From Acetobacterium woodii DSM 1030 (GTDB taxonomy: Bacteria > Bacillota > Clostridia > Eubacteriales > Eubacteriaceae), in assembly GCF_000247605.1 (NCBI RefSeq), contig NC_016894.1, positions 3,151,732-3,215,731 on the forward strand: DNA of 64,000 bases, read 5' to 3'. Positions 1 to 64,000 of the stretch are shown piece after piece (position 1 is the stretch's first letter; every line of letters starts with the position of its first letter). Under the pieces are notes generated by a model. It ran no database searches, was not told the origin of the DNA, and saw nothing but the letters and a program-made list of their open reading frames with translations. The translations under genes and the position numbers were made by a program.

Positions 1-759
1 AACTTGTGCCCCGCCGACGCGGTGACCTCGAAAACCGGCATCCTGCACCAGCTTACCGGCGTAATAACCTTCCGGCCGCCGAAAAGTGCTACCGGCACTG
101 GGATATTCAAGCGGTTGCTTGGTCGCTCTCTGGGTATTCAGATCCAGCATTTTATCTTTAATTTCCTGATAATTCCCATGTTTAAGCTGAATTTCCACAC
201 TGCTCAAAACCCAATTATTGGCTTGTAAAACACTGCTGCGATAACCAAACGCACACGCCGCTTGCGGGATGGTTTTTATGGTTCCATCTTCGGTAATCAC
301 CTGAATGCTGGTAATGATTTTTTTCATTTCGCCGTCGTAGGCACCGGCATTCATCGTAACGGCTCCGCCTAAACTGCCGGGAATCCCGGAAGCGAATTCG
401 ATTCCGGTCAGTTTTTCTTCCAGCGCAATGTTAGCCAAATCTTTTAGGCTGATTCCTGGTTCGGCAATCAGGGTTTCCCCTTCCACTTTAACGAGATTAA
501 GTGCTTTGGTATTAATGATGATCCCGCTGTAACCACCATCCCGAACAATCAGATTACTGCCGTTTCCCATAACATAAAAGGGTTTTCCCGATGCTTTGCA
601 AATCTTTAAAACTTTTTCTAATTCTTCTTTTGATTGAGGCCTTAAAAAAAGATCCGCCGGCCCTCCTACCTTAAAGGATGTATGGTTTTTCATGGGTTCA
701 TTTTCGCTTATATTTTCAGCTGCCAAAACAGCTTTTAATTCTTCGATTGTCTTATTCAT
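1..759 (-). CDS. murB: UDP-N-acetylenolpyruvoylglucosamine reductase MurB (C-terminus cut by window edge)
   Basis: The reverse strand reads an open frame from ATG at 759 to the window start, about 253 codons, against roughly 300 for the family. MurB is a cytoplasmic FAD enzyme that reduces UDP-GlcNAc-enolpyruvate to UDP-MurNAc in peptidoglycan synthesis. Visible signatures are the FAD-domain stretches NHTSFKVGGPAD, VMGNGSNLIVRDGG and GIPGSLGGAVTMNAGAY, the substrate-domain CAFGYRSS, and SAGSTFRRP, which carries the catalytic serine. The C-terminal part with the second catalytic acid lies outside the window. An AGAGAGGCGA-like ribosome binding site precedes the start. No stop codon occurs within the window, so the reading is partial rather than broken. 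Confidence 0.95.
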   Translation of the reverse strand, partial: MNKTIEELKAVLAAENISENEPMKNHTSFKVGGPADLFLRPQSKEELEKVLKICKASGKPFYVMGNGSNLIVRDGGYSGIIINTKALNLVKVEGETLIAEPGISLKDLANIALEEKLTGIEFASGIPGSLGGAVTMNAGAYDGEMKKIITSIQVITEDGTIKTIPQAACAFGYRSSVLQANNWVLSSVEIQLKHGNYQEIKDKMLDLNTQRATKQPLEYPSAGSTFRRPEGYYAGKLVQDAGFRGHRVGGAQV

Positions 760-973
760 CTAATCGCCTCTCTTTACCCGAAATATTTTTATATCATGTT
801 ACAATTGTTTAATCACGGTCTACCAATGACTTGATTTAAACACATCATTATCTTTTCTATTTTTTTGATTTATTTTTAATTATCATACCATTATTTAATC
901 AGATTCGCCACAAAAACAGGCCCTTTGCCGGTCTTTTTAAGGAACGCCCAAGGGGGCGCTTGTATTTTGCGAC

Positions 974-1728
974 TTATCCGGCAACCGCACAAACAGTTGC
1001 AACATAAACTTCTTTGGCACCGGCTTCTAGCAAGGTCGCACTGCTTTCGGCCAGGGTGGCCCCGGTCGTCAGAACGTCATCAACCAATAAAATGGTTTTA
1101 TTTTGAATTGATTTTATGTTCTCCACCTTAAAAGCGCCCGTTAGATTTTGCAACCGTTCTTTCCGGCCTTGACCAATCTGATGGGGGGTATCGCGGTCTC
1201 GCCTAAGGACTTCAGTCTCTAAAACCGGAACGTAATCATGACGATCATTTTGACTAAACCATTGGACGATCCCCTGAGCGATCATTTCGCTTTGATTATA
1301 ACCCCGTTCTGCCAGACGGTGAGGATGAAGCGGAACGGGGATAATCAGATCGATGTCCTTGATCCAATGACAGCAACTAAGCCCCGGCCCCATTTGAGTG
1401 CCCAGCCAAATGCCTAAATGCGGGCGGTCTTTAAATTTGACAACTTGAACCAGTTTGGGGCCTGAACGTTGATAATTGAGATATACGTAACCGCCGCAAA
1501 GGGAAGATTAAGTTTTGCACAAGGCGTACAAATATTTCGGTCGGTTTCAAAAACAGGCCGTCCGCACTGATTACAGCGTGGATTTATCATGATCGGCAAT
1601 TCATCTTCACATTGCCGGCATAAAAAGCGGTCCGTTACAAAAAGAACCTTACCACAGATCGGGCAGGTTCCATTTTTAAGAAACAGGTTGTTTTCCAGAA
1701 AGGTCAGGAGGAATTGTTTTAAGTTCAT
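974..1728 (-). pseudogene. comFC: ComFC-like phosphoribosyltransferase family protein, interrupted by a frameshift
   Basis: Two reading frames together make one ComF family protein. The 5' part (ATG at 1728) has the zinc-ribbon cysteines CPICGKVL, CRQCEDELP, CNQCGRPVF and CTPCAKL, then leaves frame near FAAVTY and stops at 1414. The 3' part, in the frame reading YVYLNYQRSGPKL and VVKFKDRPHLG, has the phosphoribosyltransferase signatures IIPVPLHPHRLAERGYNQS and ILLVDDVLTTGATL and stops at 974. One missing base around 1478-1490 explains the break. ComFC homologues support DNA uptake in naturally competent bacteria, often beside a helicase ComFA, which is absent here; RecD2 lies 22 bp upstream on the same strand. 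It could be a true pseudogene or a sequencing error, since both halves are otherwise well conserved. Confidence 0.8.
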
Positions 1729-1750
1729 GATTACCTCGTGAAGGTGGAAA

Positions 1751-3964
1751 TTACGCCATCGGGTGTTTGATATAGGCGATAATCCGGTCTTTGAGAGCGG
1801 TTTGGCGCTCCTGAGCCGCTGACGATTTGATCATCTGACGAAAGACGTATTGGTTGCCCATCAGGATCAGCAGTTTTTTAGCCCGCGTCACCGCAGTATA
1901 TAACAGTTTGCGATTAAGAAACAGCGGCGGGCCGCCAACGATCGGCATTACCACCACGGGAAACTCACTGCCCTGGCTTTTATGCACCGTCATTGCATAC
2001 GCGTGGGTTATTTCATCCATCTGGTCAAAGTCGTAGAGCACCCGTTTGCCGTCATTAAATAAAATCGCAAACGATTTTTCCCGATTGCTGATACTTTCCA
2101 GAATCCCGATATCACCGTTATAAATCCCCTCGCCTTCTTCTCTGCTAAAAGTATCTTCCCATTTTATCCGATAGTTATTTTTAATCTGCATCACCTTATC
2201 GCCCTCCCGATAAATCACCATTCCAAACTCACGTTGGGCGGCGGTCTCGGTGGGCGGGTTTAACACCGCTTGCAACTCGCGATTGAGGTTGATCACCCCA
2301 ACTTTTCCGTTTTTCATCGGCGAAATCACCTGAATGTCATGTAAGCTGTCAAATCCTTTGGCGATCGGCAACCGGCTGGTCACCAACTCGAGAATATCCC
2401 GGAGCAATTTATCCCCGTCGTTTTTATTAAGAAACAAAAAGTCACTCTGGTTATTAATATCCGGCATCCGTCCGTGGTTAATTTCATAGGCGTTAACCGA
2501 AATCATGCTTTCCTCGGATTGGCGATAAATGCGCTCCAGACTTAACACCTTAATAGCACCACTTTCGATGATGTCTTTTAAAACATTGCCCGGCCCCACC
2601 GACGGCAACTGATCGGCATCGCCAACCAAAATAAGTCGTGTCCCGGGTTGCACGGCCATCAGCAAACTATCCATCAATAAGATATCAATCATCGACGATT
2701 CATCAACAATAATGGCATCAACCTCAAGTTGATTGGTTTCGTCCTTGCTGAAACTGGGAAAATCGTCATCCTGACTGTATTCGTATTCCAGCAAACGATG
2801 AATGGTTTTTGCCTCATTGCCGGTGGTCTCGGTAATTCGTTTGGCCGCCCGTCCAGTTGGCGCGGCTAAAACCGTTTTTAACCCCAGATCTTTAAAAATC
2901 CGCACGATTCCATTAATAATGGTGGTTTTCCCGGTTCCCGGTCCGCCGGTAATCACAATCACGCCATTATCCATCGCGGCCGCAATTGCTTCCCGTTGTT
3001 TATTATCCAACGTAATTGACATATCACGTTCGTAGTTTTTTATTTTTGTATCGATGTCAACATCGGCAATTTTATAACTTAACTGGCTGATTCTCGCCAT
3101 CGAAAGGGCCGTATTATCCTCTGCTTCGTAAAGATTCCGGGGATAATACACCCGTTGATCGGCGATTTCTTCCTGAATGATTCGCCCCAGCAACACCAGT
3201 TCCCCCAGTTGGGCGTTAATTTCGTCTTCATCCACCCCTAAAATCCGGGAGCTGGTTTCAATCAGTTCGGTTTCGGTCATATAGGTATTACCGCGATTGT
3301 AACATTCGCCAAGAGCATAATTGATTCCGGCCAAAATCCGACCGGGGCTATTGAGTTCAAAACCCAGATGATTCGCAATCTGATCGGCTATTTTAAAGCC
3401 AATCCCTCTGATATCCTCAATCATTTGGTAAGGATTATTGAGCAGCACTGAAATCGTGTCAAATTTATAGGTTTTGTAAAGTTTCATCGCCCAGTTGGCT
3501 GAAATCCCATAGTCTTGAATCTGAATCATGATCTGCCGGACTTCCCGTTGTTCGTGATAAATTTCTTTTATGCCAGCCAAAGTTTTTTTGCCAATCCCTT
3601 TTATTTCCGACAAGCGTTCCGGGTTGTTATCCAGGATATCCAGGGTTTCTTCACCAAATCGGGCGACAATCGCTTTGGCCGTTTTCTCTCCAATTCCGGG
3701 TAAAATCCCTGATGCTAAATAGCGGATGATCCCTTCGCTGGAGGTGGGTATTTCCATCGCATACGTTTCCATGCAAAATTGATCGCCATAGTTTTTGTGT
3801 TCGGTCCAGTAACCGGTCAGTTTAAGGTATTCACCATGATTCAATTCGTCGAAATTGCCAACCACGGTAACCAGATCGCCATCGATGTCAAAATGAGCTA
3901 CGGTGTAGCCGTTATTGCTATTTCTAAAGACGATGTGTTCCACCGTTCCCTTAATACTTTCCAT
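1751..3964 (-). CDS. recD2: RecD2-type ATP-dependent DNA helicase
   Basis: The 737-residue product is a superfamily 1B 5'-to-3' DNA helicase of the RecD2/YrrC type, which works without RecBC and acts in repair and mismatch tolerance. The N-terminal OB-like part is followed by helix-hairpin-helix segments (GILPGIGEKTAKAIV, LSEIKGIGKKTLAGI, IRGIGFKIADQIA). Then come motif I (VITGGPGTGKTTI, about residue 340), Ia (LAAPTGRAAKR), II (AIIVDESSMID), III (LVGDADQLPSVGPG) and the C-terminal UvrD-like motif VHKSQGSEFPVVV. The length is normal. The start ATG at 3964 has an AGGAG site. It probably forms a short transcription unit with the frameshifted comFC gene downstream. Confidence 0.95.
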   Translation of the reverse strand: MESIKGTVEHIVFRNSNNGYTVAHFDIDGDLVTVVGNFDELNHGEYLKLTGYWTEHKNYGDQFCMETYAMEIPTSSEGIIRYLASGILPGIGEKTAKAIVARFGEETLDILDNNPERLSEIKGIGKKTLAGIKEIYHEQREVRQIMIQIQDYGISANWAMKLYKTYKFDTISVLLNNPYQMIEDIRGIGFKIADQIANHLGFELNSPGRILAGINYALGECYNRGNTYMTETELIETSSRILGVDEDEINAQLGELVLLGRIIQEEIADQRVYYPRNLYEAEDNTALSMARISQLSYKIADVDIDTKIKNYERDMSITLDNKQREAIAAAMDNGVIVITGGPGTGKTTIINGIVRIFKDLGLKTVLAAPTGRAAKRITETTGNEAKTIHRLLEYEYSQDDDFPSFSKDETNQLEVDAIIVDESSMIDILLMDSLLMAVQPGTRLILVGDADQLPSVGPGNVLKDIIESGAIKVLSLERIYRQSEESMISVNAYEINHGRMPDINNQSDFLFLNKNDGDKLLRDILELVTSRLPIAKGFDSLHDIQVISPMKNGKVGVINLNRELQAVLNPPTETAAQREFGMVIYREGDKVMQIKNNYRIKWEDTFSREEGEGIYNGDIGILESISNREKSFAILFNDGKRVLYDFDQMDEITHAYAMTVHKSQGSEFPVVVMPIVGGPPLFLNRKLLYTAVTRAKKLLILMGNQYVFRQMIKSSAAQERQTALKDRIIAYIKHPMA

Positions 3965-4007
3965 GTTTCGCTCCTGTTAGTTGTAGTTTATGATTTATTA
4001 TAGCATA

Positions 4008-4040
4008 AAAAAAAGACCCATTGTTGGGCCTCTTTTTGTT
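4008..4040 (-). terminator. Intrinsic terminator after hydA
   Basis: On the minus strand the sequence GGCCCA-ACAA-TGGGTC is followed by eight T residues (T-run at 4007-4014). It sits about 20 bp after the hydA stop codon and before recD2, so it ends the hydrogenase transcript. Confidence 0.8.
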
Positions 4041-4061
4041 TATTTATATTTTTTGCTGGTC

Positions 4062-5813
4062 CTAAACCAATTTTGGTTTGGCTGAATATTTTGTATGTAA
4101 AATATGATGTGCCTTAGGGCTATTTGGTTCTTCCAGATATTCTTCATACAGACGAATAACGGAAGGATTCTGATGTGATTTACGATAGGTTAGGACATTG
4201 GCATCTTCATCATAAAGGGCTTTCGCTCTTTCAGTCCGAATATCGATGTCCATTTTATCTTTAGCGGAAACGATTGGCTGACCACCACCGTTGACACAAC
4301 CACCGGGACAAGCCATTAATTCGATAAAATGGGTATCGGCCAATTCACCGGCTTTTAATTGTTCCATGACTTCGCGGATATTGGCCCCACCATGAGCAAC
4401 AACCAGATTAACGGTTAAGTCGGGGGTCACTTCAACGCTGGCTTTTTTAATGCCGTCAACGCCACGAACAATTTGATAGTCGATTTCCTGAATATCTTTT
4501 TTATTCAGCACATCGGCAACGGTTCGAACAGCTGCTTCCATAACTCCGCCGGTAGCTCCGAAAATAACGGCGGCACCAGTAGATTCGCCATAATAATCGT
4601 CAAAATCTTCATCCGGTAATTTATTAAACAGAATCCGCGCTTCTTTGATCATGCGTGCCAGTTCGCGAGTTGTGATCGAGATATCGACATCGGCGTTACC
4701 ATCGGTACACAGTTCTTCACGTTGAACTTCATATTTTTTAGCTGTACAAGGCATGATTGAAACAACAACCATATCTTTAGGATCAATATTATTTGTTTGA
4801 GCATAATGATTTTTTAACAGTGCCCCGGTAATGTTTTGAGGTGACTTACAGCTTGACAAATGCGGAATTGCTTCGGGGTAATACGTTTCGATAAATTTGA
4901 TCCAACCTGGTGAACAGGATGTAATCATTGGCAGCACTCCACCATTAGTAACACGACCGATCAGTTCTGTACCCTCTTCCATGATACAAACATCAGCCCC
5001 AAAATCAGTGTCAAACACTTTATCAAAGCCCAGTCTTCTTAAAGCCGCTGCCATTTTTCCGGTTACCGAGGTTCCCATTGGGTATCCAAATTCTTCACCT
5101 AAAGCAGCCCGAACCGCTGGTGCCGTTTGAACAATAACCGTTTTTGATGGATCAGCAATCGCATCCCAAACCCGTTGAATATCCGATTTTTCTTTTAATG
5201 CACCAACCGGACAATTAATGATACATTGACCACAGTTGATACAGCCAACATCGGCCAATGATTTATTAAAGACCGGTTGAACCTGCGATGTAAAACCACG
5301 GCCAACCGTACCCAGAACGGCAACACTTTGGACGTCACGACAAACTGATACACAACGCTTGCAAAGAATACATTTGCTTTCGTCCCGAACCACTGATGTT
5401 GATAAATCATCAATCAATTTTCCGGATTTTTCACCTTCGAAAGGAATATCAGATACCCCTAAATCAGTCGCTAATGTCTGTAATTCACAATTTTCGCTCC
5501 GAATACAGGTCGTACATTCGCGGTTATGATTTGAAAGAATCAATTCAAGATTCACACGTCTCGCTTCTCTTACTTTGGGTGAGTTTGTCAATACTTCGAT
5601 GCCATTGGCAACTGGGTAAACACAAGCTGCCTGTAAGGCTCTGGCACCGGCAATTTCAACCAAACACATCCGACATGCCCCGATTTCATTAATATCTTTT
5701 AAATAGCAAAGGGTGGGGATATCGATGTTGTTCATTCTGGCAGCTTCTAAAATGGTGGTTCCTTCCGGAACGATCATTTCTTGTCCGTTTATTTTAAAAG
5801 TAATTTCTTTCAT
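4062..5813 (-). CDS. hydA: Electron-bifurcating [FeFe]-hydrogenase catalytic subunit HydA
   Basis: This 583-residue subunit holds the H-cluster of a soluble bifurcating hydrogenase that couples H2 oxidation to reduction of ferredoxin and NAD+. In order it has a [2Fe-2S] domain (CYLKDINEIGACRMC, about 34-49), a His-Cys [4Fe-4S] motif (HNRECTTCIRSENC), two ferredoxin motifs (CILCKRCVSVC, CINCGQCIINCP) and the H domain. H-cluster motifs are TSCSPGW (L1), MPCTAKKYE (L2) and ELMACPGGCVNGGG (L3). L1 has Ser where many enzymes have a second Cys. The start is placed at ATG 5813, giving MKEITFKING as in my memory of the A. woodii protein, with AGGAGG at 5825-5830; a longer frame to 5882 would overlap hydB. 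It is the last gene of hydCEDBA, 19 bp after hydB. Confidence 0.95.
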   Translation of the reverse strand: MKEITFKINGQEMIVPEGTTILEAARMNNIDIPTLCYLKDINEIGACRMCLVEIAGARALQAACVYPVANGIEVLTNSPKVREARRVNLELILSNHNRECTTCIRSENCELQTLATDLGVSDIPFEGEKSGKLIDDLSTSVVRDESKCILCKRCVSVCRDVQSVAVLGTVGRGFTSQVQPVFNKSLADVGCINCGQCIINCPVGALKEKSDIQRVWDAIADPSKTVIVQTAPAVRAALGEEFGYPMGTSVTGKMAAALRRLGFDKVFDTDFGADVCIMEEGTELIGRVTNGGVLPMITSCSPGWIKFIETYYPEAIPHLSSCKSPQNITGALLKNHYAQTNNIDPKDMVVVSIMPCTAKKYEVQREELCTDGNADVDISITTRELARMIKEARILFNKLPDEDFDDYYGESTGAAVIFGATGGVMEAAVRTVADVLNKKDIQEIDYQIVRGVDGIKKASVEVTPDLTVNLVVAHGGANIREVMEQLKAGELADTHFIELMACPGGCVNGGGQPIVSAKDKMDIDIRTERAKALYDEDANVLTYRKSHQNPSVIRLYEEYLEEPNSPKAHHILHTKYSAKPKLV

Positions 5814-5832
5814 TATTTTGATAACCTCCTCA

Positions 5833-7632
5833 TCAAGCCTTGGAAATGGAGCCAAATGGACAGGCTTCAATACAGGCACCACATTTTATACATTTTGACG
5901 TATCAATATTATATGGCTTCTTCTTTTCGCCGGAAATAGCATCTGCAGGACATTTTTTCGCGCAGATTCCGCACCCTTTACAGGTATCAGCATTAATTTT
6001 GAAGTCTAATAAATGTTTACAGACGCCTGCTGGACATTTTTTGTCGCGGATATGGGCTTCATATTCATCTCTAAAGAAGCGGATTGTTGAAAGAACTGGA
6101 TTTGGAGCAGTTTGTCCCAATCCACAAAGAGCTGATGATTTAATCCCAACGGCTAATTCTTCCAATCGTTCGATATCGCCTTCAACGCCTTTTCCATCGC
6201 AAATTCGTTCCAGAATTTCAAGCATTCTTTTGGTTCCGATTCGACATGGTGGACATTTACCACACGATTCATCCTGCGTGAAATCTAAGAAGAAACGAGC
6301 AACATCGACCATACAGTTGTCTTCATCCATAACGATCAAACCACCAGAACCCATCATTGAACCGGCTGCGATCAGGTTATCATAATCAATTTCGGTATCC
6401 AGTAATGATTCCGGTAAACATCCGCCTGAAGGGCCGCCTGTTTGAGCCGCTTTAAAGGCTTTACCGTTCGGAATCCCGCCACCGATTTCATAGATAATTT
6501 CGCGCAGGGTTGTCCCCATCGGAATTTCCAATAAACCGGTATTGTTAATTTTTCCACCTAAAGCAAATACTTTTGTGCCTTTTGATTTTTCAGTTCCCAC
6601 CGAGGCAAACCATTCAGCACCATTTAAAATAATCTTGGGAATATTGGCATACGTTTCAACATTATTTAAAACGGTTGGTTTTCCAAACAAACCTTTATTG
6701 GCCGGGAATGGTGGACGCGGACGCGGTTCACCACGTTTACCTTCAATTGAATTCATCAGTGCGGTTTCTTCACCACAAACAAAGGCACCAGCCCCTAAAC
6801 GAATTTCAAGGTCAAAAGAAAAATCGGTTTCAAAAATATTTTCGCCTAAAATACCATATTCTTTAGCCTGATCGATAGCAATTTGCAGTCGGTTAACAGC
6901 GATTGGATATTCAGCTCGAACATACACATACCCTTTTGATGCGCCAACAGCATAACCGGCAATCGCCATGGCTTCGATTACAGCATGTGGATCACCTTCT
7001 AATACTGACCGGTCCATAAATGCCCCCGGGTCACCTTCATCAGCATTACAAGCGACATATTTTATCCCATCTTCGGATACTGCATCATGAGCAAATTGCC
7101 ATTTAAGACCGGTTGGGAAACCTCCGCCACCACGGCCACGTAAACCAGATGCTTTAACTTCGTTAATAACATCAACCGGTGACATCGTTAATAGTACTTT
7201 TTCCAGGGCCAGATAACCGTCAAAACCAATGTATTCATCGATGTTTTCGGGATTAATAACCCCACAGTTTGCTAAGGCAATTCGTCTTTGTTTTTTGAAA
7301 AAGCCTAATTCGTTAATTGACAGGGGATGATGTCCATCACCTTTTTCATTATAAATAAGTCTATCCAGCGGACGACCTTTAACCAGATGTTCTTCAACCA
7401 TTTCGGGAATATCAGCTGCTTCAACCCGACTGTAAAATGTCCCTTCCGGATAAACGATAACAACCGGTCCCAGTTCACACAAACCAAAACAACCAGTTGT
7501 AACAACTTCAACTTCGTCTAGGATATCATGTTTAACAAGTTCTTTTTTTAATTCTTTTACCAATACCATGGAACCAGAGGAAGTACATCCTGTGCCTCCA
7601 CAAATCAGTATCTGCGAACGTTTATATGCCAT
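5833..7632 (-). CDS. hydB: Electron-bifurcating hydrogenase NADH-binding flavoprotein HydB (NuoF-like)
   Basis: A 599-residue FMN and Fe-S subunit that exchanges electrons with NAD(H) and is the likely bifurcation site in the HydABC core. The N-terminal thioredoxin-like [2Fe-2S] domain (CGGTGCTSSG, TTGCFGLC) is followed by the NuoF domain: GLRGRGGGGFPTGLKW and ADEGDPGAFMDR for FMN/NADH binding, CGEETALMNSIEG, an SLBB part, and the [4Fe-4S] motif ESCGKCPPCRIGT. The C-terminus adds two ferredoxin clusters (CKGCGICAKKCP, CIKCGACIEACP) that complex I NuoF lacks, as expected for bifurcating hydrogenases. It starts 19 bp after the hydD stop with a good GAGGAG site. Full length with all expected cysteines. 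Confidence 0.95.
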   Translation of the reverse strand: MAYKRSQILICGGTGCTSSGSMVLVKELKKELVKHDILDEVEVVTTGCFGLCELGPVVIVYPEGTFYSRVEAADIPEMVEEHLVKGRPLDRLIYNEKGDGHHPLSINELGFFKKQRRIALANCGVINPENIDEYIGFDGYLALEKVLLTMSPVDVINEVKASGLRGRGGGGFPTGLKWQFAHDAVSEDGIKYVACNADEGDPGAFMDRSVLEGDPHAVIEAMAIAGYAVGASKGYVYVRAEYPIAVNRLQIAIDQAKEYGILGENIFETDFSFDLEIRLGAGAFVCGEETALMNSIEGKRGEPRPRPPFPANKGLFGKPTVLNNVETYANIPKIILNGAEWFASVGTEKSKGTKVFALGGKINNTGLLEIPMGTTLREIIYEIGGGIPNGKAFKAAQTGGPSGGCLPESLLDTEIDYDNLIAAGSMMGSGGLIVMDEDNCMVDVARFFLDFTQDESCGKCPPCRIGTKRMLEILERICDGKGVEGDIERLEELAVGIKSSALCGLGQTAPNPVLSTIRFFRDEYEAHIRDKKCPAGVCKHLLDFKINADTCKGCGICAKKCPADAISGEKKKPYNIDTSKCIKCGACIEACPFGSISKA

Positions 7633-7651
7633 CTGCTCTTCTCCTCCTCAA

Positions 7652-8050
7652 TTAACCCTTAACCGTCGGATCGATAACTTTACCATCGACAATGGTCATG
7701 GTATATTCATCAACCACTTTACCTTGAGCCAAGTGTTCATCGACAACTTTAGTAACTTTTTCCGGTGTCATATGAACATAGGTTACTTTTTCATTATTGG
7801 CATCATAAACTTCGACAATTGGTTCTAATCGGCAAGATCCGATACAGCCGGTTTGAGCAACTGTTACATCTGATAAACCTTTTGCTTCAACTTCTTCCAT
7901 CAATTTAACCATGACTGGTCGTGCTCCCGCAGCGATCCCACAGGTAGCCATTCCGACTACGACACGGTAGCCATTTTTGCCATGTCGTAAATTTATTTCA
8001 TTTAATTTTTTTTCACGAATCGCTTTTAGTTCAGCTAATGACTTTGCCAT
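7652..8050 (-). CDS. hydD: HydD, thioredoxin-like [2Fe-2S] ferredoxin protein of the hydrogenase operon
   Basis: A 132-residue protein with a thioredoxin-like [2Fe-2S] fold: GMATCGIAAGARPVMVK supplies the first cysteine and QTGCIGSCRLEPIVEVYD the second set, followed by VTYVHMTPEKV. It resembles the N-terminal domain of HydB. In A. woodii a HydD subunit is reported from the purified hydrogenase and is thought to be accessory; its exact electron-transfer role is not established. The first 20 bases overlap the end of hydE, which implies translational coupling. Its ribosome binding site (AGGAAGATATTT) lies inside hydE. Confidence 0.88.
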   Translation of the reverse strand: MAKSLAELKAIREKKLNEINLRHGKNGYRVVVGMATCGIAAGARPVMVKLMEEVEAKGLSDVTVAQTGCIGSCRLEPIVEVYDANNEKVTYVHMTPEKVTKVVDEHLAQGKVVDEYTMTIVDGKVIDPTVKG

Positions 8051-8600
8051 AAATATCTTCCTCCATTATTTCTTCAAGACCTTCTTTGACGAACCCTCTG
8101 ATCCAATTAAGGATATCCGGCTCGTTTAAAGACTCAACTTCTAAGGTCTCTTTAATTTCGCGTGTATCAAAAATAAATTGTTGCTTATCAATCGTGTGTT
8201 CATAAATTAGATCTGTCGCTCCAAAAGACATTACCATGGTTAGAATCGTATCCGCCATATTCCCCAGCGGGACCCGGTCAATATGATCGCGTTCAAAACT
8301 TCCAACCACCTTTGTTCCAACTCCGGGCGTTGAGGTTATTTCAAAATATCCGTTGCAGGCTTCTGCGGCAGCTTTGAATAGGGATAAACCCAAGCCAACT
8401 TTCCTTGTTGTACGCGTTGTCACAAAAGGATCGGTGATTGTTAAAAGCATATCCGCCGGAATTCCGCAGCCATCATCTTCAATGATAATGGTCAGTTCAT
8501 TATTATCCCGGGATTCAAAAATCGTTAACTTGACCAGCTTGGCCTTTGCTCGAATCGAATTCTGAGTAATATCCAAGATATGAAGGGACAGTTCTTTCAT
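8031..8600 (-). CDS. hydE: HydE, HATPase-domain protein of the hydrogenase operon
   Basis: A 189-residue protein with a GHKL/histidine-kinase-type ATP-binding fold: N box around HILDITQNSIRAKAK, G1 box IIEDDGCGIP, G2 box GLGLSLFKAAAEAC and the closing GTKVVGSFERD. It has no dimerisation/phosphoacceptor histidine domain and no sensor domain, so it is not a complete sensor kinase. Such genes sit regularly inside clostridial hyd operons between the NuoE-like and ferredoxin-like genes, and a regulatory role (kinase/anti-sigma type) is inferred. It starts 8 bp after the hydC stop and overlaps hydD by 20 bp. It should not be confused with the radical SAM maturase that is also called HydE. Confidence 0.85.
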   Translation of the reverse strand: MKELSLHILDITQNSIRAKAKLVKLTIFESRDNNELTIIIEDDGCGIPADMLLTITDPFVTTRTTRKVGLGLSLFKAAAEACNGYFEITSTPGVGTKVVGSFERDHIDRVPLGNMADTILTMVMSFGATDLIYEHTIDKQQFIFDTREIKETLEVESLNEPDILNWIRGFVKEGLEEIMEEDIYGKVIS

Positions 8601-8608
8601 ATCTTTTA

Positions 8609-9079
8609 TTAGTATTTTTCGAGAATTCCTGGAATTTCATCAACCGTCAAACGTCCAAATACTTCTTCATTAATCATCATGACAGGAGCTAAACCACAGG
8701 CACCAACGCAACGGGTTGCGTCAACTGACCATTTTCCATCTTCCGTTGTATCGCCAACTTGAGTGCCTAAAACACTGTTGACTTTGTCTATAATTGCTTG
8801 CGAGCCTCTGACATAACAAGCCGTTCCCAGACAAATTCCAATTTTGTATTTTCCTTTAGGTTTAAGTGTAAATTGAGAATAAAACGTTGCAACACCGTAG
8901 ACTTCGGTCAGAGGAATCCCCAACTCATCTGCAATGGTTCCTTGTAGTTCAAGTGGTAAGTAGCCATACTTGAGTTGTGTTTCCTGCAAAATTTGCATTA
9001 AACAACCTGGTACTTCTCTGTGTTCAGCGACTATTGCCTTTACTACGTCCAAATTTTCAACTGGTATTAATTCAGCCAA
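8609..9079 (-). CDS. hydC: Electron-bifurcating hydrogenase subunit HydC (NuoE-like)
   Basis: A 156-residue [2Fe-2S] subunit of the NuoE/24-kDa family which relays electrons next to the HydB flavin. It has the helical N-terminus (VPGCLMQILQETQLKYGYLP), the motif YGVATFYSQF, and four cysteines in the pattern CLGTACYVRG and CVGACGLAPVM. It is the first gene of the operon. The start is TTG at 9079, preceded by AGGAGG eight bases upstream; no ATG is better placed. A TG-extended -10 box lies about 70 bp upstream. Confidence 0.95.
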   Translation of the reverse strand: MAELIPVENLDVVKAIVAEHREVPGCLMQILQETQLKYGYLPLELQGTIADELGIPLTEVYGVATFYSQFTLKPKGKYKIGICLGTACYVRGSQAIIDKVNSVLGTQVGDTTEDGKWSVDATRCVGACGLAPVMMINEEVFGRLTVDEIPGILEKY

Positions 9080-9306
9080 TTTTCAAACCTCCTAATTAAA
9101 TCGTGCAAACCTTTACGCTTTTGATTGCATATTATATAACAATGTCATTATAACACAAATGAAATTTTTTCGTTATATTTATAACAGATAAATTTTTTAC
9201 TCTTTTCAACCAAAAATTTTGTGTAATCCATTAACTTCTGCATTTTTTAGAGTAAATATTCTACTCATTTATTTTTTGCGAAAATCAAGTGTAATAATTT
9301 TACACA
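9080..9306 (-). promoter_or_regulatory. Promoter and candidate operator region of the hyd operon
   Basis: This gap is AT-rich and has no coding frame. On the minus strand a TG-extended -10 box (TGTTATAAT, 9147-9155) stands about 70 bases before the hydC start; no good -35 is seen, which fits the extended -10. Further upstream are two palindromes, GAGTA-N7-TACTC (about 9250-9267) and GTGTAATAATTTTACAC (9289-9305). They could be operators, possibly for a redox-responsive repressor, but neither matches the Rex consensus well. Confidence 0.5.
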
Positions 9307-9341
9307 TAAAAAAACAGGTTCTTCATAAAAACCTGCTTTTT
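9307..9341 (-). terminator. Intrinsic terminator between sensory module and hyd operon
   Basis: Minus-strand CAGGTT-N9-AACCTG stem followed by a seven-T run (9308-9314). It lies just after the PHP gene, so the sensory module and hydCEDBA are probably separate transcripts or connected only by read-through. Confidence 0.75.
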
Positions 9342-9353
9342 GACTGCTTCATT

Positions 9354-10070
9354 TTATCCCAGATAATTTATCAGCGTTTGACGTTGCATATCCGGAAGTT
9401 CTAAAAAATATTCCCGTTCGGCAATATCTTCCAATTGATGGGCATCCGAACCATGAATAAACTGATAATCTTTAAAAAACCGAAATTTTTTTAATACGCT
9501 CTCGACCGTCTCTTTTTTGGAAATCTCACACGTCTTAATATCCAAATCCAGCGGGATAAAACCTAGTGAGGCAATCAAGCTGTAAGAATTTCGATCGATA
9601 TGGGCCGGAACCATGACGCCGCCAAGGTTTGTAATCATTTCCCATAGCTGATTCACGCCAATATCCGTTGCCGAAATCAACAGTTTGTCAACTTCGCCAA
9701 TGACTTTGTCATTTTCATCCATGATATACTGCGGACCAAATAACTCTTTTTCATTCATTACCTCCGGCAAATGATCATAAATGATTTGATCTAAGGCCAT
9801 CGCCGCTGCCAAAGTTGGCAAATATGCCAAAACATGTGCTTCTTCTTTGGTTGTCACTTCTATCCCGGGCAGGACACAAAGACCTCCTCCCAGTTCTTTT
9901 GCCACTGCCATAACAGCGGGTAAATTTTTGGCCGAATTATGATCGGTGACAGCAATAAAATCCAGTTCTTTAATGAGGGCCATATTGACAATGTTATTGG
10001 GTGTCATTTCCTCTTCTCCACACGGAGACAAGATTGAATGAACATGCAGATCAATGGCAACCTTATCCAT
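9354..10070 (-). CDS. PHP-domain phosphoesterase of the hydrogenase sensory module
   Basis: A 238-residue PHP (polymerase and histidinol phosphatase) domain protein. Metal-site signatures are DLHVHSILSPCGEEE near the N-terminus, VTDHNSAKNL, LPGIEVTTKEEAHVLAYL, PAHIDR and the C-terminal FIHGSDAHQLEDI. These proteins are metal-dependent phosphoesterases, and genome annotations of this type are found beside DRTGG and HATPase genes at hydrogenase loci. Its probable task is removing a phosphate placed by the neighbouring kinase-like protein; that is inference. ATG at 10070 lies directly after the stop of the upstream DRTGG gene, so the two are coupled. It is the last gene of the module before a terminator. 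Confidence 0.85.
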   Translation of the reverse strand: MDKVAIDLHVHSILSPCGEEEMTPNNIVNMALIKELDFIAVTDHNSAKNLPAVMAVAKELGGGLCVLPGIEVTTKEEAHVLAYLPTLAAAMALDQIIYDHLPEVMNEKELFGPQYIMDENDKVIGEVDKLLISATDIGVNQLWEMITNLGGVMVPAHIDRNSYSLIASLGFIPLDLDIKTCEISKKETVESVLKKFRFFKDYQFIHGSDAHQLEDIAEREYFLELPDMQRQTLINYLG

Positions 10071-10071
10071 T

Positions 10072-10404
10072 TTAGACGCCGGCGTTTCCTAAAATTTTAC
10101 AGACTTCATAAGCCGTTAAACCAGTCGTAATAATGGGAATATCTTCAATAATCGCTCGCTCCAACGTATTTTCTTCAACTTCCGCACCTTCCGGAATAAT
10201 AATACAAGCCATTTCCAATAAAGTTGCGACGGCAATAATATTGACATGCGTTTGGATCGTCACCCAGGCACAGCCATTACCGGCGTTGGCCATTACCCAG
10301 CTTAATAAATCGCCGACATAACCACTATTGATTGCACCGTCAATTCCAATCTGCGGATTGAGACATTTAAATTCCTTATTCTCCAATAAATCACTAACCT
10401 TCAT
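10072..10404 (-). CDS. DRTGG-domain protein (second copy in module)
   Basis: A 110-residue single-domain DRTGG protein (MKVSDLLENKEFKCL..., GYVGDLLSWVMANAG, IPIITTGLTAYEVCKILG). DRTGG domains are small ligand-binding folds often found with CBS domains or phosphotransacetylase; the ligand here is unknown. The fold GYVGDLLSWVM corresponds to GCDLMSDVLCFA in the DRTGG protein at the head of the module. It lies between the hydrogenase-like sensor and the PHP gene and is almost fused to the latter. A phosphate- or nucleotide-linked signal is plausible but unproven. Confidence 0.75.
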   Translation of the reverse strand: MKVSDLLENKEFKCLNPQIGIDGAINSGYVGDLLSWVMANAGNGCAWVTIQTHVNIIAVATLLEMACIIIPEGAEVEENTLERAIIEDIPIITTGLTAYEVCKILGNAGV

Positions 10405-10446
10405 TCATCTTCTCCTTTATGATTTTTTCAACTTAATGATATTTAC

Positions 10447-11802
10447 CTACTCTGAAAATTCAGGTTTTTTGTTAACTGGTTTTTCGGTCGGGTGTTCTAC
10501 TTGCAGCAGTTCATTTGTCAAGACGGATAAATCCCGGACGCGATCTTTAAGGACAAAAACACAATCGATTTCTTTAGCTTTGCCGGCCACAATGTCTTCG
10601 GCCAAAGCCCGACAACCCGGCGACCCGCACGAACCACAATCTAAACCGGGAAGTTTTTCTTCCAATATTTCGATCTGTTTCATTTTTTCAATCGCTTTGT
10701 TGATGTCCTGATCCAGCGGTTCCGGGCTTCTTGGCAAAATTCGTTCTTTAATATGCATCATCCCCGAATTGTAAATACTTTTGACATATTCATCAGGCAT
10801 ATGAATCGTTGATGTTTGCTTCATTTTTTTGGCCCGATCCTGAATATACATTTTGGCCACGTAGTTATTTTCGACGGTCAGACAACCACCGACGCAACCA
10901 CCAATACATGCCAGCCCTTCAAAAAATTCAATCGTATCCAATTTACCGCATTCAATTTCATCCAGAACATTGATGACATTTTGGATGCCATCGACATGGA
11001 GGACATTTTTGTTTTTCAGATATTCACATTCGCCGCCCGATAATGCCCAGCTAAACGCTTCCGGCGTGGTATTATGAATCCCCTCCTGAATGTTACAATC
11101 ATTTAAATTTTTAACGATATCGGGATAAATATCTTTAATGGCAATCGCTCCATCGATCTGATCATATTTATCATATTCGCTGGATGCCGGGTTATTCACC
11201 ATCGTGGCTTTAGCGGCGCACGGGGTGATAAAAAAGACCCCGATTTCGCTATTTTTATAATTGCCTTCGTCTCTCAAACGCTTTCTGACCAAGCGGGCCG
11301 TCATCGCCATCGGCGATTTCAACCGGCAAATATTATCGGTAAGTTCCGGAAAACGGACTTGAATCAGTTTGACCACGGCCGGACAAGCCGATGAAATCAA
11401 TGGTTTGGGATAACGTTTGGCGTGATATTCATATTTAAGGGCCTGTCCAACGACTTCAGCACCATAAGCGACTTCGACAACTTCATCAAACCCCAAGGCT
11501 TTAATCGCCGACAAGATGTTCTCAAATGAATACTTGGTTTTAAACTGACCAATAATTGCCGGAGCCGGGATCGCCACCTTATATTTAAAATCATTTATTA
11601 ACGAAAGGGGATCGGTTTTTGCCAATTTCGCGTGATGCGGACAAATCCGAATACATTCGCCACAATCGATACATTTCGACTCGTTGATAATGGCTTTGCC
11701 ACCGCGCACCCGGATCGCCCCAGTGGGACAGCTTCTGAGACAGGTGGTACAGCCCAGACATTTTTCTTCATCTAGGTATACAGAATGAAGTAATTTTTCC
11801 AT
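10447..11802 (-). CDS. Putative sensory [FeFe]-hydrogenase (HydS-like, group D type)
   Basis: A 451-residue protein with two N-terminal [4Fe-4S] motifs (CLGCTTCLRSCP, CIDCGECIRICP), a full H domain and a C-terminal Fe-S domain (LDCGSCGSPGC, then a Cys 17 residues on). The H-cluster motifs are altered: L1 is SSACPAVV, so the proton-relay Cys of catalytic enzymes is Ala and the Trp is lost; L2 is TPCAAKAT, lacking the usual Met and Glu; L3 is EGLACIGGCVGGC. The four expected cysteine ligands remain. These changes are those reported for slow, putatively H2-sensing enzymes such as HydS, so sensing rather than bulk turnover is inferred. It is flanked by HATPase and DRTGG genes and lies upstream of the catalytic hyd operon. 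It lacks a PAS domain, unlike Thermotoga HydS. Confidence 0.87.
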   Translation of the reverse strand: MEKLLHSVYLDEEKCLGCTTCLRSCPTGAIRVRGGKAIINESKCIDCGECIRICPHHAKLAKTDPLSLINDFKYKVAIPAPAIIGQFKTKYSFENILSAIKALGFDEVVEVAYGAEVVGQALKYEYHAKRYPKPLISSACPAVVKLIQVRFPELTDNICRLKSPMAMTARLVRKRLRDEGNYKNSEIGVFFITPCAAKATMVNNPASSEYDKYDQIDGAIAIKDIYPDIVKNLNDCNIQEGIHNTTPEAFSWALSGGECEYLKNKNVLHVDGIQNVINVLDEIECGKLDTIEFFEGLACIGGCVGGCLTVENNYVAKMYIQDRAKKMKQTSTIHMPDEYVKSIYNSGMMHIKERILPRSPEPLDQDINKAIEKMKQIEILEEKLPGLDCGSCGSPGCRALAEDIVAGKAKEIDCVFVLKDRVRDLSVLTNELLQVEHPTEKPVNKKPEFSE

Positions 11803-11821
11803 ATGCCGCCCTTCTTTCTGT

Positions 11822-12238
11822 TTAAACTAAAAAACTCATGACAATTTTGGTTCCCTCATCAATTTTTGAGGTAATTTGAAAATTATCGGCATTATTTTTC
11901 ATGTTGGGTAAACCCATGCCGGCGCCAAAACCCATTTGACGCACTTCTTCACCGGCCGTTGACCAACCTTCGGTCATCGCCAGATCAAGATCTTTGATGC
12001 CCGGACCAGTATCTTCAATCGTCAGGATCAAGGTGTCTTCACCCACTTCGAGGACAATTTTGCCACCCCATGAATGGATCGCCAGATTCATTTCGCCTTC
12101 GTATCCGGCGATGGATACCTTTCTGATCACCTTATTGGAAATCCCCAATTGCTGAAGGGTCCGTTTGATTTTTCGGGATGCTTCTCCGGCGGTTTCAAAA
12201 TCGCCCCGTTCAACTTCAAAGCTGAGTTCATAACTCAT
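11822..12238 (-). CDS. Small HATPase/serine-kinase-like regulator of the sensory module
   Basis: A 138-residue stand-alone GHKL ATPase like RsbW-type serine kinases/anti-sigma factors. The N box is MNLAIHSWGGK (unusual His in place of Asn-Glu spacing), G1 is IEDTGPGI, and the glycine-rich lid is MGFGAGMGLPNM. It lacks a histidine phosphoacceptor. Its start overlaps the stop of the DRTGG gene in an ATGA arrangement (12235-12238), so both are translated together. Similar kinase-phosphatase pairs beside group D hydrogenases led to the proposal that H2 is sensed through phosphorylation of a partner; the partner is unknown here. Confidence 0.8.
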   Translation of the reverse strand: MSYELSFEVERGDFETAGEASRKIKRTLQQLGISNKVIRKVSIAGYEGEMNLAIHSWGGKIVLEVGEDTLILTIEDTGPGIKDLDLAMTEGWSTAGEEVRQMGFGAGMGLPNMKNNADNFQITSKIDEGTKIVMSFLV

Positions 12239-12585
12239 CTGATATGTGCCCCTTCAAGACCATTTTTATAAAGAATTCCACAACATTCAAAAAGGATGTA
12301 TTTGGTTGACATCACCAGGATATTTCTTTCTTTGGCAATGTCGATCATTTCCTGACTCGGCATTTTGTTGCGGACAAAAATAATACTGTTCATATTGGCC
12401 ATATCAGCAGTGTTAAGCACCTGTTTATTAACCAGACCGGTAATCAAAATAGCATCTTCTTTGGCAAAACATAATACATCACTCATCAGATCACAACCAA
12501 AACCGGAACGAACGTCATCATCCAGATGGCTCTCGCCAGATAATACAATAGCATCGAGAAGGTCTCTTACGTGGCTTAATTTCAT
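12235..12585 (-). CDS. DRTGG-domain protein (first gene of hydrogenase sensory module)
   Basis: A 116-residue DRTGG-domain protein: MKLSHVRDLLDAIVLSG, GFGCDLMSDVLCFAKEDA, IIFVRNKMPSQEMIDIAKE and ILVMSTKYILFECCGILYKNG. An upstream ATG at 12621 is possible but ATG at 12585 has AAGGAG seven bases before it and fits family length, so it is preferred. Its last four bases overlap the HATPase gene. This gene opens the five-gene module and is preceded by a gap of about 200 bp likely to hold the promoter. Confidence 0.75.
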   Translation of the reverse strand: MKLSHVRDLLDAIVLSGESHLDDDVRSGFGCDLMSDVLCFAKEDAILITGLVNKQVLNTADMANMNSIIFVRNKMPSQEMIDIAKERNILVMSTKYILFECCGILYKNGLEGAHIR

Positions 12586-12792
12586 CGAACTTTCTCCTTC
12601 ATTTAAACTTATTACTATCATTGTAAAGGATTTCTACTGTCTAAAGCAAGCTGTTTAAACAGATTTTAATATTTCTGCGACGATCTTTGGTCACCTCTCC
12701 AGATTAATTAGGGGCTCTTGGTTATTTACCGACTAAGCACACATACCACGGGCGAGCAAAACTGCACCCCAGGCAACCGTTGTTTGATGTTT

Positions 12793-15117
12793 TTAAATTT
12801 CGCAATCACCTAATACGATTTTATGATAAGGTATCCCTAACGCTTTGAGTCGCTGTTCTTCGTCAGCGTCACAAGTAAACAGGATTACCTGTCTTTTGTT
12901 GCTTAATTCGGATAGCAGTTTCAAAGCCTGGTTTTTTCGCTCGTTATCGTATCTGACAAACGGTTCATCCAAAATAAATGGCATCTCATGATTAATTACA
13001 TCTCCAATTCCGTACCGGAACGCAAAATGTACCTGGTCCATCGTGCCGGCGCTTAATTGTTCGGCATCTTTAAAATCACCGCCTTGGGGATTGACCACTT
13101 TTAGTTTCATGTTTTCGTCAACTTTAACCCCTTTATAACGGTGTGTAATGGTTTCGAGTATGTGACCAATATTTTTGTTCAGCTCCGGAGCGGATTCCAG
13201 ATGGGATTCTTTTTGAATGTTTTCGAGAATTTGCAGAACCGCATTGCAGGCCTTAATTTCGATGTCGCAGCTATGAATCTGAGCATCCAGCGATTTAATG
13301 GTTTCCCGTATTTCGACCGGTAAACCGATCCCATCGGTGAGGGCATTGTTTTCCCCTTCCAGCCGGGCGATTTCTTTTCCCAAACTCAAAAGTTCTTCTG
13401 ATTTAGGTGACGCTTTATGCCACACCGACTGTCCATTTTCGGTTTTTCCGCCATTAACAGTTTCCAAAAGACTTTCCAGCAATTGCAGATTTCCATTAAA
13501 ACGAATTTTCAATTCTTCCAACTGCTGACCTTTTTCACATCGTTCACTATATTCGGCAATATTGTTAACCCCATAACTGGCAAGCTTATTTTCAAGTTCC
13601 CGCATAATTCCGCGGCGTTGTTCAAAAAGCACTTCAAAACCGGCCTGATGACGGGAAAGTTGGATAATGATTAATTCCCCTTCATTTTTCATCTGTTCCA
13701 ATTCTTTTTGTGTTCTGACCGCTTTTTTATAGAAATTTTCGAACTCCGCACCTTTTTTAAAATGATACTTTTCTAAAATTTCTTCCTGGATTGGAATTAA
13801 CTGTTTACTTTTTAAAATATTACGTTTTTTAATGGTTGCCGAAACCCCAAAACTCAAACCAATGACCCCTAAAATTGTCAAGGTTACCCCAACGGTCAGT
13901 GACAGATTTTCCATCCCCGTACTGGTCCCCAGCAAACCCAAATTAGCAAGTCCAACCAAACCCATTCCAATTAAGGTGACCAGCATCGAAACGATGTTGA
14001 TGGCAACATTGGAATTTTTTTTAGCTTCTTCCACTTCGGTTTGTTCTTTTTTGAAAATATCGTAATCTTCAGTGATCGCATTCATCGTTTTTCCTGCCAG
14101 GAATCGGCGTTTAACTTCTTCTTTCTGGCGGATGGTTTTTAAATGTTCCGAGGAGCTGGACATTTCTTTTTCGATATAGTCCATCTGATCACTTAATCGT
14201 TCACTCTGATTTTGAATCGCTTTTAAACCCTCTAAGGTTTTGTAATTATACCCTTTATAGATTTCATCTTCTTTAATTAATTTTGACAGACGGTTATTCT
14301 CTTTTTCGAGTTTATTTATTTTCTCATAGGATTGCAGCAGTTCTTTTTTTCGTTTAACAACGGACTCCTGCGTCAGATAATCATTTTCGGCTTCAATGCG
14401 TTTCATTTTCTTTTGATTTTGAGTAATTATTTCCTGATTTTCAGCGACCTTTGCATACGCTATTTCGGATTCTTTCAGCAATTCCTGGAGTTCATCGCGT
14501 TCTCTGATGGCCGCCCCGATGCGTGATTTGCTCTGACCGGAACGCCCGATGGTATTCTTTTTTTCTTCCAGTCGGCGAACCAGTCCTTTGAAATTTATTT
14601 CGATCCCGCTGGAATTCTGCATTTCAATGTAGGAATCGCGCACTTCGTCCTGGGCAAATGATTCGGAATCATGGGAAATCTGACGCATATTAACGGTATT
14701 ATTATAAATAACCGAAGTCATGCCCAGATGCCCCAACGGCAGATTCTGACGAATCACGCCATCGTATTTAAATTGATCATTAATTACTTTACCGGTGGTA
14801 TTATCATAAATGAACAGGTTATCTTTGGCACGTAAAAAATTCCGTTCCAAACGGAATTCCTGTCCATCCACTTCATAAACCAGCGCTCCGCTGTAATCAA
14901 ATTGATCCCAGGGCAGATATTTCTGATATTCATCGCTAAAAGTTTTTTTCTTGCGATAAGGCTTGTAAAAGCCAAAAAACATCCCTTGAATAAAGGTCTG
15001 AACGGTGGTTTTTCCAGCCTCATTACTTCCGTAAATGAGATTAAATCCGGGTTTTAAATCGATGGTTTGATCTTTAAATTTTCCAAATGCTCTAATATTC
15101 AAGGTTTTAATTTTCAT
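12793..15117 (-). CDS. SMC/Rad50-like AAA ATPase (YhaN/SbcC type)
   Basis: A 774-residue ATPase with Walker A YGSNEAGKTT (about residue 30), long heptad-type coiled-coil regions, two adjacent transmembrane-like segments near residues 365-430 (SMLVTLIGMGLVGLANLG, GVTLTILGVIGLSFGV), the ABC signature QLSAGTMDQVHFAFR and Walker B PFILDEPFVRYD near the C-terminus. The internal hydrophobic hairpin is typical of Bacillus YhaN and unlike soluble SbcC. With the phosphoesterase gene that overlaps its start by four bases it should form a Mre11-Rad50-like nuclease complex, perhaps membrane associated. No gene symbol is given because the role of YhaN is poorly known. Confidence 0.85.
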   Translation of the reverse strand: MKIKTLNIRAFGKFKDQTIDLKPGFNLIYGSNEAGKTTVQTFIQGMFFGFYKPYRKKKTFSDEYQKYLPWDQFDYSGALVYEVDGQEFRLERNFLRAKDNLFIYDNTTGKVINDQFKYDGVIRQNLPLGHLGMTSVIYNNTVNMRQISHDSESFAQDEVRDSYIEMQNSSGIEINFKGLVRRLEEKKNTIGRSGQSKSRIGAAIRERDELQELLKESEIAYAKVAENQEIITQNQKKMKRIEAENDYLTQESVVKRKKELLQSYEKINKLEKENNRLSKLIKEDEIYKGYNYKTLEGLKAIQNQSERLSDQMDYIEKEMSSSSEHLKTIRQKEEVKRRFLAGKTMNAITEDYDIFKKEQTEVEEAKKNSNVAINIVSMLVTLIGMGLVGLANLGLLGTSTGMENLSLTVGVTLTILGVIGLSFGVSATIKKRNILKSKQLIPIQEEILEKYHFKKGAEFENFYKKAVRTQKELEQMKNEGELIIIQLSRHQAGFEVLFEQRRGIMRELENKLASYGVNNIAEYSERCEKGQQLEELKIRFNGNLQLLESLLETVNGGKTENGQSVWHKASPKSEELLSLGKEIARLEGENNALTDGIGLPVEIRETIKSLDAQIHSCDIEIKACNAVLQILENIQKESHLESAPELNKNIGHILETITHRYKGVKVDENMKLKVVNPQGGDFKDAEQLSAGTMDQVHFAFRYGIGDVINHEMPFILDEPFVRYDNERKNQALKLLSELSNKRQVILFTCDADEEQRLKALGIPYHKIVLGDCEI

Positions 15118-16232
15118 TTTAAAACCCCCTCGCCGATCATCGCTTCAATCGCATAGATAATCGCTTTTTTTCGGACTTCTGACTCTTCGATTTTTTCCAA
15201 TTCCATCAATAGTTGGCCAATCGGATTATTTTTGTTTTCTTTAATTAATAAATCCAGATCAATATCCGGTTCTAATTGCGACGTGTCGGTTTCGACATAA
15301 TAAAATGAATCTTCCAAATCATCATTGATCCAATCCAATTGGATTTCGGGATCAATATAACCACTAAAACGAATCCGATAATAATTTTGCATCCGTTTTT
15401 CTTCGGCGTCGCATTTAATTGCTTTGTTGATGATATCATGATAGGAATCTTCCGGAGCAATCAGGATTTCGACGGTTTCATAACTTCTCGATTCAATGGG
15501 ATTAAAGCCACTGGAAGTAACATAGGTTTCGTTAATATAATCAGTTTCCACCTGCGATATTAAAAACCCCCGCTCTCCGGTTTCACCAAAATTAAACGGA
15601 ATTGGTGAGCCACAATAAGCTACTCCGCCCGGTGTCAGACCGGGCTTATGGATATGTCCCAGGGCAATGAAATTAAACCCTTTTTTTTCAATCAACCTTA
15701 AATCAATTGGCAAATAAAGGCTTTTATTTGTCACTTCGCCATGAACCATCAAGATATTGTAACGGGATTTATTGAGTTTAATGGCATTAAACGAACGTTC
15801 CGGAAAGGCCCGGTATTCATTTTTCACCCAGGACATGCCATAAATTTCGGTATTTAATTCTTTGATATAAACTGATCGAAATACATCTTCTTTAAAAATG
15901 TAAACATTACTTGGCCACTCGACTTTTTTATAAGGTGAACTATCACCATGATAATCATGATTTCCGGTAATAATGACCACCCAGGTTTTTTCCAGACTGG
16001 CAAATCCTTCGGCGGCTCGTTTAATATCCATTGTCAACACATTGACGCTATCGAATAAATCCCCAGCAATCAGGATCAGCGGAATTTTGCCTTCGTTTGC
16101 GAATTCAATCATGTCTTCAAAAGCTTTCCATAGCTCTTTTCGTTTATTTTTTCCGTGGTAGTTTCCTTGCTGTCGAAAGGTAAAGGGGCGACCTAAATGA
16201 AAATCACCTGTATGAATAAAGGTTGTCAGCAT
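15114..16232 (-). CDS. Metallophosphoesterase (YhaO/SbcD/Mre11-like nuclease)
   Basis: A 372-residue calcineurin-like phosphoesterase: metal-binding motifs FIHTGDFHLGR, LILIAGDLFDSVNV, ITGNHDYHGD, LMVHGEV and ALGHIHKPGL are all present in order. It corresponds to Bacillus YhaO and to SbcD/Mre11, the exonuclease partner of Rad50-like ATPases. The stop overlaps the start of the ATPase gene (ATGA), so the products are made together. It is the first gene of a two-gene operon with an AGGAGG site before ATG 16232. Confidence 0.88.
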   Translation of the reverse strand: MLTTFIHTGDFHLGRPFTFRQQGNYHGKNKRKELWKAFEDMIEFANEGKIPLILIAGDLFDSVNVLTMDIKRAAEGFASLEKTWVVIITGNHDYHGDSSPYKKVEWPSNVYIFKEDVFRSVYIKELNTEIYGMSWVKNEYRAFPERSFNAIKLNKSRYNILMVHGEVTNKSLYLPIDLRLIEKKGFNFIALGHIHKPGLTPGGVAYCGSPIPFNFGETGERGFLISQVETDYINETYVTSSGFNPIESRSYETVEILIAPEDSYHDIINKAIKCDAEEKRMQNYYRIRFSGYIDPEIQLDWINDDLEDSFYYVETDTSQLEPDIDLDLLIKENKNNPIGQLLMELEKIEESEVRKKAIIYAIEAMIGEGVLK

Positions 16233-16395
16233 CCTCTTTGCCTCCTCATCTATAAATTTTTATTAAATTGCACGATTATGGTAAATTTATTATTCGGCTA
16301 CTGCCGTTTATTGTTTATCTATTATCTAACTGATTTTTTATTATATCATCTTTTTGCAGATCTTACATTTAAATTTTATAAGAATTGTCGGATAT

Positions 16396-16437
16396 TAAAA
16401 AAACGCCTTTAAAAAATTGACTTTTAATGGCGTTTAA
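16396..16437 (-). terminator. Intrinsic terminator after the sigma-54 activator gene
   Basis: Minus-strand AACGCCATTAAAAG pairs with the following TTTTAAAGGCGTT and runs into seven T residues (about 16396-16402). It follows the activator stop codon directly and would end the whole molybdenum hydroxylase transcript. Confidence 0.7.
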
Positions 16438-16443
16438 ATGGGA

Positions 16444-18372
16444 TTATTCGATCTCTATCTGATATTTATTGATTTTACTGTAGAGGGTATTTCTTTGAAT
16501 CCCCAAAGCCAGAGCCGCCTGGCTGATATTTCCCTGATAGAGTCTTAAAACGCGAGCGATATGTTCCTTTTCGATATAAGTCATTTCCAATTTTGCTTTA
16601 TCAACGGTTTCCAAAGTTTCTTCCAGTCGCGCGTTGGCGGCTTGCTCATTAATATAGGGTTGTTGATTCCAGACTTCCTGATTAATATTTTCGATAAAAT
16701 ATTTCGTTGGAAATGATTCTGAATTGATAATCAACTCGACCACATTTTCAAGCTCTCTGACATTTCCCGGCCAGTTATAGTTTTCTAAAACCGTCATCGC
16801 TTCGTCGCTAATCGGGAATTCCTTTTTTCCATATTTCGCCGACAAATTCATCATAAAATATTGATATAAAACCGGAATATCACTCCGACGATCTTTTAAC
16901 GGCGGCAGATAAAGTGGCAAAACATTGAGTCGATAAAAAAGATCTTTTCGAAACCGGCCCATTTCGACTTCTTTTTTTAAATCTTTATTGGTCGCGGCAA
17001 TGATGCGAACATCAATGGGTATCGATTTTCGACTGCCGATTTTAGTAATAACATTTTCCTGGAGCACCCGTAATAAGCGCGTCTGCATATCGAGGGGCAT
17101 TTCTCCGATTTCATCCAACATAATCGTGCCATTGTTGGCCTGTTCAAATTTACCGATATTACCACCTTTTTTAGCCCCGGTATAGGCTCCTTCTTCATAA
17201 CCAAAAAGCTCTGACTCAATTAACTGGTTAGGAATCGCGCCGCAATTAAGCGCCACAAAAGGTCCATCTACCCGTTTACTATAATTATGGATCGACTGCG
17301 CAAAAACTTCTTTACCACAGCCGCTTTCCCCCAAGATTAAAATGGTTGAACGGTTGTTGGCTATTTTTTTGGCATATTTAATGGTACTGACAAAATCTCT
17401 GTCATTCCCCATTATTTTATCAAAGGTGTAATACGGCTGTTCATGTTTTTGACTTTTTCGCGATTGATCTTCCTTTAATACGAAAACAATTTCGATGCTG
17501 TCATCCTGAGGATTATAAATGGGGCTGGCTGTCATTTGACAATGGAAGTTATTTCTCAGGGCGCGAATATTGATGATCCGATTAACTTGTTTTTCGGAGT
17601 GAATTGCTTCCTTGATATTTCCCCATTCTTCAATGATTTCCGAAACATTGACCGCCGCTAACTGCTTGTATTTATCACCAAATAAATCCAATGCTTTTTG
17701 ATTATATATTTTTATCCGCCCCTCCAGATCAGAGGTGAGAATTGCGACCGGCATGGCATTAAAAATCGTTTTTATGTGTTTATTGGTCATGTTCTGGAGC
17801 CGATTATACTCTTTCACTTTTAACATTTCTTCGATGGCATTGGAGGCAGCAATCACCATTCCCAGCGTGTGCGGATGAACCGAATCCGAATACCCGGTCA
17901 AATCCAAAGCGCCAATGACATTGCCGTTCGGATCTTTAATTGGCGCCCCCGAACAAGTCCAGCGGTGATAAGCTTTAATAAAATGATCTTTCCCGGATAA
18001 TTGAACCGGTTCTTTCGATTTTATTACGATTGACATGGCATTGGTCCCTATACATTCTTCATTCATATAGGCACCGGCAATCATTTTTAATTCAAACGCT
18101 TCGGATAGAATTTTTTCGTCCCCAATAGCATTTAAAATGCATCCGTCTTTGTCCGTTAACAACACAAAAAAATTATTTCCGCGGACAATACTCATCAAAT
18201 GTTCCATATAGGGGGAAGCCGTTAAAATCAGATCACGATTTTCTGAAAATTTATTTTGAAGTTCGGAATTTTCAATCATTTTTCGACTGTAAACTTGTTC
18301 TTCGGTAATCCCATATTTGGCACTGCGTTCTTTAGATTCCCTGATAATTGCTTGATACATGTTTCTATTCAT
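16444..18372 (-). CDS. Sigma-54-dependent transcriptional activator with GAF and PAS domains (AcoR-like)
   Basis: A 642-residue enhancer-binding protein. The N-terminal half has a GAF-type sensory part (about 50-190, with ECIGTNAM and WTCSGAPIKDPNG) and a PAS-like segment (about 210-320). The AAA+ domain shows Walker A ILGESGCGKEVFAQ, the sigma-54 contact loop EEGAYTGA (Tyr instead of the commoner Phe), Walker B GTIMLDEIGEMP and WPGNVRELENVVE. The C-terminal Fis HTH reads GNISQAALALGIQRNTLYSKI. ATG 18372 avoids most overlap with the phosphatase gene; ATG 18453 would overlap it by 65 bp. As the last gene of the cluster, it probably activates the -24/-12 promoter upstream of the MoeA-like gene. 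Its ligand is unknown; an aldehyde or purine-like substrate is possible. Confidence 0.92.
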   Translation of the reverse strand: MNRNMYQAIIRESKERSAKYGITEEQVYSRKMIENSELQNKFSENRDLILTASPYMEHLMSIVRGNNFFVLLTDKDGCILNAIGDEKILSEAFELKMIAGAYMNEECIGTNAMSIVIKSKEPVQLSGKDHFIKAYHRWTCSGAPIKDPNGNVIGALDLTGYSDSVHPHTLGMVIAASNAIEEMLKVKEYNRLQNMTNKHIKTIFNAMPVAILTSDLEGRIKIYNQKALDLFGDKYKQLAAVNVSEIIEEWGNIKEAIHSEKQVNRIINIRALRNNFHCQMTASPIYNPQDDSIEIVFVLKEDQSRKSQKHEQPYYTFDKIMGNDRDFVSTIKYAKKIANNRSTILILGESGCGKEVFAQSIHNYSKRVDGPFVALNCGAIPNQLIESELFGYEEGAYTGAKKGGNIGKFEQANNGTIMLDEIGEMPLDMQTRLLRVLQENVITKIGSRKSIPIDVRIIAATNKDLKKEVEMGRFRKDLFYRLNVLPLYLPPLKDRRSDIPVLYQYFMMNLSAKYGKKEFPISDEAMTVLENYNWPGNVRELENVVELIINSESFPTKYFIENINQEVWNQQPYINEQAANARLEETLETVDKAKLEMTYIEKEHIARVLRLYQGNISQAALALGIQRNTLYSKINKYQIEIE

Positions 18373-18388
18373 TGTTACCCGTCTCTTT

Positions 18389-18982
18389 TCATCGAATTTT
18401 ACAGATCCATTTTTCATTTTCAGGCTGATAGCCCAATTCATAGATGTCCGCATAAAAAATTGGCCAATTAAACATCATCTCCAGCGGCAAACCCAAAATG
18501 CCGGTGAGAATGACACGGATCACCCCGGCATGAGTGCAAATAATAACCTGTCGCTCATCCGATTGATTCGCTATTTTTTTGATAACTGGCATCACCCGTT
18601 GCTGTAATTCTAAAAAACTTTCACCATTGGGTGGTGCAAATGTTTTTATCGCCAGACCTCTTTTGTTAAAGGCTTCCGGTTCCTGGTTTTTTACTTCCTC
18701 AAACGTTCGCCCCTCCCAGTCACCCATACTGATTTCTTTTAAAGCCGGCACTATTACCTTAGTAACCGCTTTATTTTCAAGGATACTGTCAAGGGTCGTC
18801 ACACAACGTTTTAAGGGACTGGTATAGGCTTTGTCCAGGGGGATCGCCGAAAAAAAATCCCGACGCTGCCGGGCTTGTTTTTTTCCCTTTTCTGACAACG
18901 GTAAATCGATTTGTCCAAGATAAGCTTTCCCCTGATCCCATTCAAGTTCACCATGTCTAACCAGATAAAGCTGTTTTTCCAT
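18389..18982 (-). CDS. Histidine phosphatase family protein (phosphoglycerate mutase-like)
   Basis: A 197-residue histidine phosphatase: the catalytic LVRHGELEWD at the N-terminus, YTSPLKRCVTT, the acid-bearing EISMGDWEGRTFEEV, and the second histidine in IICTHAGVIRVIL. It resembles alpha-ribazole phosphatase CobC and related housekeeping phosphatases, but no cobalamin gene is nearby. Because it starts 3 bp after the NTP transferase gene it presumably removes a phosphate in the same cofactor-related pathway; the substrate cannot be told from sequence. Confidence 0.82.
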   Translation of the reverse strand: MEKQLYLVRHGELEWDQGKAYLGQIDLPLSEKGKKQARQRRDFFSAIPLDKAYTSPLKRCVTTLDSILENKAVTKVIVPALKEISMGDWEGRTFEEVKNQEPEAFNKRGLAIKTFAPPNGESFLELQQRVMPVIKKIANQSDERQVIICTHAGVIRVILTGILGLPLEMMFNWPIFYADIYELGYQPENEKWICKIR

Positions 18983-18985
18983 CCT

Positions 18986-20080
18986 TTAACCCTTCCCGCT
19001 GATCGTCTCAATTTTTTGTGCAATCATTTCTGCGTTTTGATAGCGGTTATTTATTTTTTTTAATATCTCCGGTTGCTCTTGATGGACTTTTAGAACTTCA
19101 CTTTTTCGGCAATTTAATGGCATTGGCTGATCTTCTTTAACCATTTTGTCCGACAAATATAAAATTTCACTTTCGGTAATCGGCTGTTCGTCATTAACCG
19201 TAATATCCATATGTGTTAAAATCAAATTTCCGATTTTGGGATAACCCAGATCAGTTAACACCATGGCTCCTTTTTCGGGATGATTTTTTTCGCTTCTGCA
19301 AATATCATGAAGCAACGCCGCCGCTTCAAGAGAAGCACTGTCAATGCTTATCCCCTGCTCAATTAACAGTCCCGCCAACGCCAATGCGACATCGCGAACC
19401 GCCCGGCTGTGTTTGCGAATTTGCTCTGACACCTGAAAAATATCCAGTAATGCCTCGCACTCGCGAAGATTGGGGGCCTTCCGGCTTGAATACACCAGTA
19501 ATTTCTGATAATCCAACCGGGTATCCATATCCATCAAAATCGCTTCATCCGCTAATGGCAGATTGATGGCATCGTTTTGATAATTTCCCAGCAGTTTTTT
19601 TAATCCGCCATCTTCTTTATTATCGATAATAACATTTTTATAACGACTATCAATTAAGGGCGGATGGCCGCGTTTATCAAAAAAGCAGGGATAAACAATT
19701 CCTTTATCGGTTTTTTCGAAAAAATCCCGGAGCTTTTTAAGCGATTGTGTTTTAACCAAGGGGATATCAACCGGATGAATAAAAAAACCATCAACGTCTT
19801 CGGATAACTGGCTTATTCCTTTTATTATCGAAGTATACATGCCCTGATCATAATTTTCATTAATTACCGCGGTGATCGCGGCTTTTTTTACATATGGCAT
19901 GAGCACCTCGGCACGGTATCCCAACACCACAATGATTTCCTCAATCCCCGCCTGTTGATGGGCCTTGACGACTTTTTCCAGGGCTGTTTCGGATTCAAAT
20001 TCAAGTAGTGGTTTAAAACCATCCATTCGCGAGGAATAACCTGCGGCAATGATGATCGCAGCGATTTTTTTTGATTTCAT
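18986..20080 (-). CDS. MocA-like nucleotidyltransferase fused to an HD domain (DVU_1551-type)
   Basis: A 364-residue two-domain protein. Residues 1-190 are a MobA/MocA-like NTP transferase (AAIIIAAGYSSRMDGFKPLLEF, FFIHPVDIPLV, GHPPLID), which in MocA transfers CMP to molybdopterin to give the cytosine dinucleotide cofactor. Residues 210-364 are an HD hydrolase domain (AALLHDICRSEKNHPEKGA). It lies between the XdhC-like gene and the phosphatase gene in an accessory gene train of a cytosine-cofactor-type hydroxylase, so cofactor cytidylylation is the likely job. I recall the same fusion being named after Desulfovibrio DVU_1551. What the HD domain hydrolyses is unknown. Confidence 0.85.
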   Translation of the reverse strand: MKSKKIAAIIIAAGYSSRMDGFKPLLEFESETALEKVVKAHQQAGIEEIIVVLGYRAEVLMPYVKKAAITAVINENYDQGMYTSIIKGISQLSEDVDGFFIHPVDIPLVKTQSLKKLRDFFEKTDKGIVYPCFFDKRGHPPLIDSRYKNVIIDNKEDGGLKKLLGNYQNDAINLPLADEAILMDMDTRLDYQKLLVYSSRKAPNLRECEALLDIFQVSEQIRKHSRAVRDVALALAGLLIEQGISIDSASLEAAALLHDICRSEKNHPEKGAMVLTDLGYPKIGNLILTHMDITVNDEQPITESEILYLSDKMVKEDQPMPLNCRKSEVLKVHQEQPEILKKINNRYQNAEMIAQKIETISGKG

Positions 20081-20133
20081 CGTTTCTCCCCATTTTCATT
20101 TCTTTACATCGTTGCACTGTTATCGGCTTGGTT

Positions 20134-21186
20134 TTATTTTTGCGGTCCGCGTCGCACCTGAATCATTTCTGCGGCAATACTAACGGCGATTTCTTCCGGT
20201 GTATCGGCATGAATTGGTAAACCGATGGGACTATAAACCCGGTCCAGATCTCTAAAGGTAAACCCTTCTTCCAGCAAACACTGGTAAACATGATTACGTT
20301 TATTGGTACTGCCAATCATCCCAATGTATTTTGCGTCGGTTTGCAACATTTGCGCCAACACTTCCTTATCATAGGAATGACCTCTGGTAACGATGATCAC
20401 AAAAGAATGTTGTGAAATTTTAACAACATCCGTGATGTGTTCAAATCCCGGGACCACCTTCACTTCATCAACGGTGGTAAACCGTTTAGCATTCGCAAAT
20501 TCTTCCCGATCGTCAATTACAGTCACATAAAAACCTAAACTTTTGCATAATTCTGCCAGGACCTTCCCAATATGGCCACCACCAAGAATACAAACATTTT
20601 CGGTTTTAAAATAAGGTTCAACAAAATAACAATTGTTCTGCAGATAAGCGTCTTTATATTTTAATTGATAAAAATTCTCTTTGATATCCTTAACTAAGCT
20701 GAGTATCTCATCGCTTTCGGCACCATAAAAACCGGTTTCGGTACATGCCCACTTTTCCAGCCGTTCATTTTCATAATCTTTGGGAATTTTGGTAATGATG
20801 ACGAAATCAATTTTATTTTCATAAAGATCAAAAATTTCATTAAAAAAGCCATTTGTTTTCGGATCGGCCCAATCGATATATTCTAAGAGAATTTTGACAT
20901 CGCCGCCGCACACCATTCCCAGCGAAGCCGCATCTTTGTTCGACAAAATAAAATCCTCGATCCGAAACTGCTGGTCCTGATGCACCCGCGCCGCCGCTTT
21001 AATCACCATCGCTTCGACCAAACCACCACCAATGGTTCCTTCAATCGATAAATTCCGCTTGATCAGCATTTTTGCCCCTTCGCTTCTTGGAGCCGATCCG
21101 GTTTTTTCCAAAATCGTTGCCAGAACAAAATTCTCGCTATTTTTCTGCATTTTTCTTACTATTTTTAAATAATCATTCATTGCCAT
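20134..21186 (-). CDS. XdhC/CoxI family molybdenum cofactor maturation protein
   Basis: A 350-residue XdhC family protein: N-terminal XdhC/CoxI domain (FVLATILEKTGSAPRSEGAKML, IEGTIGGGLVEAMV, LGMVCGGDVKILLEYID) and a C-terminal Rossmann domain (VCILGGGHIGKVLAELC, VIDDREEFANAKRF, YIGMIGSTNKRN). XdhC proteins bind molybdenum cofactor, promote its sulfuration and hand it to the hydroxylase. This fits the MOP-type enzyme encoded 7 kb upstream on the same strand. The start overlaps the ligase gene stop by 14 bp, supporting translational coupling. Confidence 0.9.
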   Translation of the reverse strand: MAMNDYLKIVRKMQKNSENFVLATILEKTGSAPRSEGAKMLIKRNLSIEGTIGGGLVEAMVIKAAARVHQDQQFRIEDFILSNKDAASLGMVCGGDVKILLEYIDWADPKTNGFFNEIFDLYENKIDFVIITKIPKDYENERLEKWACTETGFYGAESDEILSLVKDIKENFYQLKYKDAYLQNNCYFVEPYFKTENVCILGGGHIGKVLAELCKSLGFYVTVIDDREEFANAKRFTTVDEVKVVPGFEHITDVVKISQHSFVIIVTRGHSYDKEVLAQMLQTDAKYIGMIGSTNKRNHVYQCLLEEGFTFRDLDRVYSPIGLPIHADTPEEIAVSIAAEMIQVRRGPQK

Positions 21187-22486
21187 GTTCCTTTCGTTGA
21201 TCGGTTATTTTACGTTTAATCATGCTGTTAATCATGTGATCCGGACGTTGTTCCCCGTTGATATTGATGTTCACACGCATCAATATCCCAAATTCGGTCA
21301 TAAAATAACGTTTCAATTTTTCGCTTGCCTGTTTTTTTACACACGCTTGATCTTTATTCTCATAAAGGGTCATCATAATGGTTAATTCCGTATCATTTTC
21401 CAGAATTACCTGATAATCAATAATTTCTTCGAATTCAAGTAACAATTCTTCCAATATTTTTAGGTTGCAATCAACACCGGTATTGAGTTTAATGCTATTT
21501 CCCAAACGACCTTCCACTTTTTTCATCGTTTTTAAAAAAGTTCCACACTGACATGGTTCATTTGAAAAAGCCCCGATATCACCGGTTCGATAACGGATTA
21601 AGGGCATTGCCTCGCGCGTCAAGGTCGTAAAAACAATTTCACCATAACTCCCATCGGGCAAGGGTTGTCCCGAATCCGGGTTGATTATTTCAAAATAGAG
21701 ATCATTTTCGCGCATATGACAACCATTTAAAGCCTGGCATTCAACCCCACCGCCATAACCCATTTCAGTCATCCCGTAATGATTAAAAACCTGACAGTCA
21801 AACTTTCGTTTTAATTCATTCACCAAAACCTGCGGAACATAATCCGTACTTAACAATATTTTGTCGATTTGCTTAAAGGCTTCTTTTTTCATTCGGCTGA
21901 GAAATAAAAGTTGAATCGGAATTCCTACGATACAATTAATATCCGCTTCCCGAATAATTTTTTCCACCGCATCCAAATCCGTCAACAAACCATAAACCAC
22001 ACATTTTGTTCCTGATCGCAGTAACGCTTTTTGCAATAAATCGCCGATACTTCCATAAGCTTGTCCCGGCAATAAGACCAGTACTCGGTCGCGATTGTTG
22101 GTTAATGAGCGCATCCCGTAGTCAAAAAAGTCCACTGTTTTTTGAAGATCCTGATCTGTAAAAAAAATCCGTTTCTTTTTTTCGGCCATTGTCCCCGATG
22201 TATTAAGTGTAACAATCCGATCGACGCGAGTTTGCGATACACATAAAAAACTAAATGGTGCGTTTTTTAGATCTTCCGGTGTCGTCAACGGCAGCTTGTT
22301 AAAATCAGCCAAACTTTTTAGCTGTGCCGGTTCAACCGCGGCTAATTGTTTTCGATAAAAAGCACTTTGTTTTTTTACCTGGTTCAAGGTTTTAACGATC
22401 TGATTGAGTTGATAGGTTTGCAGCTCCGCTGCCGATTTAATCCCGGTTCGTTTAACGATCCACTCTTCCATGGGTGTTTTTTCCAT
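21173..22486 (-). CDS. AMP-dependent ligase of the phenylacetate-CoA ligase type (DVU_1553-like)
   Basis: A 437-residue adenylate-forming enzyme of the PaaK type: TLNTSGTMAEKKKRIFFTDQDL is the P-loop-like region, FNHYGMTEMGYGGGVEC the central A5 motif, and YRTGDIGAF followed by CQCGTFLKTM matches the A7 region with its metal-binding-like cysteines. The C-terminal small domain ends near MINSMIKRKIT. It would activate a carboxylic acid as its acyl-AMP/CoA, but the acid is unknown. Homologues occur next to xdhC and radical SAM genes in molybdenum hydroxylase clusters, which argues for a role in cofactor or product chemistry rather than phenylacetate catabolism. Confidence 0.82.
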   Translation of the reverse strand: MEKTPMEEWIVKRTGIKSAAELQTYQLNQIVKTLNQVKKQSAFYRKQLAAVEPAQLKSLADFNKLPLTTPEDLKNAPFSFLCVSQTRVDRIVTLNTSGTMAEKKKRIFFTDQDLQKTVDFFDYGMRSLTNNRDRVLVLLPGQAYGSIGDLLQKALLRSGTKCVVYGLLTDLDAVEKIIREADINCIVGIPIQLLFLSRMKKEAFKQIDKILLSTDYVPQVLVNELKRKFDCQVFNHYGMTEMGYGGGVECQALNGCHMRENDLYFEIINPDSGQPLPDGSYGEIVFTTLTREAMPLIRYRTGDIGAFSNEPCQCGTFLKTMKKVEGRLGNSIKLNTGVDCNLKILEELLLEFEEIIDYQVILENDTELTIMMTLYENKDQACVKKQASEKLKRYFMTEFGILMRVNININGEQRPDHMINSMIKRKITDQRKEHGNE

Positions 22487-22592
22487 TAATCCCTCACCTT
22501 TTTTATATCACACCAAAAAACGACGTTTTATTTTATGTGAAACCATTTTTGTTACACAACAGGCTCCAATCACCAAAACGCGTAATGCCTTA

Positions 22593-23927
22593 CTACTTCC
22601 GATATAAAGACTCCCCTTCTTTATTCGTCAGATTATACATACAAAACGGAATCAACTTTCCGTTGGGATCAACAACATGAATACAACAATCCTTTACCCT
22701 TTCCAAATCAAGGTTCCAGACATCCTGAAAGGCCATTGCCGAAATACTGAGCGTATATTGATTGATCCGTGCTAATATTTCGTCCCAGGCATCTAATGGT
22801 TTTGCTGTTTCATCAGGGTGATCTTTGGTTGACCATTTTCTGGCAACATGGGCTTTCGCTTTATTGGCGCCCTCTTCAGCGGTTTCTTTTTTACAGCATT
22901 TTGAGGGGTTATTTAATGGCGTCAAGTCACCATTTTTTTCATAAATGTAATTTCCGTGAAATGAACAACGGGCATTTTCGCAACCCGGCGGCGTAAACGT
23001 TTCTTTTTTAATACGCCCGTTGGTCTGAACCTCGATTTTGTCCATGATGTCACCCAAGGTTAATCTTTTTTCTTCTACCGGAAGGTTGGGAATCCGCCCA
23101 AAATAACTGGCCGGCTGCATATGCACACCCCTGACCGTTGGTAACCAACTGGTCGCAAAAGCAATGATATTGCCCAGATCGGTATCATTAACCGCGCTCA
23201 CCAGGGTTGGCACCAGAACAACCCCGATCTGATATTTGCGACAGTTTTCCAACGCTTTTATTTTTGTTGCAAACAAGGCTTTCCCGCGTAATTTTTTATA
23301 TATTTCGTCATTGGTTCCATCAAACTGGAGAAACACCGAATCCAGTCCCGCTTCTTTTAATTGTTTTAAATAAGGTTCATCTTCAGCCAAACGAATACCG
23401 TTGGTGTTAAGCTGAATAAATTCAAAACCTATTTTATGGCCTAACTTAATAATTTCCGGTAAATCATCTCGTAATGTTGGTTCTCCGCCGGAAAGCTGGA
23501 TATTGCAATTCCCCGAAGTTTTCCAGACACTCTGGTACATTGCCGTAATGGTCTCCAAAGACAGATCCTGATCTTTATCATTGTTGGCATTAGCAAAACA
23601 AAACGTGCAGTTTAAATTACAGCGTTGGGTCACTTCAATTAAGGCCGTACAGGTGTGTTGGCGGTGGTCGGCGCACAGGCCGCAATCGTAAGGACAACCT
23701 TTTTCTACCATCGTATTGGGATTTTTAATCGTTGTTGGAATCTTATCTCGAACCCAATTCTCTCTAAGGATGCTCCCCCGCCACAACAATGCTTTAAAAC
23801 GTCCGTGGTCGGGACACGATTTTTCCATATAAGTCTCGTTATTTTCATTCCAGATGATAGCGTTGATTTTTTTCAGACAGATCGGACATAGGCTTTGCGT
23901 AATTGTACTAATCCGTTTCATCCTCAC
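22593..23927 (-). CDS. Radical SAM protein, TrsS-like, of the molybdenum hydroxylase cluster
   Basis: A 444-residue radical SAM protein. The N-terminus has zinc-ribbon-like pairs (LCPICLKKI, SCPDHGRF) and CPYDCGLCADH; the SAM cluster motif is CNLNCTFCFA (CxxxCxxC) followed by QLSGGEPTLRDDLPEI. The C-terminal half has CCIHVVDPNGKLIPFCMYN, a cysteine-rich end seen in this family. Members of this family are sometimes selenoproteins (I recall the name TrsS); here the visible positions are ordinary cysteines. Its reaction is unknown. It lies between the C-GCAxxG-C-C gene (3 bp upstream) and the ligase gene, so it is probably part of a cofactor-building route. Confidence 0.85.
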   Translation of the reverse strand: MRMKRISTITQSLCPICLKKINAIIWNENNETYMEKSCPDHGRFKALLWRGSILRENWVRDKIPTTIKNPNTMVEKGCPYDCGLCADHRQHTCTALIEVTQRCNLNCTFCFANANNDKDQDLSLETITAMYQSVWKTSGNCNIQLSGGEPTLRDDLPEIIKLGHKIGFEFIQLNTNGIRLAEDEPYLKQLKEAGLDSVFLQFDGTNDEIYKKLRGKALFATKIKALENCRKYQIGVVLVPTLVSAVNDTDLGNIIAFATSWLPTVRGVHMQPASYFGRIPNLPVEEKRLTLGDIMDKIEVQTNGRIKKETFTPPGCENARCSFHGNYIYEKNGDLTPLNNPSKCCKKETAEEGANKAKAHVARKWSTKDHPDETAKPLDAWDEILARINQYTLSISAMAFQDVWNLDLERVKDCCIHVVDPNGKLIPFCMYNLTNKEGESLYRK

Positions 23928-23930
23928 AAC

Positions 23931-24383
23931 CTATTCTTCTCGGTTGCCAAATGTATAACCGTTTTCCTGCAAAATTTCAACCACCTTTTGAAAACTTTCC
24001 AGTAATATATCGCCGCATTTAACCGGATAAACTTGATTATTTTCGTCGGTAAACTGATAAACCCCAATCAGATCAACGCAATCAGTCCGTTCAAACCGTT
24101 CTTCAAACCAGTTCATGTAAGTTTTGATCATCGTGCCAAAATTATTTTTAGTCCATTCCCGTGGTTTGCCTTTACCGGCATATAAACCAATCACCCCAAT
24201 TCCACCGGTTAACACCCCACAAGTTTTCTGGTTGCCACCAATGCCATTACATAACCCGTTCATGACTCGAATGAGATCTTCATTTTCGGTTTCTTCGATA
24301 TCAAGTGCCAACTTAAGCATAATCTGACTACAGCAAAAGCCATCTGACACCAGTCGATAGAGTTCAAATTTTAGTTCGTCCAT
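23931..24383 (-). CDS. C-GCAxxG-C-C family redox protein (DVU_1555-like)
   Basis: A 150-residue C-GCAxxG-C-C family protein with the defining cysteines: FCCSQIMLKLAL, then GLCNGIGGNQKTCGVLTGGIGVIGLYAG, then RTDCVDLIGVY and VYPVKCGDIL. The family is thought to bind metal or act in redox chemistry, but no reaction is established. It lies 3 bp before the methyltransferase gene stop and 3 bp ahead of the radical SAM gene. Length is normal and no cysteine appears to be missing. Confidence 0.8.
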   Translation of the reverse strand: MDELKFELYRLVSDGFCCSQIMLKLALDIEETENEDLIRVMNGLCNGIGGNQKTCGVLTGGIGVIGLYAGKGKPREWTKNNFGTMIKTYMNWFEERFERTDCVDLIGVYQFTDENNQVYPVKCGDILLESFQKVVEILQENGYTFGNREE

Positions 24384-24386
24384 GTT

Positions 24387-25103
24387 TTAATTCACCTTTC
24401 TTGCAATCATCATAAAATAGCCGGGTCGGCACGCTTTTAGTTGCTGCTGGAAACCAGCGGTACAGGCCCCGCCGGTTTTTTTCCAGAACCGATCCATCGA
24501 ACCATATTGAAAAATGGTTTGCACCAACAATTGTTTTAGCAGATCACTGCGATCTTCCCGGTGCCACACCTCAAAACCCGAATGCTTAAGCAGCATTTCT
24601 AATTGCCTTAAGTCGTATAAACCACGCATACAGCTTTTGAATTTATGGCTTTTTAGTTGCTCCAGTGATTCCGGATTTTTTGCATATACATCGGAGATAA
24701 AAAAGTTTCCGCCCTTTTTTAATACCCGGTGAACCTCTGTTAATGTGACGCTCATATCCGTCATCAGCGACAGCGTGCATTCTGACAATACGCCATCAAA
24801 AAAGTCCTGTTCAAAAGGGATTTTTTCACCGGCCCCGAGGGCAAAGTGACCCATCGGGTTGTTTTTTTTAGCGCGCTCCAATAATTTTTGCGAGGGGTCC
24901 AGCCCGACAACATTCAGTCCGTATTGATTGTTCAGATAACTGACAGTTGCACCTTGACCGCAACCCAGATCCAACAGCAAATCATCTTTACGCCATTGGC
25001 AAAAAGCCACGGCTTCATCGGTTAAATCAAAGCCTCCCGGTCGTAAGGTTTCCCCTAACAACGCTGTCATTTCAGGACTTTCATAGGCACAATTTTCCGA
25101 CAA
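24387..25103 (-). CDS. Class I SAM-dependent methyltransferase (DVU_1556-like)
   Basis: A 238-residue methyltransferase of the UbiE/Methyltransf_11 type. Motif I is LLLDLGCGQGATVSYL, followed by VVGLDPSQKLLERA, GVLSECTLSLM and VHRVLKKGGNFFISD. The C-terminal part is cysteine containing (GGACTAGFQQQLKACRPGYFMMIARK). The substrate is unknown. It is embedded between the zinc-ribbon and C-GCAxxG-C-C genes with almost no spacing, so it belongs to the same pathway. Confidence 0.85.
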   Translation of the reverse strand: MSENCAYESPEMTALLGETLRPGGFDLTDEAVAFCQWRKDDLLLDLGCGQGATVSYLNNQYGLNVVGLDPSQKLLERAKKNNPMGHFALGAGEKIPFEQDFFDGVLSECTLSLMTDMSVTLTEVHRVLKKGGNFFISDVYAKNPESLEQLKSHKFKSCMRGLYDLRQLEMLLKHSGFEVWHREDRSDLLKQLLVQTIFQYGSMDRFWKKTGGACTAGFQQQLKACRPGYFMMIARKVN

Positions 25104-25104
25104 T

Positions 25105-25311
25105 TTATTTATCCTCCAGCCCTTCTTCGACTTCCTTCATTTTTCCCAATGCCAAACTTTCATCAATAAATACCTGGTTACAGATCGGACACTTCATCAG
25201 ATCCACTTCGAAATTGCCTTCCATATAACGCACTTTAACCTTGGCTAATTCCAGTTCCTGCTGACATTTTTCACAGCGCCATTTTGTTTGATCGTCACTT
25301 TCGTGTTTCAT
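25105..25311 (-). CDS. Small zinc-ribbon/redox protein (DVU_1557-like)
   Basis: A 68-residue protein with two CxxC pairs, WRCEKCQQELE and LMKCPICNQVFID, which makes a zinc ribbon or rubredoxin-like site. Similar proteins accompany the large flavin/Fe-S oxidoreductase in the corresponding Desulfovibrio cluster. It starts one base after that gene's stop region and ends one base before the methyltransferase start, so it is certainly part of the operon. Its partner may be the flavin oxidoreductase, but that is inference. Confidence 0.75.
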   Translation of the reverse strand: MKHESDDQTKWRCEKCQQELELAKVKVRYMEGNFEVDLMKCPICNQVFIDESLALGKMKEVEEGLEDK

Positions 25312-25312
25312 C

Positions 25313-27661
25313 TTACCCCTCCACTATTTCCATACGATGGCTATAGACGCTTTTAATAATAAACGTTTCACCTTCTTTGGCATATTTTACCCAATAGGTC
25401 ACGTTTTGCCGTCTGAGTTTAGCCAGAAAATCACCCGTTTCCGGATTACAAAAACGTTCATTTTTTGTTTCCGCATTTTTAAGCACCGCCTGAATATCTT
25501 CGATTAAGATGTACCGGTCTTCTAATTTCTTTTGAACATCTTCGGGGATAATCAGCTGATAGGTATCCGCTGTTTCTACTTCCATCGCTTCCTCCCGCCA
25601 AATTTCTTTTAATAGAATTTGTTTGACCCGACCACGATTTTGCTGCCGTTCTGAAAAGGTTGGCATTTTCCGGGTTGCTAACTCGACATTGTCTTTGGGA
25701 TAAAGTAAATCCAATAAATGATAGGTACGCTGGCCACCGGAAACGAACAGATCTTTACACATGGTACAATAAACCAGCAAGTCATTTTGACTTTCACCGA
25801 TTCGCTCCGAAACAAACGCATCCGCCTGGTCACGATTGGCGTAATAAACCAAACCCCCGTAACCACAGCATTTTGTTTTTTCCTTGGTGTATTCCAGCTC
25901 TTCAACCCGGTAACCTAACTTGGCCACAATTTTTCTTACGCTCTCGTGAAGATCACTGTTTTCGCGGGTTCCGCAAGCATCGTGAATACTTAATGTCTGC
26001 GCCGTCTTGAGATAATCTTTATTTGGTAAACCCTCTTTAAGATAAACGTCCCACAACGACTGGACGGTAATTTCGGGCAGATATTTTTCAAAAATACGCA
26101 TACAACTGGAACAGGCCAGAATAAAGGTTGGCCGTTCCATCTCGTCCCAAACTTTTTTAATCGCCGCCACATTTTCGGCCATTAAATCTTGTTGTCCGGC
26201 CCAATCCGCGGGGGCTCCGCAACAGCCCAGATAAATGCCGACATCCCCGTTGACATGGCCAACCAGATACTCATAAATGTTTTTAATATCATCGGGGTAA
26301 GATGCGGGCATTTGGCAACCGGGATAAAATAGATATTCGGTTTTTCCGGTGCCCTTATATAACCCCTTGACATAATCAGAAAAGGAAATCAACGGATAAT
26401 AAAACAGATCTTTTGAGGCTTCTTTACTAGGTTGCTTACGCACCAGTGAAAAGCGGGAACTATTCGAAAAAGCCATGTCTTTTAATGCAAAGTCATGCGC
26501 CGAAGCCGGCATTTTCCCACGTTTTACCATGCTTTCCCGGGTTTCCTGAATCACGTCTTTCATGCTGATATCCAAAAAGCATTCTTCTTTACAAAGGCCG
26601 CATTCGGTGCAGGAATTAATCATCTTATTGGCATAATGGGTTCCTAAAATAATTCGTTCACTATGGTTAATCTGGCGAATATAAGCATCCGGTGAGGTCT
26701 CATATTTACGCATATGAACACAGCCTTCAATGCATTTACGGCATTGACATTTAAAGCAACGCTTAGCCTCGGCAATTGCTTCTTCCTGACTATAAAGCGG
26801 TGCAGTTTTGGGAATCGTTAAGCTCGGGGGTTGGTTGCTGCTGTCAAATTGAAGCGGTGTTTCAAAGATCCCTTCCCGTTCCCTCGAATCGGTCAGGGAT
26901 ACTTTAGAAAGAACCCGTTCAATAGAAATCGCCGCCCGTCGTCCCGAACTGGCCGAAAAAACAACCGAATCGTTTTCGTTCGTCAAACGCCCACCGGCAA
27001 AAAGTGTAGCCTCACCAACCTGAAAAGTAGCCGGATTCAATGCGATTTTTTCCGGCCATTCACCAGTTCCCAAATAAACCGCATCGTATTCCGTTTGTAA
27101 TTCCGCCAATCGGTTGACATCAATCGCGGTTTCAAAAACAACGGTAATTTTTTTATCTTTAATGGTTTTCAATTCTTGCAACAAGATTGCTTCGGTTAAT
27201 GAATCGCCGATCAAGTCCCACAAACGGCCACCCAAACGGTTTTCTTTTTCGTAAATCGTCACCGCGTATCCTTTTTTATCCAGATCAACAGCCGCGGTTA
27301 ACCCGCTTAATCCGGCCCCTACAACCGCAACCTTACCTTTGTTTTTGGGCAACGGCCAAGCTTTTTTGGGTTTAACCGCGCCATATTCCAGCACCGCTTT
27401 TTCCAGCTCAGATATTCGAATCGCTCCTCCTGACTTACTCCGCTCACAATGCGCTTCACAAGGGTGATCACAAATTCTGCCGATAATCTGATGAAATGGG
27501 ATTTTCTTTTCCATCAGTTTATAAGCGTTTTGAAAATTACCATTTTCGATTTCTGCTATAAAATCAATTATTTCCAGATGAACCGGACAATTGGCCACGC
27601 AGGTAGGGGGTTCCTTATGAATGCACCGATCCCCCGTTTCCAATAATTTATCTAAATCCAT
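25313..27661 (-). CDS. FAD-dependent oxidoreductase with Fe-S and HdrB-like CCG domains (DVU_1558-like)
   Basis: A 782-residue multi-domain redox protein. It begins with a GltD-like Fe-S domain (CVANCPVHLEII, CDHPCEAHCERS), then an FAD Rossmann domain (VAVVGAGLSGLTAAVDL, YEKENRLGGRLWD). A ferredoxin-like region follows (CFKCQCRKCIEGC, CTECGLCKEECF), then two CCG domains of the heterodisulfide reductase B type (YLGCCGAPADW with CSSCM; CGYGG with CTMC) and a C-terminal domain of about 75 residues. NCBI names such proteins as pyridine nucleotide-disulfide oxidoreductase/dicluster-binding, as I recall. It likely carries electrons between NAD(P)H or ferredoxin and the aldehyde oxidoreductase encoded upstream. 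The 457-bp gap upstream of it is full of repeats. Confidence 0.85.
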   Translation of the reverse strand: MDLDKLLETGDRCIHKEPPTCVANCPVHLEIIDFIAEIENGNFQNAYKLMEKKIPFHQIIGRICDHPCEAHCERSKSGGAIRISELEKAVLEYGAVKPKKAWPLPKNKGKVAVVGAGLSGLTAAVDLDKKGYAVTIYEKENRLGGRLWDLIGDSLTEAILLQELKTIKDKKITVVFETAIDVNRLAELQTEYDAVYLGTGEWPEKIALNPATFQVGEATLFAGGRLTNENDSVVFSASSGRRAAISIERVLSKVSLTDSREREGIFETPLQFDSSNQPPSLTIPKTAPLYSQEEAIAEAKRCFKCQCRKCIEGCVHMRKYETSPDAYIRQINHSERIILGTHYANKMINSCTECGLCKEECFLDISMKDVIQETRESMVKRGKMPASAHDFALKDMAFSNSSRFSLVRKQPSKEASKDLFYYPLISFSDYVKGLYKGTGKTEYLFYPGCQMPASYPDDIKNIYEYLVGHVNGDVGIYLGCCGAPADWAGQQDLMAENVAAIKKVWDEMERPTFILACSSCMRIFEKYLPEITVQSLWDVYLKEGLPNKDYLKTAQTLSIHDACGTRENSDLHESVRKIVAKLGYRVEELEYTKEKTKCCGYGGLVYYANRDQADAFVSERIGESQNDLLVYCTMCKDLFVSGGQRTYHLLDLLYPKDNVELATRKMPTFSERQQNRGRVKQILLKEIWREEAMEVETADTYQLIIPEDVQKKLEDRYILIEDIQAVLKNAETKNERFCNPETGDFLAKLRRQNVTYWVKYAKEGETFIIKSVYSHRMEIVEG

Positions 27662-27690
27662 AGTTGGTCTCCTTCAGTGTAGAATACTCA

Positions 27691-27921
27691 GTTGGGAATT
27701 GCAAAATAAAAAAACTCTAACTCGTGTTGCTCTCGCTTTGTTTTCACAAACAACTGCAAAGCTTGTTAACGAACCGTTTGACCGATCATCCAATTCGTGT
27801 AAAATCCGCCCAAACAACGGGCCAATTACAAGCTCGCTTGTAATTGGCGATTGCCTGTGCGTATTTCAAATTACTGCGTGCCAAAGGTTTTGCCACGTGC
27901 CAATCCTTTCGCGCTTACCTA
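27691..27921. repeat. Possible diverged MITE-like element with internal cruciform
   Basis: The left end (GGGAATTGCAAAATAAAAA) and the reverse complement of the right end (TTTAGGTAAGCGCGAAAG) resemble the ends of the element at 32441-32545. Inside lies a perfect 13-bp inverted repeat with a two-base loop (27821-27848, GCCAATTACAAGC arm). No target duplication could be seen, so it may be an old or composite copy. It fills part of the gap between the aldehyde oxidoreductase and flavin oxidoreductase genes and contains no coding frame. Confidence 0.45.
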
Positions 27922-27931
27922 AATGAAAAAT

Positions 27932-28100
27932 AGGAATTGAAAGCTTAGAAGCTTTCAATTCCTGAGGTTGCCAATAAACTACCGTACCGACCAATTGTTA
28001 ATCTGTTGTTCGCTGCGGAATCGGACAGGCTACGCCGTGTCCGCTCCGATGCGTACAACATGATGTAACAATTGCCGGTCCTAGTTTATCTTTTTGACAG
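27932..28100. repeat. Palindromic repeat element with conserved arms, copy 1
   Basis: A 15-bp perfect hairpin (AGGAATTGAAAGCTT arm, 27932-27963) is followed by GAGGTTG, an arm CCGTACCGACCAATTGTTAA, a core (CGGACAGGC..GCCGTGTCCG), and a returning arm TGTAACAATTGCCGGT ending in GACAGT at 28096-28101. The arms match copies at 55956-56098 and 63447-63622. Relative to those two, the outer ends GAGGTTG and GACAGT are inverted. It lies between two genes of the hydroxylase operon and could act as an RNA hairpin within the transcript. Confidence 0.6.
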
Positions 28101-28118
28101 TCGTGAGACTTAGCTTGC

Positions 28119-30845
28119 TTATTTTAAGGCTTCTAAACCTTCAAGTACTTTTTCTGGATAAGCTGGTAAGTGTTTAATACGAACACCACAAGCATTAAAA
28201 ATCGCATTACAGATCGATGCATGGGGAGCCGACAATGGCATTTCACCGGCACCGGCAGCGCCGAATGGACCTAATGGACGTGGTGTTTCCTGATGAATTA
28301 GAACAATTTCATCGGGAACGTCTTTAATTTGCGGAATCCCACAACCAGTTAAGGATGTATGTTTTTTAAGATCTTCAAAGTCTTCGCTTAAAGCTAACCC
28401 AATCCCTTGAGTTAAACCACCCCACAATTGACCTTCAAGAACCAGTTTATTGGTAATGGTTCCACAGTCAGAAACAAGGGTTAATTTATCCACATGGGTT
28501 TTGCCGTTAGTTGTATCAACCGAAACTTCTGATAATAATACCCCATACATGTAAACCGGGAATGGATTTCCTTGACTTGTTTCAACCGATGGTGCGGTAC
28601 AAGGTGCTGTCCAGACTCCATCATATCGCAATGGCAGACCTTCTGCAACCATTTCGTCATAAGTTCTAAACGTTCCATCCGCTTTTTTCATTGCGGCCAG
28701 TAAGTTTTCACACCCAACTTTAATGGCATTTCCAACTAAAACATTGGAACGACTTCCGCCGGCTGGTCCACTGTTTGGTGTTAATTTCATATTATTCATA
28801 ACCAGTTTAATTTGTTCTGGTTTAATTCCTAACGGTTTTAAGGTTTCGTGAGCAAAGGTTAAGGTACCCATGTCCGCGCCTTGTCCATGATCTTCCCATG
28901 AATCTCCGACGGTAACGCCTTCCGGTGTTAATTCGATCCACATTTCAGCTGAATCCGGGCCGTCAAGTCCACAACCATAAATGTTAAGTGAAATCCCAAC
29001 CCCATGTTTAATATCTCCGCCTTCGGCATTTAATGCTTCTGCTTTAGCTTTGGCATCTTGATAAAGCGGTCTGATTTTATCAATCGCTTGTGGTAAGGCA
29101 ATAACATCTGGTTCACAGCCATTTGGTGTTGTATCACCTTTACGATAGACATTTTTGTAACGGAATTCCAAGGGATCTTCGCCCATTTGATCAGCTAACA
29201 TATCAACCAACGTTTCTGAAGCAAACAAACTTTGTGGTGATCCATACCCTCTAAATGCTGAACCCCAGGCATGGTTAGTGGCAACGGTTCGACCTTCGCC
29301 ACGGATATTTGGGATATTATAACCAGCCCCGATGAACTGTGAACCACGAGTAGTTACCAAATCACCAAATTCGCAATATGGACCATGATCACAAGACCAA
29401 TCTGTTTCCATTGCTTGAAGAATACCATTTTCATCCGCTCCGATTTTAACATTCATAAAGAAGGGCGATCGTTTCCCGGTATAGGTAATCTGTTGGAACA
29501 TGTTAAATTCTAAGTAAACCGGTCTTTTGGTCACTAATGCCGCCACACCTAATAAACCTTCAATGGTTGGGCTGAATTTATAACCGAAAGTACCACCGGT
29601 TGGATTTTGAACAATGAAATATTTAGTCGGGTCAACGCCAATCGCTTCCGCTGTCATTAACTGATGGAAATGAAGGGCGATACTCTTGGAATGAACCATC
29701 AAATTATCGTCTTCATCAAAGTAAGCGAATCCAACGTCTGGCTCCAATGGTAAATGTGGTTGACGACCAACGTAAAAATCGTCTTCGATAACATTTGGCA
29801 ATTTTTCCAGTAATGGCGCGGGATCATCACCTTTAACGATGTTCGTGGTAAAATAGATATTTGGTGTCCCGGGATGGATTTCAATTGCATCTTCTGCCAT
29901 CGCTGCCGGTGCACTCATGTAAGGTAATAATTCTTCAATTTCGACAACAACTTTTGCCGCTGCAGCTTCAGCCTGTTCCGGCGTATCTGCTAATACCATC
30001 GCAATGGCATCGCCAAATTGGAAGATTTTTTTGTCATTTAAGATTGGTCGTTCCAGGCCATCGCCTAAGTTTGTCGGGAAAGCTAAACCATTAATCCGGT
30101 TCGTTCCGGGAACGTCTTTAGCGGTGATTACTTTAAATACCCCTTCCATCTTTTCTGCTTCAGTCGTATCAACAGAAATAATGTTAGCATGAGAAACCTG
30201 AGCTTGAACCAGTTTAATATGTAAGGTGTTTTCCGGCAATTTTAATCCTAAGTCAGCACCAAAGTCCCATGTTCCGGTAACTTTTGCCAGTGCTGATGGT
30301 CGAACCATATTTGACCCCATAATCGAAGCGCCTTCTTTAAGCTGGAACCACAGGTCTTCTTTTTTGATTTCGCCGCGCATTAATTTGGCAGCATCCATAA
30401 CTGCATCAACTAAGGGAATATAACCGGTACAACGACAGACATTCCGATGTTTCTGGAACCATGCTCTGACTTCTTCTCTGGTTGGGTTGATATTTTCTTC
30501 TAATAAGGCTTTTGAAGAAACAATAAATCCTGGTGTACAGAAACCACATTGAGCAGCCCCATTAACCATCCAGGCTAATTGCAATGGATGAAGATCTTCT
30601 TGCGTTCCAACCCCTTCAATGGTGATAATTTCCGATTCATCTGCCACCCGTTTCATTTTTGTAACGCAAGATCGTACGACCTTACCGTTTAATATAACTG
30701 AACAGGCTCCACATTCTGCTTTTCCACAACCAACTTTTGTTCCTGTCAAACCCTGTTGTTTTCTAATTAAATTTGCCAGTGTCGTTTCGGGATCAACAAT
30801 AACCGTCCTTTGAATCCCGTTAATGAATAATGTCTTTTTTTCCAC
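28119..30845 (-). CDS. Molybdenum aldehyde oxidoreductase, MOP type (xanthine oxidase family)
   Basis: A 908-residue hydroxylase close in length to the Desulfovibrio gigas aldehyde oxidoreductase (907). Residues 1-160 carry two [2Fe-2S] clusters: GCGKAECGACSVILNG with a later CVTKM, and CGFCTPGF with CRCTGYIP. The remainder is the molybdopterin-binding part: GGTFGYKFSP, AFRGYGSPQS, GAAGAGEMPLSAP near the C-terminus with the GEM glutamate expected to be the catalytic base. No FAD subunit is encoded, as in MOP. It oxidises an aldehyde or N-heterocycle with water as oxygen source; the substrate is unknown. It is 52 bp after the MoeA-like gene and leads an accessory gene train. The start ATG 30845 has AGGAGGA upstream. 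Confidence 0.93.
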   Translation of the reverse strand: MEKKTLFINGIQRTVIVDPETTLANLIRKQQGLTGTKVGCGKAECGACSVILNGKVVRSCVTKMKRVADESEIITIEGVGTQEDLHPLQLAWMVNGAAQCGFCTPGFIVSSKALLEENINPTREEVRAWFQKHRNVCRCTGYIPLVDAVMDAAKLMRGEIKKEDLWFQLKEGASIMGSNMVRPSALAKVTGTWDFGADLGLKLPENTLHIKLVQAQVSHANIISVDTTEAEKMEGVFKVITAKDVPGTNRINGLAFPTNLGDGLERPILNDKKIFQFGDAIAMVLADTPEQAEAAAAKVVVEIEELLPYMSAPAAMAEDAIEIHPGTPNIYFTTNIVKGDDPAPLLEKLPNVIEDDFYVGRQPHLPLEPDVGFAYFDEDDNLMVHSKSIALHFHQLMTAEAIGVDPTKYFIVQNPTGGTFGYKFSPTIEGLLGVAALVTKRPVYLEFNMFQQITYTGKRSPFFMNVKIGADENGILQAMETDWSCDHGPYCEFGDLVTTRGSQFIGAGYNIPNIRGEGRTVATNHAWGSAFRGYGSPQSLFASETLVDMLADQMGEDPLEFRYKNVYRKGDTTPNGCEPDVIALPQAIDKIRPLYQDAKAKAEALNAEGGDIKHGVGISLNIYGCGLDGPDSAEMWIELTPEGVTVGDSWEDHGQGADMGTLTFAHETLKPLGIKPEQIKLVMNNMKLTPNSGPAGGSRSNVLVGNAIKVGCENLLAAMKKADGTFRTYDEMVAEGLPLRYDGVWTAPCTAPSVETSQGNPFPVYMYGVLLSEVSVDTTNGKTHVDKLTLVSDCGTITNKLVLEGQLWGGLTQGIGLALSEDFEDLKKHTSLTGCGIPQIKDVPDEIVLIHQETPRPLGPFGAAGAGEMPLSAPHASICNAIFNACGVRIKHLPAYPEKVLEGLEALK

Positions 30846-30897
30846 GTGAAATCCTCCTTAAAATATTAATACTAAACCTTATATATGGATGCTAAAA

Positions 30898-31920
30898 TCA
30901 ACCTTTTCCAAATCCGCAATTGGGATAATGACATTCCGAACAGGTGGAGCATAGCCCACCATGTCCTAATTTGGATATGTCTCTTCGGGTTAATCTCTCG
31001 CCTACCATCAACTTTGGCACCACCAAATCAAAAACCGTTCGGTGGCTGTACATAATGCAACCGGGTAAACCCAAAATGGGGATATCGCCTAAATACGAAA
31101 GCAAAAACATTGCTCCCGGCAGTGTTGGGGCCCCGTATGATACAAATTTTGCGCCTGTTTTTCCAATTCCCTCGGGTGTCACATCATCTGGATCGACTGA
31201 CATGCCGCCGGTTACCGTCACAATTTCGGCCCCTTCTTTAATTAGATCAAGAATACATTGGGCGATCATATCCGAGTCGTCCCGAGAAAAAACCTGTTTA
31301 AATACATACGAATCAAGTTCTGCGAATTTTTCTCTAATAACATCTCCGAATTTATCTTCGATCCGACCATAAAAAATTTCATTACCGGTCGTTACGACCC
31401 CAACTTTGAATTTTTTTAACGGTACCACTTGCACAACTGGTTCATTTCTCGCACACAATTCTTCCATTTTTACTAATTTTTCATTTTCAATGGAAAGCGG
31501 AATAATTCGCGTTGATCCCACCAGTGTTCCTTTTGTGACCATCGTATCGGTATGAAGGGTTGCCATCATCATTTCCCCCAGCTCGTTAATCTCCTGAAGA
31601 ACGTTGACATTTATCTTAAGCAATCCGGTTTGAGTCGCTGTGATCGTGACTTTTCCTTCAGAAGCACTGACAAATTCAACCCCGATACCGCTGGCTGCCT
31701 TCCCTAATCGCAGTGCCGCCTCATCTTCATGGATTGTGCCATCATTAAACTCAATGATTGCAATGTGTTCTTTTCCCATGCTCAATAATCGGGGAATGTC
31801 TTCTTCCTGGACAATATGCCCTTTCTTAAATGCCGCTCCTTTAAATTTTCCAGGGATGATCTGAGTCATATCATGCGCCAGGAACATACCCACTGATTCA
31901 CGAACAGGTACTACCTTCAT
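30898..31920 (-). CDS. MoeA/CinA-like molybdopterin-binding protein with C-terminal cysteine motif
   Basis: A 340-residue protein with the MoCF-biosynthesis fold: VGVVTTGNEIFYGRIEDKFGDVI and EIVTVTGGMSVDPDDVTPEGI are the molybdopterin-binding signatures. The N-terminal region (MKVVPVRESVGMFLAHDMTQIIPG) resembles the MoeA-linked domain. The C-terminus is unusual: CSTCSECHYPNCGFGKG, four cysteines that could bind metal. It is the first gene of the molybdenum hydroxylase operon, with a sigma-54 promoter about 65 bp upstream, so it probably handles molybdate insertion for that enzyme rather than being the general MoeA. Confidence 0.87.
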   Translation of the reverse strand: MKVVPVRESVGMFLAHDMTQIIPGKFKGAAFKKGHIVQEEDIPRLLSMGKEHIAIIEFNDGTIHEDEAALRLGKAASGIGVEFVSASEGKVTITATQTGLLKINVNVLQEINELGEMMMATLHTDTMVTKGTLVGSTRIIPLSIENEKLVKMEELCARNEPVVQVVPLKKFKVGVVTTGNEIFYGRIEDKFGDVIREKFAELDSYVFKQVFSRDDSDMIAQCILDLIKEGAEIVTVTGGMSVDPDDVTPEGIGKTGAKFVSYGAPTLPGAMFLLSYLGDIPILGLPGCIMYSHRTVFDLVVPKLMVGERLTRRDISKLGHGGLCSTCSECHYPNCGFGKG

Positions 31921-31985
31921 ATTGTTTCCTCCATTACTTTTGATCTCTTACACCAATGCTTTACAACGCGTGTATCTATAAATAT

Positions 31986-32001
31986 AGCAATAACCATGCC
32001 A
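31986..32001 (-). promoter_or_regulatory. Sigma-54 (-24/-12) promoter of the molybdenum hydroxylase operon
   Basis: On the minus strand TGGCATGGTTATTGCT matches the consensus TGGCAC-N5-TTGCW, with GG at 31999-32000 and GC at 31987-31988 exactly 10 bases apart. The predicted start point is about 31975, leaving a leader of some 55 bases before ATG 31920. The cluster encodes its own sigma-54 activator at 16444-18372. Confidence 0.82.
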
Positions 32002-32115
32002 AAACTTAATTCCCCTTTTTTATGAGGATTTCACCGATGCTAAATTATTGACTGTTCTATTTTTGATCGTTTTATTTGTATTTATTTGCTCTTATTTTGA
32101 GCACAAGATCATTTT

Positions 32116-32209
32116 TTGAACATATATTTTGCATTTTTACAAAACATATCCAATTTCTTGTTCATATTTTGTTCAACCAGACTAATTTATTTCCTGAAAT
32201 ACTTGAACA
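32116..32209 (-). promoter_or_regulatory. Candidate upstream activator sites (four TTGAACA half-sites)
   Basis: TTGAACA occurs at 32116-32122 and 32203-32209 and its complement TTGTTCA at 32158-32164 and 32169-32175. All four lie about 140-235 bp upstream of the predicted start point, the usual distance for an enhancer-binding protein. The sequence is AT-rich, so chance occurrence of one or two is possible, but four in 94 bp is notable. Confidence 0.5.
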
Positions 32210-32430
32210 AGTTTTATCGATTGCTTATTTTTTACCCTTTAATTTACCTATCTAAACATTTAAAATCATTTGCGCTTGCTTTTTTTAAGAATTACCTAAT
32301 TTTACAAAAATCCAAATTCAGATAATAAAAAAAGTCAATCTGCAAACCAAAACCGTTTATTGTTTCGAATTATTCAGACTGATCCGGACTCTTATATTTA
32401 ATTTGATCGTTTTTTTATCACCTCTCTATC

Positions 32431-32555
32431 AAATTACTTTTAGCTAATTGCAAAATTAAAAACCATCGAACTGTCCGCCGTACCGTGTAGAAATTGTTTC
32501 GTGCGAAACTGGGCCCAAAGCTCACGGCATTTTCGCAATTACCTAAAATTACTTT
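32431..32555. mobile_element. MITE-like element with terminal inverted repeats and 10-bp target duplication
   Basis: The 105-bp core (32441-32545) begins TAGCTAATTGCAAAATT and ends in the inverted TAGGTAATTGCGAAAAT. It is flanked by the identical direct repeat AAATTACTTT at 32431-32440 and 32546-32555. The inside contains GTTTCGTGCGAAAC, a short palindrome. There is no coding frame. The rest of the 700-bp gap (31921-32619) is AT-rich promoter DNA. Confidence 0.72.
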
Positions 32556-32619
32556 CACTATTAATAATTTTTAAATAATTACGTGTCGCATCGCGGATTT
32601 TACTCAAGTTTTCAAATGA

Positions 32620-33780
32620 TCACTTATCTAACGTATCCTCACCAAACAATAATTCATACAAAGTTGGTTGCAACGAAAATTTCGCCATGATCGCCTTCAC
32701 TTCATTTAAGGCTTGCTGTTTTCTTTTTTCGGTGGTCTCAACTTTTTTGGCCCGAATTAAAATATTTTTGGGCGTATGTGCCAAATCGACAAATTCCAGC
32801 AGTTGTACCTTATAACCGCAATATTCTAATAAACTTGCTCTAATCGCATCGGTCATCAATGCCGCGGTTCGTTCTTTAATAATTCCGTATTTGGTTAAGA
32901 TTGATAATTCGCTTGTTTCCATTTGCGCATTTAACTCATGCTGACAGCAAGGCACCGAAAAAATCAGTCGGGCTTTCCATAAAATAGCATTGTACAAGGC
33001 ATAGTCAGTCGCGGTATCGCAGGCATGAAGGGTAATGATCATATCAACCGGAAACGTATTTTTATAACTATCGATATTTCCCAATTCAAAACGAAGATTG
33101 TCATAACCATACTTCTGAGCACTTTCATTACACCGGTGGATCACTTCTTTTTTTAAGTCCAGGCCAACCATATTGACCGTGATTTTTTTTATTTCAGTTA
33201 AATAATAATACAATACAAAAGTCAGATATGATTTTCCGCAGCCAAAGTCAATCACATTCAATTGTGTTCCCGGCTCAATGTTTTTGATTTCATCATCAAT
33301 TATTTCAACAAATCGATTAATCTGTTTAAACTTATCATACATGCTATTGACAATTTTCCCGTCTTTGGTAATGATTCCCATATCAACTAACGGTTCAATG
33401 ACCAGACCTTCTTTAAGTAAATAGTTTTTTTCACGATTATGACCAGTTGCTTTGGGCGGAGGCGTTTTAATCGTCTTTTTTGTTGTTGACACCTTGCCTT
33501 TTTTGCTGAGTTGAATGATATATTCGTAATGATCATCCCAGCCATTATATTGCTGAAAAGAATCTGTTAATGCAGTAGTCAGAAATTCTTTCAACACCTC
33601 ATAATTGATATTTTCATTAAAAACCTGAGTTTCGGTGAATTTTTCCAGGTGATAGCTATGATTCACTAAACTAATTGTCATTTTTTTGAACTCGGCGGTT
33701 TTCGTTTTTGGTTTGCTCAAGATCATTTTAAATATTTCATGATTAAAAAAAGTCTCAAGCGCTTTTGTCAAATCGTCCAT
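32620..33780 (-). CDS. Class I SAM-dependent methyltransferase (Methyltransf_32 type)
   Basis: A 386-residue protein whose C-terminal half is a Rossmann methyltransferase: motif I is VIDFGCGKSYLTFVLYYYL (about residue 176), followed by VNMVGLDLKKEVI, PVDMIITLHACDTATDYALYN and FSVPCCQHELN. The N-terminal 150 residues are of unknown fold, with a lysine-rich link (KKGKVSTTKKTIKTPPPK). The CCQHE motif is typical of the Methyltransf_32/METTL25-related family, thought to act on RNA or ribosomal protein; the substrate is not known. It stands alone, divergent from the crcB genes. Confidence 0.8.
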   Translation of the reverse strand: MDDLTKALETFFNHEIFKMILSKPKTKTAEFKKMTISLVNHSYHLEKFTETQVFNENINYEVLKEFLTTALTDSFQQYNGWDDHYEYIIQLSKKGKVSTTKKTIKTPPPKATGHNREKNYLLKEGLVIEPLVDMGIITKDGKIVNSMYDKFKQINRFVEIIDDEIKNIEPGTQLNVIDFGCGKSYLTFVLYYYLTEIKKITVNMVGLDLKKEVIHRCNESAQKYGYDNLRFELGNIDSYKNTFPVDMIITLHACDTATDYALYNAILWKARLIFSVPCCQHELNAQMETSELSILTKYGIIKERTAALMTDAIRASLLEYCGYKVQLLEFVDLAHTPKNILIRAKKVETTEKRKQQALNEVKAIMAKFSLQPTLYELLFGEDTLDK

Positions 33781-33892
33781 TTTTTCACCTCATTGCTTTT
33801 TTTAGATATTTTACAATCGTATCATTTTTTTTGATAAAATAAAAGGATAAACGATTTCATTATTTTGATTACGGTTTCAACCAATTGTTTAA

Positions 33893-33921
33893 TTGACCCC
33901 CTTTATCTGATATGTTATCCT
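33893..33921 (+). promoter_or_regulatory. Sigma-A promoter of the fluoride riboswitch/crcB transcript
   Basis: TTGACC (33893-33898) and TATCCT (33916-33921) are separated by 17 bp and lie just before the riboswitch aptamer. Confidence 0.6.
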
Positions 33922-33934
33922 TATTTTAAATTAA

Positions 33935-34013
33935 GAAGGTGATGGAGTTCACCTGAATCACTTTTAGTTAATGACTCCTGTAGAATTGTTTTTGATTCTG
34001 CAGCTTTTTTTTG
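33935..34013 (+). ncRNA. Fluoride riboswitch (crcB motif) with intrinsic terminator
   Basis: The aptamer shows the hallmark GGTGATGGAGTTCACC (33938-33953) followed by a linker and TTAATGACTCCTGT (33968-33981), as in the crcB motif. The 3' part of the aptamer overlaps a terminator: CTGTAGAAT pairs with ATTCTGCAG (33978-34002) and leads into eight T residues (34004-34011). Fluoride binding should prevent the terminator and allow crcB expression. The two fluoride-exporter genes directly downstream strongly support the call. Confidence 0.93.
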
Positions 34014-34063
34014 CCAAATTTTAATTATCGCGTTTATCTTGTCATTTAAATTAGGAGGACCTT

Positions 34064-34501
34064 ATGCGAAAATACTATTTCATTGCCGCTGGCGGTGCCG
34101 TTGGCGCTCTGCTCCGGTTTAAACTAAAAACCGCTCCCAACCTGTTTTTATCTTCCGATCTTTTATTAAATTTCTCCTATAACATCTTATTAATCAATCT
34201 TTTCGGATGTTTATTATTAGGGATTCTCAATGCTATTTTTTCTAAAACCGATCGTATCAGCGATGATGTTAAACTGGGTGTAACTGCCGGTTTCGTTGGT
34301 GCTTTCACAACTTTCTCAACATTTTGCAAAGAAAGTATGACTATTTTAGATACTGGTTTTATTAGCGCTTTTTGTTATTATGTTGGCGCTTCCCTTATTT
34401 TAGGGGTCGTTGCCGTGTCGATTGGCCATGTGATCGGACATCGGATTCTCCACCCGATTGGTCAAAATATTGTTTCCCGCTTCGGCTATGATTACAACTA
34501 A
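34064..34501 (+). CDS. crcB: Fluoride exporter CrcB/Fluc, first subunit
   Basis: A 145-residue membrane protein with four predicted transmembrane segments. Family motifs are GGAVGALLRFKL near the N-terminus, INLFGCLLLGIL (replacing the usual NxxG region) and GFVGAFTTFSTFCKE, which carries the phenylalanine and threonine/serine track that lines the fluoride pore. Fluc proteins are dual-topology fluoride channels; two-gene versions form antiparallel heterodimers. It is preceded by GGAGG and follows the riboswitch. Together with the next gene, six bases on, it should protect the cell from fluoride. Confidence 0.93.
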   Translation: MRKYYFIAAGGAVGALLRFKLKTAPNLFLSSDLLLNFSYNILLINLFGCLLLGILNAIFSKTDRISDDVKLGVTAGFVGAFTTFSTFCKESMTILDTGFISAFCYYVGASLILGVVAVSIGHVIGHRILHPIGQNIVSRFGYDYN

Positions 34502-34507
34502 GGTTTT

Positions 34508-34864
34508 ATGATGGAAACTTTATGTGTCATCCTGGGTGGTGCTCTCGGAAGTACGACTCGCTTTTATCTGGGTAAACGATTTGCCTCCCGGCATCAGCAT
34601 TTTCCGGTCGGTACCTTAATTATTAATGTTTCCGGGGCTTTTCTTCTGGGGTTTGTGTCCGGAGCTGATCTTTCACAACTCTTGTATGGTTTATTTGCCG
34701 AAGGATTTTTAGGGGCTTATACCACCTTTTCAACTTTTATGTATGAAGATTTTGTGCTTTTACAAAACCATCGGATTCTCAGTGCCATTTTTTATATTGT
34801 CCTTACTATTTTAGTCAGCCTGATTGCTTTTTATGGCGGTTTTTTAATCTCAAGCTCGTTCTAA
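34508..34864 (+). CDS. crcB: Fluoride exporter CrcB/Fluc, second subunit
   Basis: A 118-residue Fluc protein: GGALGSTTRFYLGK, GTLIINVSGAFLLGFVSG and GFLGAYTTFSTFMYED are the conserved regions, with four transmembrane segments. The adjacent larger paralogue suggests heterodimer formation with opposite membrane orientation. The start ATG 34508 is preceded by AAGG-like bases at the end of the first gene; a second ATG three bases on is equally possible. An intrinsic terminator follows about 85 bp later. Confidence 0.93.
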   Translation: MMETLCVILGGALGSTTRFYLGKRFASRHQHFPVGTLIINVSGAFLLGFVSGADLSQLLYGLFAEGFLGAYTTFSTFMYEDFVLLQNHRILSAIFYIVLTILVSLIAFYGGFLISSSF

Positions 34865-34947
34865 TTAAACGGTCAGATCCGATAATTTTTAATTTTTTTG
34901 TTGCCGTGATCAATGTTTGGTAAAACAGCTTGATTGTACCGGAGCTA

Positions 34948-34983
34948 AACTAAAAAAAACACCTTGCGGTGTTTTTTTTAGTT
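34948..34983 (+). terminator. Bidirectional intrinsic terminator after crcB pair
   Basis: AAACTAAAAAAAACACC-TTGC-GGTGTTTTTTTTAGTTT forms a long stem with A and T runs on both sides, so it can end the crcB transcript and any minus-strand transcript from the short ORF opposite. Both arms lie within 34948-34984. Confidence 0.85.
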
Positions 34984-35154
34984 TGATGCACTTTTATTAT
35001 TTTCAGTCTGAATGTTCTTATTTTTATAAAAAATACAGCCCGTTTCTTTCCAGGGATTTTTTAATACATCCATGTCTGGACATTGTCCACTGACATTAAA
35101 ACTGCAAGTTAAGTAAGAACATACATTTTTATCTTTTGTTTCTATTTGACTCAC
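34978..35154 (-). CDS. Possible 58-residue cysteine-containing small protein
   Basis: A minus-strand frame reads VCSYLTCSFNVSGQCPDMDV then KETGCIFYKN and stops at 34978, inside the bidirectional terminator. It has four cysteines and looks protein-like. A very good ribosome binding site, AAAGAGGTGA, overlaps the only standard start (GTG 35154); an ATA at 35145 is better spaced, so the start is uncertain. No known family is recognised. The rest of the gap 34865-35424 is AT-rich without other coding signs. Confidence 0.4.
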   Translation of the reverse strand: MSQIETKDKNVCSYLTCSFNVSGQCPDMDVLKNPWKETGCIFYKNKNIQTENNKSASN

Positions 35155-35424
35155 CTCTTTAATTCAACACGCATGGTGTTTTTAATTTTAGTTGCGTGTA
35201 ATTATATCAATTATTTTTTTAATACTCAAGCACCTAATTGTTGCGCTATTATTGAATATGAATTAATAACCGCCCTTCCAAGTAAACAGAACTATTCTTT
35301 TTTAGTATTATTTCAGTGATTTTTTTTAAGATTTAAACAAAAGTCGGAACAAGTCGCTATTAAATAGCTATAATATACCCAAAATCGCCGATATTCAAAA
35401 TTAAGCAAGCCAAAAAAAATATCT

Positions 35425-36798
35425 TTAACTATGCTCTAATGGCAAACTAATCGTCATTTTTGTCCCCTTACCGAGGTCACTTTCAGCATCAATTGAACCG
35501 CCATGATTATCAACGATCCATTTCACGATTGACAAACCCAGACCGGTTCCCCCAAATTCGCGTGATCGCGCTTTGTCCACCCGATAAAAACGGTCAAAAA
35601 TATGAGACAGTTCGTCTTTGGGAATTCCTACCCCAGAATCGGAAATCGTAATTTTTGCTTGTTTTTTCGATTTTTGTGAATTCATTTCAATCGTCCCGTT
35701 TAATGGTGTATATTTAATACTGTTATCAATCAGTGCCCGCAGCATCTGTTTGATTAATCGTTTATCAGCGGTAATTAATATTTTATCATTATTATCCAAA
35801 TTAATTACATGATTTTCTGTGACCAACTTGCTTTCACGGACAATTTCTTCAATCAATTCATTAAGCCAAAATTTTTTCTTTTCAACCTTCAGGATTTCAT
35901 TATCACTTTTAGCAACAAATAAAAGGGTATCCAATAATTGGGTCATATTTGACAATTCATTTTTGATCGATTGAATCCCCTCATTCAAAATTTCCGGATC
36001 ATTTTTCCCCCAACGATCGATTAAATCGGTATATCCCTTAATTACGGCCAACGGAGTTGCCAGTTCATGGGATGCATCCAGGGTAAATTGATTTTGTTTG
36101 TCATAGGCATATTGTATTCTTGCGATGAGATCATTAAAGGTGTCTGCCAACCGTGACAGTTCATCATCCGATCTCTTAATTTTTATCCGTCTCGTCAAAT
36201 CGCTGGCGCTGATTTGTTTAGCTTGACTGGTTATTTTATCGATCGGATTTAAAGCTTTCTTACTGATAAAGTAACCAACAAGAATTGAGATAATTAGCAT
36301 TAATGCGTCCATCACCAGCATAATTCCGGATAAAACATATAAATAATCCCGTTCATTATCCATATCTTTGATGATTTGAATCGTCATCACCTTGCCATCT
36401 GCCAAAACTTGCTGATCATTTAAATATAATAGTTCTTTTTCTCCAACATCAGTCGATTTTATTGACTTTGTAGCGTTATTCGTTAACTGTGGCAAATCAT
36501 AACTCTCTCCGGTATTATAGACAATCTGACCGTCAACGATTAAATTAATATCAACGTTATTTGTCATCTGGGCGATGTTTTTAAAATCAATTTGCGGGAT
36601 CGTTGCCAGGGTCGTAATTTCTTTTTTTAAGCCACTATCAATCAGCTCAAGCTGTTGAATCGAGGATTGTGACATATAGTAACCAATACTCAAAAGTGTT
36701 GCGGCATTGACACAAACAAGTGCAACAAAAAAAAGAAGTGCATAAACAACTGTTAATTTATGAGATATTTTTTTTAACTGAATCGGGAAAATCCTCAT
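35425..36798 (-). CDS. Sensor histidine kinase of a two-component system
   Basis: A 457-residue membrane kinase: transmembrane segment 1 (about 15-37), an extracellular region of some 130 residues, transmembrane segment 2 (about 165-187), a HAMP linker (KALNPIDKITSQAKQIS), the phosphoacceptor H box FTLDASHELATPLAVIKGY, then N box LIDNSIKYT, G1 ISDSGVGIP, F box FDRFYRVDKARSREFGG and G2 GTGLGLSIVK. It is coupled to the upstream response regulator by an ATGA overlap at 36795-36798. The ABC transporter genes just upstream on the same strand are its likely targets. Confidence 0.93.
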   Translation of the reverse strand: MRIFPIQLKKISHKLTVVYALLFFVALVCVNAATLLSIGYYMSQSSIQQLELIDSGLKKEITTLATIPQIDFKNIAQMTNNVDINLIVDGQIVYNTGESYDLPQLTNNATKSIKSTDVGEKELLYLNDQQVLADGKVMTIQIIKDMDNERDYLYVLSGIMLVMDALMLIISILVGYFISKKALNPIDKITSQAKQISASDLTRRIKIKRSDDELSRLADTFNDLIARIQYAYDKQNQFTLDASHELATPLAVIKGYTDLIDRWGKNDPEILNEGIQSIKNELSNMTQLLDTLLFVAKSDNEILKVEKKKFWLNELIEEIVRESKLVTENHVINLDNNDKILITADKRLIKQMLRALIDNSIKYTPLNGTIEMNSQKSKKQAKITISDSGVGIPKDELSHIFDRFYRVDKARSREFGGTGLGLSIVKWIVDNHGGSIDAESDLGKGTKMTISLPLEHS

Positions 36799-37490
36799 CT
36801 TTGCTCCTTAATGATGTAGCCGACTCCTCTAACGGTGTGAATGAGCTTTGTCCCATAGGGATTATCAATTTTATTTCTGAGATAGCGGATATAGACATCC
36901 AGAATATTCGTGTCGCCTTCAAAATCATAACCCCATACCTGCTCAATAATTTGATCGCGGGTTAAGACCCGGCCTTTATTAATCATTAAGTATTCCAGTA
37001 GCTCATATTCTGTTTTTGTCAAATCTATTGAATCTGCCTGTTTTAAAACTTCCCTGGTTGACAAATTAATGGACAGATCCGAAACCTTTATCAATTTTAC
37101 TGCCGTCATTCTGGCCAGTCCATGTCTGAGGCCAGCTCTAATTCTGGCCAGCAATTCTTCTATTTCAAAGGGTTTTGTAACATAATCATTGGCCCCCAGA
37201 TCCAAACCAATGACTTTGTCGGTTATATCCCTTCTTGCCGTTAGCATGATGATTGGCACCATCGAATGCTTGCGAATTTTTCGACACACTTCCATTCCAC
37301 TGACTTCGGGAAGCATTAAATCCAAAAGAATTAATCCATATTCGTTATTATTAAATTTTTTCAGTCCTTCTTTTCCGTCATAAGCACTGTCATATGTATA
37401 CCCTTCATATTTTAACTCCAATTCCAGGATTCGTACAATTGAACGGTCATCTTCGATAATCAGAATGTCTTTTTTGATCAATATCATCAA
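36795..37490 (-). CDS. OmpR/PhoB-family response regulator
   Basis: A 231-residue regulator with receiver domain (ILIIEDDRSIVR, phosphoacceptor Asp in LILLDLMLPEVSG, PIIMLTARRD, YVTKPFEIEEL) and a C-terminal winged helix (LTKTEYELLEYLM, LTRDQIIEQVWGYDFEGDTNILDVYIRYLRNKI). Several starts are possible (ATG 37490 with AGGAG only three bases away, or TTG 37484 with better spacing). It partners the kinase gene that overlaps its stop. A hairpin separates it from the lipoprotein gene upstream. Confidence 0.93.
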   Translation of the reverse strand: MMILIKKDILIIEDDRSIVRILELELKYEGYTYDSAYDGKEGLKKFNNNEYGLILLDLMLPEVSGMEVCRKIRKHSMVPIIMLTARRDITDKVIGLDLGANDYVTKPFEIEELLARIRAGLRHGLARMTAVKLIKVSDLSINLSTREVLKQADSIDLTKTEYELLEYLMINKGRVLTRDQIIEQVWGYDFEGDTNILDVYIRYLRNKIDNPYGTKLIHTVRGVGYIIKEQR

Positions 37491-37506
37491 CTCCTTAAAA
37501 AAATCT

Positions 37507-37541
37507 AATGTTAATCAGTACCCCTGGCACTGATTAACATT
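37507..37541 (-). terminator. Hairpin between lipoprotein and response regulator genes
   Basis: A perfect 13-bp inverted repeat (AATGTTAATCAGT arm, 37507-37519 and 37529-37541) is followed after five bases by a T-run on the minus strand. It probably attenuates or ends the transporter transcript before the two-component genes. Confidence 0.6.
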
Positions 37542-37566
37542 ATACCCAAAATACCGTTACTTAAAA

Positions 37567-38250
37567 TTAATCCGCCACTTCAGCGGTGCCTTTGGCTTTA
37601 TCGACGTTAAAATTTAACGGCGCATATCCATTTGCATGGAGCTGAATATTAAAAGTTAAGCCATTTTGAGAAGTGCCATAAAGTCCATTGATATTACCAA
37701 AAAAATGACCTGCTTCCGAAATTTTATTGTCAAAATGAATTGTTTTTGTTTCGCCGGGATTCAGCGTCAGCCCATTTAAAAGTTCGTAATAAGCTTCCTC
37801 TTGATTCGTAACATTATCGGCAATTGTGTAATAGATATCGAAGTTATTCAAAATTGTCTGCCCTGTGTTGACCAAGGTCATTTCGAGATGATCTGCGGTT
37901 GCATTATCCTCGACTTTGAGATCATTAATCTTTATCGGTAACGGTGTCGTGCTTGTTTCGACAATTAAATTTTTTGTGAAAACCGGCTGAGTATCCACTT
38001 TATCATTGCTGCCATCGCCATCGGTATCCGGTGTATAAGGGTTTGTCCCTAATATTTTTTCATCACTATCGGGAATACCATCGCCATCCGTATCGACCTT
38101 AGCAGCTGTGGTGCTTTGTTGGGAACTTGTCCCGGTATTTGAACCACTACTTTTCGCCGCACAACCGGTTACCCCAATACTTAACATCGAAATTAATATC
38201 ATCCCAACCACCCCTGTTTTTAAGGCATTTCGCCATTTAAAATTTTTCAT
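37567..38250 (-). CDS. Lipoprotein with thrombospondin type 3-like calcium repeats
   Basis: A 227-residue exported lipoprotein. The N-terminus is a signal peptide with lipobox SIGVTGC (Cys about 32), so it is membrane anchored outside. Next comes a Ser/Thr-rich linker and two acidic calcium-binding repeats (DTDGDGIPDSDE, PDTDGDGSNDKVD), then a C-terminal beta-rich domain (LNNFDIYYTIADN). ATG 38250 is chosen since it gives a proper signal peptide with GGAGGAAAA upstream; the longer frame to 38301 overlaps the permease gene. It is the last gene of the ABC transporter group and may be its extracellular partner; the substrate is unknown. Confidence 0.8.
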   Translation of the reverse strand: MKNFKWRNALKTGVVGMILISMLSIGVTGCAAKSSGSNTGTSSQQSTTAAKVDTDGDGIPDSDEKILGTNPYTPDTDGDGSNDKVDTQPVFTKNLIVETSTTPLPIKINDLKVEDNATADHLEMTLVNTGQTILNNFDIYYTIADNVTNQEEAYYELLNGLTLNPGETKTIHFDNKISEAGHFFGNINGLYGTSQNGLTFNIQLHANGYAPLNFNVDKAKGTAEVAD

Positions 38251-38275
38251 CACTTTATTTTCCTCCAATTTTTTA

Positions 38276-39241
38276 TTATTTTGAACCGTCGATATTTTCA
38301 CGTCTTAAAAAAACAACATAGGCTAACAGCCACAAAACGCTACTGGGAACAATCAGGCCCAGCAAATTAATCCACTTCAGACCCAGCACTTCCCAGGCCG
38401 TATTTGTTTCAAAACCGGGTTTTATATTCAAGAGTGCAAAACTAATCCGCTCATAATGTTTTGTCGGCGATAACTCTTCAAGCCCGTCTCTTAATGTTTC
38501 ATAAAATTTAAACTGTTGCAGCACTTGTGTCTCTTGATCCCGGTTCATCCCCATTTGAACAAAGAATCCACCCGGAAGCTGATTATCCATATCCATGGTA
38601 TCCCCAATCTGGGGCAGCACAAAGGCCAGAACCAACCAGATAATAACCGTTATTAACAGCGCTCGACTACCTTTGGCCGAGAGGATCGTAATCCCCATAC
38701 TTAAGATCATAAAGAATACCAAATATAGAAATGACATCAGAAAAAATAGTCCCAGCCGGAGCCCTTCGTCGAGGGTGAGTATCACCCCGGCAATGATTGT
38801 CAGCGCGAGTAACGTCATCACGGCGGCGGCCAGGGTGATCCCTGCCAAAAGCAGCAGATTCCCCACTAATTTTCCATTTAAGAAGGTATCTCTAAATACC
38901 CCTCGGGATAAAATCAGCCGCAATGTACCGTTCTTGCGCTCTTTGGAGATGGCGGTATTGCCGAGAACAATGGCTAACAACGCACCAACCATTCCAATAT
39001 AATTAACAAATCCTTTTGATGCTGACATCGGATTTAAGTTCGGCATGGCCGGCAAGTCTGTTTTTCCAAGTGATTTAAGGAAATCGATGGAAGCGTTGTA
39101 TGCGTCCACGGCAACACGCACCTGTAATGACCCCAGCACAATCGACACCACACAAAGCGTCAACAACATTATAACGATAATCAGAAATAATTTATTTTTA
39201 AACGCATCGGTGATTTCTTTTTTAGCAATTTCGATAATCAT
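38276..39241 (-). CDS. ABC-2 type transporter permease (second permease)
   Basis: A 321-residue integral membrane protein with about six hydrophobic segments: an N-terminal transmembrane helix (LFLIIVIMLLTLCVVSIVLG), an extracellular loop, VNYIGMVGALLAIVLGNTAI, the cytoplasmic EKKNGTLRL-like region SKERKNGTLRLILSRG and LLALTIIAGVIL onward, ending WLLAYVVFLRR. SKERKNGTLRL is typical of ABC-2 permeases. It is homologous to the permease at 40066-40992 and the two likely form a heterodimer. Confidence 0.85.
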   Translation of the reverse strand: MIIEIAKKEITDAFKNKLFLIIVIMLLTLCVVSIVLGSLQVRVAVDAYNASIDFLKSLGKTDLPAMPNLNPMSASKGFVNYIGMVGALLAIVLGNTAISKERKNGTLRLILSRGVFRDTFLNGKLVGNLLLLAGITLAAAVMTLLALTIIAGVILTLDEGLRLGLFFLMSFLYLVFFMILSMGITILSAKGSRALLITVIIWLVLAFVLPQIGDTMDMDNQLPGGFFVQMGMNRDQETQVLQQFKFYETLRDGLEELSPTKHYERISFALLNIKPGFETNTAWEVLGLKWINLLGLIVPSSVLWLLAYVVFLRRENIDGSK

Positions 39242-39247
39242 TTCCGC

Positions 39248-40069
39248 TTACCGCCTTCCATGTTTTTTAAATTGAATCACCGTAATGACGGCAATGACTA
39301 AAAAAAGACCGATCATCCAATAGGCAATATTTGCACTGGTTTTTACCGTTACAGCGATATCGACTTGATTACTTTGGGTTTCATTACTTACTGCGATCAC
39401 GTTAACTGCCATATTGCCGGCAATTTGTGAACTGGGCACCTCAAGGGTCGTTTTGATGATTCCGGTTTCGCCGGGCTTTAAGTCAATACTTGTATCGGCG
39501 CCCTTACTGATAAGCCACTTGGCGGGCAGTTTGCTGCTCAATTTTATCGCTTTGATTTCTTTGGCACCGCTGTTTTTCACCGAAAAAGTAAGTTCCACTG
39601 CTTTACCACTAAAGATTTCAACTTTATCATTCAGACTTGTGAGTTCAAGTTGGTAATCCTTGTTGATGAGCACCGACATTTTCATCGACATTTCCTGACC
39701 GTCATCGCGAATAACCTTTACTAAAATGGTATCGTTGTTAACAAGCGGTTCACCAATTAATTTCAGGTTGAGATTTAGCGCTACATTTCCTTCCGCCGGT
39801 ATGACAAGTGTTGTTATCGGCAGCTCGGCGGTTGAAAAATATAACTCGTAAGAATTTGACATCCCTTCTGTTTTAAATGTAAAGCTATGTTCGCTGTGAT
39901 CACTATTTTGGACCTCAAGGGAAATCATTTTAGGCTCTCCCAGCCCTAAATGATAGCTCGGCAATAATTCCGTGGTTGCAGCTGTCGCTGCCAGCACCGG
40001 GGCTTGCGATAATACCAAAATCAGGATGGCCATGCTGAGTAAGCGCAGTGACTGTTTAAGCTGTTTCAT
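39248..40069 (-). CDS. NEW3-domain exported protein of ABC transporter cluster
   Basis: A 273-residue protein with an N-terminal signal peptide (LLSMAILILVLSQAPVLAATA), a central extracellular beta-sandwich region and an alpha-galactosidase NEW3-like domain (VKNSGAKEIKAIKLSSKLP, LKPGETGIIKTTLEVP, GNMAVNVIAVSNE), then a C-terminal transmembrane anchor (IAYWMIGLFLVIAVITVI) and a basic end. COG1470-type proteins of this kind accompany ABC-2 transporters. The overlap of its start with the stop of the permease gene at 40066-40069 implies coupling. Confidence 0.78.
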   Translation of the reverse strand: MKQLKQSLRLLSMAILILVLSQAPVLAATAATTELLPSYHLGLGEPKMISLEVQNSDHSEHSFTFKTEGMSNSYELYFSTAELPITTLVIPAEGNVALNLNLKLIGEPLVNNDTILVKVIRDDGQEMSMKMSVLINKDYQLELTSLNDKVEIFSGKAVELTFSVKNSGAKEIKAIKLSSKLPAKWLISKGADTSIDLKPGETGIIKTTLEVPSSQIAGNMAVNVIAVSNETQSNQVDIAVTVKTSANIAYWMIGLFLVIAVITVIQFKKHGRR

Positions 40070-40992
40070 GAGACTTCCTCCTTCTGAGCCGCCCGGTAGG
40101 ACATAATCAAAAGGACAATACCCGGCAACAGAATGTTGACCAATGCCCCAGCCTTTTTTTCAAGAATTTTCCAAACCGCTATCGTCGCGGTTTCTGAAGT
40201 GACTTGCAATAAATCTTTACTGATATTCTGAAACTGCACCGTCGGCGAAAACAATTCGATGGTTCTGGAAATCAAGGTGTCCGTGGGTACCTGGGTCACG
40301 GTTTGAGCTGTTGCATTCAGCGTATAGGCAAAACTTCGTTGACTTTCAGCCAGTTGGGGGACGACAAATGACAACGTAATCCAGACAACCATCATTAAGA
40401 GAAAACCAAACTCACTGTTGTTGGTCTTGATCGACACAAACAATGTCGTCGTATAAAAGAACATCAGATAAATCAAGGCTAGCATAAAAAATGTCAGTAG
40501 CCTGATGATTTCATTAATATCCGGGCTTAACCCGGATATTAATATAAAAAGAGTCAAATTGAAAATTAAAATAATTCCCAGCAGCAACCCTAGAACCATA
40601 CCTCCTCCCAATAACTTTCCTGTCACAATCTGATCTCGGTAAATCGCGCGGGTAGCAATCAACTTCAGTGTCCCCTGGTTTCGCTCCCCGTTAAAAGCTT
40701 CATAACCAAGAAAAATAGCCACCACCGCACCAATCATGCTGACATAGGTAATGATATTCTGCAGAATTGAGAGTGGAAAAATTTCCGGTGGGGTTGGAAA
40801 AATTACCTTGCCCTGAGCCTTCAGTAACTCCACAATATTCTGATAAGCCTGCATCTCGGCATTTTTTGTACTTGATCCAATGTAGACCGAAACGATGGAA
40901 AGAAGCACAAACAGTCCGACTATGATCAAAAATATCTTGTCTCTGAATGCTGCCATGACTTCTTTTTGAGCCAAAGTCAGAACTGCTTTCAT
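40066..40992 (-). CDS. ABC-2 type transporter permease (first permease)
   Basis: A 308-residue membrane protein: first helix IFLIIVGLFVLLSIVSVYIG, VSMIGAVVAIFLGYEAFNGERNQGTLKLIATRAI with the ABC-2 signature, VLGLLLGIILIFNLTLFIL and LLMMVVWITLSFVVPQL, ending with VNILLPGIVLLIMSYRA. It is a paralogue of the permease at 38276. Both its ends overlap neighbouring genes by four bases (ATGA), so ATPase, permease and NEW3 protein are made as one unit. Confidence 0.87.
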   Translation of the reverse strand: MKAVLTLAQKEVMAAFRDKIFLIIVGLFVLLSIVSVYIGSSTKNAEMQAYQNIVELLKAQGKVIFPTPPEIFPLSILQNIITYVSMIGAVVAIFLGYEAFNGERNQGTLKLIATRAIYRDQIVTGKLLGGGMVLGLLLGIILIFNLTLFILISGLSPDINEIIRLLTFFMLALIYLMFFYTTTLFVSIKTNNSEFGFLLMMVVWITLSFVVPQLAESQRSFAYTLNATAQTVTQVPTDTLISRTIELFSPTVQFQNISKDLLQVTSETATIAVWKILEKKAGALVNILLPGIVLLIMSYRAAQKEEVS

Positions 40993-41711
40993 GATGTTTC
41001 CCCTTCCACTTTGAAATAGATTTCTTCCAGCGACTTTGCCGTTGAGAATTTCTTTTCGATATTGATCAGCGAATCTGCCATTAACAATTTACCATGGCTG
41101 ATGATTCCGATATCAGTGCACAGTTTTGTCACTTCCGACAATAAATGAGTATTCATGAAAATCGTTGTTCCCCATTTCGCATTGAGCATCAATAAAATAT
41201 CGCGCATATCCTTTGCCCCCTGGGGATCCAACCCGGATGTGGGTTCATCAAGAAAGAGTATCTTCGGTTTATGCAAAATAGCCTGGGCAATCCCGATGCG
41301 TTGTTTCATGCCTTTCGAATAGGTTTTGACCTTGCGGTTTTGCCACGCCGTCATCCCCAACAATTTTAAAACCTCTTCAATGGCCGCATCCACCTTTTCA
41401 ACTCGGGATAGTTTCCCAAAAAAACGTAAATTTTCGACCGCCGTTAAATCCCCATATAAGGACACGTTTTCGGGCAGATAACCCAACATCTTACGCACCT
41501 TCAAATTATCCTTTACAATATCCAAACCGCCAATGCTGGCCTTCCCCTGAGTTGGTAAAATCAAGGTTGTCAGCATCGAGATGGTCGTTGTTTTGCCCGC
41601 CCCGTTATGTCCCAAAAATCCAAATATCGCACTTTCCTTAACCTCGAGATTCAGTTGATCCACGGCGGTAAAATCGTCATATTTTTTACTCAGGTTTTCT
41701 GTTCTCAGCAT
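40989..41711 (-). CDS. ABC transporter ATP-binding protein
   Basis: A 240-residue ATPase: Walker A GHNGAGKTTTISML, Q-loop region YLPENVSLYGDL, signature YSKGMKQRIGIAQA, Walker B ILFLDEPTSGLDPQG and H-loop MNTHLLSEV. The order matches drug/antibiotic or copper-type (NosF-like) exporters with ABC-2 permeases. ATG 41711 has AGAGG upstream and gives the usual MLRTENLSKKYDDF start; the frame to 41729 is longer. It is the first gene of the transporter operon. The transported substrate cannot be read from sequence. Confidence 0.9.
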   Translation of the reverse strand: MLRTENLSKKYDDFTAVDQLNLEVKESAIFGFLGHNGAGKTTTISMLTTLILPTQGKASIGGLDIVKDNLKVRKMLGYLPENVSLYGDLTAVENLRFFGKLSRVEKVDAAIEEVLKLLGMTAWQNRKVKTYSKGMKQRIGIAQAILHKPKILFLDEPTSGLDPQGAKDMRDILLMLNAKWGTTIFMNTHLLSEVTKLCTDIGIISHGKLLMADSLINIEKKFSTAKSLEEIYFKVEGETS

Positions 41712-41861
41712 TTTTGTTCCTCTTTTCATATTTTTGCTTGCCCTGTTTCATATCTTCATAATAACTTTTAAATCTGAGAACCATAGAAATTGGATCTGAG
41801 AATTTTCTCATTTTTGTGATTGCATCAAAATAATTATTTTGCTAATTTTCTAATCATCTGC

Positions 41862-41884
41862 GATAAAAAAATGCCCCGAGCATT
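41862..41884 (-). terminator. Intrinsic terminator after the PAP2 gene
   Basis: Minus-strand AATGC-TCGGG-GCATT (41870-41884) followed by seven T residues, 17 bp after the PAP2 stop codon. Confidence 0.65.
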
Positions 41885-41901
41885 AACCCGCGACACCTTT
41901 A

Positions 41902-42510
41902 TTAACATTTATCTTTGATATTGATCAGTTTGTAAAATAACTTTTTTTCGACAGTTTCATAAAGATTTTCAACTTTATCTCTAAGCCCCAATTTATAGAC
42001 AAAACTAGTAGCAAAAACAAGTACATAGGCTCCTAAAATGTCTAATAGATAATGATGTCCAACGTATACGCGTGAAATTCCCACCAAAAACGATGTTATC
42101 ATTAATAAGATACTCAGTAATTTGTTGTATTTTGCCAGTCCCACAGCTATACTCATTGTCCCTGTCGCGTGATCACTGGGGAAGGATGCATCAGCAACAT
42201 GAGGATAGAGCAAATTCACCTTATTATGTACAAAGGGTCGTTCTACAAAATAGATATTTCCAATCAGAAAACTCAAAAACAGATTAATCATCACAAAAAC
42301 TAATGTACTAAAGACTATTTTTCGATAACTGGACTGTTTGATAATCAGTCCGGTTATAAATATTAACACCACGATTGCAATATAAAAATACCATAGATCT
42401 TTTGAAATAAAAATCATTAACTGATCCACAAAAATATTCTTATAAGCCAAATTATTTATTAATCTAAAAATCGCATCATTCATTTTTCGTATTTCCTCTT
42501 GTTTTTCCAA
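41902..42510 (-). CDS. PAP2-family membrane phosphatase
   Basis: A 202-residue integral membrane protein of the type 2 phosphatidic acid phosphatase family. The three catalytic motifs are present in short form: KVNLLYPHVADASFPSDHATGT (motif 2, PSDH), then SRVYVGHHYLLDILGAYVL (motif 3, SRxYxxxHxxxD), and the first-motif-like VERPFVHNK. Members dephosphorylate undecaprenyl pyrophosphate or phospholipids at the membrane. It is adjacent to the DedA gene with no gap, so lipid-carrier metabolism is plausible. Confidence 0.88.
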   Translation of the reverse strand: MEKQEEIRKMNDAIFRLINNLAYKNIFVDQLMIFISKDLWYFYIAIVVLIFITGLIIKQSSYRKIVFSTLVFVMINLFLSFLIGNIYFVERPFVHNKVNLLYPHVADASFPSDHATGTMSIAVGLAKYNKLLSILLMITSFLVGISRVYVGHHYLLDILGAYVLVFATSFVYKLGLRDKVENLYETVEKKLFYKLINIKDKC

Positions 42511-43176
42511 TTAAGTCTTATTTAATTCATGATGGTTTTTCATATTTTTTCGTTCTCTTATCAGAGCAATAATCCCTGGAATGATTGATATTGCAATAAT
42601 CGCTATTAAAACAAAGGAAAAATTATCTTTAATAAGTGGTAAATTTCCAAAGAAATATCCTCCCGATAAAAATAGAGTTACCCATAAAAGGCCGCCTAAA
42701 ATATTATATCCGACAAACTTAAGATAATTCATTTCACCAATACCAGCTAAAAACGGAACAAAGGTCCTGATAATTGGAATAAATCTCCCAATTGCAATGG
42801 TCATCGAACCATGCTTCTTATAAAATTCATTAGCCTTATCAACATGATCTTTTCTAATAAATCGGATATTTTCTTTTGCTAAAATTATCTTTCCGATATT
42901 TTTGCCAATATGGTAGTTTACCGTATCACCGATGATCGCAGCCATGAAAAACACCGTAAAAAAAGTAACACTATTCAATGAATTCATGGCCGCCAATGCT
43001 CCGGATGCAAAGATTAATGAGTCTCCGGGTAAAAATGGGGTTATTACCAACCCGGTTTCACAAAATACAATCAAAAATAATAAGAGATAGGTCCATACTC
43101 CATAACATTGCATTATTCCCACCAGCGATTTATCAAGATGCAGTATAAAATTAGTGATATAAACAAGTATATCCAT
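42511..43176 (-). CDS. DedA family membrane protein
   Basis: A 221-residue DedA/SNARE-associated protein with about five hydrophobic segments. The signature regions are FCETGLVITPFLPGDSLIFASGALAAM, FFMAAIIGDTVNYHIGKNIG and the catalytic-like GRFIPIIRTFVPFLAGIGEM, followed by FVGYNILGGLLWVTLFLSGGYFFG. DedA proteins are now linked to recycling of undecaprenyl phosphate and other lipids across the membrane; that matches the adjoining PAP2 phosphatase. ATG 43176 has AAGGAAAAAT upstream; the longer ORF to 43194 is less well supported. Confidence 0.88.
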   Translation of the reverse strand: MDILVYITNFILHLDKSLVGIMQCYGVWTYLLLFLIVFCETGLVITPFLPGDSLIFASGALAAMNSLNSVTFFTVFFMAAIIGDTVNYHIGKNIGKIILAKENIRFIRKDHVDKANEFYKKHGSMTIAIGRFIPIIRTFVPFLAGIGEMNYLKFVGYNILGGLLWVTLFLSGGYFFGNLPLIKDNFSFVLIAIIAISIIPGIIALIRERKNMKNHHELNKT

Positions 43177-43194
43177 ATTTTTCCTTCTTTCCAA

Positions 43195-43722
43195 TTGATT
43201 CCTATAGGATTCTGATTATTAGTATTATTGTCAACATTAACTTCTTATGATCTCAAAAACAGAAAACTTTCGACAATTGAATTTAAAAGCAATATTATCT
43301 TTTCATTTTTTAAATTTCCATAAAGTTCTGATTTAAAATGATCAATGGGTAAATGTTGCTGGCCAAATTTTACTTTGTAAATTGATTATAAATAAGTAAT
43401 CTGAGAAATAGTGGAATTGAATCTGAGAATTCTCTCATTATGCAGTTTGTTAAATAGCTATATTTTTTTGTAAAATATTAATTTTTACTGTTTACTTTTT
43501 ATGTAAACGATGATATATTGTACAAAATACAATTCATTCAATATTGTAATAACTCATAATTTTACGATGCGCATCTTGAAAGGAGGTCATTAAGTTATTC
43601 ATTGCAACATACTAATATTAAATTCAAAAGGGGAGATATTACGTTATGTATGATGAGAGGAGGTAAATAGACGACTTCGTTTAAATAAACCGATATCAAA
43701 TTTTGAAAAAGGAGAATAACAA
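43195..43722 (+). promoter_or_regulatory. Regulatory gap upstream of the MFS gene
   Basis: This 528-bp AT-rich gap separates the divergent DedA gene from the MFS gene. It holds several GGAGG-like sites (around 43580 and 43659) but only very short frames after them. CATACTAATATTAAA (43608-43622) resembles CATATTAATACTAAC (47388-47402) in front of the TetR regulator, so both could be operator sites for that regulator. No RNA element was recognised. Confidence 0.3.
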
Positions 43723-45189
43723 ATGGCAGATCAAGCAACCAATAATGAAAAAACAATTAAAAGGGATAAATTAACGCGCGATCTTTATGTCCTCCCCAAT
43801 TTCGGGGGTGCAACCTTCAAGGGATATTTTGATGGATATCTAGCGATGCTCTTAACTGATATCTATATGATCCCGTTAATTTTATCTGGGATATTAGAGA
43901 TGGTAAAAACGTTAGTAGAATTTGCGTTTGCCCCAATATTTGGCGCTTTTCTCGATCGTGTCACGTTGAGAAAAGGAAAATATTGGCAATGGATCATCAT
44001 TGGATCAATCGGCGCTGCGGCAACATACATGATATTGTTCGCTTTGCCGGCACTTACATCAGCCCCTGAAAAATTAGGTTTCTTTGTCTTTGTATTAAGT
44101 ATCATCCTTGCTGTTTTTCTATCGATTGTAAATGTAACCGTTGTCTCTCTTTATCCCCGACTGGCACCTGATCCAAAAACAAGAACTCAGTTAGCAGTTG
44201 CCCAAAAAATTGGTCGCGATGGTGGGAAAACCTTATGGGGATATGTTGCCCCCGCTCTTTTGATCCTTTTAACCGCCAAAGTTGGTTCGGAAGCCGGTGG
44301 CTGGGCAACAACCGGGTTAATCCTTGGAACATTTGGAGTCGTCTGTTATCTTGCTTTTGCTACAGTTTTACGAGGAACTTCCATGGAACAGGATGCAATT
44401 GCTGCCAAAACAGCCGCGACTACACAACGCAAACCCAAAATACCCTTAAAAACTGTTATCAAAGGATTGCTGACAAATCGGGCCCTTTTAGTCATGTTTT
44501 TATTTATGACAGTCTATAAAACGTTCTACTTTTTCCAAGTTATGAGCGCAACATACTTTTTTAAATATGTTGCCAAAGACTTCGGATCTTTGGGACTATT
44601 TATGCTGGCGTTTAACCTCAGCGCCGTTGTCGGTGTAATTTGCGGATTGTTTTGGCTGAAAATATTCAAGGATTCTAAAAAAGCGTTTGTATCAGGGGGG
44701 ATGGTTCAAATAATCATATTACTTATCGCCACCCTGACGTTTAGCAATTTAACAACCGGAATGTTCATCGCCGTTATTTCATGTGCAAGCTTTTTCGGAG
44801 GTATTCTTGAAGCCTATATTATGCCAATGTTTGCGGCGGCGGCTGATTATGGGGCTTGGAAAACGGGCGAAAGAACCGACGGTTTAAGCATGTCCATGTT
44901 TTCGGTATCCGTTCGTGTCGGATTGACATTGTCTACCTTTATCAGAACAGCGTTATTAGCATCAGCAGGGTATAATGCGGCAACGTATGTAAATGGAGTG
45001 GAACCTTCACAGGATGTTATTAGTACTCTTATTAATTTACAAACCGTCTTACCACTTGTTTTAGCCATTGTTTCAATTGGACTCGTTGCCGTACTTTATC
45101 CCTTAAACGATAAAAAACTGGCACGAATTAAAGAAGAAATTGAAGCCGGCCGAGTTGGCGAAAACGCCGATATGAGTATTCTGAATTAA
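43723..45189 (+). CDS. MFS transporter, GPH (sugar/cation symporter)-like
   Basis: A 488-residue carrier with about twelve transmembrane segments of the glycoside-pentoside-hexuronide (GPH) branch. GPH-like features are NFGGATFKGYFDGYLAMLLTDIY at the N-terminus, PIFGAFLDRVTLRKGKYWQWI in the first cytoplasmic loop, and ADYGAWKTGERTDGLSMSMFS in the eleventh-helix region, where DYGxWxTGxR is the GPH signature. Its AAAGGAGAATAAC ribosome site is strong. The next gene, a URO-D family protein 60 bp on, suggests uptake of a methylated or aromatic compound rather than sugar. The substrate remains unknown. Confidence 0.85.
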   Translation: MADQATNNEKTIKRDKLTRDLYVLPNFGGATFKGYFDGYLAMLLTDIYMIPLILSGILEMVKTLVEFAFAPIFGAFLDRVTLRKGKYWQWIIIGSIGAAATYMILFALPALTSAPEKLGFFVFVLSIILAVFLSIVNVTVVSLYPRLAPDPKTRTQLAVAQKIGRDGGKTLWGYVAPALLILLTAKVGSEAGGWATTGLILGTFGVVCYLAFATVLRGTSMEQDAIAAKTAATTQRKPKIPLKTVIKGLLTNRALLVMFLFMTVYKTFYFFQVMSATYFFKYVAKDFGSLGLFMLAFNLSAVVGVICGLFWLKIFKDSKKAFVSGGMVQIIILLIATLTFSNLTTGMFIAVISCASFFGGILEAYIMPMFAAAADYGAWKTGERTDGLSMSMFSVSVRVGLTLSTFIRTALLASAGYNAATYVNGVEPSQDVISTLINLQTVLPLVLAIVSIGLVAVLYPLNDKKLARIKEEIEAGRVGENADMSILN

Positions 45190-45249
45190 ATATTTTTATT
45201 CATTCAAACTTAACCATTAAAAAATAAATAATACCAAGGAGATTATCGA

Positions 45250-46413
45250 TTGAATAAGCAAGAAATAAGTAACGCATCACAAGAAAAAAACCAGAATTTT
45301 ATTGATGTATATGAAGGAAATCTACCTAAAAGAATTCCCATCTCGATTGAAATTGACGGTGCTGCCAGTATCGAGTACGCCGGAATGAATTTAATAACGG
45401 CTCAATACAGTGCCGATCAAATAATTGAAGCAATGGAGTTTACAAACGAATTGTTTGATACTGACCTTGTCGTCGGTTTTTCATCCCGCTTACCCTCGTT
45501 TTATAAAATGCTTGGCGCCAGGAATTACGTGATGGGCGGCGATGGATTTATGCAACACCCTGATGTTCATGGTATTGAACCCGATGAGTATGATGAGTTA
45601 ATCAGTGATCCCATTAAAGTATGTTGGGAAAAAGTATTGCCAAAATTTTATGACGAATTAGCAAAACCAGCCCCTGAAAATATGATCGCACTCATGAAAA
45701 TGCAAATGTCAAAGGATCTTATCATGGGAAAAGTGGGGCCTGCCATGAGACGTATTGCCGGAAAACATGGTAAAGTTACCGAAAAATTTAAGGTTAAACG
45801 AACCCGAGCACCGTTTGATTTACTTGCCGATACCTTTAGATCTTTTACCGGAATAAGTTCGGATATCAGAAGATATCCAACCAAGGTTTTGGATGCCTGC
45901 GAAGCATTATTACCGCTGGCTTTAAAGATGGGCATGCCAACAACGGAACCGGCCAAAAAAACCCGGGTTGGAATCTCACTACATATGGCGCCTTATATGA
46001 GAGAAAAAGATTTTGAAAAGTTCTGGTGGCCCACTTTTAAACAAATGGTTGAAAGCATTGTCGCTTCAGGATATGGTGTATCGATGTTTTGCGAAGAAGA
46101 CTGGATGCGGTTTATCGATTATTTGTACGAACTCCCCGCCGGTTGCGAAATGCAATTTGAACATGGTGATCCGCAATTTATAAAAAATAAAATCGGTGAC
46201 AAGCATATCATTCAAGGTCTCTTTCCCTTATCATTATTGAGATATGGTACGACTCAGGAAGTTGAAGCGAAAGCCAAAGAATATATGGATATCTTGGCAC
46301 CGGGCGGAAATTATATTTTTGGTGTCGATAAATCAATTCTAAGAGCCAGCGATTTACAAATCGAAAATCTGCAAGCCTTAATAAAATGTATTAAAGAATA
46401 TGGTACTTACTAA
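45250..46413 (+). CDS. Uroporphyrinogen decarboxylase family protein (URO-D/methyltransferase-like)
   Basis: A 387-residue protein of the URO-D superfamily (PKRIPISIEIDGAASIEYAG, YVMGGDGFMQHPDVHG, FWWPTFKQMVESIVASG, MFCEEDW). URO-D-like proteins in acetogens often act as corrinoid-dependent methyltransferases (MtaA/CmuA type). Here, however, the expected HxC zinc motif is not clear; the nearest is EHGDPQFIK. The start is TTG 45250, preceded by AAGGAG. Followed within 25 bp by a 48-residue ORF, and preceded by the MFS gene, it may demethylate or otherwise process an imported compound. True coproporphyrin or heme synthesis is not indicated by the context. Confidence 0.72.
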   Translation: MNKQEISNASQEKNQNFIDVYEGNLPKRIPISIEIDGAASIEYAGMNLITAQYSADQIIEAMEFTNELFDTDLVVGFSSRLPSFYKMLGARNYVMGGDGFMQHPDVHGIEPDEYDELISDPIKVCWEKVLPKFYDELAKPAPENMIALMKMQMSKDLIMGKVGPAMRRIAGKHGKVTEKFKVKRTRAPFDLLADTFRSFTGISSDIRRYPTKVLDACEALLPLALKMGMPTTEPAKKTRVGISLHMAPYMREKDFEKFWWPTFKQMVESIVASGYGVSMFCEEDWMRFIDYLYELPAGCEMQFEHGDPQFIKNKIGDKHIIQGLFPLSLLRYGTTQEVEAKAKEYMDILAPGGNYIFGVDKSILRASDLQIENLQALIKCIKEYGTY

Positions 46414-46435
46414 ACAATTAAAAGGAGATTTCAAA

Positions 46436-46582
46436 ATGGAGTTAAAATCAGAATATTATAAAACATTAGAAGAGAATTTGGAAAAATATGATATCCCGGC
46501 TGAAGCAATTGAAGCGGCAAAAGAAAGTATTCAAGGACCAGAAGAAGCTTTAATGGGTTTATTGTCTTTTTTAATAACGTAA
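46436..46582 (+). CDS. Small acidic protein of unknown function
   Basis: A 48-residue frame (MELKSEYYKTLEENLEKYDI...LMGLLSFLIT) with AAAAGGAGATTTCAAA before ATG 46436. It is acidic and helical-looking and ends in a hydrophobic tail. It follows the URO-D gene by 22 bp and so may be translated with it. Not recognised as any known family; it could be a shortened corrinoid-protein N-terminus, but the sequence is too short to judge. Confidence 0.55.
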   Translation: MELKSEYYKTLEENLEKYDIPAEAIEAAKESIQGPEEALMGLLSFLIT

Positions 46583-46734
46583 AATACTGAAAATGAATTT
46601 TATTTTCACTATTAGGCAACGTTAAATTCACTCTGCTCGATTCTTATAATTGATGACCACAAAGCTATCAGTTATCTCGATTTTGGATCTTTAAACTTAA
46701 TGCCCTCGAAATCCAAGTAAAAAAGGTGTTTTTA

Positions 46735-47370
46735 TTAAATCAAAAATTTTATCTCGGAAGCATCAATACGATTATACAAAATCAAAGACTCATCCAAGGC
46801 CTTTTCGACTATCTTTTGATCGACTTTAAATAGCCTCGGGGCAATACATGAGATGGTATCCACAAGTTCTTGAATGGGAAGATTTAATTCCTTTGAGTAA
46901 TAACGAAGCATTAATTCATGTCGAGCTCCAAATTCAGCAACGATATATGATTTAAGTGTTTCTTGATGCAAGCTAATTGTATTTTCATCCAGAATTCTTT
47001 GATAGACTGCAGCTACCCGGTCATATAACATTTCAAAGCTGGAATTGGCAATGACAAAATGAGCATTATGTTTATCAATCAAAATATTATTGTAATATAT
47101 TCTCAAACTCGTAATTTGACGGAGTAAAAAACTATCAAGCTTATCACCTATTTCAGCATCGATAAAACTTAAAATGTTGTCAATATATTCTGTATAGATC
47201 TGATTAACAATATTTTCTTTTTTTATAAAATGATAGTTTATTAAACCAACGGGCACATTTGCATGCTCAGAAATTAACCGAATCGTCGTTTTTTGATACC
47301 CTAACTCATAAAACAATTTTTTAGCTGTCAGAAAAATATTTTGTTTTGTTTCTATTCCGTTAATATACAT
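46735..47370 (-). CDS. TetR/AcrR family transcriptional regulator
   Basis: A 211-residue regulator with an N-terminal TetR HTH: FLTAKKLFYELGYQKTTIRLISEHANVPVGLINYHFIKKENI. The C-terminal ligand-binding domain is variable and no ligand can be inferred. It is transcribed convergently toward the URO-D gene and away from the YciI gene. It probably controls the MFS/URO-D genes; CATATTAATACTAAC, close to its ribosome site, resembles a sequence upstream of the MFS gene. The start at 47370 has GGAGGGAAAC upstream. Confidence 0.85.
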   Translation of the reverse strand: MYINGIETKQNIFLTAKKLFYELGYQKTTIRLISEHANVPVGLINYHFIKKENIVNQIYTEYIDNILSFIDAEIGDKLDSFLLRQITSLRIYYNNILIDKHNAHFVIANSSFEMLYDRVAAVYQRILDENTISLHQETLKSYIVAEFGARHELMLRYYSKELNLPIQELVDTISCIAPRLFKVDQKIVEKALDESLILYNRIDASEIKFLI

Positions 47371-47594
47371 GCGTGTTTCCCTCCTAGCATATTAATACTA
47401 ACATTTTGCCGAAAAAAGTCAATATTTAATTCCCTTCCTGTCTGATCTTCCCAAAGGAATGGGCTTATTAAATATTGGCTTTGTTTGTCTGCCCGATATT
47501 TATCATCCCCGCTTACGTATTGTTGAAATAATATGGAATTTTGTGTATCATATTTATATCCTAAATAAGCAGGAGTTTGAAAGGAGAAAAAACA

Positions 47595-47891
47595 ATGAAA
47601 TATTATGTATTAGAAGGCACCTTTGTAAAAAACCTCCCTGATAAAAGCGAGTTGCAAAAAGCGATTGATGAACATCTTGAGTATTTAAAAAAAGGATTTA
47701 ATGATGGCTCAATCCTCGTATCGGGCCCCAAAATCGAAACAGGTGGTGGCATTATTGTTGTGAAATGTGAGGATATCAACAAATTTTGCAGTGATGATCC
47801 ACTGGTAAAAGCAGGCATTCAGGAATATCGAATTTCAGAATTTAAACTACATGATTGTCAGAGCTATCTTAAAGATTGGTTTGAGCAGTAA
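47595..47891 (+). CDS. YciI family protein
   Basis: A 98-residue YciI/YCII-like protein: MKYYVLEGTFVKNLPDKSELQKAI, HLEYLKKGFNDGSILVSGPK and DDPLVKAGIQEYRISEF. Family members have a ferredoxin-like alpha/beta fold and unknown function. ATG 47595 is chosen since the internal AAAGGAGAAAAAACA site lies just before it; the longer frame from 47577 spans that site. Divergent from the TetR gene. It lies near the tRNA genes and marks the end of the preceding gene block. Confidence 0.8.
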   Translation: MKYYVLEGTFVKNLPDKSELQKAIDEHLEYLKKGFNDGSILVSGPKIETGGGIIVVKCEDINKFCSDDPLVKAGIQEYRISEFKLHDCQSYLKDWFEQ

Positions 47892-48160
47892 AAATTATTG
47901 GTTGTTTAGCAAAAGTTGTGAAAGCTCGGGTTTTAGGAAAGATTTACTGGAGTAAGCTCCAAGCGCCAAAGAATAAAAGGCGATTTACCAAAGAAGATGA
48001 TCCGATAAGCGCATATGAATGGCTTTTTGGCCCAATTTGCGGAAAGAAAACGCGAGCGAAAACAGGACCTCATAGAAAACGATGATAATCTAACCGATGG
48101 TCAAAAACGGCTGGCTGTCCATAACGCACCGTAAATGGCCGGTATTTTAAAAATAGGCAT

Positions 48161-48185
48161 AAAAAAAAGACCCGCTAAACGGCTC
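48161..48185 (-). terminator. Intrinsic terminator after the tRNA pair
   Basis: Minus-strand CCG-TTTAG-CGG stem with a further pair outside and a run of eight T (48161-48168), about 20 bp after tRNA-Lys. Within the gap 47892-48160 I see no convincing gene; a 39-residue frame at 48015-48134 is unsupported. Confidence 0.55.
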
Positions 48186-48201
48186 TACTATGTGCTATTT
48201 C

Positions 48202-48278
48202 TGGTGCTCCCTCAGGGATTCGAACCCTGGACACCCTGATTAAGAGTCAGGTGCTCTAGCCAACTGAGCTAAGGGAGC
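48202..48278 (-). tRNA. tRNA-Lys (anticodon CTT)
   Basis: Minus-strand cloverleaf with encoded CCA: acceptor GCTCCCT pairs with AGGGAGC, D-arm CTCAGTTGGCTAGAG, anticodon loop CTCTTAA (CTT at 34-36) on stem CCTGA/TCAGG, and T-arm GGGTTCGAATCCC. It is 5 bp from tRNA-Leu on the same strand. Confidence 0.96.
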
Positions 48279-48283
48279 AAAAG

Positions 48284-48371
48284 TGGTGCCGAAGGCGGGA
48301 CTCGAACCCGCACGTGATCACTCACAACGGATTTTGAGTCCGTCACGTCTGCCAATTCCATCACTTCGGCA
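48284..48371 (-). tRNA. tRNA-Leu (anticodon CAA)
   Basis: Minus-strand class II tRNA with encoded CCA: acceptor GCCGAAG/CTTCGGC, anticodon loop CTCAAAA (CAA) on stem ACGGA/TCCGT, long variable arm, and T-arm CGGGTTCGAGTCCCG. It lies upstream of tRNA-Lys. Fragments of its 5' half are repeated in the following DNA. Confidence 0.95.
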
Positions 48372-48606
48372 TAAAAAAACTTTACTAAATTGTAGAAATA
48401 TTACTCCTAATCCAAAAGAGACAACTAAGTGATTCACACCAAATCGAAGATTTGGGTTCTCTACTTATGCCAATTCCATCATTTTGGCGTAAAAAAACTT
48501 TATTAAATTGTAGAAATACTGCTCCTAATCCAAAAGAGACAACTAAGTGATTCACACCAAATCGAAGATTTGGTTCTTTACTTATGCCAATTCCATCACT
48601 TCGACA
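48371..48606. repeat. Two tandem ~118-bp repeats ending in tRNA-Leu 5' fragments
   Basis: Units 48371-48489 and 48490-48606 are nearly identical (TAAAAAAACTTTA..., AAAGAGACAACTAAGTGATT...) and each ends in TATGCCAATTCCATCA, the same sequence as the last 20 or so bases of the tRNA-Leu gene on the plus strand. The repeats therefore contain decayed copies of the tRNA 5' end. Only the unit next to the functional gene keeps the complete tRNA. The arrangement looks like repeated duplication at a tRNA attachment site. Confidence 0.8.
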
Positions 48607-48706
48607 TAAAAAAATTAATACGTTGTATCTCTCAGGACACTGTCATAAATAATAACACATCACAAAAAAAAAATCAATCTTTTTTATCTAATTTTTTTTA
48701 ATTGAC
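48571..48706. repeat. Left boundary direct repeat of the tRNA-linked island
   Basis: This segment, including TTCTTTACTTATGCC, a tRNA-Leu fragment, GGACACTGTCATAA and AATAACACATCACAAAAAA, is repeated in the same orientation at 52473-52613. Most positions match, with small indels in the A/T runs. The two copies enclose the P-type ATPase gene and transposase remnants, so they look like the two ends of an integrated segment. The gap 48707-49196 shows no gene. Confidence 0.7.
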
Positions 48707-49196
48707 AAATATGTCACTCAAATTTCTAATTTCTGATATTGTTACGACATTTCACTATTTTCGAGAGCGTTAACTTGAAAATAGTCTTTGGGTGATGCAG
48801 TTTCACGAATTATCAGAGTTCATGAATAATTCGGGTTAAATGTTTTAAAAGGTGACAGTTTTTACCAACAAGCTGCTTAATTTACACATCCATCTTTCAG
48901 TTAGCCTTGTTTGTTTTTTAATACTTGGGTATAAAATAATATAAACAAACTATTGAAGTTATTTTATTCGAATGAAAAGTGACTTAAAGAGAACTACTAA
49001 TTATTATAAACTCTACTATATTGCTCCCAAAAGTATGATTTTATTTTCATTTTTTTAAATATTTTCTTTTAATATGTTACATCTGCTTTTTTAAGGCCAT
49101 AACATAACTAATAGTCACCAATTTGGGAGTGATATCGTAAAATTGCAGTCCCAATTTGCAAGGAAATCGGATAAAATAAAAAAGGATTGCTTAATT

Positions 49197-49424
49197 ATGA
49201 AAAAAACATATAGTACCGAAGAGCAATTAGAAGAGTTAAAACTGATCACTGAAGTCAAAGCTCGAGCTGCATCTGATCAGTTAGGTATTAAGTTAGACAC
49301 ATTGTCTACTTTGATTAGTAAATCCCAAAAAGATAAGCCTGGATCTACTAAAGAACCTACTAATATCCTACATCTCAAGCAGCCAGAGTCGTTGGCCCGT
49401 GACCCGCCTCTGTTGCACACTTAA
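49197..49424 (+). pseudogene. IS3-family transposase OrfA-like remnant
   Basis: A 75-residue frame beginning MKKTYSTEEQLEELKLITEVK and continuing ASDQLGIKLDTLSTLISKSQK looks like the HTH_Tnp_1 N-terminus of IS3-family OrfA proteins (MKKTYSTE...GIK..TL..WI pattern). It then loses similarity and stops at 49424. No OrfB catalytic part is present. It sits inside the acquired island between the boundary repeats. Confidence 0.55.
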
Positions 49425-49492
49425 TGTCAGCGAATCAAGTTATTAGAAACATCTACAGTTTAAAAACAAACCAGATAAACATTCAGATCTTT

Positions 49493-49647
49493 TAACACAA
49501 ATCTATGAATAATGAAGTGATTAATTTGTATGCTCTTACGCTTTTTGATCCTAGTTTGCTGTTGAAATACAGTTGAACCATCTGGTTCTTAAATTCATCC
49601 GGATAACTTCTTCTTGGTCTTTTAATCCTTTGGCAGGTCTCCTTTTT
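49493..49647 (-). pseudogene. Second transposase (IS3-like OrfA) fragment, opposite strand
   Basis: A minus-strand frame without a start codon reads RIKRPRRSYPDEFKNQMVQLY, which closely resembles the N-terminus of IS3-type OrfA proteins (RRSYTEEFKNQMVQLY), and then diverges until a stop at 49493. It is a decayed transposase, about 50 residues long, facing the other remnant. Confidence 0.6.
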
Positions 49648-49808
49648 TTATTATACCTGTCTACAATTTTGTTGCCCAGTTTTTTGAAATCTATCTAAAC
49701 CCTCCTACTATGTGTTGTAGTGTTATTTGTCCTCAAAAAATATCGCCGTCGGTCAGCACTCTTTCTTTCTTATTTGTGCTAACGCATAGCGGCAAAATGG
49801 AGATTATT

Positions 49809-52271
49809 ATGAAACATAATACGAAACAATCTAATATCCCTGAAACGAATCCGGATTCAAAGGACGATTTAAAATCCCTTTCTATGCCGGAAGTAGAAAA
49901 AAAATTGGAATCTTCGCCAGACGGTCTCAGTCAGGCTGAAGCGGAAAAGCGCCTAACCCAATACGGACCTAACGAGATTGAAGAAAAAAGTATCAACCCT
50001 CTACTAAAATTCCTCACCTATTTTTGGGGCCCTATCCCATGGATGATTGAAGCAGCCGCGATCCTTTCCGCGGTGGCCCAACACTGGCCTGATTTTATCA
50101 TCATCCTCATTTTACTTCTAGCCAACGCTGTGGTCGGATTCTTGGAAGAACACCAGGCAGGTAACGCGATCGCAGCCCTGAAGGCACAATTGGCTATCAA
50201 AGCCCGGGTGAAACGCGATGGAAAATGGGTCACTCCTGAGGCGCGTGAACTGGTGCCGGGAGACGTCATACGCTTACGCATGGGCGACATTGTGCCAGCG
50301 GATGCTCGCCTGTTGGAGAATGATTCGGTGGAAGTCGATCAGTCTGCATTGACGGGCGAATCTTTACCTGTTACACGAAAAACCGGAGAGGCGGTCTTCT
50401 CAGGTTCAATCATCCGCCGAGGTGAAATTGACGCAATGGTCTATGCCACAGGTGTAAATACCTACTTTGGCAAGACTGCGCAGTTGGTCCAGGAGGCGCA
50501 CACCGTCAGCCATTTCCAGCGCGCGGTAATGAAAATTGGAAATTTTCTGATCGTCCTCGCGGCGGCTCTGATAGCGGTAATGATAATCGTATCGATTATC
50601 CGCCACGACCCGATTCTCAACACGTTACAGTTCGCTCTGGTGTTGACCGTGGCCGCGATCCCCGTCGCTATGCCGACGGTACTGGCGGTGACGATGGCAG
50701 TCGGTGCAAGCCTGCTAGCCAAGAAAAAAGCGATTGTTAGTAAGCTATCCGCCATCGAAGAATTGGCCGGCGTGGACATTTTGTGCTCGGACAAAACCGG
50801 TACCCTGACCCAGAACAAGTTGACGCTGGGCGACCCGTTCAGCGTGAAAAATGTTACCCCTGATCAAGTCATCCTTAACGCCGCACTGGCATCGCGTGCG
50901 GAGAATAACGACACCATTGATCTGGCCGTTCTGGGCGGTCTGAAAAATGATCTGGCCTTGAAAGATTATCAAGTCGTTCATTTTCAGCCGTTTGACCCGG
51001 TACATAAGCGCACCGAAGCCGACGTCAAGGACTCTAACGGAAATAAATTCAAGGTGACCAAGGGCGCACCACAAGTAATACTAGAGCTCTCGGATAATGT
51101 TGAACAGGTAAAGTCTGACGTCGATAAAGCAGTTAACGGTTTTGCGGCGCGTGGTTTTCGCTCGCTTGGCGTAGCACGCACTGATGAAGAGAACAAATGG
51201 CAGTTTCTAGGCGTATTGCCCCTATTTGATCCGCCACGGGAAGATGCTAAAGCTACCATCGCAACCGCGTACCAAATGGGCGTAAAAGTCAAGATGGTTA
51301 CTGGTGATCAAGTAGCCATCGCCCGGGAAACCGCAAAGAAATTGGGGCTTGGCACTAATATTCTTGATGCCGGTAACCTGGGTGACTCCAAAACGAAAGA
51401 GACGGCTGCAATAGCCGAGTCAATTGAAGAAGCAGACGGCTTTGCTCAGGTATTCCCTGAACACAAGTTTCACATCGTAGATGTCCTGCAAAAACGCGAC
51501 CATATTGTCGGCATGACGGGCGATGGAGTGAACGACGCACCCGCTCTGAAAAAAGCCGACTGCGGTATCGCCGTTTCGGGTGCGACGGATGCAGCGCGCG
51601 CTGCGGCTTCCATCGTACTGATGACGCCCGGCTTGACAGTGATTATTGATGCAATTAAAGAAAGCCGAAAAATAGTCCAGCGGATGAATAGCTATGCGAT
51701 CTACCGCGTCGCCGAAACACTTCGTGTGCTGCTGTTCATGACGCTGTCAATTCTGATTTTCAACTTTTATCCAGTGACCACAGTGATGATCGTGATGCTA
51801 GCGTTACTCAATGACGGTGCCATCCTGTCCATCGCGTATGACAACGTTCATTATAAAAAACAGCCTGAAGTGTGGAACATGCGCATGGTGATCGGGATCG
51901 CCTCTGTACTGGGCGTCGTTGGTCCAATAGCCACGTTTGGACTTTTTTATATCGGCCTGCGCGTCTTCCATCTCGACCATACACACATTCAGACGTTGAT
52001 ATATTTGATGCTGTCCGTGGCAGGGCATCTAACGATCTTCCTGACGCGTACCCGAGGATCTCTTTGGTCCATACCTCCCGCAAAAATTCTACTATTTGCG
52101 GTGCTCGGCACACAAACGCTAGCAACGTTGATTGCGGTGTATGGACTGTTTATGACACCCCTCGGCTGGAGCCTAGCAGGTTTCGTATGGGGCTATGCTA
52201 TTGTGTGGGCTCTTGTGACTGACCGAATAAAACTGCTCGCATATCGGATTCTTGACCATGCTAAAGCTTGA
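49809..52271 (+). CDS. Plasma-membrane proton P-type ATPase (type IIIA)
   Basis: An 820-residue P-type ATPase: N-terminal cytoplasmic part, transmembrane pairs near 70-110 and 245-300, A-domain ALTGES, phosphorylation motif DKTGTLTQNKL (Asp about 343), nucleotide-binding KGAP, hinge TGDGVNDAPALKKAD, and final transmembrane bundle. Transport-site helix VAAIPVAMPTVLAV and the short C-terminus match H+-ATPases of the plasma-membrane type, known in fungi, plants and some bacteria and archaea. The start ATG 49809 with TGGAG is preferred to 49710. The gene is visibly richer in GC than its neighbours, and it lies between transposase remnants and duplicated tRNA pieces, so horizontal transfer is likely. 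Confidence 0.9.
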   Translation: MKHNTKQSNIPETNPDSKDDLKSLSMPEVEKKLESSPDGLSQAEAEKRLTQYGPNEIEEKSINPLLKFLTYFWGPIPWMIEAAAILSAVAQHWPDFIIILILLLANAVVGFLEEHQAGNAIAALKAQLAIKARVKRDGKWVTPEARELVPGDVIRLRMGDIVPADARLLENDSVEVDQSALTGESLPVTRKTGEAVFSGSIIRRGEIDAMVYATGVNTYFGKTAQLVQEAHTVSHFQRAVMKIGNFLIVLAAALIAVMIIVSIIRHDPILNTLQFALVLTVAAIPVAMPTVLAVTMAVGASLLAKKKAIVSKLSAIEELAGVDILCSDKTGTLTQNKLTLGDPFSVKNVTPDQVILNAALASRAENNDTIDLAVLGGLKNDLALKDYQVVHFQPFDPVHKRTEADVKDSNGNKFKVTKGAPQVILELSDNVEQVKSDVDKAVNGFAARGFRSLGVARTDEENKWQFLGVLPLFDPPREDAKATIATAYQMGVKVKMVTGDQVAIARETAKKLGLGTNILDAGNLGDSKTKETAAIAESIEEADGFAQVFPEHKFHIVDVLQKRDHIVGMTGDGVNDAPALKKADCGIAVSGATDAARAAASIVLMTPGLTVIIDAIKESRKIVQRMNSYAIYRVAETLRVLLFMTLSILIFNFYPVTTVMIVMLALLNDGAILSIAYDNVHYKKQPEVWNMRMVIGIASVLGVVGPIATFGLFYIGLRVFHLDHTHIQTLIYLMLSVAGHLTIFLTRTRGSLWSIPPAKILLFAVLGTQTLATLIAVYGLFMTPLGWSLAGFVWGYAIVWALVTDRIKLLAYRILDHAKA

Positions 52272-52372
52272 TTTTCAAGAATTATATTTACCATAGAAAA
52301 TTTAAAACAGTTTTAAAAAATATTTGGTCTCGAATTGATTCCAACAATGAAGATAGCAAACAAAAATGAAAA

Positions 52373-52410
52373 AAACCGCTTTGCAGATAGTTCTGCAAAG
52401 CGGTTTTTGT
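52373..52410 (+). terminator. Strong intrinsic terminator after the P-type ATPase
   Basis: AACCGCTTTGCAGA-TAGT-TCTGCAAAGCGGTT with a T-run on the plus strand and an A-run ahead of it, about 100 bp after the ATPase stop. It can work in both directions. Confidence 0.88.
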
Positions 52411-52423
52411 GATTCTCAATTTG

Positions 52424-52508
52424 TGCTCCCTCAGGGATTCGAACCTGCACGTGATCACTCACAACAGATTTTGAGTTCTCTACTTATCTCAATTCCATCA
52501 CTTCGGCA
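52424..52508 (-). pseudogene. Chimeric pseudo-tRNA (tRNA-Lys 3' end joined to tRNA-Leu)
   Basis: The plus-strand order is the 22 bases of the tRNA-Lys 3' end (TGCTCCCTCAGGGATTCGAACC) shortened here at the T-arm, then the tRNA-Leu body from TGCACGTGATCACTCACAAC to TTCCATCACTTCGGCA. The acceptor arms no longer pair and the anticodon stem is damaged, so it cannot be a working tRNA. The joint falls in the T-arm GGTTCGA sequence shared by both parents, which points to recombination. It marks the right end of the island. Confidence 0.8.
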
Positions 52509-52613
52509 TAAAATAATTGGTACATTGTGTCTCTCCAGACACTGTTGTAAACAATAACACATCACAAAAAAAAATTAATCTTTTTTTATTATCTAAATTT
52601 TTTTTAAATTGAA
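52473..52613. repeat. Right boundary direct repeat of the tRNA-linked island
   Basis: Direct copy of 48571-48706: AGTTCTCTACTTAT, AATTCCATCACTTCGGCATAA, CCAGACACTGTTGTAAACAA, TAACACATCACAAAAAA and the following AT-rich tract. It overlaps the chimeric pseudo-tRNA. The remainder of the gap to 52740 is AT-rich and seems to carry only the promoter of the next gene. Confidence 0.7.
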
Positions 52614-52740
52614 AACACGACAAAATATTATCTTGTATTTTTTTTAATATGGGGTACTATTAATAAATGACAATTTGATAATTAAACAGTATTTAATTAT
52701 CTTTCCATTGATATAATTTAAAAGAAAGTCAGGTGTAGTA

Positions 52741-52989
52741 ATGAGCATGTTTGAAAATCACAAAACAATTGCTTATAAAGAATTCCGAGAATTTGTAAAT
52801 GAGTCTGTTTTAGAATTAATCAAAAAAACAAAAGATAAAAAATGCAACGGCTGTATTGATTTTGTATTTGACGAAGAAAACGCTATTGGACATTGCGATG
52901 CACTCGAAACCACTTGGCCGGTCAAAAACCCTGATGCCGTACAACGATTAACGGATTGTTATATTTGCGATCTAAAAGCAATGAAATAA
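52741..52989 (+). CDS. Small cysteine-motif protein of unknown function
   Basis: An 82-residue protein: helical N-terminal half (MSMFENHKTIAYKEFREFV), then KKCNGCIDFVF, IGHCDALETTW and DCYICDLKAM, so CxxC, C and CxxC likely bind zinc or an Fe-S cluster. The spacing is good for a metal site but does not match a family I know. GTGTAGTA precedes ATG 52741 with only a weak ribosome site. It is followed by a bidirectional terminator shared with aroK. It seems to be a host gene rather than part of the island. Confidence 0.65.
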   Translation: MSMFENHKTIAYKEFREFVNESVLELIKKTKDKKCNGCIDFVFDEENAIGHCDALETTWPVKNPDAVQRLTDCYICDLKAMK

Positions 52990-53029
52990 AAAAATACACC
53001 GATTGATCAACGAATCGGTGTATTCTTTT
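52990..53029. terminator. Bidirectional terminator between the small gene and aroK
   Basis: AATACACCGATT-N8-AATCGGTGTATT with A-run before and T-run after. It serves both the plus-strand small gene and the minus-strand aroK, which converge here. Confidence 0.88.
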
Positions 53030-53549
53030 ATTTTGTTTCCCGATATGCTTCAAGAATCTTTTGGCAGCACTGTTCTGCAGTCCAGTCATCAGTCGAAATT
53101 TTGAAATCACAACAATCGTAATATTGTTGACGTTCTGCCAACATCTGTTTTATTCGCAATAACGGATCTTCACATTTTAAGAGCGGTCGGGTATTATCCC
53201 CTTTAACGCGATCAAAAATCGTTTCTGGCTGGGCTGATAAACTCACAACAAAGGCTTTTTGAGTTAACAATTCACGATTTTTTTTTAATAGGATCATTCC
53301 CCCACCGGTTGAAATCACTGCTTTGTCCATCTCCAAAGCCTTTTTTAAAGCTTTATGTTCGGCCTTACGAAAACTTTCTTCTCCCATGGTCGAAAAAATA
53401 GCGGCTATTTTCATCCCCATGTCAGCTTCTACCAGTTTATCCGTATCAATTAAAGCATAACCATTTTTTTCAGCCAGTAATGGACCGATGGTCGATTTAC
53501 CGGTTGCCATAAAACCAATCAAAGCGATATTTTTTTTAAAATCCCCCAT
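53028..53549 (-). CDS. aroK: Shikimate kinase
   Basis: A 173-residue kinase that phosphorylates shikimate in aromatic amino acid synthesis. It has Walker A IGFMATGKSTIG, the LIDTDKLVEADMG shikimate motif, GEESFRKAEHKAL and the glycine-rich ISTGGGMIL, plus the lid region DNTRPLLKCEDP. Length is normal. ATG 53549 is one base from the aroE stop, so aroE and aroK form an operon. Confidence 0.93.
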   Translation of the reverse strand: MGDFKKNIALIGFMATGKSTIGPLLAEKNGYALIDTDKLVEADMGMKIAAIFSTMGEESFRKAEHKALKKALEMDKAVISTGGGMILLKKNRELLTQKAFVVSLSAQPETIFDRVKGDNTRPLLKCEDPLLRIKQMLAERQQYYDCCDFKISTDDWTAEQCCQKILEAYRETK

Positions 53550-53550
53550 C

Positions 53551-54411
53551 TTAATTTAATCCTAATTCTAATAAATTTTTTCCCAATTGTGGATCAGGAA
53601 AAATGCCAGTCCATAATTCAAAAGCCAATAAACCTTGATACAACAGCATTTCCAACCCGTTTTCGGTTTGCGCCCCAACTTCCCTGGCGTCTTTCATCAA
53701 CTGCGTTACGGCGGGACTATAAATCATATCATAAATCAACTGTTCTTTCGTTATCAATGCTTGAGGCAACGGCGTACGTGTCGCAGTATCTGCCATCCCC
53801 AGACTGGTACCATTAACAATAATTGTCGCGGTTGCCGCGGCTTTTTTTAATTCTTCTGTTTCCATCGCAATTGCTACCGCTTTTCCCGGCCAGTTATCAT
53901 TAATCTGAGCTGCTAAAGTTTCGGCTTTTTCCATGGTGCGATTAGCGATCATAACTTGATTAATCCCCCAATCAGCCAATGCCATAGCCACTGATTTAAC
54001 CGCTCCGCCACAACCGAGAATCAGAATATTAAGTTTTTCTTTCGGTTGATCCACTATTTTATTTTCGATCGATTTAATAAAGCCAAACCCATCGGTATTA
54101 TACCCTTTCATTTTTCCATCACGATAAACGACAGTATTAACGGCACCAATTTTTTGCGCCAGCGGATCAAGTTCATCCAGATATTTGATAATTTCCATTT
54201 TATGGGGTTTGGTGATATTAAAACCGCCAAAATTCATCACTCTGAACCCTTTTATCAAGTTCTCCAGATTTTCACTCTTTACCGCAATCGGTAAATAAAG
54301 TGCATCAACTCCCGCTTCTTTAAATAACCCATTGTGTAGCTGAGGTGATAAACTCTGAGCAATGGGGTCCCCGATAACGGCGTATATTTTTGTATCAACT
54401 GATATCTTCAT
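53551..54411 (-). CDS. aroE: Shikimate dehydrogenase (NADP+)
   Basis: A 286-residue enzyme reducing dehydroshikimate with NADPH. Signatures are AVIGDPIAQSLSPQLHNGLF (substrate serines), GGFNITKPHKMEI (catalytic Lys), GAVNTVV, YNTDGFGF, NADP motif ILGCGGAVKSVAMALADWG, VIANRTMEKAETLA and the C-terminal NGLEMLLYQGLLAFELWTG. All expected residues are there. It is upstream of aroK and its start ATG 54411 has an AGGAGT site. Confidence 0.94.
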   Translation of the reverse strand: MKISVDTKIYAVIGDPIAQSLSPQLHNGLFKEAGVDALYLPIAVKSENLENLIKGFRVMNFGGFNITKPHKMEIIKYLDELDPLAQKIGAVNTVVYRDGKMKGYNTDGFGFIKSIENKIVDQPKEKLNILILGCGGAVKSVAMALADWGINQVMIANRTMEKAETLAAQINDNWPGKAVAIAMETEELKKAAATATIIVNGTSLGMADTATRTPLPQALITKEQLIYDMIYSPAVTQLMKDAREVGAQTENGLEMLLYQGLLAFELWTGIFPDPQLGKNLLELGLN

Positions 54412-54571
54412 CTAAAAACTCCTTATTGTTAATGGCTTATTTTGAATTGTAACACAGGTTGGTTTATTGGTAAATAATCATAATTATGATACATTTTTTT
54501 CATAACTCTTTGCGCCTCACGATTCCTATGTTATAATTTCAAAGGAAAATGAAAAGAATGGAGGTAATTTT

Positions 54572-55912
54572 TTGGAGAATCGCAGAATTATACAAGTGGA
54601 GGAAAAGGTTCCACTTAAAATGCTTGTGCCATTAAGCTTGCAACATATGTTTGCTATGTTTGGTGCTTCGGTTTTAGTCCCTTTCCTTTTTGGGATTAAT
54701 CCCGCCATTGTCCTGTTTATGAACGGGGTGGGAACATTATTATTTATGTTAATCACCAAAGGGAAATCCCCGGCATACCTGGGTTCCAGTTTTGCATTTT
54801 TAGCCCCAGCGGGAATTGTTATCGCTACCTGGGGTTATTCTTATGCTTTAGGCGGTTTTGTTGTCGTCGGGTTATGCGGCTGTCTCCTGGCAGGAATTAT
54901 CTATAAATTTGGCATTGACTGGATCAATGTTGTTTTACCCCCTGCCGCTATGGGTCCGGTAGTTGCCTTAATCGGTCTTGAACTTGCCGGCACTGCTGCC
55001 AGTACCGCGGGCATCATCGGCAGCACCAGTTACGTACTAAATGAAGCTTCCGGTCTTTATGAACAAGTTGTCACCACCATCAATCCGGAGAATGTGATTG
55101 TCTTTTTAGTGACCTTGGGTTTTGCCGTTTTTGGTTCGGTAATGTTTCGCAAATTTCTGGCCATCATTCCGATCCTTATTGCCATTGTTGCCGGGTATAT
55201 CACGGCTTTAATAACTGGTATCGTTGGTCCTTCGACCTTTGAGGCGGTCGCTGCGGCGCCCTGGTTTTCGCTGCCGAACTTCCAGTTCCCGCAATTCAAT
55301 ATCGATGCCATCATTATTATATTACCCGTTTTACTGGTTATTGCTTCTGAACATATTGGTCACCAAATTGTTACCAGTAAGGTCGTCGGACGGGACTTAT
55401 TAAAAGATCCCGGCTTACACCGCTCCTTATTTGCTGATAATTTTTCAACCATGATCTCCGGTTTTATTGGCTCAGTCCCAACCACCACCTATGGCGAAAA
55501 CATTGGCGTTATGGCTGTAACGAAAGTATACAGCGTTCAAGTGATTGCCGGAGCCGCAATCATCTCCATTATCTGTTCGTTTGTTGGCAAATTATCAATG
55601 CTGATCTCAACAATTCCCGGCCCGGTTATTGGCGGGATTTCCTTTCTGCTTTACGGTATGATTGGTGCTGCCGGAATTCGTATCATTGTTGACGCTCAGG
55701 TGGATTATGGTAAATCCCGTAATCTTGCTTTAACCTCAGTTGTTTTTGTCGTCGGCTTATCGGGTGTCGCCGTTACCTTTGGCAGTATCCAACTTAAAGG
55801 CATGGTTCTGGCCGCCGTTGTCGGCATGGTTTTAAGCTTAATCTTTTATCTGCTGGATAAACTTAACTTAACCAATGACCGGGAAGAAGAACATCTTTTT
55901 GATCAACCCTAA
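54572..55912 (+). CDS. uraA: Nucleobase permease, uracil/xanthine type (NCS2)
   Basis: A 446-residue membrane carrier of the NCS2 family with about fourteen hydrophobic segments. Motifs include LSLQHMFAMFGASVLVPFLFG, YLGSSFAFLAPAGIV, VVLPPAAMGPVVALIGLELA, VIASEHIGHQIVTSKVVGRD (SEHIGH, substrate site) and SVPTTTYGENIGVMAVT, followed by GISFLLYGMIGAAGIR. UraA-like members import uracil by proton symport; xanthine is possible for related ones. The start is TTG 54572 with GGAGGT ten bases before it, since no ATG precedes the conserved N-terminus. It stands alone, divergent from aroE, with a repeat-bordered terminator behind it. Confidence 0.9.
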   Translation: MENRRIIQVEEKVPLKMLVPLSLQHMFAMFGASVLVPFLFGINPAIVLFMNGVGTLLFMLITKGKSPAYLGSSFAFLAPAGIVIATWGYSYALGGFVVVGLCGCLLAGIIYKFGIDWINVVLPPAAMGPVVALIGLELAGTAASTAGIIGSTSYVLNEASGLYEQVVTTINPENVIVFLVTLGFAVFGSVMFRKFLAIIPILIAIVAGYITALITGIVGPSTFEAVAAAPWFSLPNFQFPQFNIDAIIIILPVLLVIASEHIGHQIVTSKVVGRDLLKDPGLHRSLFADNFSTMISGFIGSVPTTTYGENIGVMAVTKVYSVQVIAGAAIISIICSFVGKLSMLISTIPGPVIGGISFLLYGMIGAAGIRIIVDAQVDYGKSRNLALTSVVFVVGLSGVAVTFGSIQLKGMVLAAVVGMVLSLIFYLLDKLNLTNDREEEHLFDQP

Positions 55913-55930
55913 ATCATTTGTCTTTTTTAA

Positions 55931-56098
55931 CTAACTGATCTCGGTGATCAGTTAGCAAACTGTCAACAAAGTATCCTGCTGCCGTACCAACAATGATTAA
56001 TCGCTTGTTTGCTGCAGAATCGGACAGGCTAAAGCCGTGTCCGCTCTGATGCAAACAATCTGATTAATCATTGTTGGTACGGGTTTGTCCTCAACCTC
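55931..56098. repeat. Palindromic repeat element with conserved arms, copy 2
   Basis: After a hairpin (CTAACTGATC-TCGGT-GATCAGTTAG, 55931-55955) comes ACTGTCAAC, then arm GCCGTACCAACAATGATTAATC, core TGCAGAATCGGACAGGCTAAAG..GTGTCCGCTCTGATGCA, and returning arm GATTAATCATTGTTGGTACGG, closing in CCTCAACCTCA at 56098. A second copy of the same hairpin (ACTGATC-CTTGT-GATCAGT) follows at 56099-56121 and has the T-run, so the left hairpin is a duplicate. Confidence 0.7.
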
Positions 56099-56127
56099 AT
56101 AACTGATCCTTGTGATCAGTTATTTTT
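56099..56127 (+). terminator. Intrinsic terminator of the nucleobase permease gene
   Basis: AACTGATC-CTTGT-GATCAGTT followed by seven T. It is displaced about 190 bp from the permease stop by the repeat element, whose other side carries a second copy of this hairpin. Confidence 0.8.
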
Positions 56128-56231
56128 TTGCGTTTACTCTTGGTGTTGTAAAAAATCATCTTTTCTATTATACTGATAATAGTAAATTGACCGAAAACGA
56201 ATCCCAATTATAGGAATTGAAGGTAATCCCG

Positions 56232-56981
56232 ATGAAAAACGATATGAAAATTGCCGTCTTGATTGATGCTGACAATGTCTCTGATAAATATATCAAATAC
56301 ATTTTTGACGAAATCTCCAATCTTGGCATGCCGACTTATAAACGCATCTATGGTGATTGGACCAAACCGCAACTGGCCTCATGGAAAACGGTGCTGTTAA
56401 ATTATTCAATTACCCCAATCCAACAATACAGCTATACCACGGGAAAAAACGCCACCGATGCCGCCTTGATTATTGACGCCATGGATATTCTCTATTCCAA
56501 TAATGTGGACAGCTTTTGCATTGTTTCCAGTGACAGTGACTTTACCCGCTTAGCAACACGCTTACGCGAAGCCGGTATGTACGTTGTTGGCATGGGTGAG
56601 AAAAAAACCCCGACGCCTTTTATCTCCGCTTGCGAAAAGTTCAAATATCTGGAAGTCATTGCCAGTAATCCCGGCGAAACTGGCGGGTTAAATAATCAAA
56701 TCGGAAAACAGGAACACGCCAAAGAAGGAATGACCAGTAAAAAAGAATTGATTCAGTCGCTTAAAACGATCATCACCGAAAGTTCCGATGAAGATGGCTG
56801 GGCCAATTTAGGTGAAGTTGGTTCCCGGCTTAACAATCGTTATCCTGATTTTGATACCCGAAATTACGGACATTCCAAATTACGTCCTCTGATTTTATCA
56901 TTAAATCAGTTTGAAATTGAAGCGCGACGCACCAATAAAAACCAGAACTCCCATTATGTCGTCCGAAATAAAACAAAGTAA
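56232..56981 (+). CDS. NYN-domain protein with OST-HTH (LOTUS)-like C-terminal domain
   Basis: A 249-residue protein. Residues 1-150 are an NYN/PIN-like nuclease domain: IAVLIDADNVSDKYI, KNATDAALIIDAMDIL and FCIVSSDSDFTRLATRLREAG have the conserved acidic residues (LIDADN, ATDAALIIDAM, SSDSDF). The C-terminal region (SKKELIQSLKTIITESSDEDGWANLGEVGSRLNNRYPDFDTRNYGHSKLRPLI) resembles an OST-HTH/LOTUS RNA-binding domain. RNA or DNA cleavage is a reasonable family-level role, the target is unknown. ATG 56232 with AAGG is chosen over TTG 56217. It is followed 10 bp later by the CorA gene. Confidence 0.85.
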   Translation: MKNDMKIAVLIDADNVSDKYIKYIFDEISNLGMPTYKRIYGDWTKPQLASWKTVLLNYSITPIQQYSYTTGKNATDAALIIDAMDILYSNNVDSFCIVSSDSDFTRLATRLREAGMYVVGMGEKKTPTPFISACEKFKYLEVIASNPGETGGLNNQIGKQEHAKEGMTSKKELIQSLKTIITESSDEDGWANLGEVGSRLNNRYPDFDTRNYGHSKLRPLILSLNQFEIEARRTNKNQNSHYVVRNKTK

Positions 56982-56991
56982 GGTAACCAAC

Positions 56992-57921
56992 ATGCACGTA
57001 TATCTTCTGGAAAATGATACCTTTATTCCCAGTTCGCTTGACACCATCAAACCACTTCCCATAACCGATCAAAAACACCTCTGTCTGATGACTTTTGACG
57101 AACTTGTTACCGTTAATGCGCAACTGGGCATCAACGATAAAATCGTTGCCGAAAGTTTAAACAACGGTGGCTCCCGGCTGGAAAGTTATGATGGTTTTGA
57201 TTTCATTACCCTTCACCTGCCCGATGTTATTGCGCTTGATAAAAAGCCAAATCATGTTTCGATTTATTTTCGTGCTGATTTACTGGTTTTTATCACTGAT
57301 CACCTGTCTTTTTTGACTGATCTGGTTGTCACCTGTCAATCTGAAGACATCAAAATGGCGAGTTTGGGGAAATTTTTCCATTTGTTTTTTGACAAGCTCA
57401 CCATCGATGATCGTGATGTTCTGGTCGCCATTGAAGAAGAAATATCCGATTTGGAAGAGCAATTTATTGTTTCGGTAAAAAACGATTTAGTCGATTACTT
57501 AATCACCTTTCGAAAAAAGCTGTTAAGTCTGAAACAATATTATGAACAGCTTTTTGAAATTTCCGAAGCAATTGAAGAAAATGAAAACAAATTGATTGAT
57601 AAAAAAGATGTGCGGTATTTTAAAATCCTCACTAATCGCATCAATCGCCTTTTTACCAATGTTCTTAATCTGCGCGATTACAGCACCCAAGTGAGAGAAG
57701 CCTACCAGGCACAACTGGATATCAATCTCAATAATGTCATGAAACTTTTTACCGTAATCACGTCGGTTTTTCTGCCCCTGACCTTAATTGTCGGTTGGTA
57801 CGGGATGAATATTGAGATGCCCGAATTTCATTGGGCCTATGGGTATCCTTTCGTCATCGCTTTATGTATTGCCGTTTCAACCGGAACGTTATTGTATTTC
57901 AAAAAAAACAATTGGTTTTAA
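56992..57921 (+). CDS. corA: CorA family magnesium/metal transporter
   Basis: A 309-residue CorA-like protein: large N-terminal cytoplasmic domain, long coiled helix (about 140-235), and two C-terminal transmembrane segments (LFTVITSVFLPLTLIVGWYG and PFVIALCIAVSTGTLLYF) enclosing the signature YGMNIEMPEFHW with GMN. CorA channels pass magnesium or cobalt. ATG 56992 with AAGGTAACCAAC before it gives the normal length and leaves 10 bp after the NYN gene; longer frames overlap that gene. Weak similarity to ZntB-type members cannot be excluded. Confidence 0.9.
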   Translation: MHVYLLENDTFIPSSLDTIKPLPITDQKHLCLMTFDELVTVNAQLGINDKIVAESLNNGGSRLESYDGFDFITLHLPDVIALDKKPNHVSIYFRADLLVFITDHLSFLTDLVVTCQSEDIKMASLGKFFHLFFDKLTIDDRDVLVAIEEEISDLEEQFIVSVKNDLVDYLITFRKKLLSLKQYYEQLFEISEAIEENENKLIDKKDVRYFKILTNRINRLFTNVLNLRDYSTQVREAYQAQLDINLNNVMKLFTVITSVFLPLTLIVGWYGMNIEMPEFHWAYGYPFVIALCIAVSTGTLLYFKKNNWF

Positions 57922-57970
57922 ACGCATCAAGTGATCTTTTTATTATTCTGATGATCAGTGACCAGTTTTT

Positions 57971-57998
57971 GCGCTGCGCTTTTAAAGCGCTTTTTTTA
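57971..57998 (+). terminator. Intrinsic terminator after corA
   Basis: GCGCTTT-TAA-AGCGC-type stem (57976-57990) followed by seven T. It overlaps the stop codon of the convergent PucR-type regulator gene. Confidence 0.78.
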
Positions 57999-59564
57999 GT
58001 TAGCGCTAACGTTTTGTTCCGCTAAAAAAGATATTATTTTATCCGACAACACCAATGAAAACTTTGTCTCCATATCACTTAAAGAAATTGACAGGATTTC
58101 TTCAATTTTTTTAATCCGATATTTCATCGAATTTCGATGAATCTGGAAATACTCCGCTGATTTTGTCACATTGCCGTCATTATTTAAATAAATCAATAAA
58201 TTATGATAATAATCCGTTTTATATTGTTTGTCATAAGCCAATAATTCCATCAGGACCGGATTGCAAAAATCTTTAAGATTGGATAACGTCCCGGCCGTTT
58301 CCAACAAATGGTAAATGGCATAGTTTTGATAATAAAAAATTTTTTCTTTTGGGGTTAAGGTGATCCCCAATTCGACCGCTTTAACCGATTGAAGGTAATA
58401 CTTGCTAAGTTGGGTCAAATCATCAAAATGCTGACTGATCCCGACATTCATTTCATTGGTTTCTAAAAAATCCCTAAAACGGGGTTTCACTATTTCTGAT
58501 AATTCTGCTTTTTTATCACTTGCTAAAAAAACGGTGATCTTATTTTGATAAAGAATTATTTTTTCCGTTCTCAGAAGCCGCTTGACAATCCCTTTTAAAT
58601 AACTCAATGACATGCCATTTTGAGCATTTTTTCCAAAACTGATGGTCGCCAACAGCAAATATTTTTGTTGATTCAACTTCAGTTTTTGCCCCTGCTTATG
58701 AATGGTTTCCGGTTTTGTTATTTTTTGATCCAACACATCAATCAGAAAATGTTCGAAGTCGTTGTTGAAATGACCACTGGAAATTGTTTCTTTCTGAAGT
58801 TCACTGGCGACAATTTCACATAAAAACTGGAGCAACACCAGGTCCATGTCAACAAACGGTTTATGTAACTCGACTACGGCAATATGACCAATATTTTTTT
58901 CTTTGATCACAATTTTATTCGCCATCCACCGCGTTGGTGAATAATCAAAATTTTCAATACAAGGCTCCAAACTTTCGTATAGCCGTTTAAATACGCCGCA
59001 GTCATTGAGTTTTTTTATTCGTTCGTAGGCTTCCAATTCCGCTTCCCGACTGGCCGTAGGCCATGACGGATCACCAACATCGGCATTTTTATTAAAAGCC
59101 AGAATATTATATCCTAAGTCGCTAACAAACATCGGATTGCCAAGCACTTCGTAAGCAACATCAATAATATGCTGCAACCCTCGGCACGATAAATGAGCCG
59201 CCATCAGCTCATTTTTCTTGCGGGTTAATATCCGCTTATTTAAAAACGCCGCGCGAATTTTTTCATAAACAACTTCACAGGCAACGGGAATTTTTAAAAA
59301 AATCCGATTCAATTTTTCTTTGTCGCAACCTATTAAAGGATCTTGTTGTGATCGACAGATTAAAAAATTTCCCGCCCCCGCCGTTTTGATTATTTCCCTA
59401 AATTGGCGGCTATCACAAATATAAAGCAAATCGGGATTCAAATTTTTGATTCCGTCATCGACCAATACCACATTGCTCACCAACGCCTTTTCTTGATCAG
59501 CAATCCCCACTTCCGGATCATAATCCTGCAATATTTTGGCAATTTCGTTGATGCTGATTTCCAT
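57996..59564 (-). CDS. PucR/CdaR-family transcriptional regulator
   Basis: A 522-residue regulator. The N-terminal region (DLLYICDSRQFREIIKTAG) is of the PucR ligand-binding type; the middle part is GAF-like; the C-terminus is the PucR HTH: YHNLLIYLNNDGNVTKSAEYFQIHRNSMKYRIKKIEEIL. PucR-type regulators control purine or other catabolic genes. It is divergent from the enoate-reductase-like gene (59766) with a 200-bp gap, so that gene is the obvious target. ATG 59564 fits the upstream GGAGG site better than the GTG at 59573. Confidence 0.88.
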   Translation of the reverse strand: MEISINEIAKILQDYDPEVGIADQEKALVSNVVLVDDGIKNLNPDLLYICDSRQFREIIKTAGAGNFLICRSQQDPLIGCDKEKLNRIFLKIPVACEVVYEKIRAAFLNKRILTRKKNELMAAHLSCRGLQHIIDVAYEVLGNPMFVSDLGYNILAFNKNADVGDPSWPTASREAELEAYERIKKLNDCGVFKRLYESLEPCIENFDYSPTRWMANKIVIKEKNIGHIAVVELHKPFVDMDLVLLQFLCEIVASELQKETISSGHFNNDFEHFLIDVLDQKITKPETIHKQGQKLKLNQQKYLLLATISFGKNAQNGMSLSYLKGIVKRLLRTEKIILYQNKITVFLASDKKAELSEIVKPRFRDFLETNEMNVGISQHFDDLTQLSKYYLQSVKAVELGITLTPKEKIFYYQNYAIYHLLETAGTLSNLKDFCNPVLMELLAYDKQYKTDYYHNLLIYLNNDGNVTKSAEYFQIHRNSMKYRIKKIEEILSISLSDMETKFSLVLSDKIISFLAEQNVSAN

Positions 59565-59765
59565 TTTCACCACCCCCTCCGGCTCTTATTAACCTATTTA
59601 TTCTTCTCACATTATACGTACTCAAGCATTTTAATACAACCCCTCATCATTGTCAGTTTGCAATAAAATTACTGCCATTATTTTTCGTTTTAGATATTGT
59701 TTTAAATTTCATTCCTGATAAAATTTGGTTAAGTAAACGATTATTTTAATGGAAAGAGGTTTATC

Positions 59766-61682
59766 ATGAATTCCAAGTATGCAAAAATTTTCACGCCCAT
59801 CAAAATTGGTCATATGATTGTCAAAAATCGCATTGAGACTGCTCCCGCAGCACCTCGTTTAGCAACTTCCGATGGTCTGGTATCGCCGGAGTTAATTGAA
59901 TGGTCACGCGCTTTAGCCAAAGGCGGAGCCGGTATTGTCACCGTCGGCATTTCAATGGTCACCCCACCTTTTGGACTGAAAAATGGTTTCTGTGTCAACA
60001 TCGGTGATGACAATGTTGTTCCCGGTTTGGCGGTATTGGCTGACACCGTTCATCGTTATGGCGCCAAAGCGTCCATTGAATTGGCGGGCTTTGCGATGGG
60101 TCACGATATGCCGGAAGAAGGCAAGTCGCCGATTGATATGATGAGTCAGGAAGATATCAGCAATTGGATTACACTTTTTGCCAATGCTGCCGAGCGGGCC
60201 ATGAAAGCTGGTATGGATATGGTGCTTATCCATGGCGGACATGGTATTCTGGTCAGCAATTTCTTTTCCCCATTATTTAATCATCGTACCGACAAATATG
60301 GTGGTAATACCGAAAACCGCGCCCGTTTCGCCTGCGAATTATTTGATGCCATCCGTGCTAAAGTGGGTCAGCAATTAGCGATTGAGTTTCGTTTAAGTGC
60401 CGATGAGTTAACTCCCGGCGGCGTCGAATTGGATGAAACGATTGCTTTTATTAAAATCATTCAGGATAAAATCGACCTGGTTCATGTTTCTGCCGGGATG
60501 TTGCTCGACGATGAAATGGTTCCGATTACCACTCAACCAACCTATTTAAAACGGGGATATAATGCTCATTATGCGGCCAGTATCAAAAAAGATCCCGATA
60601 TCCACGTTCCGATTACCACCGTTGGTTCCCTTGATCTGGATCTGGCGGCTGAAATAATTGAAAACGGCGATGCCGATATGTGCGCCATGATCCGTACCGT
60701 CATTGCCGATCCCGACAGCGTTAATAAAGCCCGAACCGGAAAAGAAGCAAAAATCCGTCCCTGTATTCGCTGTGTGCTTTGTTTAAATCGGACCCACGGT
60801 TTTGAACCGCTGCGAGTGGCCTGTGCCGTTAACCCTAAAGCCGGACGGGAATGCGAATTAAAAAATACCCCTACCCTGGCTGATGTGCCTAAAAAAGTTG
60901 TCATCGTCGGCGGTGGACCGGCGGGTATGGAAGCTGCCCGAACTGCCGGTGACCGTGGTCATCAGGTTGTCCTTTTTGAAAAAAGCAATTCCCTGGGTGG
61001 AACCCTGCGGCTGGCAGTTGCTCCGGATTTTAAGGCTGACCTCAAAAGTTATCTGGACTGGGCCATTCGAATGACCAGCTGCCACCCTAATGTAACGCTG
61101 CGTCTGGCTACCGAAGCCACCCCCGAAAAGATTATCGCCGAATCTCCGGATGCCTTAATTATAGCCGTTGGTTCGGAAAGTAATATCCCCCCGATTCCGG
61201 GCTTGGATGGCGATGACGTCGTTTGGGTTGGTGATGTTGAAGCGGGTACCGTCGAAACCGGAGCAAATGTTGTCATTGCCGGCGGCGGCCTGACCGGATG
61301 CGAAACCGCTTTAAATCTGGCCCGAAAAGGGAAAAATGTCACCATCATTGAAATGGTCAGCGAAAAGAACATGTTGATTCCTTCGCCCATTCCCATGACT
61401 GCCTTGCTGCAACTGCTAAAAAAAGAAAATGTCACTATTCTGGCTAATCATAAATTGCTAAAAGCCAACGATCATGTCATTCGTGTCGAAGGCGTTGATG
61501 GTGAAAAAGATCTAGCTTTTGATACCCTGATCCTGTCATTGGGGGTTAAACCAAACCTTGCCGAAGTTTCTAAATTTTCACACCTGGTTGATGATGTTTT
61601 TTGCATCGGCGATTGCACCACCAATAAAGGCACCCTTTATACCGCCACCACCGCCGGTTATAACGCTGGCATCGATATCTAA
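59766..61682 (+). CDS. Old yellow enzyme-like Fe-S flavoprotein (2,4-dienoyl-CoA/enoate reductase type)
   Basis: A 638-residue enzyme. The N-terminal TIM barrel (about 1-360) binds FMN (KIFTPIKIGHMIVKNRIE, HGGHGILVSNFFSPLFNHRTDKYGG, FRLSADELTPGGVELDE). A [4Fe-4S] motif follows: CIRCVLCLNRTH and CAVNP, then FAD and NAD(P) Rossmann motifs (VVIVGGGPAGMEAARTAG, FEKSNSLGGTLRLA, VVIAGGGLTGCETALNLA). This matches FadH, BaiCD and enoate reductase. It would reduce an activated C=C bond with NADH; the substrate is unknown. The upstream PucR-type gene likely controls it. Preceded by a GAAAGAGG ribosome site. Confidence 0.9.
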   Translation: MNSKYAKIFTPIKIGHMIVKNRIETAPAAPRLATSDGLVSPELIEWSRALAKGGAGIVTVGISMVTPPFGLKNGFCVNIGDDNVVPGLAVLADTVHRYGAKASIELAGFAMGHDMPEEGKSPIDMMSQEDISNWITLFANAAERAMKAGMDMVLIHGGHGILVSNFFSPLFNHRTDKYGGNTENRARFACELFDAIRAKVGQQLAIEFRLSADELTPGGVELDETIAFIKIIQDKIDLVHVSAGMLLDDEMVPITTQPTYLKRGYNAHYAASIKKDPDIHVPITTVGSLDLDLAAEIIENGDADMCAMIRTVIADPDSVNKARTGKEAKIRPCIRCVLCLNRTHGFEPLRVACAVNPKAGRECELKNTPTLADVPKKVVIVGGGPAGMEAARTAGDRGHQVVLFEKSNSLGGTLRLAVAPDFKADLKSYLDWAIRMTSCHPNVTLRLATEATPEKIIAESPDALIIAVGSESNIPPIPGLDGDDVVWVGDVEAGTVETGANVVIAGGGLTGCETALNLARKGKNVTIIEMVSEKNMLIPSPIPMTALLQLLKKENVTILANHKLLKANDHVIRVEGVDGEKDLAFDTLILSLGVKPNLAEVSKFSHLVDDVFCIGDCTTNKGTLYTATTAGYNAGIDI

Positions 61683-61719
61683 CCGTTACAAAATCAGAAA
61701 CAATATCGCCCCCACAACT

Positions 61720-62721
61720 TTATTCCGAAATCATAAAAAAGCCATTGATTTGTCCCACTTCAATGGCTTTTTTGACATCTACATGCCAGGGACCATTGCG
61801 ACTAATTTGAAAAATAAAGGTCTGGTCTTTATGAAATTCTATTTCTCTTTCCCCATCCAAAGCAATTGTTCCGCGACAATAGCTGGTAAATTCATATTTT
61901 TCACCAAACTTTAAAAGTTCTGGCGCCGTTGTACCGATCGGTAAAACAATCCCCGCCGCCATCGGCACCAAAACCTTGGGCGCTGTTTCTGCAATCCGAA
62001 CAAAAGCACCAAAATCGTCGGCAGCGCTAATTATTTTTTTGGCCCCAACAACCGCCGAGAACCCAATCGATGCTAGGTGACTTCGGGCTACAAATATTTT
62101 TTGGATATCTTCAATTCGCCAGATCGCCCGGGAACCGACAAAGGCATCCCGGGAAATCACGGCATCAATTAACGCAATATCTTTTAGTTGTTGATTATGA
62201 TATATTTCAATAACCTTATCTCTTTTAGCATAGTTGTTTTTATCAAATTTGTTCGATGCTACAACCGCTGCAGCAATGCCAGCAATCGTGCCTTCAATCA
62301 TATCCGGATAAACATTATTAGTTCCCGTGGAAATGGCAATCAACGGTGTCTCCTTAATTTTTTTTGCAACAGCCCGGTTTGTGCCATCACCGCCTAATGA
62401 GATAATACAACCGACTTTTTTTTCATTCATTAATTGGACGGCTTGATAGGTATCTTCAACGCCATTAACCTTGAAAAAGTCAAACACTTCAATCTCACAT
62501 TTTAATTCTCCCGATGTTTCCAGTTTATCGATCACCCGATATCCCATATTGTAGGGGTCCGGCATAATATAGACTTTATCGACCCCATTTTGCTGGGCGC
62601 CCAAAATAATACGTTCGACGATATTAAATTTTTCATTATTATCAATAACTGTCGCATGAGAAACCAGCCGTCTGATATCTTTTCCCGATGCCGGATTGGC
62701 AATTATTCCAATTGAATTCAT
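61720..62721 (-). CDS. ATP-NAD kinase-like (AcoX-type) protein
   Basis: A 333-residue protein of the NAD kinase/AcoX superfamily: N-terminal SIGIIANPASGKDIRRLVSHA, central diacylglycerol/NAD kinase motif CIISLGGDGTNRAVAK and ISTGTNNVYP, and C-terminal FMIS. AcoX lies next to acetoin genes in several bacteria, but its reaction is not established. It is followed on the same strand (upstream in map order) by the Lin0512 gene, so the two are probably co-transcribed. A hairpin inside its last codons (61733-61773) also acts as a terminator for the converging flavoprotein gene. Confidence 0.75.
   Translation of the reverse strand: MNSIGIIANPASGKDIRRLVSHATVIDNNEKFNIVERIILGAQQNGVDKVYIMPDPYNMGYRVIDKLETSGELKCEIEVFDFFKVNGVEDTYQAVQLMNEKKVGCIISLGGDGTNRAVAKKIKETPLIAISTGTNNVYPDMIEGTIAGIAAAVVASNKFDKNNYAKRDKVIEIYHNQQLKDIALIDAVISRDAFVGSRAIWRIEDIQKIFVARSHLASIGFSAVVGAKKIISAADDFGAFVRIAETAPKVLVPMAAGIVLPIGTTAPELLKFGEKYEFTSYCRGTIALDGEREIEFHKDQTFIFQISRNGPWHVDVKKAIEVGQINGFFMISE
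61733..61773 (+). terminator. Intrinsic terminator embedded in the 3' end of the AcoX-like gene
   Basis: AAAAAAGCCATTGA-N11-TCAATGGCTTTTTT (stem arms 61741-61748 and 61760-61767) with runs on both sides. It serves the plus-strand flavoprotein transcript, though it lies within coding DNA of the opposite strand. Confidence 0.72.
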
Positions 62722-62841
62722 AAATTAACCACCTTTTCTATTTAAAACAATTATTCACCGCTTTGATATTTCATTATTTTTTAACCAATTGTTTCTGTTT
62801 ACGTTCCCATTTTTTTGTGCCTGCGGGCCGTCGTTGCAAAT

Positions 62842-63201
62842 TTATACACTGACTGTCACAGCCACAATTGCCGCTTCAATGGTATCCACGGTATCGCCAA
62901 ACCCGGGAAAGAAAAGGCCCGCTGTCGTTAAGCCGCCTTTTTGGGCATTAATTGTTACTGTTCCGACCGGGAATAGTTTTTTTAACGCTTCAATATCTAA
63001 ATTTTCCGGTTTTGACACCCCAATAGTTGCTTCGATCATCATTTTTTCATTAATGTTTTCTTCGGTTAGACCATAAATCTCGTTCAAGCCAATCAGACAA
63101 CTTCGGGATATGGCATCCTTAATTGCCTTTCCGGCGGCAGCATTAACATCCTGTCCATGAAAATCCATTCCCATACCAAATTCAATAATAAACTTTTTCA
63201 T
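62842..63201 (-). CDS. Lin0512 family protein
   Basis: A 119-residue protein matching the Lin0512 (TIGR02058) family: MKKFIIEFGMGMDFHGQDVNAAAGKAIKDAISRSCLIGL, KMMIEATIGVSKPENLD and TVTINAQKGGLTTAGLFFPGFGDTVDTIEAAIVAVTV. Its role is unknown. ATG 63201 with GAAGGTGACA is chosen over the longer 63243 frame. It is encoded upstream of the AcoX-like gene, which it often accompanies, so the pair probably works together. Confidence 0.8.
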   Translation of the reverse strand: MKKFIIEFGMGMDFHGQDVNAAAGKAIKDAISRSCLIGLNEIYGLTEENINEKMMIEATIGVSKPENLDIEALKKLFPVGTVTINAQKGGLTTAGLFFPGFGDTVDTIEAAIVAVTVSV

Positions 63202-63382
63202 CTTTGTCACCTTCCTATTTATACAGATTTTGAACCGTCGCATATTTTCCGAACCTAAGTCCGTGCTTTTAAATAAAGCAAAATCCGTGCCACAGGTGAT
63301 TATCGTTTTATTTTTCTAAAGCACTTATTGAAACCAATCAGCGACATATTTTTCTCCGAACCCAATATTTTTTTCGGTAAGC

Positions 63383-63420
63383 CGTCTCATAAATAAGAAA
63401 ATTGTCTCATAAATAAGAAA
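63383..63420. repeat. Short direct repeat GTCTCATAAATAAGAAAA (two units)
   Basis: GTCTCATAAATAAGAAAAT and GTCTCATAAATAAGAAAA stand back to back at 63384-63401 and 63404-63421, leading into the GTCTCATTTTTGAGAC hairpin. They may be decayed copies of the hairpin's left arm. Confidence 0.55.
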
Positions 63421-63648
63421 AAACAGTCTCATTTTTGAGACTGTTTCAGACTGTCAAAAAAGATAACATCGTACCGACAATTGTTCGATCATGTTGTGTG
63501 CCTCAAGGCGAACAGTTGCCCCGAAAAGACTTTCTTTAGTCAAAGCTTTAATTGCAACTATACGAATTGCGTGCATACAACAGATTAACCATTGATCGGT
63601 ACGGTCATTTATCAACAACCTCAAACAGTCCCATTTTTAAGACTGTTT
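63421..63648. repeat. Palindromic repeat element with conserved arms, copy 3, between duplicated hairpins
   Basis: Hairpin AAACAGTCTC-ATTTTT-GAGACTGTTT (63421-63446) is followed by the element: ACTGTCAAAAAAGATAAC, arm CGTACCGACAATTGTTCGATC, a core unlike copies 1 and 2, arm GATTAACCATTGATCGGTACGG and AACCTC. A second hairpin, AAACAGTCCCATTTTTAAGACTGTTT (63623-63648), nearly repeats the first. So this element too is bracketed by copies of one terminator-like hairpin. Confidence 0.68.
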
Positions 63649-63669
63649 AACTACGTTTACCATTGTTAT

Positions 63670-64000
63670 TTATAGTAATTTAAGAATCTGATTACGTAAC
63701 GGACTTAGTTCTCCGGAAAGGATATCTTCCTGAGAACTTATCTGCTTTCGGGGAATCTGGAGCTCTTCAACTATATGCGCCGGAGCGCCGGTAATCACAT
63801 AGATACGGTCAGAGAGAAAAATCGCTTCGTCGATATCGTGGGTAATAAAAAGAACCGAACCCTTTATTTTTTTTAATATGTCTAATAAATAAGTCTGCAT
63901 TTTCAACCGGGTGATGGCATCCAATCCGCCAAAAGGTTCATCCAAAAGCATAATCTCTTTTGAAAACATATAGGTACGCAAAAGCGAAACCCGTTGTTTC
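63670..64000 (-). CDS. ABC transporter ATP-binding protein, SsuB/TauB-type (5' end beyond window)
   Basis: The minus-strand frame runs through the window end, so only the C-terminal 110 or so residues are seen. These include the end of the signature region (KQRVSLLRTYMFSKEI), Walker B IMLLDEPFGGLDAITR, and the H-loop FITHDIDEAIFLSDRIYVI, as in ATPases for nitrate, sulfonate or taurine uptake (NitT/TauT family). The substrate is undetermined. Its stop at 63670 lies next to the third repeat element. The internal ATG at 63981 is not a true start. Confidence 0.85.
   Translation of the reverse strand, partial: KQRVSLLRTYMFSKEIMLLDEPFGGLDAITRLKMQTYLLDILKKIKGSVLFITHDIDEAIFLSDRIYVITGAPAHIVEELQIPRKQISSQEDILSGELSPLRNQILKLL

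What the first reader, a model, noticed from the sequence alone, without database searches (positions are those of the whole stretch)
18389..31920. Complete accessory set for a MOP-type aldehyde oxidoreductase: a candidate unknown cofactor pathway
Between the hydroxylase and the regulator lie, in operon order, a flavin/CCG oxidoreductase, zinc-ribbon protein, methyltransferase, C-GCAxxG-C-C protein, radical SAM protein, AMP-dependent ligase, XdhC, NTP transferase-HD fusion and phosphatase. As I recall, the same families sit together as DVU_1551-1559 in Desulfovibrio. Radical SAM, methyltransferase and acyl-adenylating chemistry exceeds what cytosine-cofactor assembly needs, so an extra ligand, cofactor or substrate-derived group may be made here.
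Basis: partly seen in the sequence, partly recalled or inferred. Interest (0 to 1): 0.75.

Follow-up and report, generated by a model that had tools for sequence, protein, structure and literature searches.

The report
Aldehyde oxidase genes with unexplained helpers
A molybdenum enzyme that oxidises aldehydes is usually inherited with the same set of helper genes in many oxygen-avoiding bacteria, including the microbe whose version was crystallised long ago, and what several of these helpers make is still unknown.

Summary
Nine consecutive genes pass NCBIfam cut-offs; five of those families carry DVU_1551-1557 numbers, so curators already know the cassette. The order mop-dic-znr-mt-cga-trsS-lig is exact in 48 of 58 loci chosen by TrsS. 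TrsS and the hydroxylase co-occur: 160 both, 10 and 6 alone, 71 neither, of 247 genomes.

The D. gigas enzyme, whose crystals show an ordinary cytosine dinucleotide cofactor, lies in the same cassette, so the extra chemistry leaves no evident group on the hydroxylase. New here: the host has three mop-dic-znr triads but one TrsS, so the block may act in trans; the partner flavoprotein lost its NAD(P) domain but kept ten CCG-pair cysteines; fusions tie methyltransferase, ligase, nucleotidyltransferase and phosphatase together.

Best reading: an aldehyde oxidoreductase electron-transfer module plus a shared block that supplies its cytosine cofactor and a second, unidentified product or maturation step. 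Counter-cases exist: one genome, G267, has such modules without TrsS.

The parts
31986..32001 (-). sigma-54 (-24/-12) promoter-like site TGGCATGGTTATTGCT, 65 bases before the first start codon
   Evidence: 1 mismatch to TGGCACNNNNNTTGCW; 4 hits in the whole window against 1.86 expected (13 of 100 shuffles reach 4), so only its position is suggestive
30898..31920 (-). MoeA/MogA-like molybdopterin-binding protein (340 aa)
   Evidence: Pfam MoCF_biosynth 67.2/26.6 bits; no NCBIfam model over its cut-off
28119..30845 (-). mop: molybdopterin-dependent aldehyde oxidoreductase (908 aa)
   Evidence: NF045668 1615.1/1100 bits; 60.3% identical to the D. gigas enzyme over 904 residues; catalytic Glu and both [2Fe-2S] motifs kept in 55 of 55 aligned proteins
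27932..27963 (-). 14-pair hairpin followed by a T run between mop and dic: candidate terminator/attenuator
   Evidence: terminator-like hits in the region are at shuffle level overall (16 found, 16.7 expected), but this one has the longest stem listed
25313..27661 (-). dic: FAD / 4Fe-4S / CCG-pair protein (782 aa), proposed electron acceptor of mop
   Evidence: NF045663 1014.3/530 bits; lacks the NAD(P) insert, keeps ten CCG cysteines; AlphaFold pLDDT 88.5; Foldseek NfnABC/StnABC and EtfD
25105..25311 (-). znr: 68-aa four-cysteine zinc-ribbon or rubredoxin-like protein
   Evidence: NF045645 97.7/60 bits; DUF7479 93.8 bits
24387..25103 (-). mt: class I SAM methyltransferase (238 aa, TTG start as listed)
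   Evidence: NF045667 251.5/155 bits; fused to the ligase in L026
23931..24383 (-). cga: C-GCAxxG-C-C protein (150 aa)
   Evidence: NF045669 164.7/103 bits; AlphaFold pLDDT 91.5; 1h21 split-Soret cytochrome c at Z 10.6, 128 residues, 2.8 A, next hit Z 3.3; mostly helical, so the Z needs caution
22593..23927 (-). trsS: radical SAM protein related to tetraether lipid synthase (444 aa, GTG start as listed)
   Evidence: NF045646 692.6/490 bits; Tes model 387.6, below its cut-off of 450; 7tol is the best solved relative
21173..22486 (-). lig: PaaK-like adenylate-forming ligase (437 aa)
   Evidence: NF045666 459.3/300 bits; best solved relatives are phenylacetate-CoA ligases
20134..21186 (-). XdhC-family maturation factor (350 aa)
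   Evidence: NF045664 426.9/350 bits
18986..20080 (-). ntp: MocA-like NTP transferase fused to an HD domain (364 aa)
   Evidence: NF045665 434.1/315 bits; NTP_transf_3 and HD
18389..18982 (-). phos: histidine phosphatase, alpha-ribazole phosphatase-like (197 aa)
   Evidence: TIGR03162 163.5/162.9 bits; fused to ntp in five loci and to lig and ntp in L077
16444..18453 (-). sigma-54-dependent activator (GAF-PAS-AAA-Fis), proposed operon regulator
   Evidence: Pfam domains; follows phos in 11 fetched loci (L029, L031-L037, L039, L041, L046; L029 and L031 are one cassette)

Best explanation
The locus has three layers. (1) A catalytic electron-transfer module, mop-dic-znr: aldehydes are oxidised at a Mo site with molybdopterin cytosine dinucleotide (MCD), and electrons pass through two [2Fe-2S] clusters to the dedicated partner dic, probably helped by znr. 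Dic belongs with NAD(P)H-type flavoproteins but lacks the NAD(P) domain, so mop would take the place of NAD(P)H as donor, and electrons would leave through the CCG cluster pair to an acceptor other than NAD(P). (2) MCD supply and insertion: the MoeA-like protein, ntp-HD, phos and XdhC, which other genes seem able to replace. (3) An AOR-specific core, mt-cga-trsS-lig, that makes a second small molecule or carries out a maturation step for this module; one block can serve several modules. Shown here by sequence: gene order, co-occurrence, one TrsS beside several modules, fusions, lack of the NAD(P) domain, kept cysteines. Inferred: direction of electron flow, action in trans, that the core makes a small molecule (C-H functionalisation by TrsS, methylation by mt, adenylation by lig), and that this product serves the acceptor side or assembly rather than staying on the Mo site.
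For: Order exact in 48 and mt/cga-swapped in 4 of 58 loci. TrsS and MOP: 160 both, 10 MOP only, 6 TrsS only, 71 neither of 247; 18 of 18 TrsS genomes among 299 have MOP. Ligase over cut-off in 15 of 299, all of them TrsS genomes; two more TrsS genomes score 275 and 282, next-best hit 231. One TrsS for several modules: the host has 3 mop-dic-znr triads, 3 dic over cut-off and one TrsS; 24 of 247 genomes have two or more MOP hits, 22 of them exactly one TrsS hit; in the one-contig genome G014 the MOP over cut-off lies about 22 kb from TrsS. NAD(P) domain: 5-35 residues in 37 AOR-linked dic, and 25-28 in triads 2 and 3 and D. gigas, where two paralogues have 183-184; all ten CCG cysteines in 42 of 42. 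Fusions: lig-ntp-HD-phos, lig-phos, mt-lig, ntp-phos in five loci. Plain MCD in the D. gigas crystals. Authors of a C. ljungdahlii study proposed that the CCG pair of the same kind of protein serves an electron carrier, and note no heme and no known quinone genes there.
Against: G267 has three MOP loci (two with dic, one of these also with znr) and no TrsS even at E<=1e-25; G133 has a truncated MOP and no TrsS; both are fragmented assemblies (310 and 220 contigs) of 96-97% completeness. Ten of 247 genomes have MOP without TrsS and six the reverse. G136 has mop, cga, znr, trsS and mt together but no dic over cut-off and only a 209-bit ligase hit; the contig ends inside mop. Dic paralogues with the same CCG pair occur in genomes without TrsS at E<=1e-120 or MOP at E<=1e-200, so not every such CCG site needs the core. 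For D. gigas the proposed acceptor is flavodoxin, so neither dic nor a special carrier is required by published work. The lig-ntp fusion could instead tie the ligase to MCD chemistry. Some of the multiple MOP hits may be fragments. No substrate, product or mutant was seen for any core gene.
Confidence: 0.42

Rival explanations
1. The core only assembles the module: it is a maturation machine (transient protection, cluster or cofactor insertion, or repair) and leaves no separate small molecule.
For: XdhC- and MoeA-like genes of the cassette are maturation-type genes; Cys-rich cga resembles an iron-centre protein in fold; one TrsS for several modules; no extra group in the crystals.
Against: A methyltransferase, a PaaK-like adenylating ligase and a Tes-like radical SAM enzyme look like a metabolite-building set; fusions link ligase to methyltransferase, nucleotidyltransferase and phosphatase.
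Confidence: 0.3
2. One reading: the pathway makes an extra ligand or modified cofactor that sits at the Mo site of the hydroxylase.
For: lig is fused to the MocA-like transferase in L077; D. gigas batches vary in activity and inactive ones can be reactivated.
Against: The D. gigas enzyme comes from a genome with the cassette, yet its crystals show plain MCD with oxo and hydroxo/water ligands, and dissolved crystals match isolated enzyme in kinetics; [quoted passage not shown]
Confidence: 0.1
3. A substrate pathway: mop oxidises a specific aldehyde, the ligase makes its CoA ester, and methyltransferase and TrsS tailor that compound.
For: PaaK-like ligase; a gene cluster that by eye is iron-type alcohol dehydrogenase in 8 fetched loci; a Pfam Fe-ADH between mop and dic in L030; triad 3 of the host lies beside a glycyl radical enzyme-like gene.
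Against: One genome has two cassettes around MOPs that score 1619 and 1193 bits (L029, L030), so the core follows the module rather than one enzyme; triads 2 and 3 of the host have no core genes in the fetched 20 kb; a ligase fused to nucleotidyltransferase and phosphatase is odd for catabolism.
Confidence: 0.1

Closest known systems
NCBIfam set NF045645, NF045646, NF045663-NF045669 (DVU_1551-1559-type families)
   Same: 9 of 9 models over cut-off, contiguous; the five numbered ones (1551, 1553, 1555, 1556, 1557) in numerical order
   Different: Nothing essential; here a phosphatase, a MoeA-like gene and a sigma-54 regulator adjoin
Desulfovibrio gigas aldehyde oxidoreductase (PDB 1sij/1vlb)
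   Same: 60.3% identity over 904 residues, catalytic Glu and cluster motifs kept; same cassette order
   Different: In D. gigas the NTP-HD gene lies elsewhere, in a 592-aa open frame
Clostridium ljungdahlii tandem AOR sets (PMC5640608)
   Same: AOR, FAD+CCG-pair protein, four-cysteine protein and C_GCAxxG_C_C protein (section 8 read)
   Different: That section names no radical SAM, methyltransferase or ligase gene
Tetraether lipid synthase Tes (7tol)
   Same: The TrsS profile matches in two stretches, 1-311 and 379-431 of 437 positions, including the N-terminal ribbon and the C-terminal Cys motif
   Different: TrsS is below the Tes model cut-off (387.6/450); the part between the stretches is unaligned (67 positions in TrsS, 109 residues in Tes)
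NfnABC/StnABC flavoprotein subunits and mycobacterial EtfD
   Same: Foldseek matches of the dic model
   Different: Dic lacks the NAD(P) domain
Split-Soret cytochrome c 1h21
   Same: cga model Z 10.6 over 128 residues; also the top, but weak, sequence-profile hit (E 0.012)
   Different: 16% identity; Foldseek alone not significant (E 0.76)

Membership tests
DVU_1551-1559-type AOR cassette | the nine NCBIfam models over their curated cut-offs, contiguous | tested here: met
   9 of 9 over cut-off; coordinates. Which model is DVU_1552, 1554 and 1558 is recalled
DVU_1551-1559-type AOR cassette | conserved gene order in distant genomes | tested here: met
   48 of 58 exact, 4 swapped, 6 other; loci chosen by TrsS
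Xanthine-oxidase-family aldehyde oxidoreductase (MOP) | two [2Fe-2S] motifs, Mo-binding domains, catalytic Glu | tested here: met
Xanthine-oxidase-family aldehyde oxidoreductase (MOP) | aldehyde oxidation and MCD in the purified protein | not testable with these tools
   reported for D. gigas (PMC3877041 passages), not for this protein
Tetraether lipid synthase (Tes) | score over the Tes model cut-off | tested here: not met
   NF045702 387.6 against 450
Selenium-dependent xanthine dehydrogenase / Se-cofactor hydroxylase | TIGR03311 score over cut-off | tested here: not met
   428.1 against 830.45
Selenium-dependent xanthine dehydrogenase / Se-cofactor hydroxylase | co-occurrence with SelD, YqeB and YqeC | not tested
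   marker named in PMC9312934 (passage)
HdrB/HdrD-type CCG-pair proteins | two complete CCG cysteine sets | tested here: met
   ten cysteines in 42 of 42; that this spacing defines the HdrB type is recalled
HdrB/HdrD-type CCG-pair proteins | non-cubane clusters reducing a disulfide | not testable with these tools
   needs spectroscopy and assays
GltD/Nfn-type NAD(P)H flavoproteins (dic) | NAD(P)-binding domain inserted in the FAD domain | tested here: not met
   5-35 residues against 183-184 in two paralogues; dinucleotide motif pattern in 0 of 37
Split-Soret cytochrome c iron-centre fold (cga) | same fold | tested here: inconclusive
   Z 10.6, far above the next row (3.3), but for helical proteins the tool warns of chance up to about 13; not significant
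Fe-guanylylpyridinol (Hcg) cofactor pathway | homologues of the Hcg proteins | not tested
   only a recalled resemblance of the set of chemistries

The most novel reading that the evidence does not exclude
The mt-cga-trsS-lig core, with ntp-HD-phos, builds a previously undescribed small-molecule redox cofactor or electron carrier, possibly nucleotide-tailed, that takes electrons from the CCG pair of dic or is bound in the module. It would serve anaerobes that lack known quinones, and explain why a textbook enzyme, assayed with dyes and thought to use flavodoxin, is nearly always inherited with such a pathway.
Probability: 0.16. Interest if true: 0.88.

Novelty: new member of a known kind. Interest (0 to 1): 0.55.

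Why it matters
The D. gigas aldehyde oxidoreductase is a model for the xanthine-oxidase family, yet its genes sit in a cassette whose radical SAM, methyltransferase, ligase and C-GCAxxG-C-C genes have no job that I could find in print. If the core makes an unknown cofactor or carrier, a new redox metabolite of anaerobes would be found; if it is a maturation set, production of such enzymes in other hosts may need it. The link to a crystallised enzyme, the single TrsS beside several modules, the fusions and the missing NAD(P) domain turn 'unknown cassette' into specific tests: look at the acceptor side and at metabolites, not only at the Mo site.

Tried and rejected
Strict seven-gene matching first gave 18 of 58 because one protein was reported as several stretches; stretches were then merged and genes ordered by stretch midpoint, giving 48 of 58. 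The first family profiles were stretched by fusion proteins (mt model 643 positions), so the counts come from single-protein phmmer. A crude pattern for the NAD(P) gap could not be read on 26 of 37 dic rows and gave one value of 78; it was replaced by an alignment. From the TrsS alignment A1 (13 rows) four rows were left out of A2 (9 rows): L027 and L028 (368 and 350 bits) as another subfamily, the partial tandem copy L022:3991-5073, and L024, close to L025. Loci L001-L018 were not printed in the cassette table. Of all 80 TrsS loci 59 have mop; 22 of the 80 have under 6.5 kb upstream and were not used for the order count.

Dic-znr: in L095 the last part of dic and znr share one 163-aa open frame. 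No intact dic precedes it there, so I do not count it as a fusion; a frameshift would give the same picture.

Considered and rejected: that TrsS occurs mostly without a hydroxylase. Loci without mop beside TrsS (L025, L071, L077, L101, L108) lie in genomes with a MOP elsewhere, over cut-off in 4 of 5; G619 (L071) has only hits of 766 and 727 bits, the latter a 388-aa frame. L047 was not checked. That dic passes electrons to NAD(P). That the block serves one particular aldehyde (kept as a rival at 0.1).

Led nowhere: Haft and Tolstoy 2025 (mSystems), which the review PMC13188914 cites for TrsS (passages), is not held, so I cannot say what it states about this cassette. The search for DVU1552, 1553, 1554, 1555, 1556 and 1558 found one paper with one mention of DVU1558, seen only as a listing. 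DVU1559 appears in two proteome tables (passages). The passages found in the D. vulgaris fitness paper concern another, tungsten-type AOR, DVU1179; those of the D. alaskensis paper an aldehyde:ferredoxin oxidoreductase. Foldseek gave no cga hit with E<=0.001. No selenium-system search was made.
Full report
What is there. The window lies in a one-contig genome of 4,044,777 bases. No tool names it. Its genus is Acetobacterium by inference: genome G001, called 'same genus', has a contig of 139,411 bases holding a cassette with the same profile scores as a contig of that length titled A. dehalogenans. The length matches A. woodii as I recall it. On the - strand, in 5' to 3' order: a MoeA-like protein, mop, dic, znr, mt, cga, trsS, lig, xdhC, ntp-HD, phos and a sigma-54 activator. 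Nine consecutive genes, mop to ntp-HD, pass NCBIfam cut-offs. Five of these models are named after DVU_1551, 1553, 1555, 1556 and 1557; one is called an aldehyde oxidoreductase maturation factor.

Conservation. These loci are therefore chosen for having TrsS. Of the 58 with at least 6.5 kb upstream, 48 show mop-dic-znr-mt-cga-trsS-lig, 4 have mt and cga swapped (L048, L049, L054, L064), and 6 differ: L047 without mop, L060 with two mop, L077 without mop-dic-znr, L103 without mt, L105 rearranged, L108 with trsS alone. By their record titles, and by my reading of these, they come from Bacillota, Campylobacterota, Chloroflexota and 'Deltaproteobacteria'. In 52 loci with long flanks on both sides: mop, dic, znr and mt 50 each, cga and lig 51, ntp 39, xdhC 38, phos 36, moeA 22.

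Co-occurrence without choosing by TrsS. In 299 genomes drawn from the phylum, TrsS (E<=1e-120) is in 18, 17 of them over its cut-off. The hydroxylase family is over its cut-off in 19, 17 of them TrsS genomes; the eighteenth TrsS genome, G136, has its hydroxylase cut by a contig end, next to cga, znr, trsS and mt but with no dic and no ligase in the fetched 20 kb. Of the two remaining hydroxylase genomes, G143 has a partial TrsS of 332 bits and G267 none at E<=1e-25; G133, with a truncated hydroxylase below cut-off, has none either. The ligase family is over cut-off in 15, all TrsS genomes. Dic is over cut-off in 21: 17 TrsS genomes, G267, and three (G097, G210, G310) with neither TrsS nor a listed hydroxylase. 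In 247 genomes of the taxonomic family of G360 (L094, titled Desulfovibrio sp.), with the D. gigas protein at E<=1e-150 and TrsS at E<=1e-100: both 160, hydroxylase only 10, TrsS only 6, neither 71; Fisher P 2.5e-43, which ignores relatedness.

One TrsS for several modules. The host has three mop-dic-znr triads (window, L111, L128) and three dic over cut-off, but one TrsS: the next radical SAM hit in this genome is at E 9.8e-20. In the 247 genomes, 24 have two or more hydroxylase hits (at most three were scored per genome, and some may be fragments), 22 of these with exactly one TrsS hit and two with none. In the one-contig genome G014 the block has dic but no mop beside it, and its hydroxylase over cut-off lies about 22 kb from TrsS. 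So whatever the core does can probably be shared between modules.

The crystallised enzyme is in the cassette. G378 encodes a protein 100% identical to the D. gigas enzyme of the PDB over 905 residues. Its locus reads moeA-mop-dic-znr-mt-cga-trsS-lig-xdhC-phos (L134, L135), with NTP-HD elsewhere. For that enzyme PMC3877041 (abstract and passages) reports pyranopterin cytidine dinucleotide, oxo and hydroxo/water ligands and no sulfido ligand; dissolved crystals with the kinetics of isolated enzyme; [quoted passage not shown] The assay used a dye; flavodoxin is the proposed acceptor. So the extra chemistry leaves nothing evident on the hydroxylase, though a labile group lost on isolation cannot be excluded, and a dye assay would hide a missing natural acceptor. 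The flavodoxin proposal speaks against a need for dic or a special carrier.

The partner protein. Dic joins a GltD/Nfn-like FAD part to ferredoxin-like clusters and a CCG pair. Where the NAD(P) domain should sit, 37 of 37 AOR-linked dic have 5-35 residues, and triads 2, 3 and D. gigas 25-28. Two paralogues, from G097 and G210, with no mop or trsS in the fetched surroundings, have 183-184 residues there. All ten CCG cysteines are kept in 42 of 42. I infer that mop replaced NAD(P)H as electron donor. PMC5640608 (section 8 read) proposed for C. ljungdahlii that the CCG pair of this kind of protein may reduce or oxidise a membrane-bound carrier, and notes that the organism has no heme and no known quinone genes; one of its two gene sets rises on syngas or H2/CO2. 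The paralogues show that such a CCG pair does not itself need TrsS.

Fusions. One protein of L077 is lig-ntp-HD-phos (1083 aa), L103 has lig-phos, L026 mt-lig, and L071, L104, L021, L024 and L025 ntp-phos. In L101 TrsS carries a DUF5714 domain; by eye L108 has the same extension. The fusions suggest that mt, lig, ntp-HD and phos share a pathway. If ntp is the MCD enzyme, as its MocA-like motifs suggest (recalled), they could equally point to MCD chemistry.

The core proteins. TrsS is a relative, not a member, of tetraether lipid synthase. One TrsS, in L099, has an in-frame TGA at the position of window Cys316, in line with the NCBIfam name '(seleno)protein'; that cysteine is not among the invariant ones. 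The predicted cga fold resembles split-Soret cytochrome c (Z 10.6, next 3.3), which is also its top but weak sequence hit (E 0.012). Foldseek alone was not significant, and for helical proteins the tool warns that Z below about 13 can be chance. lig is PaaK-like.

Regulation. A sigma-54-like site lies 65 bases before the first start codon, fitting the sigma-54 activator at the other end of the operon. A hairpin with a T run follows mop and could keep mop in excess over the rest. Both are pattern matches only.

Verdict. A real, widespread, already recognised cassette. The most likely function is MCD supply plus a second product or maturation step for an AOR-dic-znr electron-transfer module. What that product is cannot be settled from sequence. 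I could not read Haft and Tolstoy 2025; in the listings and opened passages of my ten paper searches I saw no mutant or biochemical work on the core genes, only expression data for homologues. On checking, I lowered the best explanation from 0.45 to 0.42 and the novel case from 0.18 to 0.16, because the dic-znr fusion did not hold and the flavodoxin proposal had been left out.

Noticed in passing
L128 (host genome C1:1739001-1758900), 1996-14349: The third mop-dic-znr triad lies beside a glycyl radical enzyme-like gene (TIGR01774, 529.9 against 678.2) and a glycyl-radical activase over cut-off, a possible aldehyde source.
   Followed up: partly
L099, trsS: In-frame TGA in TrsS at the position of window Cys316, a candidate selenocysteine. 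One search reports another in-frame TGA in G343, which my own scan did not show.
   Followed up: partly
L101:3013-5160 and L108:9980-12157: TrsS with a C-terminal extension: DUF5714 in L101 by Pfam, L108 by eye; no mop beside either, but hydroxylases over cut-off elsewhere in both genomes.
   Followed up: partly
L136:7455-10004 and L137:6865-9387: Dic paralogues with an intact NAD(P) domain and full CCG pair, without mop or trsS nearby; membrane and rhodanese-like proteins beside them are by eye only.
   Followed up: partly
L082:8534-9661 and nine other loci: A gene cluster found in 10 fetched loci; its L082 member is a class V aminotransferase, cysteine desulfurase-like (340.9 against the 377-bit cut-off of TIGR01977), inside the Sporomusa cassette.
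   Followed up: partly
L112, L113, L138 (genome G267): Three hydroxylase loci, two with dic, in a genome with no TrsS: the clearest exception to co-occurrence, in a 310-contig assembly.
   Followed up: partly
L139 (genome G136): A cassette of mop, cga, znr, trsS and mt in another order, without dic or ligase in the fetched 20 kb; the contig ends inside mop.
   Followed up: no
   Followed up: partly
window 63277-63292 (-): A perfect match to the sigma-54 pattern used, far from this cassette.
   Followed up: no
window 12793-16232 (-): Two genes that by eye resemble an SbcC/SbcD-type nuclease pair follow the cassette on the same strand (no family search).
   Followed up: no
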